From: Enchytraeus crypticus
Lineage: Eukaryota; Annelida; Clitellata; Enchytraeida; Enchytraeidae
Reading direction: 5' to 3'
Assembly: GCA_905160935.1 (NCBI GenBank)
Contig: CAJHZI010000552.1
Location: 219,501 to 283,500 of the forward strand
Length of the DNA: 64,000 nt
Shown: positions 1-64,000 of the stretch, piece after piece
How the letters are laid out: each line of letters starts with the position of its first letter
Numbering within the stretch: position 1 is the first letter of the stretch
Program-made: the position numbers and the translations under genes
Notes under the pieces: generated by a model
Seen by the model: the letters and a program-made list of their open reading frames with translations, nothing else
What the model was told of the DNA's origin: nothing
Databases searched by the model: none

Positions 1-115
1 GTCATATGAATCAATCAGTCATATGAATCAGTCAGTCATACGAATCAGTCAGTCATATGAATCAATCAGTCATATGAATCAATCAGTCATATGAATCAAT
101 CAGTCAAATTAATCA
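1..115. repeat. 17-bp minisatellite
   Basis: About six tandem copies of a unit like CATATGAATCAATCAGT run from the window edge. Confidence 0.9.
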
Positions 116-349
116 ACCAATCAGTCGAATCAATCACACACATGAATCAAGAAATAATCGAGTATTTAATTAATGATCTGATTTATTAGATAAATACACC
201 GACCAGTAAATTATTCAGAAATTAGAATTCGCAGTCAGTGAAAAACATTTCACAATTTGACATCTCCCAATGACATGGCACTGAAAACTCTTCCATTCTC
301 AGTTCATTTCATCCAGAAATTTCCAACAAAGTATTTCCAACCCGGTATA

Positions 350-560
350 TCTAACAAGAAATTTAGAATCGCATTTTTTCAACCAGGATAATCCAACCAG
401 ATATTTCCAATCAGGTATTTCCAATCAGGTATTTCCAATCAGGTATTTCCAATCAGGTATTTCCAATAAGGTATTTCCAATCAGGCATTTCCAATAAGGT
501 ATTTCCAATAAGGTATTTCCAATAAGGTATTTGCAATCACGTATTTCCAATTAGGTCTTT
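350..560. repeat. 14-bp minisatellite
   Basis: Imperfect copies of ATTTCCAATCAGGT repeat about 14 times. The following 561-870 is ordinary AT-rich sequence in which I see nothing. Confidence 0.9.
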
Positions 561-875
561 GCGGTCGATATTTCCACTAGGATTTTCTGGTGGAATAACA
601 GCGGATTTAGAAACTAAATCTCTCAGGATCAATTCCGTCAACCTCATGACCACGCCAACAGCTAGCCAAATTAGGAAATGAATTAACTAGCTAGCTAGCA
701 TAAGTAAAAGGGCTACAAATATAACACTTATTAAAATTTACTAATACCATAAAAGAGCTAAACAGCCAAGTTCAACGTCTGATTACAAACTATTTGCTTG
801 ATAATTACAGAAATGATCAGATCCAGCTGCAATTCGAACAAACAGGCTCCAGTTTAACAGTCAAGCATTCTAACT

Positions 876-1013
876 GGCTGGAGCCAGTGGCGATGTCGTT
901 CAGACATTCGACCGCGGATCAGTATGTGTGGGGTTCAAATCTTGGGCTCGCCCATCACTTACATCGCATTCGAGTGAGGAAACTGACGTTAAAATTAGCT
1001 TTACCAGCTTTTT
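876..1013 (+). mobile_element. SINE-A copy
   Basis: A tRNA-derived SINE. It has an A-box-like GCCAGTGGCGATGTCG, then a B box GGGGTTCAAATC, then a non-tRNA tail ending AGCTTTACCAGCTTTTT. This copy is near full length. It lies downstream of receptor exon 13 on the opposite strand. Confidence 0.85.
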
Positions 1014-1060
1014 AATCAAATAGACAGTCAAACTAGCAGTAAAGAATTGAATAGTCTTAC

Positions 1061-1205
1061 CATTAAGCCCAGGGTGGGTTGCTCCACATCGACGGGTTCC
1101 TCCACAGGCAATGTCTCGGGTTCGTAATGGGCAGGACTGAGCGGAGTCTGCTCATATGTGCGCGGAAGTTTAAACCCGATCTTAAATATTTTCCTCCATC
1201 TTCTC
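1061..1205 (-). CDS. Receptor exon 13: juxtamembrane cytoplasmic segment
   Basis: The exon is phase 2 to 0, with donor ATG|GTAAGA. It encodes RRRWRKIFKIGFKLPRTYEQ followed by TPLSPAHYEPETLP. The basic stop-transfer run and nearby prolines fit a membrane-proximal JAK-binding region, but a clear Box 1 is not evident. The next exon lies left of the window or was not recognised in 1-1060. The junction sequence is repeated in the array at 1206-2075. Confidence 0.7.
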
Positions 1206-4200
1206 CTTAAACATCTGTCATGTGATAATAAACACATCACATGTAAATGTCACATCACATGATCATAAATACATCACATGTAAATGTCACATCACATGAT
1301 CATAAATACCTCACGTGATCATAAACACATCATATGTAAATGTCACATCACATGATCATAAATACATCACATGATCATAAACACATCACATGTAAGACAC
1401 ATACGTAAATGTCACGTGATCATAAACACATCACATGTAAGACACATACGTAAATGTCACATTATGAAAAACACATGTAAATGTAACATGATCATAAATA
1501 CATCACATATTAAACACATCTCTTCCTCAAACATCTGTCATATGATCATAAACACATCACATGTAAGACACATACGTAAATGTCACAGGATGAAAAACAC
1601 ATGTAAATGTAACATGATCATAAATACATCACATATTAAACACATCTCTTCCTCAAACATCTGTCATATGATCATAAACACATCACATGTAAGACACATA
1701 CGTAAATGTCACAGGATGAAAAACACATGTAAATGTAACATGATCATAAATACATCACATATTAAACACATCTCTTCCTCAAACATCTGTCATATGATCA
1801 TAAACACATCACATGTAAGACACATACGTAAATGTCACAGGATGAAAAACACATGTAAATGTCACATGATCATAAATACATCACATATTAAACACATCTC
1901 TTCCTCAAACATCTGTCATATGATCATAAACACATCAAATGTAAGACACATACGTAAATGTCACATGATAATAAACACATCACATGTAAGACAAAACTTT
2001 AAATATGTCACATGTCACACACATATGTATATGTGTCACACCTCCTCCTCAAACATTTGTCACATGATAATATAGCTTATTCTAGTATGTAAGTTTCAGT
2101 TCAATTAAATACATTTTAATAAGAACACTGAAAAGGGGCATTCAAAACTGTAGAGTTCACATAAATAACAAACAAACAAGCAAATGCAACAGAAGAAAAC
2201 ACACACTAAATGAGAACAATTGTGAACTTACGTGTAAACAAATAACTATCTGTAATCGCAACAATGGTACAATGGTACAGATAATCGCAACAATGGTACA
2301 ATGCTACAGATAATCGCAACAATGGTACAGCGGTACAGATAATCGCAACAATGGTACAGCGGTACAGATAATCGCAACAATGACCATTTAATTAGTACGT
2401 CGTTTAATTGCGAATATCAGCGAGCTAGGTTACGTGTTACACACGCAACAATGATACAGTAGTACAGATAATCGAACAGTGGTACAGATAATCGCTACAG
2501 TGGTACATATAATCGCAACAATGGTACGGATCACACCCACCTGTACCACGCGTAGAAGCCCACGAGCATGAGCACTAGTACAACAGCTGCAGAGATCACT
2601 ATGGCGCTGATATGAGATGTCCTGAGCACTGGACCAGCTGTTCTTATCTCAATTCTCTTGCTGGGACCTGAAGTCTCTCCTGAGAGAGACACGGAGTGAG
2701 CGACGACCACGTAGCGCCTCTCCTGCACCAGTGAGCCCAGCCTCAGCTCCGTCACGTGACCCGGCGACAGGAAATCCCCAAGTGGAAAAACCCTCCGTGA
2801 CATATCGTCTTCTGCGAAATGAGAAGAGAAAAGTGCGTGGGATATATAGTAATTTAGTTAAAACAATTTAGTTGTTTACATCAGCAACAACTTACAACAA
2901 GCACAAAGACATGATATGTACATGATTCTAGGATTCAAGTGTACATGTAGATTATGATAATGATATATACATGATATATACATGATATATACATGATATA
3001 TACATGATATATACATGATATATACATGATATATACATGATATAAAGCAGTCAATAAATCTGTTGGATACAAGGGGTATTATATGATTGATGGTAGTTTG
3101 GAATGTCATTAAAAAAAGAAAAAATAGGAAATTTTGAAGACAGTTAGAAATGCGTAGAAAGAAAAGCAGCAGGGATTGAAGGTGTACCAATAGATTTTCT
3201 GAAACGTTTCTGAAAACGTTCGAGGGAGATATTCTGTAGAAACTTGTAGGAGCGTATAATATCATTGTATGCCATGGAACTGCCGCTAGGCAGTACACTG
3301 AGAGAGAGAGAGAGTAAGAGAGAAGAGAGTGAGAGAGCGTGAGTAGCTGTGGCAGCCGATTAAAATTTGTTGTTGTTGATGTAGTGGTTACTTTCACTTT
3401 TGCTACATTAGTTGATGTTGTCATTATACGAATATAAAAGTCTATTCGTATCCTGACCCTGGTTAAACTGAGATTTAAGGGAAGATAATGATGATGAGTT
3501 GATGTTGCTATAGTTGTTGCGGTTTTAATTATGTTGTTGTTGTTACTGTTGCTTTCAATGATGTTGTTTTTGTAGTTGTTTTTAATGAGGTTGCTGTTGT
3601 TGCTGCGGTTTTTAATGACGTTGTTGTTGTTGCGGTTTTAATGATGTTGTCGTTGTTGCTGTTGTGGTTTATAAAGTTGTTGTTGTTGTTGTTGCGGTTT
3701 TTAATGATATTGTTGTTGTTGCTGTTGTAATGTAGCGGCCCACCTGACACTGGGTAGGATGACTCATCGTCTAAAACAGCCCAGTAGATGATGATAGCAC
3801 TCACAGGGGCCGGGCAGTCAGCTAAACGTCCTATCACTGTCACACTAAGTGTCACTTCCGTTCTGTCCACCTTAAGTTGACTTAACGTCGGTTTCTCAGG
3901 TACTGCACGCATAAAAAACCGTCAAGTTTATAGCAGACGTTTTGATCGGCCTATCTCTCTCTTCAGTGCACTGCCAAGTGGCAGATTCAAGGTGCATATT
4001 CATACTCAAAGTCTGTTTTCTCGCTCCATAAGAGCACTCCTTAGATCAATGATTTAATCCCTTCACAAAGTCTATGCCTTATCCATACCTTATGTAGCCT
4101 ATAGCTTGGGAAAAGTATGGCTTCTGAGGTGGTTTCTCGTTTCTTAACGGGATGATCGGTCTATATGATTCATAAAAAGTCAACAGGCATTACAATGAAA

Positions 4201-7200
4201 TGATCAACTATGTTGATATTGTGGATATATGACGTCCCTGACATCATCCTTGTATGAGGAAACGGACATTAAACCTTTATTATTATTATTATTATTATTA
4301 TTATAACATATTAACAACAATAATAACAACAATTAGAGTGCTACAGTCATCAATGACAACATCGAGCACTATTGAGACAAAATCAAGCCGGCGAGCAAAA
4401 AGAAGGTCCAAACACGGTGCAAATTACAAAATCCAGATAATCTGTCCAAAGTATATCTATCACTTTAATACCACATGTTTTAACCGTTAGGCAATTTAGA
4501 CCATTTTTCCATACAACCAATTCTGTGAAAGTCCGAGATTTTATTCTTAGATCAGCGCGGCTGGGATTCGAACCCACGAGAGTTCAATTCACCTCAGGAT
4601 CTGTCATTTAAAACTTCATGACGTTATCCCTACGCTATTAATACTTTCTAATAGCATTAAATTCATATGTAGCAAGTTCTGCAAATCTTGATAGCACGAT
4701 TAGATATCATAGGCCCATGTAGCAATTAGTGAATACCTTGTTTGTATCAATTGCCTTTTATTGGATCATTTGACGATTCGAGATCATAAAAGAGAAGATA
4801 AAATACAACAGTTCAATACAACAGTTCAATACAACAGTTCAATACAACAGTTCAATACAACAGTTCAGCACAATAGTTCAATACAAAAGTTCAATAAAAC
4901 AGTTCAATACAACAGTTCAGTACAACAGTTTGATACAACAGTTCAGCACAACAGTTCAATACAAAAGTTCAATACAACAGTTGTATTAGAAGATTTCATT
5001 GGCCAATTTAATACTGCAGTAATTACCACTTATCTTGATAGTAGCAAACAGTTTATCGGCTCATTCGATGAAACCTGACAATTGGAGCACAACTTTTTAC
5101 TAACCCATTTCATACACTAGCAATTAGCGCATACCCTGATTGTAACAAAGGATCCTATGGGCCCATTTGATGCCGCTAGCTCGTCTCCTGTCCCACTCGC
5201 TAACCGCAGCCAATCCAAATAGGTATCTGGCGTCGACGTCATCAGGTGGGAGTGGTATGCTGTAACTGGCATGACGACGAGAGCTTTGACTCCGCCTACG
5301 ACGCCTGTCAGTCAATTCTCTCCACGTAATATCCCCCGCCCTCAACTCCTTCCACATTAGCATTCCCTATAGTAGAAACACATTAGCATTCCCTATAGTA
5401 GGAACACATAGCCCTGTTTACTACACATTAGCATTCCCTGTAGAATAAACACATAGCCCTGTTTATTACAGATTAGTATTATCTATAGAAGAAACACATA
5501 GTCCTGTTTATTACACATTAGCATTCTCTGTAGAATAAACACATAGTCCTGTTTATTACAGATTAGCATTCCCTATAGAAGAAACACATAGCACTGTTTA
5601 TTACACATTTCCCTGAAAAAAGTAAACATGCAGTGTAAATGATCAACTATGTTGATATCTATCACTTTTAATGCCAAATGTTTAAACTGTTGGGAAATTT
5701 AGACCATTTTCCGTATAACCAGTCCTGTGAATATCTGAGATTTTACTCTAAGATAAGCGCTGCTGGGATACGAACCCACGAGGGTTAAATTCATCTCAGG
5801 ATCTGTCATTTAAATCTTCATGACGTTACCCATACGCCATGAAGAAGAAACACATGGCCCTGTTTAATACACATTAGCATTCCCTGTAGAAGAAGCACAT
5901 AGCCCTCCTTATTAATGGCTGGAGCCCGTGGCGTAGACGGTAAGATACTCGATCGCGGATCAGTAGGTGCGGGGTTCAAATTCTTGGCTCGCCCATAACT
6001 AACATCGCTTTCGAGTGAGGAAACTGACGTGAACCTTAGCTTTTTACACGCAAGTGTATTATCCCCTGCAGTGGAGCATAAATTCTTGCTTATGACACAC
6101 CTTTCCAGTATCACAACATACAAGCTATATTATGTATTTCAGACTTTGCGCAATAGGCCTAGTGCACAGTCTAAACTTCACTACAAACTAAAAACAGGAG
6201 TTTAATTAGATGAAAATAAAGTAAACAGAAGCCCCACCTTACACATCCGCCCATTAATAGATCTTTCCTCAGCAGGTGCGCTATCTGAGTCATCAGCTGC
6301 TGCAGATGAGTCATCACCAGCAGCAGCAGCTGAGTAAGAGGCAGCAGCTGGGTCAGCAGCAGCAGCAGCTGAGTCATCGACAGAGGCAGTTGAGTGAGAG
6401 GCAGCAGAAAGCAGCAGACTGGAGTCAGTGGTGGAGGCAGTGGTGGAGAACGACCCAGCGAGACACCAGACAGCAGTATAGTTCAAGGCATCATCAGTGA
6501 CGGTCCAGTGCAGAACTGCCTGAGATGATGAAGTCTGGTGCGTCAGAGTATCATTTAAAACAACCACCGGCTCTGATATCTCCACTACTGCGATCAATCA
6601 ATCAATCGATCAATCAATCCATCAATCAATCATCATCCTCCTCCCTTGAATCCCAACTAGGGTCGGGATACAAATAGACTGTCTCAAATCCTCTCTGTTC
6701 TACACCACACCATCAGCCAATCCCCTATTTGAGACTTACATTCGTTTAAATTATTGTAGCCATTTCTGGAGTCTAGGAGCTCACCAACCGAAAGCCCTTT
6801 CTGACGTTGGTAAAATCAATCAGTCGATCGATAATAGATAATCAAACAATCCATTAAATTGTCTAACAATTTATTTAAAAAACATCAATTAATCCATTAC
6901 TGTAATAGATTTAACTGCAATTGCCTTTAGTTCAAGTAATTGGTGATCAAATTCTGCATAACCTACTGATGGAACAATATATTGATTGAATATTTAATGA
7001 TAGAATTATCGATTAATTAATTGATTGATTGGCTACATACTATCAGAGCATAAGCACAACAATCTAATTAAATGACGTACACTCTAAAATAGTACATTAT
7101 CATCTTCCCTTGAATCCCAGTTTAGCCAGGGTCGGGATTCAAATCCTCTCTGTCATACACCACACCACCAGCCAATACCCTATTTGAGACTTTTCCATTC

Positions 7201-9211
7201 GTTTATTTTTTTGTAGCAATTTCTGGAGCCTAGTCGTTCACCAACCGAATGCCCTTTCTGACGTTGGAACGAATCTTACTGCTTTAGTCGCCTTCTACGA
7301 CACGTGCAGTCACCGGTTGATCAATTCTTCAAACAACCCGGACACAACACAGTGAACAAGACTAATAATAATAACAATAATAAATGTTTAACGTCCGTTT
7401 CCTCATACGAGGATGATGTCAGGGACATGGATGATGTCAGCAAATAATAAAAAAATATAAAAAAATAAACGTCTAAATTTAACGCTTAAAACCCAACATT
7501 TGTCACAATAAATCTTACATTCGGCAGATGGCGGCACCCGTACGACGGGTAGATGCAGAGAACTGTTGTAGTCCACTGTCTTGGCGGAGATCATACAGCT
7601 CAGCGGATGATTGGCGGACAGGTTAGCCACCGCTCGGTGGTGCGGTTCAGCCGGGTAGCCTCGGGGCGGCGGCAGAAATTCCTCCATCGACTTGACTTTC
7701 TTCTCGTAGTCGATGCACTCGATGCGGTACATCGTAACGCGTCCCCGCGCCTCGCCGTCTGTCATGGGCTGTAGCAATAGCAGCAGACGTTATTATAGTA
7801 AAGCTTTTGTAGTACGAAATGGGCAGGCCGACATTTATTACACTTGTAATAAATAAGATAAAATAGATAAGGCACAGGGGGTCCACGTCGTCATAAGCAG
7901 AATCCCCTAAGAATAATGGTGTATTAAAAGGAATGTTGAAGATGATTTAGAGATCCACTCGGATGTGGACATGAAGAGGAAAACGAAAGATAGAGATTAT
8001 TAGAGGCGTTATATATCCAGGACATATATGTGAAACATGGACCTTAAGGAAGGAAAATATTAGGAAACTAGAGGCATTGGAAATATGGATTTGGAGAAGA
8101 ATGGAGAGGATTAGCTGGACTCAAAAGGTTACAAATGAGGAAGTCCTGGAGAGAGTTGGCACAGATAGACAGTTGATAAATGTATTAAGAAATAGGAAGA
8201 AGAGATGGATAGGACACATTATAAGGGGGGAGGTCTATTAAAAGAGGTCATAGAAGGTAGAATGGAAGGAAAAAGAGGCAGGTGCAGGCCGAGATTAGGT
8301 ATGTTAGATGATTTAAAGACCCACTCATATTTGGACATGAAGAGGAAGGCGGAAGACAGAGAAGAGTGGAAGAAGAACACTATATACCATGGACCTGCCT
8401 GTAGGCAGTGCACTAAGAGAGAGAGTACGAAATGACCCAAAAGATAACATCATCATCATCATCATCTTCCTGTAAATCCCAGTTTAACTAGGGTCGGGAT
8501 ATGAATAGACTTGAATGACCCAAAAGATATAATATTAATAAAATAAATAAATAAACACACCTAATTATTAATATAAAAAGTTATATACTATAATATGGTT
8601 GACAGAATAATGTACTTGATTTAGAATTAATTTATGGAATACTATTCCACCTTATAAATGCAGTTTAGTTTAATTAGAGCAGTTAATTTGCACTTAACAA
8701 GCGAGTACCTCATCTGCATAGTATATTATTACTCTGGGTTTAACGTCCGTTTCCTCATATCACGATGATGTCAGGGACGTCCCCTCATCACATGTCACTA
8801 CAAATCGATTCACGATAAACGATCTGAAATAAACATGTGCTGTAGAGAAAGAAAAATATCCTAAACGGTGATTCAGCACGTAGTACTGCTCGAATCATTT
8901 TTATCCAGCTACATGCTCAAGACACCCGGGATATTAGACAAATGTTAACAATAAACTAAAATATCTGTCGTTGGAGTATGAAGTTGCTCCGGTAGCCATT
9001 GAAAACTGGGAATCCCCCGTGAATTCCGATGAAGTTGACTTCATTAATAAACTGCCGATATGCTGGAGATCTGTTTTCTTTCGTAAAGGCTTTTTATGAC
9101 TTTGCAAAGATTTAATTCAGCCCGCTTCAGCAATTTTTTTAAGCAGCTAGATTGATCGAATCGTTTTTATCAAACCCGGGGTCATTACACGAGGATAATA
9201 AATATAAAATA

Positions 9212-9247
<36 letters not shown>

Positions 9248-9341
9248 TAATAAAAATAATCCAATAATATAATAATCACTATAATAATAATAATACCAAT
9301 TTAATATAATACCAATATAATACCAATATAATAATAATAAT

Positions 9342-9382
<41 letters not shown>

Positions 9383-12300
9383 TAATAATAAGTGATAGGT
9401 AAGAGGACTACTGCCGTTACTGGAGATTTACGTGAGAAATCTTTCCTGTGGCAACGTTTGTCAATGGCTCTGCAGCGATACAATGCAGTTTGTTTCCGTG
9501 GTACTTTTGGTGACACGGCATTTTGGAGTGGAGAGCAGGATTAAAAAAGAAAAAAAGAAAAAGAATCCCCTACTTAGGGGGTTAAAAAAATCATAATAGT
9601 AATAATATTAATAATAATTTTTAGAAAAAGCTAAAGTTAACCTTACGTTAGATTCCTCACTCGAAAAGATGGGCGAGCCCAGGATTTGAAACCGCTCATA
9701 CTGATCTGCAGTCGAATATCTTACCGACAACGCCACTGGCTCCAGCCAATAGTAAAAAACGCCAGTAGCAACTAACAACTAGGCATGACAGTATCAACCA
9801 GGTCTCACCTGGAAGTAGATGACGACTGTTCTCCTGCCTCCGCTTCTCTCCACTTCCTCGAACACTGCTGAACTCACGTGCGGTGACGACGTGGGCACTT
9901 CACAAACAAATTAACAAAAAAAGCTAGTAAAGCTAATGTTATAGGAAGTTTCCTGACTAGATAGCGATATCAGTGACGGTCGAGCTCAGGATTTGAACCC
10001 CGCACGTACTGATCTGCGGTCGAATATCTTACCGACATCGCCAGTGGCTCCAGCCAGAGGGCGATGGCGAAATATTAATCCATCAACAACAGTATTCGTA
10101 GGATGAGAGTACTACAGGTAATATAATTGATTGATTATAATATATTAATCACATTAGCCTACACAATATAAAATTGTAACTAATCCATAATTTAAATCAC
10201 TCTTGAGGTTTAAACCGCAGATTGGTCACTAAATCCATAGTTTAAATCACTCTTGAGGTTTAAACCGCAGATTGGTCACTAAATCCATAGTTTAAATCAC
10301 TCTTGAGGTTTAAACCGCAGATTGGTCCCTAAATCCATAGTTTAAATCACTCTTGAGGTTTAAACCGCAGATTGGTCACTAAATCCATAGTTTAAATCAT
10401 TCGTGAGATCGTTAAAACTGTTGCATATCTCGCTAGTGAATGTGGCCGTGTATATCTGATTGATTGATTGATTGACTATTCAATTGGTATAGCAGCACAC
10501 CTAGCTCTGTCGTATTGTACGTGTAATTGCTCCACTCGCTCCACTCGCCATTGCACAACGGCCTGCAACTCACGGATACAACACAGTGAGCGTAGGCAGG
10601 AGAGTACATTAACAGCATGATCTCTCCCTTCATCTCACTCGCCTTCTCCGGAGTCCTCTCAGCTTTCTGCAACAGCATCGTCATTAGTGAGACTATCTGT
10701 GTCATTAGTGACACTATCTGATGCAACTGTGTCATTAGTGACTCTATCTGAAGTAACTGTATCATTAGCGACACTATCTGATACAACTGTGTCATTAGTG
10801 ACACTATCTGAAGTAATTGTGTCATTAGTGACACTATCTGATGTAACTGTGTCATTAGTGACACTATCTGATGTAACTGTGTCATTAGCGACACTATCTG
10901 AAGTAATAGCGTCAGCAATGAGACTATCTGAAGTAACTTTCTGAAGTAACTGTCTGAAGTAACTGTCTGAAGTAACTGTGTCATTAGTGACACTATCTGA
11001 AGTAACTGTGTCATCAGTGACACTATCTGAAGTAACTGTGTCATTAGTTACACTATCTGAAGTAACTGTGTCATCAGTGACACTATCTGAAGTAATAGCG
11101 TCAGTAATGAGACTATCTGAAGTAACTGTGTCATTATTGACACTATCTGAAGTAACTGTGTCATTAGTGAGACTATCTGAAGTAACTGTGTCATTAGTGA
11201 AACTATCTGAAGTAACTGTGTCATTAGTGAAACTATCTGAAGTAACTGTGTCATTAGTGAGACTATCTGAAATAACTGTGTCATTAGTGAGACTATCTGA
11301 AGTAACTGTGTCATTAGTGACACTATCTGAAGTAACTGTGTCAATAGTGACACTATCTGAAATAACTGTATCATTAGCGACACTATCTGAAGTAACTGTA
11401 TCATTAGCGACACTATCTGAAGTAACTGTATCATTAGCGATAGTTTAAAAATATCCAAAATAAGCCTACACTAAATCCAAGCTTAACGTCAGATTTCTAC
11501 ATGATAATTAATAATTATAATATATAATAACAATTTCCTTCATCTTTAGACTGATTTTCAGTAATTTGAAATTTGCACCCATTTTGGACCTTCTTATTGC
11601 TCACTGGCTTGGATTTGTCTCAATAGTGTCTGATGGTGTCACGGACGACAGTAGCACTGTAATTGCTGATATTATCATTATTATGATACCATGAGAGTGA
11701 CGGTGAGAGCATTGGTAAAGCTAAGGGTAACGTCAGTTTCCTCACTCGAAAGCGATGTCAGTGATTGGATGTGAATTTTGCACTTACTGATCAACTTTGA
11801 ATAACTTGCCTACAATCCACCGGCTCAGCCCAAAACTTGAACAATATAAAAGATCCTAAAGATCTGTCCGTTTGCACTATCAACATTTCTCAAATAAAAT
11901 ACGTGCATTACTCCAACCTCAACGAACAGATTGGACTCTTCTGGACTACATACGATAGACTAGACACAAAGCTGATGAAGCTAATTTTAACGTCAGTTTC
12001 CTCACTCGAAAGCAATGTCAGTGACGGGCGAGCCCAGGATTTGAACCCCGCACATACTGTTCCGTGGTCGAGTATCTTACCGACATCGCCACTGGCTCCA
12101 GCTACAAAACACGTAGAAACAAGAATCTTTAATAAATCCAGCACTCAAGCGTACAGTACCTCAGTGTAGTTCCTGAGCGGACAGGTTAGGCTGATGTTGT
12201 ATTTTAGGGGTTTGCCGGAAGCTGGAGGTCTAAATGCTATTTGATATAAGGAAGTTCCTTTAATTTCCTTAGCAACCAGTTTTTGGACAGGACCGGGTCG

Positions 12301-15300
12301 TACTGTTTAATCAATCAATCAATAAGTCAGTAGGCCAGTAATAAATGAATCAATATGTAAATCAATCAAGCAAAACAACACGGATATCATTAATCAATCA
12401 ATAACAAATTAATCAATCAGTATAAAAAACAATCGATCAATTGATTTAATATCAAAGCAATTGTAAGTCAGTCACACCCACAATTGTACAAGTTTTATTA
12501 ATTCACAGGTTAGAGGCTACAGTTAGCTATAGAGATAATCCTATGTTAAATTAATGATTGATTGACAATCCTTATTCAGTGATTGATAGGTGACTGACAA
12601 CTGATTATTACACTTACTGAATGACTGATAGATGACTGACAACTGATTATTACACTTACTGAATGACTGATATATGACTGACAACTGATTAATACACTTA
12701 CTGAATGACTGATAGATGACTGACAACTGATTATTACACTTACTGAAAGACTGATAGATGACTGACAACTGATTATTACACTCATTTAAAGACTGATAGA
12801 TCACTGACTACTGATTAGATTATTACACTGAAAGAATGACTGATCTCTACACCTACCTATACTAGAAAAGCAGAGAATTCTATCGCCCTCTTTCGCTCTA
12901 TCTTACACCTACCTATACCAGAAAAGCTGAGAATTCTATCGCGCTCTTTCGCTCTATCTTACACCTACCTATACTAGAAAAGCTGAGAATTCTATCGCCC
13001 TCTATCGCTCTATCTTACACCTACCTATACTAGAAAAGCTGAGAATTCTATCATCCTATTTCACTCTATCTTACACCTACCTATACTAAAAAGGCTGAGA
13101 ATTCTATCATCCTATTTCGCTCCATCTTACACCTACCTATACTAGAAAAGCTGAGAATTCTATCATACTATTTCGCTCTATCTTAGACCTACCTATACTA
13201 GAAAAGCTGTGAATTCTATCGTCTTCTTTCACTCTATTCACTCTATCTCGCTCACTCTCCGGCAGTTGACTGAGCACACATCTGACTTTCACGAACAGCG
13301 TGTCATCGTCTGCCCCGACCCGTTCATGGATGCCGGGCACCCTGCACTGAGACACGGGCAGACCTGCGGGTGTCGTAGTGGTGCTCACTTCCGTGCAGTT
13401 CTGATACGTCTCGTTCAACCTACAATACAGCGAAATACATCAACCTACAATTCAGGGAACTACATCGACCTACAATACAGTCAAATATATCAACCTATAA
13501 TACAGTCAAATACATCAACCTACAATACAGTGAAATACGAATGATGGGTTAAAATACAATATGTTACAATATAATAGAATATTCCCCAGGAAATGATACA
13601 ATAGAATAGAATACAATACAAATACAATCAAAGGAAGATGATGATGATGACGGTAGAAAAAGACTACAAAGAACATTACAAGCAAATCCGGTCTCAAGCC
13701 ATGGATTAATCAATCAATCAATCAATCAATAACCCTGAACTGAACTGAGATACAAGCAGATAACTTGATATAATTTCTTTCACGTAGGTTGTAGTAATTC
13801 AATTATCGCTGATGTGAAAATAACTGTGGTCGGCACTATATTTAAAGGAATTCGGCGAACAGGTAGGTTCCATTTTGTCGAAATATTCATGTTTTAAAGG
13901 AAAATATTTCGACTGAGCACTGTAAAAATCAGGAACAATTTGAAACTGTCAAACTGATATCTAAGATGATCTAAAGCTAAAGAAGTCAAGTTTAGCTTCA
14001 GTTCAGTGCTCAAATGAGTTCTCAGTGTAAAAGCTGGTAAAGTTAATGTTAGCGTCAGTTTCCTAACTCGAAAGCGATATCAGTGACGGGAAAGCCCAGG
14101 ATTTTAACCCCGCACATAGTGATCAGCAGTCGAGTATCTTACCGACATTGCCACTGACTCCAGCCCAGTGTTGGAGAGAACACTGTATTTGAACCCTGCA
14201 CTTACTGATCGGCTGTCTAACAACTTGCCAACATGCCACCGAATCAGACCCCATGACGATGACAACAACTAAGAAGAACGACGTTAAATCCTATCTGATC
14301 GGCGCTCAAGTGGTCACCTCTTTGTGGTATAGAAGGCTGAGCAGTACTCCGGATATGAACTGTTCCACGTGAACAACAGGTCTTTCCAGTTGAACACCTC
14401 CACGTGCAATATTGTCACGTACAGCGGCTCTGCAAAACACCACAATGTTCTTCTCTAATGGGTAATTTAAATGAAAACGACTCAAAACACCACAATGTTG
14501 TTTTCTAATGAATAAATTTAATAAAAACGACTCAAAACACCACAATGTTGTTCTCTAATGTGTAAATTAAATAAAATCGACTCAAAACACCACAATGTTG
14601 TTCTCAAATGAGTAATTTAAATAAATACGATTCAAAACACCACAATGTTGTTTCCTAATGAGTAACTTTAATAAAAATACTCAAAACACCACAATGTTGT
14701 TCTCAAATGAGTAATTTAAATAAATAGGGCTCAAAACACCACAATGTTGTTTCCTAATGAGTAAACCACATGAAAACCATTCAAAACACCACAATGTTGT
14801 ACGCTAATATAGTAAACCAAATAAAAACGACTAAATTCATTAAATCTGCCATGGGCAGATGCTCTTTCATGATTTCTGTTCCTACAATATGGAACTCTCT
14901 GCCACAAGATCTTCAATCATGTAATCGAATTGGTACATCCTAGGCAAGCTAAAAACCAATCTCTTTACGACATATTTCGCAATTTTGACCCTCTAGCCTT
15001 GGATCTTGGACTTACACTGTTTTGATTTCGCTTTCTCTTATGGTCTCTGTGTACTCAGTCGTCATCGAGTGGTGCTTTGGCACCTGTCTGTGTAGAATCT
15101 GCAAGAGACGTCCGTGACATTGCCACACGGCGAGGAACAGGATGTTAAATTCTTAATGAATGATTGATTGATGACATCCTTCCCCTTAGGATGTGTCCTC
15201 TCCAACTTTTCTTCCTATTAAATGCATTAAGCAATAGGAAGACGAGTTGGAAAGGACACATCCTAAGGGGGGAAGGTCCATTATTAGAGGTCATAGAAGG

Positions 15301-18300
15301 AACAGTGGAAGGGAAAAGAGGCAGGGGCAGGCAGAGATTAGGTATGTTGAATGATTTGAAGACCAACTCATATGTGGAGATGAAGAGGAAAGCGGACGAC
15401 AGAGAAGAGTGGAGGCGTTACATACCATGGACCTGTCAGTAGGCAGTTCACTAAGAGAGAGAGATTGATTGACTGAGATAGGTAAGAAGCAAGTGCCACA
15501 TACTCATAATATGTAACACGGCGCCCCAGCATATGTCCTGATCTGACATGAGAACGCACTCTACCAGACAACCGTTGTGGCTCATGTTCACCTGATACAC
15601 CAGGTGTCTGTGGGTTTGGTTAACCTCACGTTCATCCACCTTTTCCCCGCAGCCCTCCCCCAGGACTTTAAAAGCCACGCTTGCTGCTCCTAGAGACGGG
15701 TGGATCGAGGGTCTATTCTCCGGCGAAGACGGGGTTTTCACGGTAGAGGAAATTTCCCAAGAAGATTGGTTTTTCTCAGACAATGAACTTTCTTTGGTTG
15801 GGTTTTCCCCAGTGGGTTGTCTATTCCCATCCGAGCGGGCGTTTCCGTCGTGGTTGAGCGGGAAAGAAGGAAGGATGTCCGAGGTGGGGAGAGGGGTGGA
15901 GGGAATGATACAGTACAGATCCGTGATTGTATCCTCCACTACATATATATCTCCAGTTGGATGAAGTTCTAACAAAAAAATAAATAAATCATTCAATCAA
16001 GAATTCACTCAATCCACCGATCGTTTAGTAGTAATATTATTTAACAGATCATATACAAGGTTCGCCTATCACAGCTGCTTCTTAGAGAGACGAATATAAA
16101 AGTAATCAATTAATCTATTTATTACAAGAAATATCATTTAATAAATCGCCGAGTCATACTAGATGTTATTTAATAAATCGTTTAATTTATTGTGATTTGA
16201 GTCACAATAAATGTCATTTCATAAATCAAAATCAAGGTTTTTTCAATATCGATCTTTTGTGAGAGATGAAAGCCACGCAAAACTCTGCTTTTGCCATAAA
16301 TTCTTATTAGCATAATATATTATATGATGAGATTAAATGATGCCCAGTCATCAGCTCATTAACGCCGCCCACTGTAGTCACGAACTCATTTACCACATCA
16401 TGCACAGTCAACAGCTCATTAACGCCGCCCACTGCTGTCATGAACTCATTTACCACATCATGCTCAGTCATCAGCTCATTAACCCCGCCCACTGCTGTCA
16501 TGAACTCATTTACCACATCGTGCTCAGTCATCAGCTCATTAACCCCGCCCACTGCTGTCTTGAACTCATTTACCACATCATGTCAGTCAACAGCTCATTA
16601 ACCCCGCCCACTGCTGACATGAACTCATTTACCACATCGTGCTCATTAACCCAGCCCACTGCTGTCATGAACTCATGTACCACATCATGCTCCCACCCGT
16701 GATTGGCACATATGATCGACACATGATTGACACATGATCGACACATAATTGACACATGATTGACACACATGATTGACCCATGATTGACACACATGATTGA
16801 CACGCATGATTGACACGCAAGATTGACACACATGATCGACACATGATTGACACACATGATTGCCACACATGATTGGCACCCATGATTGACACATGATTGG
16901 CACACATGATTGGCACACATGATTGGCACCCATGATTGACACATGATTGGCACACGTGATTGGCACACATGATTGGCACCCATGACTGACACATGATTGG
17001 CACAAATGATTGGCACAAATGATTGGCACCCATGATTGACACATATTATTGGCACACAAGATTGACACATATGATTGACGCGTGCAGCCTATGACCGAAC
17101 AGAACTCGACGAGTAAATAACTGAACGACCTTCACCCTGTCCTACATGTAGGTCAAGCGATCGTCTCAGTAACGTCATCACACTAGTCACGTGCTCTCGA
17201 GCGCCTCACTATTGTTAACAACAGTTCTGCTGACAGGTGACGAGCTAATGACAGCACTTCTCTCACACAAGGTCTGTGGTCTAATTGTAGAGCAATTACA
17301 CTCTCTCTTAGTGCACTACCTACTGGCAGGTCCATGGTATATAACGCCTCCACTCTTCTCTGTCTTCCGCCTTCCTCTTCATTTCCACATATGAGTGGGT
17401 CTTTAAATCATCTAACATACCTAATCTCGGCCTGCCCCTGCCTCTTATTCCTTCCATTCTACCTTCAATTACACTAATAATAACAATTTAGCGCAACAAG
17501 TGTAATAATAAAGTAAACACGCATCATAGTAAAATGATCAACTATGTCAATATCTATCACTATTAACATCACATGTTTAAACCGTTAAACAATTTAGTCC
17601 ATTTTCCGTATAGCCAGTCCAGTGAACATCTGAGATTTTACTCTTAGATCAGCGCTATCGGGATTCGAACCCACGAGTGTTAAATTCACCTCAGGATCTG
17701 TTATTTAAAAACTTCACGACGTTACAACTGCGCTATTTAGACATTCAATAACAATAATAAAAATTTTGTGCAACAAGTGTAATAATAATAAAAATTTAGA
17801 GCAACAAGTACAATAATAATAACAATTTAGAGCAATAAGTGTAATAATAATAATAATAATAACAATTTAGAGCAACAAGTGTAATAGTAATAACAATTTA
17901 GAGCAACAAGTACAATAATAATAACAATTTAGAGCAACAAGTGCAGTAATACTAACAACTTAGAGCAACAAGTGTATTAGTAACAATTTAGAGTAAAAGT
18001 GTAATAATAATTTAACAATTTAGTGCAAACAAGTGCAATAATAAATAGTAATAACGATTTAATGCAACAAGTGCTATAATAATAATAATTTAGTGCTATA
18101 ATAAAACAATTTAGAGCAACAAGTGCAGTAATAGTAACAACTTAGAGCAACAAGTGTAATAATAATACTAATAATTTAGTGCAACAAGTGTAATAATAAT
18201 AATAACAATTTAGTGCAACATGTGTAAAAATAGTAACAACTTAGAGCAACAAGTGCAGTCATAATTACAATATATTTCAACAACTACAATATCATTATAT

Positions 18301-20551
18301 ACCTAGTGCTACGAGAACAATAAAAAGAAAATTTAGAGTATTGAGAACGTAGAAATAAATAAATAAAATTATGGCAGAGTGCAGACCACATCGCAATGTA
18401 AAACTTGCGTTCCCGCGTCGTGATAGGAACTCACTGCGTTCTTCTCTCATACAATCTTTCTTATACAATAGTTTATCTTGCATTACAAAAGACTTGAGAT
18501 TCATGCTGTGCGCTCTTTTTGTGACACAGGTAGCATATTTTGGTCACGCCTGTTTGGTCACGGTTTTTCAGAGAGACCTGTTCCAAGTCTATTTATGAAA
18601 CCTTGATGTAAATACGACTTGTCTTTCTCTGAGCTAACTACGAGAGTTCAACCAAGTGTGGCACACACGTTTACACATCACACATACGAGTTAGTGTACA
18701 CATGTGTACACATCACACATATGAGCTAATGTGTACACATGTCTACACATCACACATACGAGTTAGTGTACACATGTGTGCACATCACACATATGAGCTA
18801 GTGGGTACACATGTCTACACATCACACACAAGTGTTAGTGTACACATGTGTACACATCACACATACGTGTTAGCGTACACATGTGTACACATTACACATA
18901 TGTGCTAGTGTGTACACACGTCTACACATCACACATAAGTGCTAGTGTACACATGGCTACACATCACACATACGTGTTAGTGTACACATGTGTACACATC
19001 ACACTTATGTGCTAGTGTACACATGTCTACACATCACACATATGTGCTAGTGTACACATGTCTACACATCACACTTATGTGTTAGTGTACACATGTTTTC
19101 ACATCACATATAAGTGTTAGTGTACACATGGCTACACATCACACATAAGTGTTAGTGTACACATGTACATATATACACACACGAAAGTAAAGACACTGTC
19201 TATAACTAAATATACACGCAAGTATAAAGGCTAAACACCCACTACGATGAATTTAGAATTCATCATGACATCTATCACTTTTAATATCATATATTTAAAC
19301 GCTAGGCAGTTCAGTCAATTATCCATTCACCGGTCCTGTGAGTGATTCTACTCGGTAATCAGCTCGACCGGGAATCGAACCCACGAGGATTCAGTTCACT
19401 TCAGGATCTCTCATTTAAAATTTCATGACGCCACTCTCCATACACTAAGTCTTTTATTATACATTTAAGCGCACATAAGCAAACACTCATAACACATTAG
19501 GCAAACATACGTACAAACACACACACACACAAGAAATACACTCAGACATAAACAAACTCAGCTACACAGACTCTAATCTCGCCATCAAGCCCTTGACCGC
19601 AGTCATTTGTTTATTATGCAGCGTCAGTATAAAGCCATCAATTGCAGCCTTCAGAGTCCAGACAACCGATATATGCTATAACAACCGATATAACAACAAC
19701 AACAACAACGTCGTACACAGTCTGACAACTGAACTAAGTCAACTCAACTAGTTGATCAGTATCGGTCTAACGATAATCTGGGTTATAACTGGGTTTTAAC
19801 TCGGTTATAAATGGGTTATAACTGGGTTATAAACTCCGTTATAACTGGGTTATAACTCGGTTATAATCAGTGGTTAAAGTAGTTCAAGTGGTTGAATATT
19901 GATGATCTGGCAACCCTCACCATCCTACCCCTTTTACAGGACACCTATTGTCAACTATGAGGGGAAAGTACCTCAGAAAAATGAGAGCTATTATAACAGA
20001 GTTTCCCTGCGGCCCCCCCCCCACTTTAATCAAAGGTTATAACTTAGTTTGGATCCTGTTTTTATGGCATCTACGACACGTGAATATCTACACAGTTGGT
20101 CTATTCTTCAAGCAATCCGGACACAACACATGGAAAATGAAAATAATAATAATGATAATGATGATAATAATAATAATAATAGTACTAGTAATAATAATAA
20201 TAATAATAATAAATAACAATAATAATAAATAATAATTATATATAATATAATCATATAATAATAAAATTAATAATAATTAATTAATAATGATAATTCGTAT
20301 CCCGACCCTGGTTTTAAACTGGGATTTAAGGGAAGATGCTGATGATGATGAATAATAATAGTAATATTAATACTACTACTACTAATAATAATAATAATAA
20401 ATAGTGCGACTGTAGATAGAGACAGGTACTGACTGATGCCGATGGAGTTGTTACAGCGAGGGATCGAGATCACGTGACTAAAGAGCTGGAACAAGAGCAG
20501 AGAGAATAGCATCACGTGACTCTCGGCTCCGCCCCCTCCAAATCTCTTCAT
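1061..20551 (-). CDS. gp130/IL6ST-like class I cytokine receptor, multi-exon, 3' end off the left edge
   Basis: Reading 13 exons in order gives about 888 residues. They comprise a signal peptide (about 1-29), an Ig-like D1 (40-194), cytokine-binding domains D2 (195-287) and D3 (288-390), fibronectin III domains D4 (391-503), D5 (504-697) and D6 (698-about 815), a transmembrane helix (817-839) and a basic juxtamembrane segment. D3 ends in a perfect WSEWS motif (376-380). D5 has a YTAVWC segment like the strand that ends in WC in vertebrate gp130 D5. Every intron joins in phase: inter-domain introns are phase 1 and most domains are split by a phase 0 or 2 intron, as in vertebrate receptors of this family. 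By family the product binds a four-helix cytokine at the cell surface and signals through JAK-STAT. The STAT-docking tail is not in the window. LIFR-, Domeless- or gp130-type orthology cannot be decided here. Confidence 0.85.
1206..2075. repeat. Junction-derived minisatellite, compound units up to about 120 bp
   Basis: The array is built from ACATCACATGTAAATGTCAC-like pieces. At about 1527, 1647, 1767, 1905 and 2046 it contains CTCAAACATCTGTCATATGA-like copies of the exon 13 splice junction, whose + strand reads CTTAAACATCTGTCATGTGA. Open frames through it are repeat translations. Confidence 0.85.
2258..2530. repeat. Minisatellite of GATAATCGCAACAATGGTACA
   Basis: About 21-32-bp units repeat next to the donor of receptor exon 12, interrupted at 2385-2450 by unrelated sequence. 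Confidence 0.85.
2541..2811 (-). CDS. Receptor exon 12: end of D6 and transmembrane helix
   Basis: The exon is phase 1 to 2. The acceptor has a strong pyrimidine tract (TTTTCTCTTCTCATTTCGCAG). LVQERRYVVVAHSVSLSGET is a fibronectin III F-G hairpin. ISAIVISAAVVLVLMLVGFY is the single membrane span. It ends AWYR, the start of the cytoplasmic side. Confidence 0.85.
2955..3045. repeat. 11-bp minisatellite ATATATACATG
   Basis: Eight near-perfect copies lie in intron 11 of the receptor gene. Confidence 0.92.
3440..3505 (+). mobile_element. RTE-like LINE (family 2) 3' tail
   Basis: ATTCGTATCCTGACCCTGG, then AAACTGAGATTTAAGGGAAG and a GATGATGA tail, match the 3' end of the copy at 30935-31205. Confidence 0.65.
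3528..3735. repeat. GTT-rich minisatellite
   Basis: Imperfect GTTGTTGTTGCGGTTTTTAA units start about 15 nt inside the donor of receptor exon 11 and give Asn-rich false ORFs on the minus strand. Confidence 0.85.
3744..3902 (-). CDS. Receptor exon 11: first half of D6
   Basis: The exon is phase 1 to 1, with acceptor GCGTGCAG and donor TCAG|GTGGGC. It encodes VPEKPTLSQLKVDRTEVTL and AIIIYWAVLDDE, the proline linker, B strand and C strand of the last extracellular fibronectin III domain. A frame beyond the donor reads into intronic GTT repeats and is not coding. Confidence 0.78.
3950..4145. mobile_element. Interspersed LINE-tail-like repeat D
   Basis: CAGTGCACTGCCAAGTGGCAG followed by TATGGCTTCTGAGGTGGTTT matches the repeats at 22318-22640 and 23515-23885. 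The class is uncertain; the shared terminal motif with RTE copies suggests a LINE 3' untranslated region. Confidence 0.6.
4229..4305 (+). mobile_element. CR1-like LINE 3' end with (ATT)n tail
   Basis: GACGTCCCTGACATCATCCT, then GAGGAAACGGACATTAAACC, ends in TTATTATTATTATT. The same end closes the longer copy at 50760-51092. Confidence 0.65.
4311..4450 (+). repeat. Interspersed repeat E
   Basis: GAGTGCTACAGTCATCAATG onward recurs at 11535-11690, 35625-35775, 35878-36010 and 42247-42402. No coding or tRNA-like part is seen, so the class is unknown. Confidence 0.7.
4451..4645 (-). mobile_element. SINE-B copy
   Basis: On the minus strand this family has an A-box-like AATGGCGCAATGGTTAGAGG and a perfect B box GGGTTCGAATCCCAGC. 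Its 3' part ends in GATAGATATCAACATAGTTG. This copy is flanked by repeat E. Confidence 0.8.
4796..4985. repeat. 13-bp minisatellite CAGTTCAATACAA
   Basis: About 14 imperfect copies lie in intron 10 of the receptor. The Gln/Asn-rich plus-strand ORF here is a repeat translation. Confidence 0.9.
5135..5366 (-). CDS. Receptor exon 10: second half of D5
   Basis: The exon is phase 0 to 1, with acceptor TTTCTACTATAG and donor G|GTATGC. It encodes GMLMWKELRAGDITW, then SYSIPLPPDD and YLFGLAAVSEWDR, the E-F-G strands of a fibronectin III domain. A second possible acceptor AAG lies 18 nt inside the exon in the same frame. The minisatellite at 5367-5635 repeats this junction. Confidence 0.75.
5367..5910. 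repeat. Minisatellite copying the exon 10 acceptor, split by a SINE
   Basis: About five copies of CACATTAGCATTCCCTATAG occur in 5367-5635, joined by GAAACACATAGCCCTGTTTA. One more unit follows at 5844-5910 after a SINE-B inserted at 5636-5842. On the coding strand each unit reproduces the acceptor CTATAG and the first 14 bases of exon 10. Confidence 0.85.
5636..5842 (-). mobile_element. SINE-B copy inserted in the minisatellite
   Basis: It has the B box complement GGATACGAACCCACGAGGGT and the GATCAACTATGTTGATATCT end. Array units on both sides show that it inserted into, or was amplified with, the array. Confidence 0.8.
5917..6045 (+). mobile_element. SINE-A copy
   Basis: A near full-length copy: GGCTGGAGCCCGTGGCGTAG, B box GGGGTTCAAATTC, then the TCGAGTGAGGAAACTGACGT tail. 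It lies in intron 9 of the receptor. Confidence 0.82.
6238..6587 (-). CDS. Receptor exon 9: first half of D5 with a low-complexity insert
   Basis: The exon is phase 1 to 0. It encodes SEPVVVLNDTL, AVLHWTVTDDALNYTAVWC, then about 70 residues of Ser/Ala/Asp-rich repeats from imperfect GCTGCTG-type DNA (about 6265-6440), then SINGRMCK. The conserved strands flank the insert, so it would sit in a C-D type loop. The acceptor GATCGCAG follows a GATT tetranucleotide array. Confidence 0.75.
6637..6800 (-). mobile_element. RTE-like LINE (family 2) 3' fragment
   Basis: CCCTTGAATCCCAACTAGGG is followed by CAAATCCTCTCTGTTCTACA and ACCGAAAGCCCTTTCTGACG, all shared with 7098-7310 and, inverted, with 30920-31205. 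Confidence 0.6.
7098..7435 (-). mobile_element. LINE debris: RTE family 2 fragment then CR1-like (ATT)n end
   Basis: 7098-7310 matches 6637-6800 and continues with GTCGCCTTCTACGACACGTG. 7375-7435 is an inverted CR1-like 3' end (TTAACGTCCGTTTCCTCATA) with an AATAAT tail. Confidence 0.55.
7519..7768 (-). CDS. Receptor exon 8: remainder of D4
   Basis: The exon is phase 0 to 1, with acceptor TTGCTACAG and donor GTAAGA. GRVTMYRIECIDYEKK is the C strand of a fibronectin III fold, where gp130 D4 has an NGxIxxYEV-type strand. It ends HLPVVRVPPSAE, leading into the next domain. The sequence is high-complexity with codon use unlike the flanking introns. Confidence 0.8.
8028..8438 (+). pseudogene. RTE-like LINE 3' end (reverse transcriptase C-terminus), degenerate
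   Basis: Broken frames give EIWIWRRMERISW, then LRNRKKRWIGHI. These are the C-terminal region of RTE/BovB-type reverse transcriptase polyproteins. The copy ends GGCAGTGCACTAAGAGAGAG, a (GA)n tail. Stops and frameshifts make it inactive. Confidence 0.75.
8446..8785 (-). mobile_element. LINE tails: RTE family 2 (8446-8512) and CR1-like (8736-8780)
   Basis: CATCATCATCATC precedes CCCAGTTTAACTAGGGTCGG at the first site. TTTAACGTCCGTTTCCTCAT marks the second. From 8786 to 9180 I see nothing recognisable. Confidence 0.55.
9200..9395. repeat. AAT trinucleotide microsatellite
   Basis: Two runs of AATAATAAT are separated by ACCAATATAATACCAATATA; they are translated as false Tyr-rich ORFs. Confidence 0.9.
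9625..9747 (-). mobile_element. SINE-A copy
   Basis: An inverted copy with AAAGCTAAAGTTAACCTTAC at its tail end and GCCACTGGCTCCAGCC at its head. Confidence 0.82.
9809..9897 (-). CDS. Receptor exon 7: first half of D4
   Basis: The exon is phase 1 to 0, with donor GTGAGA. The split codon with exon 6 gives Val. It encodes VPTSSPHVSSAVFEEV and ends RRTVVIYFQ, the linker and B strand of a fibronectin III domain. The acceptor lies just after the tail of a SINE (9916-10055). Confidence 0.75.
9916..10055 (-). mobile_element. SINE-A copy next to the exon 7 acceptor
   Basis: It is in the sense orientation of the receptor. Its tail CTTTTTTTGTTAATTTGTTT leads straight into the exon 7 acceptor GTGAAG at 9898. 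Confidence 0.85.
10180..10400. repeat. 50-bp minisatellite
   Basis: More than four near-identical units carry GTTTAAATCACTCTTGAGGT and AAACCGCAGATTGGTCACTA. They lie in intron 6 of the receptor. Confidence 0.93.
10501..10666 (-). CDS. Receptor exon 6: second half of D3 with WSEWS
   Basis: The exon is phase 0 to 1, with acceptor CTGTTGCAG and donor GTGTGC. It encodes VSVSCRPLCNGEWSEWSNYT. WSXWS is the signature of class I cytokine receptors, where it stabilises the domain by a Trp-Arg stack. The reading frame runs on upstream into a 30-bp intronic minisatellite (10667-11445) that is not coding. Confidence 0.9.
10667..11445. repeat. 30-bp minisatellite at the exon 6 acceptor
   Basis: About 25 copies of a unit containing GTGTCATTAGTGACACTATC begin at the acceptor of exon 6. 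On the sense strand each holds CACTAATGACACAG, a branch-site-like motif followed by AG, as in the real CACTAATGACGATGCTGTTG-CAG. The regular open frames on both strands are repeat translations. Confidence 0.9.
11535..11690 (-). repeat. Interspersed repeat E, diverged
   Basis: The reverse complement matches 4311-4450, including GCACCCATTTTGGACCTTCT and GTCTCAATAGTGTCTGATG. Confidence 0.6.
11714..11830 (-). mobile_element. SINE-A copy, diverged
   Basis: The tail TCAGTTTCCTCACTCGAAAG is intact but the B-box region has changed to GGATGTGAATTTTGCAC. Confidence 0.65.
11971..12103 (-). mobile_element. SINE-A copy
   Basis: A near consensus copy with CAGGATTTGAACCCCGCACA and ATCGCCACTGGCTCCAGC. It lies just downstream of the exon 5 donor. 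Confidence 0.85.
12160..12302 (-). CDS. Receptor exon 5: first half of D3
   Basis: The exon is phase 1 to 0, begins RPGPVQKLVAKEI and includes KPLKYNISLTC. These are the proline-rich linker and the B-C strands of the second cytokine-binding domain. The acceptor sits after a GATTGATTGATTAAACAG tract. Confidence 0.8.
12545..12838. repeat. 42-bp minisatellite
   Basis: About six units contain GACTGATAGATGACTGACAA. They lie in intron 4 of the receptor. Confidence 0.9.
12840..13255. repeat. 56-bp minisatellite seeded at the exon 4 donor
   Basis: About six units contain CCTATACTAGAAAAGCTGAG and CTCTTTCGCTCTATCTTACA. On the sense strand each unit starts AG|GTGTAAGATAGAGCG, aligning with the true donor GA|GTGAGCGAGATAGAGTG, so decoy 5' splice sites are present. 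Confidence 0.85.
13256..13419 (-). CDS. Receptor exon 4: second half of D2
   Basis: The exon is phase 2 to 1, with donor GA|GTGAGC. The split codon joins exon 3 as Arg. It contains LNETYQNCTEV, then Cys residues in PVSQC and VRCVL, fitting D2 disulphides. The acceptor side carries a tandem array (13420-13545) and the donor side another (12840-13255). Confidence 0.8.
13420..13545. repeat. Minisatellite copying the exon 4 acceptor
   Basis: Five units of about 28 bp. On the sense strand they read CTGTATTGTAG|GTTGATG, against the real acceptor CTGTATTGTAG|GTTGAACG. Confidence 0.88.
14030..14165 (-). mobile_element. SINE-A copy, followed by a diverged fragment
   Basis: The copy has AAGCTGGTAAAGTTAATGTT and CCAGGATTTTAACCCCGCAC. 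A more diverged head fragment follows at 14171-14252 (TTTGAACCCTGCACTTACTG). 13740-14029 shows nothing recognisable. Confidence 0.82.
14318..14429 (-). CDS. Receptor exon 3: first half of D2
   Basis: The acceptor is GTTTTGCAG and the donor GTGACC; the exon is phase 1 to 2. It encodes VFNWKDLLFTWNSSYPEYC, the N..DLxCTW-type strand pair of the first cytokine-binding domain. Asn-Ser-Ser is a glycosylation site. The minisatellite at 14433-14815 starts within the acceptor. Confidence 0.8.
14430..14815. repeat. 50-bp minisatellite copying the exon 3 acceptor
   Basis: About eight units of CAAAACACCACAATGTTGTT. On the sense strand they read GTGGTGTTTTGAG, against the real acceptor GTGGTGTTTTGCAG. 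The array starts inside the acceptor itself. Confidence 0.9.
14820..15165 (+). pseudogene. CR1-like LINE 3' end, degenerate
   Basis: A broken frame gives SVPTIWNSLPQDLQS and a nearby LKTNLFTTYF, the C-terminal pattern of CR1/L2-clade polyproteins. It ends AGACGTCCGTGACATTGCC and a TGATTGATTG tail. Confidence 0.65.
15172..15464 (+). pseudogene. RTE-like LINE 3' end with inverted head
   Basis: 15230-15460 encodes KTSWKGHILRGEGPLLEVIE and ends REEWRRYIPWTCQ, the C-terminus of an RTE-type LINE, then a (GA)n tail. 15175-15213 is an inverted copy of 15236-15285, making a fold-back. Confidence 0.75.
15504..15968 (-). CDS. Receptor exon 2: Ig-like domain D1
   Basis: The acceptor follows a T-rich tract (TTTTTTTGTTAG) and the donor is GTATGT; the exon is phase 1 to 1. 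It begins LHPTGDIYVVEDTITDLYC, which resembles the first strands of the Ig-like D1 of gp130 and GCSFR. It later has NMSHNGCLVECVL, the second half of the fold. Between them lies a Ser/Pro/Asn-rich stretch of about 70 residues that the usual domain lacks. The whole of D1 is in one exon. Confidence 0.75.
16335..17068. repeat. Two adjacent minisatellites (about 60 bp and 12 bp)
   Basis: 16335-16690 has six units with CACTGCTGTCATGAACTCAT. 16690-17068 has about 30 units of ATGATTGGCACC or ATGATTGACACA. Cys/Val/Met-rich ORFs here are repeat translations. Both lie in intron 1 of the receptor. Confidence 0.9.
17289..17472 (-). mobile_element. RTE-like LINE 3' fragment
   Basis: The reverse complement of the 8028-8438 tail: TTAGTGCACTGCCTACTGGC, then TCTTCATTTCCACATATGAG. 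Confidence 0.72.
17526..17746 (-). mobile_element. SINE-B copy
   Basis: Near full length: AATGATCAACTATGTCAATA at one end, B box GGGATTCGAACCCACG on the minus strand, then CTGCGCTATTTAG at the head. Confidence 0.82.
17750..18285. repeat. About 28-bp minisatellite
   Basis: Variable units of AACAATTTAGAGCAACAAGT separated by AATAAT runs, in intron 1 of the receptor. 18290-18650 has no recognisable feature. Confidence 0.88.
18655..19175. repeat. About 60-bp minisatellite
   Basis: Units of GTGTACACATGTCTACACAT and CACACATACGAGTTAGTGT repeat about nine times. Confidence 0.9.
19268..19450 (-). mobile_element. SINE-B copy, diverged
   Basis: It retains CGGGAATCGAACCCACGAGG and ATTTAAAATTTCATGACGCC. 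Confidence 0.7.
19780..19865. repeat. GGTTATAACT short tandem repeat
   Basis: Nine imperfect copies of GGGTTATAACT. Confidence 0.85.
20060..20400. repeat. LINE tail and AT-rich trinucleotide repeats
   Basis: 20065-20150 shares TCTACGACACGTGAATATCT-type sequence with 7290-7370. 20150-20280 is AATAAT repeat. 20285-20360 is an RTE family 2 tail (ATTCGTATCCCGACCCTGGT) ending GATGATGATG. Confidence 0.6.
20434..20551 (-). CDS. Receptor exon 1: signal peptide
   Basis: The first in-frame ATG is at 20551 and a second is at 20512. Both have a purine at -3. The second directly begins the hydrophobic core MLFSLLLFQLFSHVIS, with likely cleavage before IPRC. The exon must end in phase 1 to join exon 2, which is met by a donor reading A|GTCAGT at 20433. 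That donor is weak, so the exon is tentative. The Cys after the cleavage site fits the N-terminal Cys of gp130/GCSFR D1. Confidence 0.5.
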
Positions 20552-20842
20552 TTTATCTCTGCTTCTACACAATCAATCAATCAATCCATCTAAAATCACA
20601 CAACATCACTTGTAGTTCAGAGGACTAAAAGTCCTCGAACTAAGTCTTTATGCTCGGTTATCCATTATAGAATAATTAACTAATGATGATGATGATGATG
20701 ATGATGATGATAATAATAATAATAAATATTTAAATATTTCTTTTCATCCTTCTTTTAATTAAATAAAGTATTTATTTTTATCTTATTTTTAGCACAGGGC
20801 CCTAAACAGCCCAGGGCATTACAAAAAACAATAATAATAATA

Positions 20843-20981
20843 CAAATCCTGGGCTCGCCCGTCTCTGACATCGCTTTCGAGTGAGGAATCTGACGTTAAC
20901 ATTAGCTTTACCATAAATAATAATAATAATAATAATAAGTTTTAAGTCCGTATCCTCATACAATGATGATGTCAGGAAAGT
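20843..20981. mobile_element. SINE-A tail (+) abutting an inverted CR1-like end
   Basis: 20843-20912 is the 3' half of SINE-A (CCTGGGCTCGCCCGTCTCTG). 20915-20981 is a CR1-like end on the minus strand with an AATAAT tail. Confidence 0.7.
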
Positions 20982-21176
20982 TCCACGTCACACATTACTA
21001 CAAGTCGATTCAACAAAATAAGTCATTTGCAGTCTTAATAAATATTAGAAGTAACTCCGCCCCTAATAGACTGCTAAAATACACTACACGACCAGAGAGA
21101 ACTTCTACGAGACCTGTAAAGCGGTCTCGAAGACCAATGACCTGTCATTAAACCGCTATGGAAATTGTTAGAGGTT

Positions 21177-21600
21177 ATTTCTATTATTACTATTATTAGT
21201 ACTATTACTATTATTATTACTATTATTGCTATTATTAGTACTATTACTATTATTATTACTATTATTACTATTATTAGTACTATTACTATTATTATTACTA
21301 TTATTACTATTATTAGTACTATTACTATTATTATTACTATTATTGCTATTATTATTATGAACAAGATATCCGACCGTGGATCAGTAGGTGCAGGGTTCGA
21401 ATCCACAGCTCTACCCGTCACTTAAAATGCCTTCGAAACAGAAAACTATTAATGTTTTCTAATAAAGCATTGGGTGAGTCCGTAGCATTCTGGTTAAACG
21501 TCCGACTGAGAACAGTAAGGGTAGGGTTCAAATCCAGAGCTCGTCCCCTCAACAACAGACTTTCGTGATAGGAAACTGACGTTAAATAAGACTTTTAGCC
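21177..21600. repeat. ATT/ACT trinucleotide array, then two diverged SINE-A-like fragments
   Basis: 21177-21358 is TTATTACTATTATTAGTAC repeated. 21360-21425 and 21475-21600 keep B boxes (GGGTTCGAATCC, GGGTTCAAATCC) and GGAAACTGACGTTAA, but the rest has diverged. Confidence 0.6.
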
Positions 21601-21795
21601 TTTTAGCATAATCTTCTTAACTAAATAAAACATTACTTAATCTCAACTTACACTATTAAATTAAACATTACTTAATCTTAACCCACTAATTTACCTTATA
21701 ATCTTCTTAACTAGATAAAACATTACCTAATCTTAACTTACATTATTAAATTAAACATTACTTAATCTTAACTCGTTAATTTACCTTACATTATT
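21600..21795. repeat. Tandem duplication of an AT-rich unit
   Basis: TAATCTTCTTAACTAAATAA and ACATTACTTAATCTTAACTC recur in a roughly 100-bp period. Confidence 0.75.
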
Positions 21796-22081
21796 AAATT
21801 CGCGCACAACTGTTAGGTCAGCTAACAGCGGCATAGCAGCAACAGACTGTCTAAGCACTTCACACTTAAGTCTACAGAACTAGAACAAAGATGCGAATAA
21901 TTCAGGTCACCAGAATGACTAGAGCTATAGAGCCTGTAAATACTCTAAAGTCAATAACTACGGAGAATTGAGTCAAGTGCCTCATCTGATAATTAATTGG
22001 ATCATTATGTGTAGACTGGTGATACTTAACTAAGCGCGCTGCACCCCGCTCAACAAAAATCCAAATAGATGTACATGTGTA

Positions 22082-22272
<191 letters not shown>

Positions 22273-22317
22273 GTTCTGCAAGCTGCAGGCCCAAACCACA
22301 TATTCCTACTCATATGC

Positions 22318-22640
22318 TGCCTTTCAAGCTCCATAAAGAGCATTCCATCGGTTAACTAATTAATCCCTTGACAAATGGCTATGCCTTCTCCATACCTTAA
22401 TCTAGCCTATAGTTTTGGAATGATACAGCTTCAGAGGTGGTTTCCCGTTGCCTTCCTCAGTTCTATAGTGATTTAACTGCCATTTAAACCCGGGAACAAT
22501 TTCATGGTGAGGTGGATCCCCTCTTGCCATCCTCAACTCCTGCCTTGTCGCCTCTTACGTACACGCTGCAGCTTGTTTGCGGTTGTCCTATTCTGCAGTG
22601 GTCTCAACCACACCCGAGCTCAACACGGGGACTACATATA
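22318..22640. mobile_element. Repeat D, same orientation as 3950-4145
   Basis: It contains GCTTCAGAGGTGGTTTCCCG and GTCGCCTCTTACGTACACGC, and is inverted relative to 23515-23885. 22640-23090 holds no recognisable feature. Confidence 0.65.
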
Positions 22641-23198
22641 TGTACATACACATAATACATACACACTTATAATATATACATAGGTATGATTATATACATG
22701 TATACTATTATTTACACAGGTTTTAGTTAATTTTGTTCAGCTATCTTTTTAGAACAGCAAGTGGATTAACTAGACCATAAGGTTTACTAACACCTGATTA
22801 TATGAAGCGCTGTGTCTTAGAATGTGTGTGAGAGAGAGAACTACATTTATATTGTTTAAAACACTCAAATGTTCAATAACTCACACTAGGCCGTCAAAGA
22901 GATTATACAAACCTATCTAGTCGACCACCCACCATGCATACATAAAAAATACAAACTAAAAAAATGTCTGCGCTTTTCACAAGTGCTACTGATATATTTA
23001 CGCCTGAAATAAATTCATTACGCCAGTTTTGCGTAAAATTCTATTTAATTGCAAATAGAAAACAGAAAATGTAAGTCTCGGTTAAAATAAATCAAAGTGA
23101 AATTTTAGCGCACTCACACCCTCTCTCCCTCTCTCTCAAACACACATGCAGTATATATACAGTATATATACACACGCACAAACGAACAAACAACCAGA

Positions 23199-23270
23199 TA
23201 TTCTCTCTTAGTGCACTGCCTACTAGCAGGTCCATGGAATATAACGCCTCCTCTCTTCTCTGTCTTACCA
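23199..23270 (-). mobile_element. RTE-like LINE tail fragment
   Basis: CTCTTAGTGCACTGCCTACTAGCAG-type end of the family seen at 17289-17472, cut off by an AC repeat. Confidence 0.6.
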
Positions 23271-23276
23271 GTTATA

Positions 23277-23278
<2 letters not shown>

Positions 23279-23323
<45 letters not shown>

Positions 23324-23338
23324 CACACACAACACACA

Positions 23339-23414
<76 letters not shown>

Positions 23415-23517
23415 ATATATATATCTATATATCTATATATATAATATATATATATAAGAGTATATAGATATATAGATAATATAATATATATATAGATATA
23501 TATATATAATATATACT
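23279..23517. repeat. (AC)n then (AT)n microsatellites
   Basis: AC runs to about 23370, then AT-dominated repeats to 23517. Confidence 0.95.
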
Positions 23518-23885
23518 CCCCGTGTTGTGCCCGGGTGTGGTTGGTGGACCACTGCAGAATAGGGCAACAGCAAACAATCTGCTGCGTGTTCGTAAGAGGC
23601 GACTAAGGCAGGAACTGAGGATGGCAAGACCCACCTCACCATGAAATATTTCCCCAGGCTTAAATGGTAATTAATCCATCTAACTGAGGAAGGCAACGAG
23701 AAACCACCTCAGAAGCCATACTTTTCACAAGCTATAGGCTACATAATTTATGGATAAGGCATAGACTTTGTTAAGAGATTAACTTCTTGATCTAAGGAGT
23801 GCTCTTATTGAGCGAGAAAGCAGACTTGAGTATGAATAAATACCTTGAACCAGCCACTTGGCAGTGCACTGATGAGAGAGATATA
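23515..23885. mobile_element. Repeat D, inverted copy
   Basis: CGTGTTGTGCCCGGGTGTGG to GGCAGTGCACTGATGAGAGA is the reverse complement of the family at 22318-22640. Confidence 0.65.
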
Positions 23886-24714
23886 CATATATTTAAACCA
23901 TCAGGACGGTTCAGACTAGAGATGGGAATTTTATGAATTTCCAGAGTTCGGTTCGGTTCGTTGAAAATGAAAGTTCGGTTCGGTTCGGGTTCGGTTAGCA
24001 GTTGACAATATGAGAGTTCGGTTCGGTTGCTGAAAATGAAAGTTCGGTTCGGTTCGGGTTCGGTTAGAACAAGGGTTCGGGTTCGGCTTGCTTGCCACCT
24101 CACAAGAGTTCGATTCGAGTTCGAAATGGTCTGGTTTGGATAATGTTGCAATTATTTAACATTACTTATAGTAATCATGGTTATAATAAACATATTTAAA
24201 ATGGTTTATGATAAATGTGCTTAAAAAATACATGAATTAATAATAACTGCCACATGTTTCACCTGAGTAAAAATATGACAATGAAAAAAGGAGAGAAGTG
24301 GTATTTATTCCTGTACATTTCAAAATTTCTAAAAATATTGTAAGTTGACCAACAAATGTTCATAAGAAAGATATTTAGCTCCTATTACTGTATCTGACAA
24401 ATTCTACATGATTATAACCTGAAAATAGAATGCTTCATCAATTTAAAAATAAATTTTGTCACTAAGCCTATATATTAGAAATGCTTATAATTTAGTGGAA
24501 ATGTCTTGGCAAAAATTGATCCAATATTTCAGAGACAAAGTGTAATTTATTAACATAAAAATGTCAAATAAGGACGATTTGGTAAACACGTGTAGATCCA
24601 CAGAAAAATGATCACAATATCACACGTTTACTATCAGCTGAACCAGTAGTAAACGTCATGATTTACCGTAGGGTTTCAGATTTGAAACTAATAGTTTATT
24701 TGAGTCCAGCTAAT

Positions 24715-25168
24715 CCTTTCCATTTATTTCCATATCCACATTTCCAGGGCTTGTAGTTTCCTGGTATTTTCTTTCCTTGTTGTCCATGTTTCACATTCAT
24801 ATAATAGCGTGGTCCACACCAAGGTTTTCGCTATCTTTATCTAGGTGTCTTTTTTCAGGCTTTTTCTTAAAAGTTCTTTCCTATTATCGAAGACTTCTTT
24901 TGCTTGTACAATCCTACTATATAGTTCAGTCTCACATTTCCCATCATCTGTTATAGTATGACCTAAATATTTGAAACTCCTCACCTGTTCCAATTTAGTA
25001 ACATCTATTATAGTATTGACTTCACCTCTATTCTGGGATACCCTAATCACTTTTGTCACTTTGATGTTAATCTTAATTCCATATTTCAATGCCGTATCAT
25101 TCAGATTATCCATTATCATGTGTAGCTCAGTCTCGCTTCCCGCTACCATTCCTTTGTAATCCTACCAT
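24715..25168 (-). pseudogene. RTE-like reverse transcriptase C-terminal fragment inside the hAT element
   Basis: The minus-strand frame (start about 25149) reads MVAGSETELHMIMDNLND and FKYLGHTITDDGKCETELY. This is the segment after the YADD catalytic box of RTE-type reverse transcriptases, with the YLGxxIxxDGxCxxEI signature. The catalytic YADD part and the tail are missing. Confidence 0.8.
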
Positions 25169-25291
25169 TCCTTAATATCGCTATCTGTAATTTATTTTAA
25201 AATTTGTGTTGGAACCAGCCTTACCTGATATATGCTGTTAGATACTGTAAGGCATATAAATACAAAAACTAATATATATGTGTATTGTTCT

Positions 25292-25296
<5 letters not shown>

Positions 25297-25363
<67 letters not shown>
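25297..25363. repeat. (AT)n microsatellite
   Basis: About 33 uninterrupted TA dinucleotides within the hAT element. Confidence 0.97.
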
Positions 25364-25364
<1 letters not shown>

Positions 25365-25966
25365 GTCAACCATTCTCCATAATATCTTAATGAAGACTCT
25401 GAAAAAATCTGAAAAGAAAAGTGTTTTTTTCTCCTGGAGCTGGCGAAGGAGAAAGGAACTTCAAGAGATCGGCTTGGTTCGGTTTGGGCGAAGCCAGGGT
25501 TCGGTATCGGTTCGGATTCGGTTCGGGTTCGTCCAGAGTCTGGGTTTGGGTTCGGTTCGGTCAAAATTCCAGATTTTAGGGTTCGGTTCGGTTCGGGTTC
25601 GGTTCGATTCCCATCTCTAGTTCAGACCCAACCCCTGTTGCTTCCCCTGTCCCACGTAAAATCTCTTCCGTTGAAAGGCACAGCCAGTGAAGTCATGACC
25701 TCTCCGACTCAGCAGCTCTTGAGCACAGAGTACTTTATTATCGCTCAGTATCTCATTATACTGTCTGCGCAGAGACCGATATACGTCAAAGCGACCGCCA
25801 CTCGACGCACACAAACCTTTATATAAAAAATCTTATCAAGCTTTTGTTTCCTCGTCAACGATAGCAGGCATCACGTGATCTGTGGTATCTTTGAAACCAT
25901 TGTTTATTTCTATTGCAGTGTCATGGTTGGTAATCGGTGTTCGAAACTGCTTTATAGCTTCCTCTT

Positions 25967-25973
<7 letters not shown>

Positions 25974-26007
<34 letters not shown>

Positions 26008-26285
26008 GCACACTGCCCGCTGGCTGGTTGGTCCATGGTATATAACGCTTCCATTTTTATCTGTCATCCGCTTTCTCTTCATGTCCACATAGGAGTGGAT
26101 CTCTAAATCATCTAACATTCTTAATCTCGGTTGTTCTGCCTCTGCTTCTATTTCCTTCCATTCTACCTTAGAACAATGATCTCCTTTAGTAAACTACCTC
26201 CCCTTAGAATGCGTCCTATAAAACTCTTCTCTCTATTCATTAAATCCTCTTTGTGCAGTATATTCATCCTTTCCATGATCAATCT
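25974..26285 (-). mobile_element. RTE-like LINE 3' end with (TC)n tail
   Basis: A (CT)n run is followed by TTAGCACACTGCCCGCTGGC, then CTCTTCATGTCCACATAGGA. It is the reverse complement of the RTE family tail; the microsatellite is the LINE tail. Confidence 0.72.
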
Positions 26286-26440
26286 TCTCTGCTGTTGAGA
26301 ACGCCAATTGGCAGCAAGCACCGATGCACGATTAGCCTTCCAGGGGTTCCAAGTTTAACATCATGACTTTAGTACGAGAGCAGTTTAGAGGCTGGGTCAT
26401 CAATAAATGTAGAACCTGGACCTATGGGTGCGTAGTATGC

Positions 26441-26465
26441 CTATATGCATGCATATATGCATGCA

Positions 26466-26515
<50 letters not shown>

Positions 26516-26520
26516 CACGT
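26441..26520. repeat. (AT)n with GCATGC flanks
   Basis: ATATGCATGCATATATGCAT leads into about 23 TA repeats. Confidence 0.93.
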
Positions 26521-26639
26521 ATGCATGCATACGTGCATACATGTACGTATGCATGTAGAAATATATTATATGCACATTTAAATATATTATACATTTATAA
26601 CATGCATACATCATATACACAAATACATTTACATTTGCA

Positions 26640-27900
26640 CATACACAAGTATACAGACACTCCATCGTCCCTATGCATACACAGTGGTACACACACGTAC
26701 AAGTACACTCTTGCACAAACAACCATGCATAACCACCCATACAACCACAATCACGCTTACACACACATACAACCATATATCTATAACCACTCATACTACC
26801 ACATTCACGCTTACACACACATACAACCATGTAAACACACCCATACAACCACATTAACGAATACAACTGGCTGAAGCCAGTGGCGAAGTCGTTAATGTAC
26901 TCGACCGCGGATCAGTAGGTGCGGGTTCAAATCCTGGGCTCGCCCGTCACTGACATCGCTTTCGAGCGAGGAAACTGACGTTAACCTTAGCTTTTTTTAT
27001 ACGCATCCATACAACCATGCATACGCACACATACAACCACATTCACGCATACGCACACATATAACCATGAATACACACCCATACAACCACATTCACTCTT
27101 ACACACACACATACAACCATGTATACACACACACATACAACCATGTACACACACCCATACAACCACATTCACTCCTACACACACATCCAACCATTTAAAC
27201 GCACCCATACAACCACATTCAAGCATACGCACACATACAACCATGCATATGCACATATACAACCACATTCACTCTTACACACACACACAACCATGTATTC
27301 ACACACACATACAACCATGTACACACACCCATACAACCACATTCACTCCTACACACACATCCAACCATTTGAACGCACCCATACAACCACATTCAAGCAT
27401 ACGCACTCATACAACCATGCATATGCACATATACAATCACATTCACTCTTACACACACATACAACCATGTATACACATCCATACAACCACATTCACTCTT
27501 ACACACACATACAACCATATATACTCACACATACAACCATGTACACACACCCATACAACCACATTCACGCTTACACACTTATACAACCATGCATACACAC
27601 CCATACAACCACATTCACGATTACACACACATACAACCATGCATACACACCCATACAACCACATTCACTCTTACACACACATACAACCATGTATACACAC
27701 CCATACAACCAGATTCACGCATACGCACACATACAACCATGCATACGCATACATACAACCACATTCACTCTTACTCACAAATACAACCATGTGTACACAC
27801 ACCCATACAACCACATTCACGCTTACACACACATTTAACTATGTTTACACACCCATACAACCACATTCACGCATATGCACACATACAACCATGCATACAC
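26640..27900. repeat. CA-rich minisatellite of about 48 bp, interrupted by a SINE
   Basis: Units such as CATACAACCACATTCACTCT and ACACACATACAACCATGTAT repeat about 25 times. All open frames here are Thr/His repeat translations. Confidence 0.92.
26869..26998 (+). mobile_element. SINE-A copy inside the CA-rich array
   Basis: Near consensus (GGTGCGGGTTCAAATCCTGG), ending in CTTTTTTT. Array units flank both sides. Confidence 0.87.
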
Positions 27901-27999
27901 ACCACGAGAACAGTTCAACAACCATCTCATGACAAATCTACGAATGCATAGACACGAACAAGCTCCACAAATACAATCCCACAGGCAAGTCCACTCATG

Positions 28000-28164
28000 A
28001 CAGCTTTCTCTCTCTTTTTCTCTCTCCCTCTCTCTCTCTGTCTTTCTTTCTCTCTCAATCAAACAAATGCTTCAACCTATTTGTCCACATCGGACAACAG
28101 TTTTATATAATCACCTTCTCAACACTTTACGGTCTAGGTCAAGTGCTCTCTCTCTCACTCTCCC

Positions 28165-28197
<33 letters not shown>

Positions 28198-28241
28198 GTA
28201 TAAATACATGCAGATATACACTGTCTGCGTACATATATAGA

Positions 28242-28316
<75 letters not shown>

Positions 28317-28330
28317 CATACATACATGTT
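28000..28330. repeat. (CT)n, (TC)n and (AT)n microsatellites
   Basis: CT-rich runs lie at 28000-28060 and 28143-28198. A 75-bp AT run lies at 28240-28313, followed by ACATACATACAT. Confidence 0.95.
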
Positions 28331-28801
28331 TATATATAATATTGTAATCTAGCTACTATTTTGTAATCTAGAACTATTTCACACACAAGCACGTCCCTGA
28401 GTTTAGATTAGGGTTTATGGGTTTAGGCCAGGGCCTACATTAGACTAACAAAGGTTCAATGGTGTTCGTTATTTAAAGGAGAGTGATAAGTTTATCATTC
28501 GGTGAGTCTGTCGTAAACATGTTTAATTTTAGCAAATGTCACGCAAATGACTTACATTCGTTTTCTGATCTCAAGTAGTACACGTTTCAGAAAACAATTT
28601 ACCGCAAAAGTGTGACGAGCAATTGTCAAGGTTGAACGATATAACCAATAGGAAAAAAGTACACAGGCGTTAAAAGGTGAAGGTCTGACTCAGTTTGTGG
28701 GTAAACAAATGGTGTTTTTACATTGTCGATCCATGCAGATTGATTTTAAATGCACAAATTAATCATTTTCAAGGTGTTTATTTCTTAATAGTATATAGGA
28801 A

Positions 28802-28858
28802 ATGGTAAAATGCTTTGCAGCCGGATGTAGTAATCAGCTTCTATGGGGTAAAGGCTGA
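28802..28858 (+). pseudogene. Possible THAP zinc-finger N-terminal fragment
   Basis: An ATG opens MVKCFAAGCSNQLLWGKG and then a TGA. C-x4-C after a Met-x-K start resembles the first Cys pair of the C2CH THAP domain (usually MxxCxxxxCxN...KGxSFHxFP). The rest of the domain is not found downstream. It could be a relic of a THAP-bearing transposase or gene, or chance. 28330-28800 and 28860-29080 show nothing else. Confidence 0.3.
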
Positions 28859-29080
28859 CATAAATATCAAATAAAGGAACATTTGTTAACTTTTAGTGTA
28901 TTTATCATTAAGATCCATGCATCGTTTGTCAACAAACGACTATCAGCTGTGGCGTCGTAACGTGAATTATGACAGTACGACTTAATACAATCTTAATTTC
29001 ACCAAACACATGGCAGTAAGAAGCACATACAACAGAAATCAAACACAACTCAAATCAACGTAAAGAAAATAAAGAAAGTA

Positions 29081-29213
29081 AAAGCTGGTAAAGCTAAGGT
29101 TAACGTCAGTTTCCTCACTCGAAAGCGATGTCAGTGACGGGCGAGCTCAGGATTTGAACCCCGCACATACTGATCCGCGGTCGAGTATCTTACCGACTTC
29201 GCCACTGGCTCCA
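29081..29213 (-). mobile_element. SINE-A copy
   Basis: Close to consensus: AAAGCTGGTAAAGCTAAGGT, CAGGATTTGAACCCCGCACA, GCCACTGGCTCCA. Confidence 0.88.
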
Positions 29214-29225
29214 ATCATTAGTCAT

Positions 29226-29318
29226 AAGTCATTAGACTTATTGTACCTGATACAGGCCAATAAGTCTAATGACTTTTAATTACTTTTAATAACTCTTTAA
29301 AAAGACTTTTAAAGAGTT
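29226..29318. repeat. Two adjacent perfect inverted repeats
   Basis: The first has 18-bp arms AAGTCATTAGACTTATTG (29226-29243 and 29258-29275) with a 14-nt loop. The second has 12-bp arms AACTCTTTAAAA (29291-29302 and 29307-29318) with a 4-nt loop. They may be a terminus of a small inverted-repeat element. Confidence 0.8.
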
Positions 29319-29504
29319 TTTTATGACTTTTACGGACAATTAACAGCGGCGGTTGCTCCTATAAGAGCGCCACAAAGGAAAGGATTGACACGCTAGTTAC
29401 ACGTCTAGCACGAGACAGTGTAATGAAGATCTAGTAATAATGTCATTATAAGCTTTCTAATCCAGCACCGTGCGACGAGCTGAGATGTAGGGTAAGCTAC
29501 TCTG

Positions 29505-29830
29505 TATCTCTATCTGTCAATCTATCTGTCTACCTATCTGTCTATCTATCTGTCTACCTATCTGTCTATCTATCTCACTATCTCTCTCTCTCTTACTCTC
29601 TCTCTCTTTACCTACAACCTATCTACCTACCTATCTACATATCAATCTACCTACCTACCTACTTATCTGTCCATTAATCTACCTATCCCTCTCTTTCTCT
29701 CTCTCTCTCAATCTCTCTACTAACTATCTGCCTACCTATCTACATATCAATCTACCTACCTACCTACCTACCTATCACTCTACCTATCTATATAACTACC
29801 TACCTACTTAACCTACCTACCTACCGACCG
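29505..29830. repeat. ATCT/ACCT tetranucleotide repeats
   Basis: Mixed CTATCTGT, CTCTCTCT and CTACCTAC runs. Confidence 0.93.
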
Positions 29831-30029
29831 AACGGTAAGTTGTCACGTGTAGTCAGAATCTGGTAGATTTATTTGCAGCAGAAAAATATATTGGCAGTTG
29901 TATACTTAAATTACACATATTTTGAACAAATAAATAACATTATAACTTTAATAGTGATGTGACTTCTCGAGACATTGAAGAACAGGCCAGGATCAAGTTT
30001 ATTGTTAATCATTAGCTGATCCAAGAACC

Positions 30030-30474
<445 letters not shown>

Positions 30475-30919
30475 TTCGTTTTATATAATCGGAAAGAAAG
30501 TCAAAAACTGGTATTTATTGCGACTATATCTGCAGCAGAATTAGCAGACAATCAGTAGCGGCAGCACCAGCATAGCTGACAGCTGTGCACTCTATTGCTG
30601 ATAACACAGCGGCAGACAATCTGATGCCAATCTAGATAATTCGCATTATAATTTGTCTTACATTTCACTTCCTAAAATATAATTAAAATCAGAATAAAGC
30701 CATTACGCCGTCTATAAGCAGGGCGTTAGCTCGTTTTTACATTAGGGTGGGGTTGGCAGGCGAGAGAATATAGAACGACTGGAGGGTTGGAAGGATGAAA
30801 AAGTATATATGTATGTAATTTATGCTTAGAACTGACATTATAAAATCCAAATTAGCATTATTATTATTAAGTGGAACAAAATATAGAATGGAATAGAATA
30901 AAAAGAATAGAATAGAACC

Positions 30920-31215
30920 AACGTCAGAAAGGGCATTCGGTTGATAAGCGCCTAAGCTCCAGAAATTGCTTCAAAAATTTAAACGAATGGAAATGAGGAT
31001 GTAGTAAAGAGAGTTTGGAGGGAGGAGCCGGATGTTAAGCTAGAGAGAGGTAGACCACAACTGACATGGGATGCGGTGATTTAGAAGGACATGACAAATA
31101 GGGGATTGACTGATGACATGGTGTGGGATAGAGAGGATTGGAGAAGGTCTATTCGTATCCCAACCCTGGATAAACTGAGATTTAAGAAAAGATGATGATG
31201 ATGATGATGAATAGA
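30920..31215 (+). pseudogene. RTE-like LINE family 2 3' end
   Basis: A broken frame reads VVKRVWREEPDVKLERGRP, QLTWDAVI, then DDMVWDREDWRRS, the C-terminal pattern of RTE-type LINEs. It ends TAAACTGAGATTTAAGAAAA and a GATGATGATGATGA tail. Confidence 0.7.
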
Positions 31216-31445
31216 ATAGAATAGAATAGTACAGAATAGAATAAACTAGTATAGACTAGAGTAGAATAGAAACCTTTACAAATATTATAGTGAATAAGGA
31301 CTATCTACTTCATAAAGATCAAGCTATCAAAAGAGGCAAACAATCTACGTACATAGAGTATGAAATGGGACGTTGTAAACGGTAAAATGAACAACTATGT
31401 GCACTATTCTTATATGCATCGTTTCGTGTATCTAACTATCCTGTG

Positions 31446-31605
31446 GGCTAGAGCCAGTGGCGATGTGGTTGGAATCAGTGGCGATGTCGGTACGATATTC
31501 GACCGCGGATCAGTATGTGCGGGGTTTCAAATCCTGGGCTCGCCCATCACTGACATCGCTTTCAAGTGATGACACTGACGTTAACATTAGCTTTACCAGC
31601 TTTTT
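31446..31605 (+). mobile_element. SINE-A copy with duplicated A-box region
   Basis: The head GCCAGTGGCGATGTGGTTGG is followed by a second ATCAGTGGCGATGTCGGTAC. The B box and the tail ACCAGCTTTTTAGC are intact. Confidence 0.85.
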
Positions 31606-31725
31606 AGCTTTAAATGGGGGAAGAATAGTATTAGGGGAAAGCTGCTCTCAAGCCCACAGTCAAAAGTATTAACCAGACTGCACAATATATCCATTAAAAT
31701 TTTTCTGGCAGGATTAAATTAACCT

Positions 31726-32290
31726 GGCATCAACTCAATATGACTTGATTAATCTACATATCATAATATAATCTCTCCTGCAGAAAATTGCTTCAAAGTC
31801 GCACAACAAATTACAACTTAAATACATAATTTAACACCTTCAACGGCATCAACTCAATATGACTTGATTAATCTACATATCATAATATAATCTCTCCTGC
31901 AGAAAATTGCTTCAAAGTCGCACAACAAATTACAACTTAAATACATAATTTAACACCTGCAACTTGAAACTCTACAAGAAAATTACAACATAACGTAACT
32001 CCTGTAACCAAAATCTCTATAACAAATTACAACATAGTGTAACTCATGTAACTCAGAAACCCTACAACAAATTACACCATAATGTATCACGTGTAAATCA
32101 GAAACCCTATAACATATTACAACATAGTGTAACTCAGAAACCCCTACAACAAATTACAATATAATGTAACTCCTGCAACTCAGAAACCCTAAAACACATT
32201 ACACCACAATGTAACTCCTTTAACTCGGAAACCCTAAAACAAATTACACCGTAATGTAACTCCTGCAACTCATAAACCCTCCAGCACTCT
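31726..32290. repeat. 119-bp direct duplication, then about 60-bp degenerate repeats
   Basis: 31726-31844 and 31845-31963 are almost identical. After it, units of CAGAAACCCTACAACAAATT and ACATAATGTAACTCCTGTAA recur. 32300-33000 is AT-rich with no recognisable feature. Confidence 0.88.
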
Positions 32291-32999
32291 AAGTTAATAA
32301 TACTTATTTGTCTCCCTAAGGCAAGCAATACAGTACAGCAGCATGCTTTGTAAGATGAAAGGATAGGACAAGAAAAAATAGAAAATAAAAAAGGAATTAA
32401 AAAAAATAAAAAGAAAGAATAATGAAAGAAAAAGAAAGAATAGGCATGAACTAGTCTTTGATGGTAGCATGAGTGTGTCGAGTTCATCTTGAAGAGAGCC
32501 TTGTGCTTCTGAACCTTGACGTTAGACATGCTACAGCCTACCTACTCTATCTCCAGGTCACTCATGAATCAAATCCTCAAATATATTATTCCTTATTTTA
32601 TCTGGCAAAGAGTAAATTATTATTCTTCAGTAGCTTTGTTACTTTATTCAATGACTTTATTTACTTTTTATTATTTATATTTTATTTGTTTTTTTAAATT
32701 TAATTTTATACTGTTAATATTTTATTTTTTTCTATTTATTTTTTATTTTTTATTTCACATTGATGATCAACTTAAACTGATAGGTGGTCAGCAAAATATT
32801 ATTAGCTTTTGACAATCAAGCCTGCAAAAAATAATCCTAAACACAACGGTGCTTGAGTAAGAATATAAAATTGAATACGGATGATATGTCAGAAAAGAAT
32901 TTAGATACATTTTTTAATGATATTTCTAAACTCTAATATGAGTTTACAAATAATTATTTGCATTTACTATGAATTTTAAACACTTATTACATTCATCAT

Positions 33000-33155
33000 C
33001 ATCATCTTCCCTTGAATCCCAGTTTAACTAGGGTCGGGATACGAATAGAATTTCTCCATTCCTCTCAAAGTCTGTGCCTTATCCATACCTTATGTAGCCT
33101 ATAGCTTGGAAAAAATATGGCTTCTGAGGTGGTTTCCCATTGCCTTCCACAGAAA
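33000..33155 (-). mobile_element. RTE family 2 tail with repeat D
   Basis: CATCATCATCTTCCCTTGAA and GTCGGGATACGAATAG, followed by repeat D (GGCTTCTGAGGTGGTTTCCC). The two are joined here, which suggests one LINE family. Confidence 0.65.
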
Positions 33156-33494
33156 TATATAAAATAAATAATTATTTATAAAAATATATAATTTACTTAA
33201 TTTAACTTACCAACAAGCAATCGATAAGGCATTACCTCTGCGTGATATATCCTGCTATTCTGAATTGATTCCAAATCACATCCTTTCCAGGAATGTCACT
33301 AACAACAAAATACTCGTCTAATTTCAATTTATATAAATTATATTTATAGAAATTAATCTATACAATCTATAATTCATTCATCTACAAGTTAAAAATTAAT
33401 GAAAATTAATTTACAATTTTTCATTAATGCAGTATATAAATATTAATGTATAGCTAGGCTGATGAAGGAGATGATTTGAAAGTATCAATGGACA

Positions 33495-33815
33495 TACTCT
33501 CTCTCTCTTAGTGCACTGCCTACTGGCAGGTCCATGGTACATAACGCCTCCACTCTTCTCTGTTTTCCGCCTTCCTCTTCATTTCCACATATGAGTGGGC
33601 CTTTAAATCATCTAACATACCTAATCTCAGCCAGCCACTGCCTCTTTTTCCTTCCATTCTACCTTCTATGACCTCTTTTAATAGACCTTCCCCCCTTAGA
33701 ATGTGTCCCATCCATCTCTTCTTCCTATTTCTTAATACATTTATCAACTGTCTATCTGTGCCAACTCTCTCCAGGACTTCCTCATTTGAAAGCTATAAAC
33801 TTGTTATCTGTCTAT
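33495..33815 (-). pseudogene. RTE-like LINE 3' end, longest intact C-terminal frame
   Basis: The minus-strand frame from 33747 reads MINVLRNRKKRWMGHILRG, then LLKEVIEGRMEGKRG, and ends REEWRRYVPWTCQ. It is the C-terminal region of RTE/BovB-type polyproteins, 75 codons without a break. A (GA)n tail follows. 33156-33490 shows nothing else. Confidence 0.8.
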
Positions 33816-33896
33816 CTGTGCCAATGGACATACTACACAATTTTAAGTGATTAATTACTAACTAGACAAATGTTAGTCACTAATTTAATATTCATT

Positions 33897-33952
33897 TGTC
33901 ACTGATATCGCTTTCAAGTGATGAAACTGACGTTAACATCAACTTTACAACT
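33897..33952 (+). mobile_element. SINE-A tail fragment
   Basis: Only GTCACTGATATCGCTTTCAA to GACGTTAACATCAACTTTAC remains. Confidence 0.65.
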
Positions 33953-34117
33953 TTACCTACACACTATAATACTTAAATAAATTAGTAAATAGAATTTATA
34001 AGCTTCTGTGGTTCCCGACAAAGAAACAGGTCTAAGAATTAAGCAATTTTCTGGATTTGGAATAGCACAGTTTAACGGAACTTCTACTCTTAGCTCCCGG
34101 GATGGCTTAGTAAACGA

Positions 34118-34375
34118 GCATTATAGTGAAATGATCAACTACATTGATATCTATCACTTTTAATATCACATGTTTCAACTGTTACGCACTTTAGACCATT
34201 TCTCCATATAAGCATTCCATTGAATGTCTGAGATTTTACTCTCAGATCAGCGTGGGATTCGAACCCATGAGGGTTCAATTCACCTCAGGATCTGTCATTT
34301 AAAACTTCATGACGTTACGCTACGTCATGAAGAAGAAACACATAGCCCTGTTCATTAAACATTAGCATACAATAC
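34118..34375 (-). mobile_element. SINE-B copy with co-duplicated flank
   Basis: 34118-34330 is SINE-B. Its head-side flank 34331-34375 (GAAACACATAGCCCTGTTCA, AAACATTAGCAT) matches the flank of the copy at 5636-5842, which belongs to the exon 10 minisatellite. Confidence 0.75.
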
Positions 34376-34469
34376 ATTAAGACATTCGACTAAGACATTC
34401 TAATGATTAGTCTTCATAATACTGAGGCTGCCAGCCTGCAAGTATGACAGCGGTGATATGTTAGTCACA

Positions 34470-34690
34470 CATTATAGCGAATGATCTTCCATGATGTTAG
34501 CTATCACTTTTAATGTCACATGTTACCCATTAGGCAGTTAAAGTCAATTATTATCCATGTTACCAGTCCAGGGAATGTCCGATATTTTATTCTCTGATCA
34601 GCTCTATCGGGAATTGATTGCGGGACCTCAGAAACAGTAAATTAAATTACTAGGCGTTACTTACCGTACTTACACACAGAGCTATTTAAA
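34470..34690 (-). mobile_element. SINE-B copy, diverged
   Basis: It keeps ATCACTTTTAATGTCACATG and TATTTTATTCTCTGATCAGC, but the B-box region is broken. 34700-35620 holds no recognisable feature. Confidence 0.65.
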
Positions 34691-35624
34691 CATTCCGCTA
34701 TTTAGACATACATGTGTGCGAATATATACGATTATCATTAAAAATAACCTACATATTGATTTATTTCTTTTTGATTTATTTGATATATAATTAAATTCAT
34801 ATGCAAATTTTCAACTCGAAACACGGGCTACGATAGATAAGACTCGTAATAATTTAAGACGCGAATATAATTTTATACGAATCTAATTTAAAACGAACCT
34901 AACCTAACACGAACCTAATTCGAACCTAATTTAATACGAGCCTAATTCTCTAAATCTAATCCGTCAACCAGCAATTATACGTAAACAATAAACATTTGTT
35001 GAATCGCGGATACTATATTTGACAAGAATATCTGGTTTAAAATTGACGCTAAATTTTTCAATGATACAGTCCAGTTGCTCGTCAATTATCTTAATAACGA
35101 GTATGCTGAATATGATGCTATTACTGAGACCTTTACTGAAATGGTGAATATCTATTCTATACTTCAGGAAAATATTCCAAACGTAGCAACCTTGCATTGA
35201 AATCAATAAAGCGTGTGCTATTTTTTATAGTATTTTCCAACATGTTGTTACAATGGCAAAGCTATTTTATAAGAATAATATGACATGATGTTTCAATTAA
35301 GAGCTTTATTTAGAAATTTCACTAATAATACAGTAAGAAAACTAATAAATTTTAATATCGCTTAGTGACTGAACACTAGCTAGCTTCAAATATGAAGGAT
35401 AAATCTTACTCCAGCTATTGTTGCTTTAACACAACATTCAAGTTCACATGCAATTTCTATAAAACCTTTTAAATCAAACATGGCTGCTGTAGAGTACAAA
35501 GTGGTTCAAATATAAAATATTAAATAAATATAAAAACAATCCAGAACGTCCTCTAAAATACTGACTATATCGTGTCAATCTCGATCTATAGTACTTTGCC
35601 AAGTGGTAATTTCAGAAGTAATAA

Positions 35625-36010
35625 CAATATTAATAACAACAATTAGAGTGCTACAGTCATCAATGACAACATCGAGCACTATTGAGACAAAATCAAGCCG
35701 GCAAGCAAAAAAGAAGGTCCAAAAACGGTGCAAATTCCAAAATCCAGAAATTCAGTCCAAAGTAAAGAGAGTAAAAGAAAAGGTGGTTTAGGCGCAGGTC
35801 GCTGCTCATGGACACTGGATAGAAAAGAGAGATGGAAAAGATAGTAGCTTAATTATATTAGTTACACTAATATAATAATAACAGTAATTAGAGTGCTACA
35901 GTCATCAATGACAACATCGGTCACTAATGAGGCAAAATCAAGCTGAAAAGCAAAAGGAAGATCCAAGAGCGATGCGCATTTCAAAATCCAAAAAATCTGT
36001 CCAAAGTTAC
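35625..36010 (+). repeat. Two tandem copies of repeat E
   Basis: 35625-35775 and 35878-36010 both start TAACAACAATTAGAGTGCTA or a close variant. 36011-36460 shows nothing. Confidence 0.72.
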
Positions 36011-36462
36011 TAATTGCCTATACTGGTTCGATCACTTGTTACACGCTAAGTAATATCACTTAAGGCATGTTGGCTAACAGAATTGAGTATTTTATTGTAT
36101 ATTTTAGCTAGTATGTCAAATATATTTATTTTATGCAATAAATTATAAAATAAATGTAAGCGATAATAAGCGTAATATTAAAGTTGTCTTCCATGAAAAA
36201 GATTTGCCAAGAGTTGGAATAAGATTGGTTGTTATAGTAAACAAAAGTAAGTTTAAAATATTTTAAAACATTCATTTTGTTAGTTTTGAGTAATGAATTC
36301 TTCGGTATCTGATATTGAACTTTTGATTTGTGCAATACAATCCGACGAAATTAAAATTGTGTTTGCTTGTACGATAACTGATTTTATTACTAAGATGTTG
36401 CGTTGCTATGTCTTCCTATTATAACAAATTATTATATAAAAAAGTCACTAAGCGATATTACA

Positions 36463-36697
36463 TGCCTCAATAGCGCAATGGTTAAGGGTGTAGATAACGT
36501 CATTAAGTTTTAAATGACAGACCCAGAGGTGAATCGAACTCTCGTGGGTTCGATTCCCAGCCGCGCTGACCTGAGAGTAAAATCTCGTACATTCACTGGA
36601 CTGGCTACACGGAAAATGGACTAAATTGCCTAATGGATATAACATGTGGTATTAAAAGTGATAGATATCAACATAGTTGATCATTTCACTATAATGT
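36463..36697 (+). mobile_element. SINE-B copy, near full length
   Basis: Head CCTCAATAGCGCAATGGTTA, B box GTGGGTTCGATTCCCAG, tail ATAGATATCAACATAGTTGA then TCATTTCACTATAATG. Confidence 0.85.
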
Positions 36698-36945
36698 GTG
36701 ATATTATTATATCTGATCAACTAACTTATTAGTTTAATTTATCCGTTAAATGTTGTCAAATAGCTTTAATTAATTTATATGTAGTCTTTGAAGCCACTTT
36801 TACACTTTCAACTTTCAATTTGTTAATTATTTGATTCTTAGATATTATAATTTAATTTTTTATTGTTTTTATTTTTAGATTTAGCTCATTAAAAGCATGT
36901 TTACATATTCGTTTAGAATTAATTTCCTAGTCTTCTGTATAAAGA

Positions 36946-37070
36946 TGACGTCCCTGATACCATCTTTGATGGGGAAATAGACGTTAAACCTTTATTATTA
37001 TTGTTATTATTATTACTACTATTTTATTATTATTATTATCATTGTTATGATTATTATTGTTATTATTATA
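36946..37070 (+). mobile_element. CR1-like LINE 3' end with (ATT)n tail
   Basis: GATGACGTCCCTGATACCAT, AGACGTTAAACCTTTATTAT, then TTATTATT repeats. 37071-37560 has no recognisable element but contains the MEIG1 5' region. Confidence 0.65.
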
Positions 37071-37562
37071 AATTGCTATGAACTGTAGTTGCACTCTATA
37101 CTAAAAACCAATGGGGCTACAAATCACCTCAATGAATTTAACTTATCATTTGAAAAGAAATTAATTGAGAAGTAGCTCGGGATTTGAACCTTTGAACCTC
37201 CTATTATTATAGTTGACCCACCATCTGAACTTAACTTATATGTTGCCACAGTCTCAGCCGCTACTATTGTTGTTAAATTTTAATAGAGTATATCATGCTA
37301 AGGCATCTCTATACTTTACAACATTTACGGTAAAGCAATAAAATAAAATACACCGTAAAATACACAATAAAATGCGCACAGTAAAAATCACTACATATAT
37401 CTCAAATATCTATTTATTTCTTAGATTTGAACCTTTGGAACCTGCTACATATAGCTAACCCGCCATCTGAACATAACTTATATTTTGCCACAGTCTTAAT
37501 TTCTACTGTTCTTGTTAAATATCTATTTATTTCGTAAAATTAGGCAAATTTATTAGGCAAAA

Positions 37563-37751
37563 ATGTCGACGGATGAAGCCGATGATCAGATAGCTGAGTT
37601 TGCCATCGACTCCGTAGCAGCCGGTCATCTGAAGCCGAAGTCTATCAAACGACCGAAGACGTGGAGTGAGGAGGTGGAGGAAGCGTTCAGGTTTCAGCTG
37701 GCAGGGTACAGAGATGAGAGAGAGTACAGAGCGGTGAAGAATATCACGGAG
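37563..37751 (+). CDS. MEIG1: MEIG1 exon 1
   Basis: 63 codons ending VKNITE. A read-through of the donor would add only four residues before a stop, so splicing is required to reach the conserved C-terminal half. Confidence 0.92.
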
Positions 37752-38728
37752 GTTTGTCAATGAAAAATTATATTTAAAATTATTATTAGAGCTGTAATAA
37801 TAATAGAGCTATATATATTTTTATTAGAGCTATAATAATAATAATAATAGCCTCTATACATCCAGATAGTTAAGATTGCGTCAGCTCATCTACATAGCTC
37901 TGACAGCGTACATAATTTGATATTTTAGAGCTATTATTACTATTAGAGCTATTTTTATTATTATTACTTTTGTAATAATAATATTGTTATTATTATTAAT
38001 ATTTTTATTATCAAATTTCTTTGTCCGCTGAAAGTTAAATGTTGCTGATTGCTGCAGGGGGTGACATTGACCTGAATCCACTGCTTTTGGCTCCAGCAGA
38101 GCCCGTCCCCACTTCATCTGTTATCGATCCACCGCGACTGTGACTCCGCTGAACAGGCGTTGAAGAGGCAATTGTGTCTCTGTTAATCATTTTTAAAATG
38201 ACTATCTTTAAACATAAGTAACAATGGTGAAAAGTGAAATCTAAATTTTTAAAAATACAAATTAATAGTGCCATAAAACTAACTTAACATTGCTATGTGT
38301 ATACATTGTATTATAGTAGTGTATACACTGCAGGTGTATACATACCGTCCGGTGTTAACTGTATTGTCAGGTATTAATTAGGAATAAAATTCGAAATAGC
38401 TTCCTTGACTTTCAAAGGTTGAAATTATGATATACCATCCTATCTGTCTGACCTTTCATCAATCTACTAACCCTTTGTTTGGTTGGATGGTTGGGTATTT
38501 GGTTAGTTGATTGACTGATTGATTGATTGATAGATAGATAAATTGATTGATTGATTTATTGATTGATTTGATAGATAAATTGATTGATTGATTGATTAGG
38601 TGGAGCGCTGGCCACACAACGGCTATGTCAAGAAGCTCATTCGACGCGATGGATGTTTCTACTACTTCGACAAGGAGCGAGAGTGTCTTGATAAAGACGT
38701 GCACAAGTGCAAGATTTACTCCTACTAA
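37563..38728 (+). CDS. MEIG1: MEIG1 (meiosis-expressed gene 1) homologue, two exons
   Basis: Exons 37563-37751 and 38600-38728 give 105 residues. The core [20 protein letters not shown] and [16 protein letters not shown] in exon 1, and [18 protein letters not shown] plus [17 protein letters not shown] in exon 2, match the small MEIG1 family (88 residues in mammals) almost throughout. The extra length is an acidic N-terminus. In mammals MEIG1 binds PACRG and is needed to build the sperm tail. The intron is phase 0, donor GAG|GTTTGT, acceptor GATTGATTAG|GTG. The start is the only Met that gives the conserved core. The match is strong; the role in this animal is inferred. Confidence 0.93.
38505..38599. 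repeat. GATT/GATA tetranucleotide array at the MEIG1 acceptor
   Basis: TTGATTGATTGATTGATAGA-type repeats run directly into the 3' splice site of MEIG1 intron 1. Confidence 0.93.
38600..38728 (+). CDS. MEIG1: MEIG1 exon 2
   Basis: 42 codons ending KCKIYSY and TAA. The family usually ends in HKVKIYAY, so the C-terminus is complete. Confidence 0.92.
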
Positions 38729-38764
38729 CTGCACCGCAGCTCCTGCCTTCACCTAACGATCTCC

Positions 38765-39155
38765 CTCCCTGTCTCCCTCTCTATCTCTCTCTCTCTCTCT
38801 ATCTCTGTCTCTATCTATCTCTCTCTCTCCATCTCTATCTCTCATCTCGTTCTTTCTGTCTCTCCCTCTAGCTATCTCTCTTGACTTGTTTATGTACATT
38901 TATCAGCCTAGATTAATTCATAAAGTGCTTCTTTCGTAGCTCGGATTCTATGACGTTTCTAGTGGTGTTTCGTATGTTTTTGACTTTCCTCTGTGCGTGC
39001 CGTGTCGTACTGTGAGCTTCCCTGTGTGTTTGTGTGTGTGTGTGTGTGTGTGTATGTGTGCGTGTTTGTGTGTTTGTGTGTGTGTGTGTGTGTGTATGCG
39101 TGTGTGTGTGTGTATGCATGTGTGTGTGTATATGTGTGTGTATGTGTGTTTGTGT
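38765..39155. repeat. TC-rich and TG microsatellites downstream of MEIG1
   Basis: TCTCTCTCTATCTCTG runs at 38765-38880 and GTGTGTGTATGTGTGCGTG runs at 39020-39155, probably in the 3' untranslated region. 39160-39835 shows nothing more than a short ATT run at 39398-39430. Confidence 0.9.
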
Positions 39156-39394
39156 ATGATAAGTATGATAAGTTTTGCACCAATAGTATTGCCACGTGTG
39201 CGTCGTATAAAAGTCTTTGGCATGATTTTAAATGAAGAAACCATTGTTAAATTATACTGCAGAGAGCGCGAGGTTTGATAAAGAAATTTTTGTCAGTACT
39301 TGCTGAATCGCCGCCCGGCTACTCGAGGTCACCCAGTTGCTTAAACGTTGTTCTGAAGCTGACTTCATTGCATCTTTTCAAAGTCATTGAAAGC

Positions 39395-39431
<37 letters not shown>

Positions 39432-39837
39432 TTGTAGGCCTATTTTACTCTTCTTGTCGTTTGCTACGTGCATGTATATTAAGCTAAGCAATTTTTGTTC
39501 TATGCCAATTTAGTTGTTGCTTTGTCACTTTCTAACAAGTCTTCTGCTCTTGGGCTATGCAACCATACTGCTACACTTAGTTGCACGGTGTCTTACTTAC
39601 AGTCAGTTAGGCTATACACTGTACATTGCTATACTACGAGTTATCGTTTGATACTATGCTTATGCAATGGTGGTTATGCTGTGGTGCTCCATTTTATGTT
39701 AATGTAGACATTTATGTTTTACATTAATTTTTTTCTTAATTTTTTACATTAATTTTTCTGCAGTATAACATGTACTATGTTAGACTATGTGGGATGGTTC
39801 AGTGGAATAAGTGTGTTAGTCTTAAATCTTTTACTAG

Positions 39838-40030
39838 TAGTACTTGATTGTACCTAGTCAGTACCTGTCACTAGTAGTACTTGATTGTACCTAGTCAGTA
39901 CCTAACACTAGTAGTACTTGATTGTACCTAGTCAGTACCTAACACTAGTAGTACTTGATTGTACCTAGTCAGTACCTAACACTAGTAATACTTAACAGTA
40001 CCTAGTACTTACTGTACCTAGTCAGTACCT
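39838..40030. repeat. 37-bp minisatellite
   Basis: Four to five units of CTAGTAGTACTTGATTGTAC and CTAGTCAGTACCTAACA. 40031-40710 shows nothing recognisable. Confidence 0.9.
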
Positions 40031-40712
40031 AACAAAACTTCTCGTCAATTTCTCAGAGTTGGTCTGTTGATCTGTCTTTGTCTATAGACACAAAGGTTGG
40101 CTAAGTTGAGAGAATGCTTGCTGGATAATCGTAATATATAACAGATCACTTGAGTTCAAAATTAGTGATCGCGTGACAGTGGATTTGTGGAGTGTACAAT
40201 GGAATTCCTTGTTTTAATTATAACTCTTTATGTGGAATGATTTAAATTCTGGTCTTTCCCTCTATCAAGACTAGCTCTCGTACTTGTTTAATTTTGTCTA
40301 TGTATTTTATGTATTGTATTTAGTCTATGTATTATTTTATTGTTTAGTTTATGTCTATGTATTTTATGCGAGCAATCGCTCTTGTTATAGAAACCAAGAA
40401 AGACTGTGTTTAGGGAGTTTTCCTGCGCGTGTTTCTGTTTTCGTGCTCCTTGTTAATTTTGCCCAATCTAGCTGTAGATATAACTTGTTTATCACTAATC
40501 ACTGTTATAGACATTGCTGTGATCTCAGTGCTTCCTACAGATGTAGCTGTTCTTAAGATTAGTCCTCTTTATTCTGCCGTTTATTCTTTGCTGAACCTGT
40601 TTGCGATTTGAATTTACCTGCGAATTGAACAAACCTAAGACATTCGAACCCAGTTCTCCCAGCTATGAGGCTTATGCTCTATCGGCGGAACTAAATCGCA
40701 GTTCAGTTATGT

Positions 40713-40836
40713 AAAGCTGTAAAACCAATGTTAACATCAGTTGCGTTTCTCCAAAACGATGTCAGTGATGGTAGCGTTTGAACCCCGCACATACTGATCC
40801 GCGGTCGAATATCTTACTGACATCGCCGCTCGCTGT
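40713..40836 (-). mobile_element. SINE-A copy, diverged
   Basis: It retains GTTTGAACCCCGCACATACT and GATCCGCGGTCGAATATCTT. 40840-41390 shows nothing else. Confidence 0.75.
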
Positions 40837-41397
40837 AACTAATCTCTTACCAGTGAATCACAGCTAGCATAGTATCTGATTATAACGATGTTGGCTAATG
40901 TTCCCTACAAAAGTCATATCATAGCCTCTTCTAGCATGAAAATTGATGAGGAATAGGCTCTCTCCAGTCAGTCTTAAGGTTAACTCCCCCCCCCCCCTCA
41001 GAAAGCGCCAACGTACAAGTAACACTGTTTCACTGTTGGAAGACTTGTACTGAAGTACAGTATAAAACCAGTACAGTGTAACGAATATTGACGACGTCGA
41101 CGAATATTGGCTTTCGATATTTAACTTATCTGTATGATTGAAATTATTTTTTGCCATTAGGTAAATAAAACTTTGTTGTATAATTATACACAGTATCTCA
41201 ATATCGGCGAAATTAATTATTGTACTCCAATAAGCATTTATACTCCAGTACTTGTAGCGTTACTATCTCAGAATAAATTAATAAATCATAAATTATGGCC
41301 TACTATTTGCTAAATTATTTAATATTAGTTACATTACTATTCTGATTTTTATGTTTTGCCTATTAATATTATTTCTTCTAGGATTTATTTTTAATCT

Positions 41398-41525
41398 CTC
41401 TTTCTCTCTTAGTGCACTGCCTATAGGCTATATATATTGGCAGGTTCATACGGTATACATGTATAACGCCTCCACTATTCTCTATCTTCCGTTTTCATCT
41501 TCACGTCCACATACGAGTGATATTC
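41398..41525 (-). mobile_element. RTE-like LINE tail with small insertions
   Basis: CTCTTAGTGCACTGCCTATA, AACGCCTCCACTATTCTCTA, CTTCACGTCCACATACGAGT. Confidence 0.65.
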
Positions 41526-42136
41526 CATTATTCTTGGAGGATTCTGCTTATGATGAGGTGGGCCCCTATGCCTTCCTCAGCTTCGACTAACTTTTACTGG
41601 GTAAGGGCGTCATTCCCTGAGAAAACAATCCAGTTTACCCATTATTTTTAATATTAACAACATATTCATGTAGTGAAAAACAACATCAGTCACAGATATC
41701 TTACCCGGATCAGCAGTTGTTGTCAAATAATCTACGTTTTAATCATTTACATGACCTCCTACACGGTGTAAATTCCAAAATCCATAAAATCAGTCTAGAG
41801 ATATTATTTTAGTTGAAAATAAATTTACTTTTTTATTTCTGCAATTTACTTTAGCTTAATAATGTGTAGAATTGTTAAATATTTCCTTAGATTTTGCCTC
41901 CACAATTGTGTAAAGCTAACATGGTTAACTTAGACTCTCTATCTCTCCAGTGTTTTGCTGCTAATTGGCAGGTCCAAGGTACATATTCGTACTAACGAGC
42001 TGACTTCACTGTCTTCACACTACTTATTAAAATGCACTCAACGATTATAATGAGTAATATCAAGCACAAAAGTCTACTAATTATCCATACCGTAATTTAG
42101 TCTCAAATTGGAGACGAAGATTTCATGGACAAAATA

Positions 42137-42402
42137 TAGTTTGAGTGGGCCAACGAAGGGCCAAAAACGGTGCAAATTTCAAAATCCAGAAAATCAGTAT
42201 AAATTAAGTAATAAAGGGAAATAAAGCTAAAATAAAGGGAAATTGAATGAAATTCTTTGAATTATAATAACAACAATTAGAGTGCTACAGTCATCAATGA
42301 CAACATCGAGCACTATTGAGACAAAATCAAGCCGGCGAGCAAAAAAAAGAAGGTCCAAAAACCGTGCAAATTCCAAAATCCAGAAATTCAGTCCAGAGTC
42401 GA
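42137..42402 (+). repeat. Repeat E copies
   Basis: 42247-42402 is a full copy (GAGTGCTACAGTCATCAATG). 42137-42195 is a partial one (GGGCCAAAAACGGTGCAAAT). Confidence 0.72.
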
Positions 42403-42536
42403 ACAGTTTGAGCGCCATAGCCATAAGGTCATAAAGTTGAACTCTCTGAGGCGTCACTATCAAACCCTTTCTTTCACTGATCTCGATCCATCACAGAGTC
42501 ATACACCACACTGTATGCCAAACTGTGCTTTTATGA

Positions 42537-42566
42537 CAAAATGAAATGCTATAGCATTTCATTTTG
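42537..42566. repeat. 30-bp perfect palindrome
   Basis: CAAAATGAAATGCTA is followed at once by its own reverse complement. 42570-43095 has no other feature. Confidence 0.9.
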
Positions 42567-43097
42567 AAATGCGATACAAATATTTCATTAATTTAGGCTT
42601 ACTTATCAACAGCCAATCACGGGAGGCTTCAGGAAACTATTCATTGGCACGGTGAAATCCTCAGAAGTCTATGCTCAAATATAAATTGGCCATTATACAT
42701 CGACACTTTCGGAACTCGCAATCCTCAACAAATTAAATACCAGGATTTTCTTGACTAAATTTTGCTGCAAAAAAGCTGAGATAATATAATTGTGAACAAA
42801 TAGCATTATTATGCAGTTAGAACTAATAACATTAATTTAGCGAACTTAAGGTTAGGTCGTGAAAGTGTCGCCATTTAATAATATTCACTCTTCACGAATT
42901 TTAGCCATGTTAATAATATTATATAGCGTTATTAAAAGCGCGTATAAACAGGAAGATACTTTAGTTTGCAGGGAATAATATACTTTATATTTAGGGATTA
43001 GATCTATACTTACCATTAGAAATTATTACTAGAATATCTTGTGCATCTTTACACTGCGATATTTCATAAGCCGTTGTAACTCCCACTTGAACCAGAA

Positions 43098-43192
43098 GCC
43101 CGGTTAGCTCAGTCGGTAGAGCATCAGACTTTTAAAGCTGACAAGCATTCAGAGTAATCTGAGGGTCAAGGGTTCAAGTCCCTTATCGGGCG
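43098..43192 (+). tRNA. tRNA-Lys(TTT) with a 22-nt intron
   Basis: The acceptor stem GCCCGGT pairs with ATCGGGC (one G-T). The A box is TAGCTCAGTCGG and the B box GGTTCAAGTCC. The anticodon stem TCAGA/TCTGA encloses the loop CTTTTAA with TTT at 43131-43133. An intron at 43135-43156 follows the base 3' of the anticodon, the standard position for nuclear tRNA introns. A T-run follows at 43194, a Pol III terminator. Removing the intron leaves 73 bases, the discriminator being G. Confidence 0.95.
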
Positions 43193-43193
43193 A

Positions 43194-43201
43194 TTTTTTT
43201 T
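43194..43201 (+). terminator. RNA polymerase III terminator
   Basis: A run of T residues begins two bases after the tRNA discriminator base. Confidence 0.75.
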
Positions 43202-43663
43202 ACCAGTGATTACTTTAAAACACTCCATCAATACTCTTTTCACTTTTATTATTTTAATATAATGTAATATAATAACTATCGAGTAATTTTTACAGCTATT
43301 ATTACTACTGATCTATGTCATTTATTGATTTAAATTTCTTTCAGATGTTTTCCAAACACGGCGGGATTTAGTGCACTTGGTTTAGTTGTTTGTCAATTAT
43401 TGAAGTTAAGCTACATCAGTTAGTACTTTGACAGCATAGGAAGGAAACAATCCCGGGGTGATGGAAGGTTATTCTTAAATCCGCGCAGGCTGAAATTGCT
43501 GCGCCATTAATAGGCAACGATTACTAATAACCATTGAGAGGAAGGAGGAAATGAGCCTTAAATAAGCACCTGTGCTTTCAGACCCAGTGTGCCATTATGT
43601 TATGAAGAATAATGTGTAGCCAGATTCAATAGTTATACAAAAATTGAAGCTGGTTATAAAAAC

Positions 43664-43733
43664 GCTAAAAGCTAATATTAACGTCAGTTTCCTTACTCGA
43701 AGTCGATGTCAGCGACGGATGAGCCCAGGATTT
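43664..43733 (-). mobile_element. SINE-A tail fragment
   Basis: AAGCTAATATTAACGTCAGT to GAGCCCAGGATTTT, where it breaks off at a short piece of repeat E. Confidence 0.65.
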
Positions 43734-44199
43734 TATCTAATAGTGCTCGATGTTGTCATTGATGTTATGTTGTGGTAGACTGTTCTAGTACATAGTAAAT
43801 GACAGCAAGCACTGTAGATTAATATATGGATTACAACAGATTGCATTTCTTTCTCTCTCTCTCCAGTGCTTTATAGGTGGAAGGTCTAAGGTATATACTC
43901 AATAAGGCCCATAATGATAATAATAAGGCCCCTCAGATCAACAAGATCTGTGATTTAGAGTGATTGACTTGCGACATTTCATACCTTACTAATTAGCATA
44001 TAGCTACATGTATAGAAGATTGTATAGATAGTGAATAGCCGATAACCTGCATTGTATAGACAATGACAATTTAAAAGTCCAATGCATTAGGGAAATTATC
44101 TATAAAACAATGGAACAAAACATCAGAATTAGCTATATAAATTTGTTGTTTTTGTAACTACACAGCTTCATAGTCTCAAGGCTGCAATAATCTTAATCG

Positions 44200-44470
44200 T
44201 CATCATAATCCCTTAATAATCTACCCAAAGTTTAAAGTTTAACCAGGGTCAGGATATGAATAGACTTTCACCAGTCTTCCCTGTCCCACACCATATCATC
44301 AGTCAATCCCCTATTTTTCATGTCCTTCTTATTTACCGCAACCCACGTCAGTTATGGTCTGCCTCTCTCTAGCTTAACATCCAGTTCTTCCCTCCAAACT
44401 CTCTTCACTACATCCTTATCTGCCTTTCTCACAATATGCCCATACCATCTCAATGAAATGATGAAACTAT
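44200..44470 (-). mobile_element. RTE-like LINE family 2 3' end
   Basis: It mirrors 30920-31205: CCCCTATTTTTCATGTCCTT, CTCTCTAGCTTAACATCCAG, CTCTTCACTACATCC. Confidence 0.68.
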
Positions 44471-44528
44471 AAATTGATTCAGCCTCAAGGCTGCAATGAA
44501 TCAATTTATATACTTTCATCATTTCATT
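44452..44528. repeat. Inverted repeat with about 30-bp arms
   Basis: AATGAAATGATGAAA and TATAAATTGATTCA on the left are mirrored at 44497-44528, with one small indel and a 15-nt loop. It starts at the end of the LINE fragment. 44530-45670 is AT-rich with scattered AATC runs and nothing recognisable. Confidence 0.8.
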
Positions 44529-45676
44529 TTCTCTAATTAATCGAAGAAAATAATTAATTAATGGAATTGATTAATTAAATTAATATAATTATTGTAAAAT
44601 TAATTAATTATTAAATTATAATAATTGAATAAACTAATTAAAAAGTTGGTTAATCGAAGAAAATAAAACGAGAAGCAACGAATCTAGCGTCCAAGACTTA
44701 TTATATACAACTATTTACAAACACCCTTCAATAACATTATGCGATGTCCCATGTACGTCTTCTAACCACAATCAAACTATTTAAGTTCATACCGTTCTAC
44801 CCATTGGAACGTTATGCCACTTCAGAAAAAAATCATATAATTAATAACTAAAATAGGTTTCAATGTTTAACAATCAATCCATCGACCAATCAGTCAATCT
44901 ATTCATCTACATGTATATATCTTTAATCTATTAGTCAATCAGGCGGTCAACAGCCAGTCCATTACGAGTTAATCAATCAATTTATCTATTCAGCCAATCA
45001 TACATCTATTGCTAATACAACATTAATTTGTCCATCAACAGTCAATCCATTACTAGTACATTAATCAATCAATAAATCAGCGAATTAATCAATCAATTAG
45101 ACTTAGACACAGAGTATAATTAACTAATCAAACTATCTGAAGGTGAGCAAAACATCAAATAGCCCAGTCTATAAGAGATCATATACAGTTAGTCTACACA
45201 AGAGACGACATCTAATTTTGAGAAATCTTTGCAAATCTAAAGATTTTCATGACCAATCACTGTGTGCATGTCAGAACACAGTACACTCTACCCCTCAAAC
45301 TATTTCTGCATTAATCGCCTCTAAAGAAAGCACACAGTTTTCAGTTGGCCTATAGATTTATTGCTTGTAAAATGCAGTAAATGAAAGGACCAATCATGAC
45401 AATAAGAAGAACGTATACAAATAGAGTTAATAACGAAGAGATATAATTATGATTTTATCATGCAAAGGTAAAATGTTTCGTAAAGCAGTCTCGAAGGCCA
45501 GTCATCGACCACCACACAGCCACAGAACAGATTGAGTCAAAAATTAAATAAAATCGTAAAAATTCACTGTACTTTAATGACAGCTAGAGTAATGATAAAA
45601 GTTTAACATTTATTCTTCATACAAACATCTCAACGAGTGAGTTTTATGAAGCCTACATCCTAGCATTAGCTTCATA

Positions 45677-45725
45677 AAGATGTCCCTGACATCATCCTTG
45701 TATGCGGAAGAGGATGTTAAACCTT
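45677..45725 (+). mobile_element. CR1-like LINE 3' end
   Basis: GATGTCCCTGACATCATCCT and GAGGATGTTAAACCTT. 45726-46186 shows nothing else. Confidence 0.55.
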
Positions 45726-46186
45726 ACTAGTTATAAATTTATTATTTATTTTTAGCTTCATGAAGAGTTATTGTGGGCATAAAAAATTTCAAACATTATA
45801 CACATTGCTATTTAATTACAGAAAAAACATTTTGAAGATTTTGAAGTGTTGTGATTCAATTTTAAGAGCTTTTTGTTCATTATCAACATGGTCTGTGTAA
45901 TATTGAAACTGCATACGTCTTAAAGATTTTTTAATTTTTTACTGTAAAGTTATATATGCCAGAAATTATGCTTTCCCTGACCTTTTAAATATTCCCTGAC
46001 CACTTTTAAATTCCCTGAATTTTCCAGAAAAGTGGTCACCCTGGTTGTACTCGGTTAGGATCAGAGGCAAAGATATCTAAGCTTTTAGCTCATCTAGTCG
46101 CTCACACGAGAGTAGAACCAATACAGTCAAGTTTTTGAATTTACATTATTTTAGGCTTTATTTTTATATTTTTGGTTTGGTTTTTA

Positions 46187-46317
46187 GGCTGGAGCCAATG
46201 GTGAAGTCGGTAAGATACATGACAGCGGATCAGTATATGCGGGGTTCAAATCCTGAGCTCTCCCGTCACTGACATTGCTTTCGAGTGAGGAAACTGACGC
46301 TAACATTAGATTTTTTA
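46187..46317 (+). mobile_element. SINE-A copy
   Basis: GGCTGGAGCCAATGGTGAAG, B box GGGGTTCAAATCC, tail TCGAGTGAGGAAACTGACGC. Confidence 0.83.
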
Positions 46318-46624
46318 TAGTGTTTTAAAATATTTTATCATAGCTCCAATCACTGCTACTAATACTGTCGCTGACTTGTGCTTATCAGTACTAAACAGTC
46401 ATCATTCTCTCTAAGTCTCGACATTTTAAGTTGCACCACAAACACACCGCAGCAATATAACATCGCAAGGGTTTCTTATACAATAGTCTTGCGAATTACT
46501 GCGCGAAATCAAGTGCAACAACATGAAATAGCATGCACGAGTAGTTTTCAATATAACGAATCTCTGTCAGTTCAAAGAAGTTTAGGCTATAGCTGTTTCA
46601 TCTTCCTCGATACAAACTCCATCC

Positions 46625-46935
46625 AAACCTAGCTAAAACTCCACTAACTCCAGACTTTTCTAGAACTCTGCCCAGTCTTATCTGAGACTCTACTAAGTCT
46701 AGACTTTTCCAAACCTCTGCCCATTCTTATCTGAGACTCTACTAGTAAAGTCTAGACTTTTTTCTAGACTTTTCCAAACCTCTGCCCATTCTTATCTGAG
46801 ACTCTACTAGTAAAGTCTAGACTTTTTTAAACTCTGTCCAGTCTTATCTGAGACTCTACTAAGTCCAGACTTCTTTTAAACTCTGTCCAGTCTTATCTAA
46901 TACCCCACTAAGTCCAGACTTTTCCAAACCTCTGT
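46625..46935. repeat. About 50-bp minisatellite after the stop codon of the right-hand gene
   Basis: Six units of CTTATCTGAGACTCTACTAA and AGTCTAGACTTTTCCAAACC, probably in the 3' untranslated region. Confidence 0.9.
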
Positions 46936-46968
46936 CCAGCCCTGTTTAACACTCAGCTCAGATCCTAA

Positions 46969-47643
46969 CTAATATCCATCTCCTCGCCAGTCGCCCCTTC
47001 CACCACGCGACAGCCCGCCTCTGAACGGACCTGTAGAGCTGCTAAAAGACGGAAGACTAGTATTGCCACTACCCAACGCTCTCTTCAAAACCCCGCGCCC
47101 GCTGCTTCCACGGTACCCGCTGCCTCGGTAACCGTCGCCGCGGACGCTGCTGCTGCGATTACCGCTAGCAGAAGCACCGCTGCCCCGTACAGTGCGGCCA
47201 CCCCTAGGAGAGGTACCACCACCTAAACCACGACCAGTCTTACAGCCCACAGCAATTCCTACTCTCTCACCCTCTTCAGCCACGTCACCGCTACCGACTG
47301 CCGTACCCTCGCCGCTCAAGAACGTGGCTTTTTCGTTGAACGGGTCGCCCTCCGTGCCGTCCCAAGCATCGGCACCGTTGAGCATGACCGGCACAAGCCG
47401 CTCGACCACGCGGCTCAGCGGTACGAACGACTCCTCCGTACTCATCTTGACGGAGAGTCGCGACAGGTCGAGTTTGTCTAGAATGCTGCGCATGTCGTCG
47501 CTGACAGCGAGACGAAACTTGCGGAGGATTTCGATGATTAGCGTCTTGTTTCTGACGCGCGTTATTGCGCTGATGGCCTGCACGGTGCTGCGGTCAAACA
47601 GCGAGAGCTTGGCGCAGTTAGATCCGTCGTGCTTACCCGTCAC
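46969..47643 (-). CDS. Unknown gene, terminal exon g
   Basis: 224 codons and the stop, with acceptor AACTAACAG. It starts with a helical part (LSLFDRSTVQAISAITRVRN, LRKFRLAVSDDMRSILDKLD). An acidic linker and an RGG/GYRG-rich tail ending RGDWRGDGY follow. RGG tails commonly bind RNA. Confidence 0.87.
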   Translation of the reverse strand: MTGKHDGSNCAKLSLFDRSTVQAISAITRVRNKTLIIEILRKFRLAVSDDMRSILDKLDLSRLSVKMSTEESFVPLSRVVERLVPVMLNGADAWDGTEGDPFNEKATFLSGEGTAVGSGDVAEEGERVGIAVGCKTGRGLGGGTSPRGGRTVRGSGASASGNRSSSVRGDGYRGSGYRGSSGRGVLKRALGSGNTSLPSFSSSTGPFRGGLSRGGRGDWRGDGY

Positions 47644-50600
47644 CTGTTAGTTATCAACCAGTTAATAATCAGTCATAGCTTAACTACGATTATGCTTAGA
47701 ATTATAGTTAGCTGCACCAGTGCTACTATGGAGGGTTTAATATAGTGGCGAGTATATATCAATTATTGCTCGTAATAATAACCAATCTACCAATCAATTA
47801 AACAATGAAATTATCATTAATTGAATTAATTAAAGAATGACTAAATCAACCAATTAGTCCACGCGGCAATAAAGAAATCCAGTCAATAGTAAACTCTCTT
47901 AGAGACTACTTTCCAACCTTCTTTTAGGCCCTGGTAATTTTGTCATTTTCCCAAATTTTTAATGCCTTAAGAAGTTTAGACTTACTAAAAAGCATAATTT
48001 ATCGTGTTAAGAGAGTGACAGAGAGTAAGAGCGAGAGAGAGATAGACAGAGAAGCAATACCAAAAGAGTGAGTGAGAGCGGAGGAAAGCGACAGAGATCG
48101 GCAGAGAGAGAGAGAGAGACAGAGAGAGGCTACTAACGTTTTCCCCTTCAAACAGTGTACTGAGCAGCTGACCAAGAGCTGCTGAAAACATTGTGATCAC
48201 ATCTTCCTCATCCATTCCTGCCAGCTATCATCAATCAATCAATTAATCAATCAATCAACCAAATTTAGAATTCATCAATTTACCAAATGAAGGTATGAAT
48301 TATGGAATCAATAAAACTAAATTGTTCTTAACATTTTGATAACTCTTATTCAGTAAATCAATCATATTCAATCAATTGATCTAATTCAATCAATAGATCG
48401 ATAAACTAGATGAGTATGTATGACCACCAACCAGTGACTTGTTAATATCAGATGACTCTATCTTATCTACAAATGATCAGCTATGCAATATGAATGTCTC
48501 AATGGCGCAATGGTTAGAGGTGTAGATAACGTCAAGAAGTTTTAAATGACAGACCCTGCGGTGAATTGAACCCTCGTGGGTTCGAATCCCAGCCGCTCTG
48601 ATTTGAGAGTAAAATCTCTCACATTTACAGGACTGGCAACACGGAAAATTGACAAAATTGCTTAACGGATTTAACATGTGATATTAAAAGTGATAGATAT
48701 CAACGTAGTGGATCATTTCACTGGAATTTTTGTTATTATTATAGTTATTTTTTGTCACCACTAACCAGTGACTTGCTATCCTTGGACGACTCTATCTTAG
48801 CCACTTTGGTTGGTACAGGACTATCGACCTCTCCTGCACTCGATGACCTCTTGGCACCAGCAGGATTTGCTGAGGATCTGATGGTTAGAGGCACAACGTT
48901 GCCATTCTTCCAAGCATCCTTGCTCTCATCTGAACAACAAATTAAATCAGTATAAATGTTTAATCAAAATCCTTGTTAATCGTAGTTAGCCAAGGATCAT
49001 CAAGGATTTGCGAGCATTAAACATTTCATGGAAAGACGCTGTGAAGATTGCTGATGATAGAAACGAATGGAGGAATGTTCAACGTCCCTGACGTTTCCTC
49101 GTATGAGGAAACGGACGTTAAACCTTTATTATTATTATTATTATTATTAATGTTGCCGCTCTATGTTCTGTACAGAACGCAAGTAACTGATGATGATGAA
49201 GTTTAATCAAAATTGTAATTCTAAACAATGTAATTATTTCAATTAAAGCTGGTAAAGTTAATGTTAACATCAGTTTCCTCACTCGAAAGCGATGTCAGCG
49301 ATGGGCGAGTCCAAGATTTGAACACCGTACATAATGATCCGCGGTCGAATATCTTACCGACATCGCTACTGGCTCCAGCCAAAACTATGGATGTTACAAG
49401 TATGAATAGATAGAATTGCAACTAGGATTGTGTAATGAAATTCGATTTGTAGGCTTGTTGTAAACTTTGTTTCATGTACAAGCTACCTGGTAGTCTAGTT
49501 TAAGAAAAATTGCAGTTCATACAAGTTTCAGTAAATTGACAGATTTATAGAATCCCATAGGATAGAGATATGTAGTGGACCTGCCAATAGGCAGTGCACT
49601 AAAAGAGGTAGAGAGAGATAGGATCCTATAGAAGTCCGAGCACAAAATCCTGCATTCATATATAAATACTGATTTAATTTTAAAATAATGTAATCCCAAC
49701 ATTCGCTAACCTGTATCTACTACGGACTCTTTTCCAGGTGTTTCCTGCTGAGAGGACTTTATCAATTCTTTTCTAACAGCAACTCCACCTGGAGAACTCT
49801 GAGCATCCACAATTTTCATCTTATCAGTCTTAACTGAATCAAGTTTAATAACATCGACTGAATCAGATGCCACAGATGATTTAGCTGGATTAGGACTATT
49901 GATATCTGCTGATTCAGATTTATCGCCTGGTTTAACCGGACCAGAATTAACGGTAGTGACAGGTGGAATAGGTTTATTTGACTCTGGTTTAGATTGTTTA
50001 GAGTCTTTGCTTGCAATAGCTGGACTAGGCTTTATAGCAGATTTGTCACAGTTGCCTTGCTTTGATTTATCACCGGGTTTACTAGAGCCTGGGACAGAGG
50101 AAGTTGTTTTACTGCCTGTTGTAACGGATCCCGCTTTTGGACCCACGACCTTTGACCCAGGTATTTCTCCTGGTTTGCTCTTCAATTGTTTAAGCGATCC
50201 TGGCTGACTCAATATTTCGGAAGTCCTACCCGACTTTGCTGATCCAATGGTACTGCTGTTCTTCATTGGAGCTTTTCTTTCCATAGATGTTGATTTCTTC
50301 AAAGATGAAGCCGCTGTATCACCAACGTCCGGTAGTAACGGTGGAACCTTTCTTCCCGTTGTCACTGGCATGGATTTAATGAGAGGCTCAACATCTTCCC
50401 AACCCCTTCCAGATTCCAGAGATCTGAACCTTCCACTTGACGGAGAATCAGACGAGGAAAGAAGATAGTCTGGCACGTCGTCAAGGTTCTGGATGTACAG
50501 AACGGCCTCTTGTAGTAAACCAGTGGGAACTGCCTCAGCTAGGCTATTGAGCTTGTGGGCAGGCAGAGTACCGGCCAAGAGCTTACGCATCGTCGGCAGG

Positions 50601-53600
50601 TCTAGATACTCCGTCAGCCTACGAAGAGGATCGTAACTGTAAGGTGATGCCTGCAAAACAAAAATGATACTTAAAGCTTTATAATCATGTATGATAATGA
50701 TGTTACTTCCCTATCATCCCTAACGTGCACTTCATCCCACCGATTCCAATCTTCTCTCTGTTTGAAATATTAAAACATCATTGGGCATACGTTCATTTTC
50801 TTACGCAGCACCCAGAATCTGGAACTCTTTACCCGCAAATCTTCTCTCTTGTTTGTCTCTTTCAACTTTCTCTAGCAAGCTTAAGACTTACCTTTTCCCA
50901 CCATAGACATAATCAATCTACCCTGACCTTTTTGATCACCGGACTGGCTTTCATTTAGGACCTTACTTCTCCTCAGCACATTTCTTTTGCAGATTGATCT
51001 GATTGAATTGATCTGAAGTGATATGTGCTGTTGGGGACGCCCCTGACATCATCCCTGCATGTAAAAACGGAAGTTAAACCTTTATTTATTTGTTATTATG
51101 AGTTAAATGGAAAACAATCAAAAGCCTGTCCAATAGAATGTTTAAATAGTTCAGTGTGCAGAGCATCAGGCAAAATTTAGGAATCTAGAAGGCTTGAGCT
51201 GTTCAATTGATGGGTAGGAATCAATTACCGGCATAGCTGATAAGAGAGTAAATCCTCGAACAGGTCTGGTAAAATGCCTTTATGATTATAAAGGCATCCT
51301 ATCTGTTTAAAAATGTGGTATATATATATATATATAGTACTAGATATCTTAGTGGATGATCATTCACCATAATGTGTGTTTAGTCTCTCAATGTCCTGGT
51401 AACTACATAGAGCTAGATGTCATTGTGAATGATCATTTACTATAATGGGTGTTTAATCTCGTAATGTCCTGATATCTAACTACATAACGTTAGATTTCCT
51501 TGTGAATGATCATTCACTTATAACATGTGTTTAACCCCTTAATGTCCTGGAACTTCAACATAGCAACTAGAGCGGCTGCAGGTGACTTAGCCGCAGTGGG
51601 GAATCCTCATACACATAGAATTCTACGGCAGGAACAAGTTTTCATTTTGATGGCCACTATAGAAGTTCGTAGGCCCTACCTTTGCTGGCTATTTAGTTAT
51701 TAATTTTTGAAGGCTGTTATCATTTTGTACTCTAATACTTCATTATGAAGGCCATTAATCTTTGGTCAAGGTATTCATAGAAAACAATCCCCAGATGGCC
51801 AAGTAGATGACAGAACTTCACATTTCCAATAATAATAATGTATATGTATGAATGGAGTGTTTTAGAACTCGCATGCAGAACTTGAGAATTGAAATAATCG
51901 GGTCAAAAAAGCTGATGTGTCTGCCTAAACAGCTGGTTATTTCAGACAGAAAAAGCCAGATATAAAGGCAGTGTTGGTCGACCAATTGGATAACAGTTCC
52001 GATATCCACGGCTGCGCTGGCATCACAGGTGCTTATCCACAATTTAAATACTCCACTGCATTTCAATGAAGGACTCAGGAATGACAAAGTGTGTTTAATG
52101 CAGCAAAGTTGAAGGCATGCCCGCCATGACTGACATAAAGCCATATGAGTGAGAGATGGTGCAAGAATAGAGAAAGAAATCAAAAGCTTCTAATGGAAAA
52201 GAGAACAAGACATTCTCAATTGCCACAGTAGGAGAACATTCTGACGAAGACAAAAAAGGACACAAAGCTTACAAAATTTTAAAGCAGATAAGTAAAGGTA
52301 GCTGGTAAATTGTTATGAAGTTGTTACACCCTCGGCATCCACTATTTTCAAAACAAGCTGAGAAAGAATAGCCACGCTTGTAGCAAGTCGCATGAGTCAA
52401 CAAGCTGTATTAATGTGCAGAATAGTGTACATAGTATTAGTGTTGACTGAAGTATGTTCAGTTCTTAGAGAAGATAAAGAAGCGAGTTGCAAAGCAAAGT
52501 CTCTTTAGTATTTCAAAGATAAAACTTTGACAAACAGTTAGATTGTTCCCCAATATAGTTACATTTTTTTACTTTATTAGTTTGAAAAGGAGGCACACGC
52601 ATACAGTGTAAACAGGATCATTAAAGCAAATATGCTATAAGGAGTTTCGACTGAATTCGCTGAGATTTTGAATGTCCCAATGAATCAAAGTGTTTAGCTT
52701 CATGAGTAACTTCATGAAGTTCTAACTACATTGTAGTAATTACATGAGAGTTGTCTGAGGGGATAATTGGTTCTCGGCTGTATCAACGCGTTTGCTCTTA
52801 AGATGGGGTATAGAATGGCTATGTTAATCGTCGATATTAGATATTAAGAAAAGGTATAGTAGTTTATGTAAAATGAAATTAAACAGATGTTTAGATATGT
52901 GAAAGTACTGTAGCTCAGGCGCTCACAAATCCGACTGACGGACACAGGAATTCAGTAAACTCTCATAAATTTCCCAAAGATTCATTGAAGAAATGTCTTA
53001 GTTTGTTTACAACTTACCTCTATTGAAAACTATTTCAGCCAACATACATCTGTGATTAACTAGGCAACATTAATGATTAAATGGATTACATGTGATTCAG
53101 AAAATGGGAAATAAGTATAGAAACGTGAAGTTCCAAAGTGAGACATGAACAATAAGACATATAGGATACATCGTAACGATGAGACAGCAGATTCATTTGG
53201 TATCACAATACATCTATCATAGAAGTAATTGACTTGAGATTGGCTAAGTTAAAACATTATTTAATGTTTGAAACTCTAGACATCAACCAAATATAACCAG
53301 TGCGTTAAAATCTACCACAAGTTTCAGTAAGTTTTATAGTGTTGAGAAATGGTTGTATATAGTAATGTAAGCTCTGACAAAACGAATCGGAACAAAAGTT
53401 GAAATATTCGCTTTCAGTTTTTAATAGTAACGATTGTACTACGTATTGTCGCATGTGTTAATATTATTTTTTTCGAATACCTTTGAGACGGCAGATGCCG
53501 AAGGAGACTTCAGTAAAACCTTCGTTGAAGCGCGATAGTTTCGATGACCTTCAGAAGGCACCACGCTGCTGACATCTGATTCTGGCTCCAGGTATGAAGT

Positions 53601-56600
53601 AAAGTCCATCAGAGGCTTGCCTCTGTACATGCTCGCTGAGCTACTACGAGTGACAATGTAACACACAATTAACCAGTTGGCAAATTGTTATTCCGAGTTC
53701 TGAGAACCGAAATTCTCTGATTAAGATTGAGAAAAAACCGGAGGAATTTTAGATGAGATTGCAAAGTGATAGAAAGATGTTTGATTCTAGACAATAAAAG
53801 AGAACAGTTTATAGCAAGAGCTATCCAACTGTTGTAATTGTTTAATAATATTTTTATGAATCTGTACATGAATCAAAAGGCAATTATCAAAGTTCAACAG
53901 GAGTTATCAAAAGAATGAGGAATACGAAGGGGAGTAGGACAAGACTGTTGTACATTATGGCACCACTTTTATTTAACATTTACACAGAGGAAATGATGCT
54001 GGAAGAATGGATTAAAGAAGGAATAAAAATTGGAGATAAACTTGTGAAGGATGTAACAATTACTGATGACCAAGGTGTGATTGCAAGTAGCGAAGTGGAT
54101 TTACAGAAAATTGTGAACGGCCTGAAAAGTACTGTGTTAAAGTCTGCAATGAAAATTAATATAAGAAAACCAAATTGATAGGTGTCTAGAAAATGAGGAA
54201 GTGTTACTATAGAAATAGACAGTACAATGTTAGAACAGGTTAAGGTAAATAGTTTCAGATATTTACGACACACAATAACAGAAGACAGGAGACGAGGAAC
54301 AAAATAAACTGTAGAATTGCTTAAGTAAAAAGAGAGGCCTTCAATAAGAGTAAAGAAGTTCTAACAAAAGTTTGAAGACAACCACAAAGATAGAGATTGT
54401 TAGGACTTTAGTGTGAGACAAACTACTGCACGGTTGTGAAACATGGACGTTAAGAAATGAGGATATTAAAAAACTAGAAGCATTCAAAATGTGGCTATGG
54501 AGAAGAATGGAGAAGATCAATTGAACCAACAAAATTACGAACGAAGAAGTACTAAAGAGGGTTGGTATAAAGAGACAATTGATAGATAGCCTATCGTTAG
54601 GAATAGAGATAACTGGATGGGTCATGTACAGAGAGGGAATGGTTTACTGAAAGAGGTAATTGAAGGAAGAATGGAAGAAAAAGGAATAGAGGAAGACCGA
54701 GACTTGAGACATCGGATGATTTGATAACTACTTCATATGTTGATATGAAGAGAAAGGCAGAGGATAAAAATATGTGTGTGAAGGAGTTATATGCCATGGA
54801 CCTGCCATTATCAATAAGCAGTGTACTACAAGAGAGTCCAGAAAAAACTGCAGGAATTTCACAGTAAGAGTTATCTAACTGTTCCATAGGTTACAGATTT
54901 CAGATAACTGAGATGATTTCAAAGTGACTAATTTAAGAACTGTATGCAGGAAATTCGCAGTAACTACAGTATTCAGGAATTTCCCGACCCTGACTATACT
55001 TGGATTTTCAGGAAGATGATGATGACGATGCAGGAAATTTGCAGTAGGAGGTAATCAGCAAATAACCGTTAGTTTGATTGCCTATACCTAATAACTGGAA
55101 TAAATTTATTATAGAGACCAGAACAATTTAATAACTTGAGGAATTTAGAAATTTAATAAAGAACTATTTAAATGTATTATATCAGTCAAATGAATGAACC
55201 CGCCACATAAATTGCAATATATTTTTCCAACACACAGTACAAAGAATATTAATTTTACGTTAAAGCTCAATTGCCTAGAAATACGGCACTAGGCATTGAA
55301 ACTTTTAGATTTCGAGACGAAGAGATAAATAGTATAGAAGAGATAAAGTATTAAAAATCTTACACTGATCAATTGACTTTCAACCAAGCCCGTAAATTTT
55401 TCAAACTTAGAATGCAGAATTATTTTGAAAATGCTTCAGTGATTCTGAAACTGACTGGAAGAGGCAGTAGCTATAGCAATTCATATACTAACTAAATGCA
55501 CAAAATTGCTGTTAGACTGATGTAGATATCAATTTAGAATAAATGAAATTTAGCGGCAGCAGTTTTACATTTTAAGAGAACATGTTTTTAGATGTGGCTG
55601 ATTTGCTAACTGTAGCAATGGAAGAAAGAATGACTTGAAATATAGCTAGATGAAAACAGACTTGGGATGTTAGATAACCCAATAATATTGTAATGAATTA
55701 ATGATGCTGATTAATAATGTATTAATACTCGAAAGAAAATAATTGAAAAGAGACAACATCTGTCTCAAGAAAATAATTTTAGAAAACAACAATGGATGGA
55801 TGTTATATGTTTGGTAATTTTACAACAAATGACCATCAAATAGAAATATAGTACAATACAATGGCATTTCATTCAAATGAATGAAAAGTTAAAATTACTA
55901 CTAGGAATGAACTTATTTTCAATGAAAAGAAAGACAGTCAAGTTTCAAAGAAATTAAATAGCAGAACCTTAATTTGTTACGCAGGTAATATTTAGCAGAA
56001 AATTGAATTACAACTGAACACCAGCATGTAGTTCAAGGAACGAATTTCACAGATCTGAAAAGATGAGATCTGGAAAGAATTACTGCTAAATTTTGTATAT
56101 ATACTCGATTAAATCATATAGTAGGCGTGCATATTCTGTGTATTGAAGCAATACAATTTAGGCACTAAAATAGTCAAATTCTTGATATCTCCCATCTTTG
56201 AAAGACGCAGAGGAGGTAGTAATCGATTAATCGAACCCATCGAGTCGTCAAGTGGTACCATGTCCTTTTGATCATATGATTAAAACCAACATGTAAGACT
56301 AACAACGTAAGTAATATTTGCCGGAATAAATTGTGTGCACGGTGAGGAACTTTTTGGCATTGTCAAGCTGTTATGAAGACAATGTATGGTAATGAGACAG
56401 CAAGACACTTGCTGCTAAGCACCATTTAAAATATTGTCAATATTATATTATAATAATTTAATAGCAATAAGCATGTTACAAGGCTAAAGCTAAGCTAGAG
56501 CTGTAGCCTATTAACATAAGAAGCTTAGAGCTCCATGAGAGCTGTAGTCTTTTAACATAAGCATCTTAGAGGTTCATGAGAACTGTAGCCTATTCAAATA

Positions 56601-59600
56601 AGCAGCAGTTTTTATATTGTGAAGACTATTATTAAGCCACATTTCGTGTCTTGTTTAGTTGGACTCAAAGTATTAGCAGCAATTGAATCAGGTATATCAA
56701 AGGTACAGGCGTACCAAAAGTATTAAGAGTGGCTGAGCTCTTCTAGAGCTGGTTTAGCCAGACCAGTAGTAATGGATAAACAGAATAGATATATAGATAG
56801 AGTGATTTATGAACATCCCAGTCTTGATCAAACTTTGCCATACGATTGAAATGGTAGAGATGGAAGAGAACTGTTTCACTTGAAATCTTAATAGAAGATT
56901 CGTCATATTTATCTGAGTCGCTTCAGAAGATTACAAATTCTTTGTCAAGAAAGAATGGCTTGGAGTAGAAGGCGCATCATAATGATTTCAAATACGCTCA
57001 AATGTTGCTAGGCTCTAATTTCTTCAGCTTTGTTTTCTACTTCTACTTCTTCGAATGGCAACTGACACGTCGAGAATGTTAAACGGCTATTCCTTCCGAT
57101 GAGGTTTCTTATTTCAATGAGAGACAAAGGATGTAAGAAAGCAACGGGCCAGATGTTTGGTCTTTAATTTAGATCCATTTCTCAAGAGAGATGTGTGTCT
57201 ATTAATATGTCAGAATTTATTAAAATGCGATGTAATCTAATGATATATGATTAATACATGACTATATGGTCAAATCTAACCACAAAATCATATTAATAAG
57301 ACATATTCTCACTTTTACGAGGAACAGTTAAAATGGACAGGTTGATAACATTCACTGATATAAGTTCAAAATCTTTGAACCAATAATTTATCCCAATCCA
57401 ATGACACGATCTGATCGGCGGAGAAAAGATGCATCAAATCGGAGTACAAGAGGAGGGAGAAAGGCAAAGCTTGCTCCAATCTTGCAAAACGATACAAGAC
57501 AACTACCAAGGAAATTGGTTTTAAGACTAAAATCCTTCCAGTTGGCATCCCAGGCAGAGTCTGTTTAAAATTCTGAATACTTCACACAATGCAGGATTTA
57601 AACAGTTGTTGCTGTTGTTGTCTCTCTTCTAGTACGCTAGGCTACAATGCTGCCATCCTTTCGAAAATTTTATCAAAGTGAATAATATCACTACCGGGGT
57701 GGCTCCAATTCTTTAGAAGAGCGGGGACGACAATAAGGCATAAGAGAAATGACGAGATAGCAAAATTAATATGAGACTCGGTAAAACGTGCGGGAGGGGA
57801 GACAAATAGCACAAGGAGAGTAGAATATTATTAAATGTATCTATCAGAACTTATCAGTATTTAATTATTAAAATGTTCACTTTGCATCTGGGATATTAGT
57901 ACTACAGAATTAACCAATCTGCATTGCATGCATGCAATATGCACTGCATTTATTCGAAGCAGACAAAGGAGTCAAGGAAGGTAATAGAAGAATTTGATGT
58001 TTCCTTTAAATTAAACTGTTTAAGATTCATAAGGGGTTTAGCAATGTTAATTATAGATCTAGTGTAATATCTTTTTTAACCATTTAGTTAGTGAGATGAG
58101 CCATTCGTATGTATATACGAAAAGAATGTTACTATGGAGAATGCGTACGAATACAGGCTATTCGTATATGTATATTGAATAACAATCATAGATCTATACT
58201 ATGCACTGCATTCATCCAAGACAGAAAAAGAAGCTGAGAAAGGCAATGAAAAATTGCTTGAGAGGTCATGCTTTCTCAGTTAAATCAGAACATTAGGATT
58301 TAGTTCAAGAAGAACCTTTCATTAACTAGCTCTTTAATGCATGGCTCTTTAGAGGGCGGAAACAAACCGAATGAAGAGAATTAACTCTACTAGAATTTTA
58401 TATCCTGGATGGTCTGAAATTTAACAGCAATAATCATTGATAATGTACTTCATTTATAATTATTGCAATTAAAACCATACAGCTAAGTTTAAAAAGCTAA
58501 GTTAAATGTGTTTTCTTATCACTTAGGAAACTGGCTAGACTCAGTGGCGAAGTCAGTAAGATACTTGGCCGCGGATCAGTTTGTGCGGGGTTCATATCCT
58601 GGGCTCGCCCGTCACTGACATCACTTTCGAGTTAGGAAACAGACGTTAACCTTAGCTTTAAACTATATAGGCTATATGAAAGGATATGAAAGACAAGATT
58701 GCTCACGCTATGGACTGCCTAAGGCAAGGATAAGCGTTAGCCTTTTTTGGAGGATTAATTTGTTGATCCGTGGAGTGTTCTTTATAAGAAATCATTATTC
58801 CATCAGTTTACACTCTATTGTTTAAAAAATACTCTATAATCACCTGGTGCACCGCTCTTTCCATCAGTTTAAGCTATCGTTTAAAAAATACTATAATCAC
58901 CCGGTGTACCGCTCTTTCGTTCAGTTTACACTCAATCGTTTAAAAAATACTATAATCACCCGGTGTACCGCTCTTTCCATCAGCTTACACTCAATTGTTT
59001 AAAAAATACTCGAATCACCTGGTGCACCGTTCTTTCCATCAGTTTATACTTTATCGTTTAAAAAATACTCTAATCGCCCAGTAAACCACTCTTTTCATCA
59101 GCTTCCACTCTATTGGTTAAGAAATACTCCAAACGCTCGACATACCCGATGGTAAACTCCGAGGACAGAGAGCCCTCCTCCACACAGACTGGTCTGGGTA
59201 GTAACACCTTCCTCCTCTCATGACCTCCTCCTGTCTCGTCGTCACATCCCACTGGGACCGGCAGTGGAAGCAAACCGCCGGTCTTACCGCCACTCTCCTC
59301 GAGTCTCGCAGTCGGCGACGGTAGCGGCAGAAGGGCCGGCTTCTTACCACTCGCAGGCGAGTTGTAGCCAGACGGTTTCTCACCAAGGAGTCCCGTTCTT
59401 GTTCCTGTCTTCGTGGGCGAAATATAATCCGGATCTTGAGAGCCGTCGTCTAGCATCATGCCCAACGGGGGCGGAGCTTTGCCGAGCAAAGACTCGGCTC
59501 TGCCAGCCAATGAGGCGCCGGCGCTTGGAGAGGTTCCGAGCAACGAAGAACTTCTTTTACCGTCTAGCTGATCGGGCCTTGGGCCCAACAACGGCTCAGT

Positions 59601-62600
59601 GTCCCGCACAATGGCTGGACCCTCTCCGAGGAGAGACCTCTTACCCTCGCCGGCTAAGCCACTGCCGGCTAAGCCACTGCCAGCTGAGCCAGTACCGGCT
59701 AAGCCAGTACCGGTTATGCCACTGCTGGCTCCACGTGGAGTCCTACTCACAGACGACTCTTCCTGGCGGTAGCTGGAGAACAGCTGGTAGAGAGATTTAT
59801 CTTTGCAGTCCAATACAGCAACGTGACTCGGCACCGAATCATCTTCAGTTAAATCTATCACCTCACATTCCTCAGTGATCCGCGACTCACCACATTTGGC
59901 TGGACGAGAACTGACGGAACCTGACCGAGATCTCACTAGACCCTTCCCAGAATTACCTGCCCTTTTCTCATTGGCTGAACCTACCTTTCTGTCATCCCCA
60001 TACCTTGGACTTCTCTGCGATTCCTCAGAGCGACGTTCTTCCAATCCACGCCAAGAAGAACGTGTCTTGTCAGCTGCCGGGGAACACCTACTGTCACCTG
60101 AACTAAAATGTTCAGCCCTTCTACCTGAACTAACACTGCCAGGCGCTGCACCAAGTAACCCCTGCCCTTTCCGATTGTTCGCCACGTCCAGATCCCGTGC
60201 AGACTTTGCTTTAGATCCTGCCCCGTCAGTCCCACGGCCTCTACTTAGCATCGAATCACTTCTTCTTGATTTACCCCAACTATCGCTTAGCGATTCACTG
60301 CTGTCTCTGCCACGACTTCTGCCGTTTTTCCAGTCGCTCTCACGATAATCTTCAGACTTGTCTAATTTCTGGTTAACTTCCACGTCGGTTAACTTCCATC
60401 TCTTTGAATTTTCAATCCAACCACTTTCAGATTCACTTCCAGCAGATTCTATCTTAGCCTCCTGATACGATGGCTTAGCTTCCAGATATGATGGCTTAGT
60501 CTCCTTGTATGATGGCTTAGTCTCCAGATAAGCCGTCTTAGCCTCCTGATAAGATGGCCTAGTCTCCAAATAAGCCGGCTTAGTCTCCATATAAGATGGC
60601 TTAGCCTCTACTATATCATCCGAACTCCTTCTAGTATCGGTTCTGCGATCGAAAGTAGGATATCCTCTCTGATTGGTCACCCAGTCTCTGCCAGAATCAA
60701 CGATGGAAGCCGTTCCGTGTCTTCCAGAATATTCCGGCTCTCTATCGTTGTCTATTTCCATCGCAGTCCAATCAGCTTCATTTCTCGAATAAATTCCATC
60801 GCGATCGTGCTCGGCCTTACCTTGTCCATACAATCTCTTCACCGTGCCACTCTCAGCGTCCTCATTCTGGAGCAAAGTGACCCGCTTCTGACCAATCAGA
60901 TTGAGCCGACCTCGTTTCTCCAGCACACATTCTGAGCTCGTCTCAAGTGCTCCCTGGTTGGTAACTTCTCTAGCGGCAGTCGCACCGGCAACTCCTTTAT
61001 ATTCTCTGCTGTATTCTCTCCTAGCACAATCTTCATCCACGTCATCCTCGTAGATGGCTCCACCTTCTCTCTGAGACCCTAAGAGCACGCTACCTCTGAG
61101 AGCAATTCCACCTGGAGCAGGTCTTCCAGAGATCGGCAGGGTTGTGGTAGATGAGGTGCCTCCACCTAGGCTGGTTGTGCTGCTGGATTTAGCTGCATTC
61201 TTGCTCCTACAATCAATTGATCGATTAATCAATATATATCAATCAAACATCTGCTAATAATTAAAACATCGCATTCCCTTTCTACCCCGAATCAAATCGA
61301 TCAATCAATATATCAATCAATCAAACATCTGTTAATAATTACCATTTCGCATTCTCTTTCTATCTCGAATCTAAACCCCGCCTCATTCACATTATACCTT
61401 ACCTCTTGTAGCACAGCAGTACACACTACAACCTGTGCTAATCTTTACATTAATGTTCTGTAGATGGCTGCACCTGGTTTTATATAAGTAAGTCATTACA
61501 ATTCTTTTTAAACTATAAAATTAATTAATTATTTAACAAATAAATAAGATATATAGTTATAAATGTCAACAATTTATGAGTTAGGCTTCTAAGAGAAGGA
61601 GCACAGTAAACGAATGCCACACTAATGCCTCTGTATACAGTGTACATATGATTACGCAAAAATGCACTAGCAATAAATTAAATGCAACATATGATAAATT
61701 TAACAGGACCGTCAATTAAATATCCAAAACTGCCTAAGAGAGAGAGATTCTTTTCATTGGTTTTATCGATTAATATGCTTCTCATAATTGGTTATATATA
61801 AGTCAAAGATTATTCTACCAAAATATACACTGCTATTGCAAAATATGCCTGAATGAAAGTTTATCACAAACAGTCTAGTTTTTGGCTAGAGCCAATGGCG
61901 AAGTCGGTAAGATACTTGACTTCGGATAAGTAGGTGCAGGGTGCAAATCCTGGGCTCGCCCACGTTCACCTTAGCTTTACCAGATTTTTACGAAACAAAA
62001 CAATCTAAAACAAAATTTAAAACCTTGCATCTAGATGTATGAGCAATTCCATGATCCTGTCTTTAAGCGTTTCCTTGTCCAGCGCAGAGTTTGCCTGAAG
62101 CAACCCCGATGTTTTGATCATGTCGCAGGCTTCGGCCAGCAGGCCTGTCTTACCTCCAGAACCCAGCACACCCTCACTCTCATCTCTCCCAACCCCGCTG
62201 TGGCCCCTAGCAACCCCTCCATCATCCCTAGCAACCAGTGTGTTGCCCCTAGCAACCCCTTCGTCGTCCCTAGCAACACGCAGTTCGTCATACCTTGCAT
62301 CAGCTCTGACATGCGTTGCCGCGGAGGAACCCGCTTTGCTGAAAGCTCCCTGCATGCCATCGTTGTCGTCGTCATATCTGGTTCCCACCGAATATCTATT
62401 TTGGCATTTCATCCCAGAATTTCCGCGATCGTAATTCCCCAGATTGCTTCTATCATCGTCAAATCTAGTGCCGCTCCTAACAGCATTACTTCCGTTGTAT
62501 TCCGTCTCGTACGCACCTCTTCCACTGGAAATTTCCCCAAGCTGACTCATCCTAGCAAAAATACTGTCTTCCTTGTAGGCAGATTGAGATCCCCACTTTC

Positions 62601-63810
62601 TCGATGAACTCCCAGCATCGTCTGATCTCTCAAAGTCGCCGCCGAACGTTCTGGTTTCTCCTGAAGGCACGCCGCTACCTGCCGTCTTCCCGCTACCTAG
62701 AACATTCTTCCAGAGATCTGCCGAATCATCATGGACATCTCGTAGTTTGGCACCAGCCGTTCGCTGAGTCTCGCTGCCTCGGTTAATTCTAGCGAAATCA
62801 CTTCCTTCGTCACCGTCAGACCTCAAGCTATCCATCCAATGACGTGCAGCGGAATCATGCGGATAACTGTCTTCATCGCCGTGAGAATAAACCGCTGAAT
62901 TATCGTAAGAATAGGCGGCAGCCTCGCGACCGACTCTCTGCCTCATGCTGGAATGTGCCATAGAGTCGTCTGAGGTTCTAGCCGCTAGGGCTTCACGGTC
63001 CTCACGGGAGATCAGTGGCCTCACACCAGACTGTCTCTCCGATCTCTCGTAATTCTGCCCAGTAGCCTTGCGGTCAGCACTGGATGACAACAACGCTGCT
63101 CCGCTATCACCTCTACTGTTGTACGACAGAGGTAACGTTATGTCGCCCTCCTCGTTTGTGCTCTGATAATCTTGCCGAGATAATATCGGCTCGGCACCCG
63201 ATCTTCTCGAGCCGCCTTGATAGCTCAAGCGAGACAACAGCGGCACGGCACCGCCACCACCGGTACCACTTTGTGATCTCGTGCTTTCCTTTCTCGTAGT
63301 GTATTCACCATAACGATCTGCCTCCGATGAAAATTTTCCAGGACTTGAAAACCTCAAATTCTTCCTTCTATCATCGTCTGTGCTTGCGCCGGCCGACCCC
63401 ACTTGTCTACCACGGGCTGAGAATGAAGATATTCGCTCGACTGAACTATAATCGTCCCCGCGATTCGGCGATTCCATCATTTCATCAACAGCCGAAGACC
63501 AGCTTCTCTCATTGGCTCGGACACGCTGCGTCTCAGCGTTGCTATTGGACGAGCTCGGACCCGACGCTTCGATCAGCTGACTGTTCAGCCAATCTGAGTT
63601 AGTGAAGAGTTCGTGGAGCGACGGGCGAGAGCTATCAGCTGATTTGTCTCGTGCAGCAGGGCGAGCCTCGATGCGTTGTCGCAGCATAGCGTCGCTGCCC
63701 TGCGGTCGTTCAGAATGCTTGTCGGTGGAGCCAACGCTGGCTGCAAGTCTGTCTGCGTGGTCGTTAATACGCTTCTGATGCAGCAACCCCCCGCAGTGAA
63801 TGAGAAGAGC
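46969..63810 (-). CDS. Large Ser/Arg/Gly-rich protein of unknown family, 5' end outside the window
   Basis: Seven exons (62024-63810, 59146-61206, 53481-53643, 49711-50650, 48766-48929, 48138-48224, 46969-47643) join in phase through six GT-AG introns. They give 1958 codons before a TAG. Most of it is low-complexity and predicted disordered. Ordered-looking segments are ALLIHCGGLLHQKRINDHAD (start), LKDRIMELLIHLDAR (about 582-596), YSYDPLRRLTEYLDLPTMRK (from 1340) and DEEDVITMFSAALGQLLSTL then STVQAISAITRVRNKTLIIE (1706-1770). The C-terminus is Gly/Arg-rich. I do not recognise the family. Composition suggests a nuclear, RNA- or chromatin-associated scaffold, but that is inference. Confidence 0.85.
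48138..48224 (-). CDS. Unknown gene, exon f
   Basis: 29 codons (phase 0 to 0). The acceptor GATTGATGATAG follows GATT repeats. The donor is AAC|GTTAGT. It encodes LAGMDEEDVITMFSAALGQL, an acidic amphipathic helix. Confidence 0.78.
48225..48270. repeat. GATT/AATC tetranucleotide array at the exon f acceptor
   Basis: AATCAATCAATTAATCAATC on the + strand, i.e. TTGAT repeats on the sense strand just before the AG. The introns around it (47644-48137, 48271-48490) hold nothing else recognisable apart from a (GA)n run at 48000-48128. Confidence 0.9.
48494..48726 (+). mobile_element. SINE-B copy, near full length
   Basis: TGTCTCAATGGCGCAATGGT, B box GGGTTCGAATCCCAGC, tail ATCAACGTAGTGGATCATTT. Confidence 0.87.
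48766..48929 (-). CDS. Unknown gene, exon e
   Basis: 54 codons (phase 1 to 0), with acceptor TTGTTGTTCAG and donor CTG|GTTAGT. It encodes DESKDAWKNGNVVPLTIRSS and PVPTKVAKIESSKDSKSL. Confidence 0.75.
49082..49149 (+). mobile_element. CR1-like LINE 3' end with (ATT)n tail
   Basis: ACGTCCCTGACGTTTCCTCG, AACGGACGTTAAACCTTTAT, then TTATTATT. Confidence 0.65.
49245..49380 (-). mobile_element. SINE-A copy
   Basis: AAAGCTGGTAAAGTTAATGT, AAGATTTGAACACCGTACAT, CGCTACTGGCTCCAGCC. Confidence 0.85.
49711..50650 (-). CDS. Unknown gene, exon d
   Basis: 313 codons (phase 0 to 1), with acceptor TTTTTGTTTTGCAG. It opens with the ordered segment SYDPLRRLTEYLDLPTMRKL and AVPTGLLQEAVLYIQNLDD, then Lys/Ser/Pro-rich sequence with repeated PGSK/KPGDKS motifs. 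Confidence 0.85.
50715..51092 (+). pseudogene. CR1-like LINE 3' end, degenerate
   Basis: Broken frames give a PRIWNSLP-like AAPRIWNSL and a downstream LKTYLFP-like segment. The copy then ends GGACGCCCCTGACATCATCC and TTAAACCTTTATTTATT, the same terminus as the short tails elsewhere. It lies in the intron between exons c and d. Confidence 0.62.
51345..51560. repeat. About 68-bp tandem repeat, three copies
   Basis: TGTGAATGATCATTCACTAT-like and GTGTTTAATCTCGTAATGTC-like units. The rest of the intron, 51561-53480, has no recognisable feature. Confidence 0.82.
53481..53643 (-). CDS. Unknown gene, exon c
   Basis: 54 codons (phase 2 to 0), with donor AAG|GTATTC. It encodes ASMYRGKPLMDFTSYLEPES and RASTKVLLKSPSASAVSK. 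The acceptor is a TAGTAG tandem, so one Ser could be alternatively included. Confidence 0.78.
53905..54835 (+). pseudogene. RTE-like LINE 3' third, degenerate
   Basis: MAPLLFNIYTEEMMLEEWIK and a following TITDDQGVIAS correspond to the palm of the reverse transcriptase, where the catalytic YADD has become TDD. Further frames give LGHTI-like and RNWMGHVQRGNGLLKEVIEG sequences, then a GTGTACTACAAGAGAG end. Many stops. Confidence 0.75.
54836..58531. other. Intron sequence without recognised genes
   Basis: AT-rich intron between exons c and b of the right-hand gene. 54970-55030 has a short RTE family 2 tail. 56497-56605 has three copies of a roughly 57-bp unit containing GAGCTGTAGCCTATTAACAT. No coding frame is convincing. 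Confidence 0.6.
58532..58660 (+). mobile_element. SINE-A copy
   Basis: CTGGCTAGACTCAGTGGCGA, GGCCGCGGATCAGTTTGTGC, tail TAACCTTAGCTTTA. Confidence 0.84.
58800..59145. repeat. About 61-bp minisatellite derived from the exon b end
   Basis: Five units with CGTTTAAAAAATACTATAAT and CGGTGTACCGCTCTTTCCAT. On the sense strand the units resemble the sequence just beyond the exon b donor, whose translation reads LEYFLTNRVEADE. Confidence 0.85.
59146..61206 (-). CDS. Unknown gene, exon b
   Basis: 686 full codons (phase 2 to 2). The acceptor is AATTGATTGTAG. The donor is GG|GTATGT after SSEFTIG, chosen because it gives the phase needed by exon c; the frame itself runs on to 59070. It has about eight octapeptide repeats of the type ETKPSYLEAKPSYQEAK (60440-60610). 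A GLAGTGSAGSGLAGSGLAG repeat and several PLLG/SLLG motifs follow. EECEVIDLTEDDS resembles a SUMO-interacting motif. Confidence 0.83.
61207..61882. other. Intron between exons a and b
   Basis: 61207-61330 is rich in AATC/GATT repeats, including two similar copies of CAATCAAACATCTG. The remainder is AT-rich with no recognised element. Confidence 0.6.
61883..61989 (+). mobile_element. SINE-A copy with internal deletion
   Basis: GGCTAGAGCCAATGGCGAAG and GGGTGCAAATCCTGGGCTCG are present. The block with the TCGAGTGAGGAAACTGACG motif is missing before TTCACCTTAGCTTTACCAG. Confidence 0.8.
62024..63810 (-). CDS. Unknown gene, exon a
   Basis: 595 codons plus 2 nt (phase 0 to 2), with acceptor GAATGATTCAG after GATT repeats. 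It is rich in Ser, Arg, Asp and Gly (SSADRKATGQNYERSERQSG and similar). It contains degenerate repeats VARDDEGVARG, VARDDGGVARG and GVGRDESEGV. It ends with the amphipathic KDRIMELLIHLDAR. Confidence 0.85.
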
Positions 63811-64000
63811 CTGAATCATTCAATCAATCAATTAAATATCTGCCGAAAGATTGATGAAATGTTTCATACAGATTGCAAAGACAATCAAATGGCTTCATAA
63901 ATATTGTAATAAATTAACAATCATTCTCAGTAGGTCCTTCAATGCTAAATTAACCAAAGAATTAGAGAAAAATCAGAATGACTTAACCAATAAAACACTA

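What the first reader, a model, noticed from the sequence alone, without database searches (positions are those of the whole stretch)
1206..14815. Minisatellites nucleated exactly at splice junctions of one gene
In the cytokine receptor gene at least six tandem arrays start at an exon edge and repeat the splice-site sequence. They are at the acceptors of exon 3 (14430-14815), exon 4 (13420-13545), exon 6 (10667-11445), exon 10 (5367-5910) and exon 13 (1206-2075), and at the donor of exon 4 (12840-13255). Units at exons 4 and 10 carry the AG and the first exon bases, giving rows of near-identical decoy 3' splice sites. Ordinary minisatellites should not prefer junctions. Replication slippage at intron ends, an insertion mechanism using proto-splice sites, or selection on splicing could each explain it.
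Basis: partly seen in the sequence, partly recalled or inferred. Interest (0 to 1): 0.85.

Follow-up and report, generated by a model that had tools for sequence, protein, structure and literature searches.

The report
Splice-junction minisatellites in an annelid worm
In this worm genome short tandem repeats cluster at the edges of exons and often copy the splice site together with neighbouring coding bases, in several unrelated gene families; such arrays were known from amphioxus as mirages, and here they seem common enough to test how cells ignore rows of near-identical decoy splice sites.

Summary
The arrays are real. In a receptor gene (LIFR/gp130-like; 12 exons seen, phases agree at all 11 introns) 9 of 22 intron ends have a tandem-array edge within 15 bp or reaching into the exon; about 1 is expected. 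All six named arrays exist; three more were missed. They are not exactly at junctions: edges lie from 45 bp inside the exon to 15 bp outside, and exons 3 and 6 show no clear copies of exon bases. The host is an annelid, almost surely Enchytraeus crypticus. At 234 junctions of myosin, CCT and SNF genes, chosen without regard to arrays, array edges are 3.2 times denser near junctions than deeper in introns (95% CI 2.2-4.5). Copies spanning the junction occur at 26 of 116 acceptors and 11 of 114 donors. This matches amphioxus 'mirages': tandem duplications across exon-intron borders that expand into the intron, the exon-proximal copy presumably being spliced. Decoys keep AG/GT and are often no weaker. 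Insertion at proto-splice sites is not supported. Why edges are favoured is open; three of six stop codons examined also carry arrays, which argues against a purely splicing cause.

The parts
14433..14832 (-). 50-bp minisatellite, 8 copies, ending 3 bp upstream of the exon 3 acceptor (exon 14318-14429); units read TTTTGAG, authentic site TTTTGCAG (by eye); exon bases not clearly copied
   Evidence: TRF; sequence; exon map; distances
13415..13538 (-). 25-bp minisatellite, 5 copies, across the exon 4 acceptor (exon 13193-13419); units carry the AG and about 5 exon bases; AG present in all five copies by eye
12843..13237 (-). 56-bp minisatellite, 7 copies, across the exon 4 donor; unit holds the 3' end of the exon plus GTAGGT; 6 decoy donors score the same as the authentic one
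10680..11437 (-). 30-bp minisatellite (about 25 copies) starting 13 bp upstream of the exon 6 acceptor (exon 10501-10666); TCAG in most units by eye; the exon frame is open back to 11047, so a longer exon is not excluded
6593..6632 (-).
5353..5609 (-). 45-bp minisatellite across the exon 10 acceptor (exon 5135-5366); reaches 14 bp into the exon; 5 mapped decoys, all with AG
3523..3728 (-).
2456..2531 (-).
1223..2014 (-). 37/126-bp minisatellite at the exon 13 acceptor (exon 1061-1214); units carry near-copies of the exon start; 4 of 5 mapped copies keep AG
1061..15968 (-). 12 exons of a class I cytokine receptor gene (LIFR/OSMR-like, WSEWS in exon 6, membrane span in exon 12 by eye); 11 phase-consistent introns
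   Evidence: PDB phmmer
58798..59129 (-). 59-bp minisatellite spanning the stop codon (ends at 59070) of a second gene; first unit is coding
46638..46939 (-). 49-bp minisatellite starting 29 bp after the stop codon (ends at 46969) of a third gene
61220..61371 (-). 78-bp array ending 13 bp upstream of an acceptor at 61206 (second gene, hand-set)
48230..48262 (-). (TTGA)n 5 bp upstream of the acceptor at 48224 (third gene, hand-set)

Best explanation
These are 'mirages': a stretch of DNA that straddles or adjoins an exon-intron border was tandemly duplicated, and the copies multiplied into the intron as a minisatellite. Because growth is into the intron, the exon-proximal copy stays joined to the exon and remains the working splice site, while the other copies are decoys that pre-mRNA splicing must ignore, most simply because the two sites of an exon are paired across that exon (exon definition). 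The receptor gene is one of many affected genes in the annelid Enchytraeus crypticus. Shown: the arrays, their copies of exon and splice-site sequence, the enrichment of array edges at predicted junctions of unrelated genes, and that decoys mostly keep AG/GT and are often not weaker by a simple score. Inferred: origin by tandem duplication, use of the exon-proximal copy, exon definition. Open: why exon edges are favoured about threefold.
For: Window: 9 of 22 receptor intron ends, 0.96 expected. Species: mitochondrial contig of 15,205 bp with a gene order that I recall as annelid; the E. crypticus paper gives a mitochondrial genome of 15,205 bp (passages) and 525.2 Mb (abstract) against 524.2 Mb here. 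Genes chosen by Pfam family, not by arrays: array-edge density 2.16/kb from 60 bp inside the exon to 40 bp outside against 0.69/kb at 81-640 bp, ratio 3.15 (CI 2.16-4.54); acceptors 4.17, donors 2.33; 108 validated junctions 4.86 (2.86-9.17). Exon-edge 24-mers recur in the flanking intron at 20 of 117 acceptors against 6 of 466 interior exon windows (P 2e-10), and at 8 of 116 donors against 5 of 462 (P 0.001). Copies that span the junction: 26 of 116 acceptors, 11 of 114 donors; 300 bp into the intron 6 of 84 and 4 of 80; 45 bp inside the exon, by a slightly looser rule, 6 of 114 and 3 of 111. Best cases: a CCT last exon preceded by six full copies of about 23 intron + 63 exon bases, and a CCT exon with 24 + 59 bases, five copies with the authentic one. 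Decoys: AG kept in 70 of 79 copies and GT in 27 of 32 (66 of 79 and 27 of 32 by the mapping); a decoy outscores the authentic acceptor at 14 of 25 junctions with scorable decoys. Two SNF paralogs share a donor array with different copy numbers.
Against: No RNA was available, so exon ends and use of the exon-proximal copy are not proven; at exon 6 an in-frame longer exon is not excluded. Junction prediction without profile or phase help put the receptor's acceptors first in only 7 of 12 cases and donors in 9 of 12. Junction-spanning copies at acceptors are not commoner than at 100-200 bp into the intron to a significant degree (26 of 116 against 24 of 113, 19 of 96, 14 of 86; P 0.18 for +200), partly because the same arrays cover those points; for donors the +100 rate is higher (13 of 106 against 11 of 114) and the comparison with +200 and +300 is not significant (P 0.09, 0.18). 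SNF exons do not show the exon-edge effect (acceptors 1 of 20 against 3 of 78; donors 2 of 20 against 4 of 78). Acceptor hits come from 14 of 44 contig or locus labels and two contigs carry four each.
Confidence: 0.78

Rival explanations
1. Constraint-edge shelter: tandem arrays arise everywhere in noncoding DNA, but next to coding sequence they last longer, because deletions that would remove them often run into the exon and are selected against, and one copy is always retained. Splicing plays no part. It explains the preference, not the arrays themselves, and is compatible with the mirage reading.
For: Three of the six stop codons that I could place have an array spanning them or starting within 40 bp (window 59070 and 46969, CCT gene on C368); three do not (window 62016, CCT gene on C795, HSP60-like gene on C385, whose only repeat is a coding GGM tail that ends before the stop). 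Arrays are common in introns generally (31% of receptor intron bases; 12% of sampled segments).
Against: By my own reasoning, untested, shelter should give at most about a twofold effect; the measured ratio is 3.2 to 4.9 and edge density falls sharply beyond 40 bp. Acceptors exceed donors in junction-spanning copies (26 of 116 against 11 of 114), which shelter does not predict.
Confidence: 0.3
2. Local mutational hotspot: the U/G-rich tract before acceptors, often (TTGA)n, slips or switches template and seeds duplications that reach into the exon.
For: TTGATTGA lies within 60 bp of 24 of 129 acceptors and 1 of 128 donors; its complement near 1 of 129 and 13 of 128. In several of the best cases the microsatellite sits between the copied exon pieces. 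Array edges peak within 40 bp.
Against: Junctions with such a microsatellite are not clearly more often mirages: acceptors 10 of 32 against 16 of 84 (P 0.21); donors 4 of 13 against 7 of 101 (P 0.02). By eye receptor exons 3, 6 and 10 lack it.
Confidence: 0.3
3. Selection on splicing: extra copies of the branch-point/acceptor region or donor strengthen recognition and are kept.
For: AG and GT are kept in 70 of 79 and 27 of 32 copies, about as well as neighbouring bases; the edge effect is stronger at acceptors.
Against: Retention is what high copy identity alone gives; authentic acceptors are weaker than some decoy at 14 of 25 junctions; arrays also occur at some stop codons; period and decoy distance show no frame preference.
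Confidence: 0.12
4. Insertion of an element at proto-splice sites (introner-like), later tandemly multiplied.
For: Arrays lie at splice sites.
Against: In the cases laid out, units are copies of the local exon edge and intron tail, and their lengths differ (22 to 109 bp in 21 exon-reaching arrays). I ran no search for a sequence shared by all arrays; the only shared motif noticed is the TTGA/TCAA tetranucleotide.
Confidence: 0.03
5. Chance: introns are so full of arrays that some must abut exons.
For: Array density is high in this genome.
Confidence: 0.03

Closest known systems
Amphioxus 'mirages' (Adh3, globins, troponin C, PGBD5; the 2002 Adh paper was not held, I know it from passages of PMC3087553 and PMC3902484)
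   Same: Minisatellite-like tandem repeats whose unit spans an exon-intron border, at 5' and 3' borders, many copies with AG/GT, variable copy number
   Different: There described gene by gene in lancelets; here an annelid, with a measured enrichment over 234 predicted junctions of myosin, CCT and SNF genes. Evidence on mRNA and on somatic instability exists for amphioxus, not here
Internal tandem repeats at exon-intron boundaries of human segmental-duplication genes (PMC2812944, passages seen)
   Same: Minisatellites at exon-intron boundaries that change intron structure
   Different: There repeats lie in exons or lead to new introns in young paralogs, with transcript changes; here the decoys appear silent and the sampled genes are conserved families
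Intron gain by duplication of AG/GT proto-splice sites (Rogers 1989, seen only as cited in PMC3087553)
   Same: Tandem duplication that carries splice signals
   Different: Here existing junctions are multiplied; no new intron was shown
Introner-like elements (recalled)
   Same: Association with splice sites
   Different: Units are local copies; no common element noticed, though none was searched for systematically

Membership tests
mirages | Minisatellite-like tandem array | tested here: met
   TRF
mirages | Repeat unit spans the exon-intron border | tested here: met
   Receptor exon 4 donor and acceptors of exons 10 and 13, exon 4 acceptor by 5 bases; 26 of 116 acceptors and 11 of 114 donors elsewhere. 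Exons 3 and 6: not clearly met
mirages | Occurs at both 5' and 3' borders | tested here: met
mirages | Many but not all copies carry AG/GT | tested here: met
   70 of 79 and 27 of 32 copies; 66 of 79 and 27 of 32 by the mapping
mirages | Normal splicing is not disturbed | not testable with these tools
   No RNA data held
mirages | Copy-number instability, somatic in amphioxus Adh3 | tested here: inconclusive
   Two SNF paralogs with 132 of 135 identical exon bases carry the same donor array with different copy numbers; no second individual
mirages | Host is a cephalochordate, as in the reports that I saw | tested here: not met
   Mitochondrial contig of 15,205 bp with gene order recalled as annelid, length equal to that of E. 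crypticus; a lancelet fluorescent-protein query found nothing (weak alone). I treat the host as distribution, not as definition
introner-like elements | Common insertion sequence at many sites | tested here: inconclusive
   Units laid out are local copies of exon edges; no systematic search for a shared element was made

The most novel reading that the evidence does not exclude
In this annelid, multiplication of exon edges is a genome-wide process: roughly one acceptor in five and one donor in ten carries tandem copies of itself, and some stop codons do too. It would be a general rule of tandem-duplication-rich genomes at borders between constrained and free DNA, would give the spliceosome thousands of natural tests of choice among near-identical sites, and would be a standing source of new exons and introns.
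Probability: 0.4. Interest if true: 0.8.

Novelty: new member of a known kind. Interest (0 to 1): 0.62.

Why it matters
The amphioxus mirages that I could read about were gene-by-gene observations. A second, distant phylum with many cases would turn them into a class that can be counted and tested. Each array is a natural experiment in which near-identical splice sites compete at known spacing, so it bears on exon definition and on how a site is chosen when local strength does not differ. It also makes intron and exon gain by tandem duplication testable, and it warns gene annotators, because decoy acceptors with attached open frames can be called as exons.

Tried and rejected
Amphioxus as the host: the lancelet fluorescent-protein query found nothing and the mitochondrial gene order is annelid as I recall it. 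RNA pairing between (TCAA)n at donors and (TTGA)n at acceptors: no excess co-occurrence within introns (0 of 5 donor-positive introns, 12 of 47 others) or across exons (2 of 14 donor-positive exons, 24 of 114 others). Younger, transposon-rich intron interiors as the cause of the decline with distance: it stays after removing windows that match other loci, but the repeat library was under 280 kb and so incomplete. Microsatellite seeding: weak. Proto-splice insertion: the units laid out are local copies. An extra receptor exon (B, 15084-15151) was dropped because its phases do not fit.

Rows dropped: of 57 CCT matches 5 were left out (one full-length match in a single frame on C373 and four from the contigs C259 and C400 with identical matches); with 81 myosin matches this left 133 cores, of which 97 lay inside fetched DNA. 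For SNF I chose 20 of 93 matches, mostly short ones without internal stops. Denominators differ between calls because each test needs a minimum intron or exon length. The CCT last exon on C795 was seen by eye afterwards and is in none of the counts.

Papers: PMC3087553, PMC3902484, PMC8460440 and PMC2812944 were seen as passages; other papers only as search listings.
Full report
What is in the window. The exon map was rebuilt by hand from open frames and GT/AG sites; reading phase agrees across all 11 introns, though frame helped me to choose some ends. A stretch from exon 5 to exon 8 aligns with LIFR (E 6.5e-6) and, in part, OSMR (E 6.4e-4); exon 6 holds WSEWS. Pfam had no significant hit (one at E 0.33). 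TRF finds arrays at all six places named, with edges from 45 bp inside the exon to 13 bp outside, and three more at the exon 9 acceptor (+5), exon 11 donor (+15) and exon 12 donor (+9). Minisatellites (unit of 10 bp or more) cover 31% of the intron bases and 18% of the window.

Chance. With arrays placed at random within their introns, 0.96 junction-side edges within 15 bp are expected; 9 are seen among 22 intron ends; none of 200,000 simulations reached 9, and none of 60,001 when each array is first collapsed to one unit to allow for growth after seeding. The window was picked because of the pattern, so this alone is not enough.

Which organism. The tool places the window in an assembly of 524.2 Mb and 802 contigs. 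Its mitochondrial contig has 15,205 bp, with all protein genes on one strand, in the order that I recall for annelids such as Lumbricus. The Enchytraeus crypticus genome paper (PMC8460440) gives a mitochondrial genome of 15,205 bp (passages) and 525.2 Mb in 910 scaffolds (abstract). I take the host to be this species; the number of contigs differs.

Test on other genes. I searched the same assembly with Pfam families that know nothing of arrays: myosin head, CCT/Cpn60 and SNF transporters. DNA was held for 97 of 133 retained myosin and CCT exon matches and fetched for 20 of 93 SNF matches. Exon ends were predicted from frame, codon use and splice-site score, with profile continuity and phase where neighbours were known. 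Without that help the predictor is mediocre: it ranked the right acceptor first in 7 of 12 receptor exons and the right donor in 9 of 12. I therefore also report a validated subset of 108 junctions, phase-paired or from 11 SNF exons with the recurring 132 or 135 bp length.

Result. Array edges (unit of 10 bp or more) have a density of 2.16/kb from 60 bp inside the exon to 40 bp into the intron (51 edges) and 0.69/kb at 81-640 bp (75 edges): ratio 3.15, bootstrap CI by contig 2.16-4.54; acceptors 4.17, donors 2.33, validated 4.86 (2.86-9.17). The fall is sharp beyond 40 bp. Exon-edge 24-mers recur in the flanking intron at 20 of 117 acceptors against 6 of 466 interior windows, and 8 of 116 donors against 5 of 462. 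By family the acceptor effect holds in myosin (7 of 54, controls 0 of 216) and CCT (12 of 43, controls 3 of 172) but not in SNF (1 of 20, controls 3 of 78); the receptor itself gives 1 of 12 acceptors and 1 of 12 donors. Copies that span the junction are found at 26 of 116 acceptors and 11 of 114 donors, against 6 of 84 and 4 of 80 at 300 bp into the intron (P 0.003 and 0.18); at 100-200 bp the acceptor-side rate is similar to that at the junction (24 of 113, 19 of 96, 14 of 86), in part because the same arrays reach that far, and on the donor side it is 13 of 106 at 100 bp and 3 of 90 at 150 bp. So the firm result is the excess of array edges and of exon-edge copies, not a steep excess of spanning copies over the nearby intron. 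The decline with distance remains when windows resembling other loci are removed.

Anatomy. The clearest cases are outside the window. In a CCT gene on C795 the last exon is preceded by six full copies (and one degraded) of about 23 intron bases, with (TTGA)n and ACAG, plus about 63 exon bases; this exon was found by eye and is not in the counts. In a CCT gene on C372 five copies, the authentic one included, of 24 intron and 59 exon bases all end their intron part in ACAG. In two SNF paralogs with 132 of 135 identical exon bases the same donor array has different copy numbers. Over all sets, receptor included, 28 of 129 acceptors have 79 mapped copies, 70 with AG; 13 of 128 donors have 32 copies, 27 with GT (denominators). 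A second mapping gives 66 of 79 and 27 of 32. AG and GT are kept about as well as neighbouring bases. By a simple score a decoy beats the authentic acceptor at 14 of 25 junctions with scorable decoys (9 the other way, 2 ties); for donors a decoy wins at 2 of 11, the authentic site at 5, with 4 ties. Distances to the decoys show no preference for a multiple of three (24 of 79; 6 of 32), nor do the periods of 21 exon-reaching arrays (7 of 21).

How it most likely works. A segment across or beside the border is duplicated in tandem, and the array grows into the intron, where length is tolerated. The exon-proximal copy stays attached to the coding frame. Since decoys are often as strong, position must decide; pairing of the two sites across the exon is the usual explanation (established knowledge, not tested here). 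Use of a decoy would shift the frame for 55 of 79 acceptor and 26 of 32 donor copies. None of these steps is shown by RNA.

Why edges are favoured is open. A splicing-only cause is weakened by stop codons: arrays span or start within 40 bp of three of the six that I could place; the other three have none that crosses the stop. The number is small and the gene ends were set by hand. Longer life of arrays beside constrained sequence, or slippage at the U/G-rich tract before acceptors, are the main candidates. That tract is notable in itself: TTGATTGA within 60 bp of 24 of 129 acceptors and 1 of 128 donors, and the complement near 1 of 129 and 13 of 128. Its link with mirages is weak, and no excess co-occurrence that would suggest pairing was seen.

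Comparison. The pattern meets the structural definition of amphioxus mirages as given in passages of PMC3087553 and PMC3902484; the original 2002 paper was not held. Untested: undisturbed splicing and somatic instability. Of ten literature searches eight bore on repeats at splice junctions; in the titles and abstract starts listed I saw the word mirage in this sense only for lancelets. Listings were capped in part (12 of 98 papers) and the library lacks most subscription journals, so this is weak evidence of absence. Human tandem repeats at exon-intron boundaries (PMC2812944, passages) are related but tend to alter transcripts.

Verdict.

Noticed in passing
129 acceptors and 128 donors of receptor, myosin, CCT and SNF genes: Strand polarity: TTGATTGA near 24 of 129 acceptors but 1 of 128 donors; TCAATCAA near 1 of 129 acceptors and 13 of 128 donors. 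Predicted acceptor tracts are T/G-rich and C-poor (T 0.49, G 0.20, C 0.10 at 6-20 bp).
   Followed up: partly
58798-59129, 46638-46939; CCT gene on C368 (L071): Minisatellites spanning or just after stop codons, as at splice junctions; three of six stop codons looked at.
   Followed up: partly
60453-60608 and 59649-59730: In-frame coding tandem repeats (21/42/63 bp and 15 bp) in the long open frame of the second gene.
   Followed up: no
6286-6395: Ser/Ala/Asp-rich low-complexity coding repeat inside receptor exon 9.
   Followed up: no
G000:C259:219813-222410 and C400:245545-248142: Two contigs give identical Cpn60 matches in an 894-aa open frame; perhaps duplicated contigs, foreign or bacterial DNA.
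   Followed up: no
L003-L009: Nuclear-contig fragments resembling mitochondrial cox1 with in-frame stops, probably nuclear mitochondrial copies.
   Followed up: no
for example about 9985-10060, 12030-12100, 49290-49380: Recurring dispersed element by eye (GGCTGGAGCCAGTGGCG...GGGTTCAAATCCTGGGCTCG), tRNA-like and SINE-like, also inside introns.
   Followed up: no
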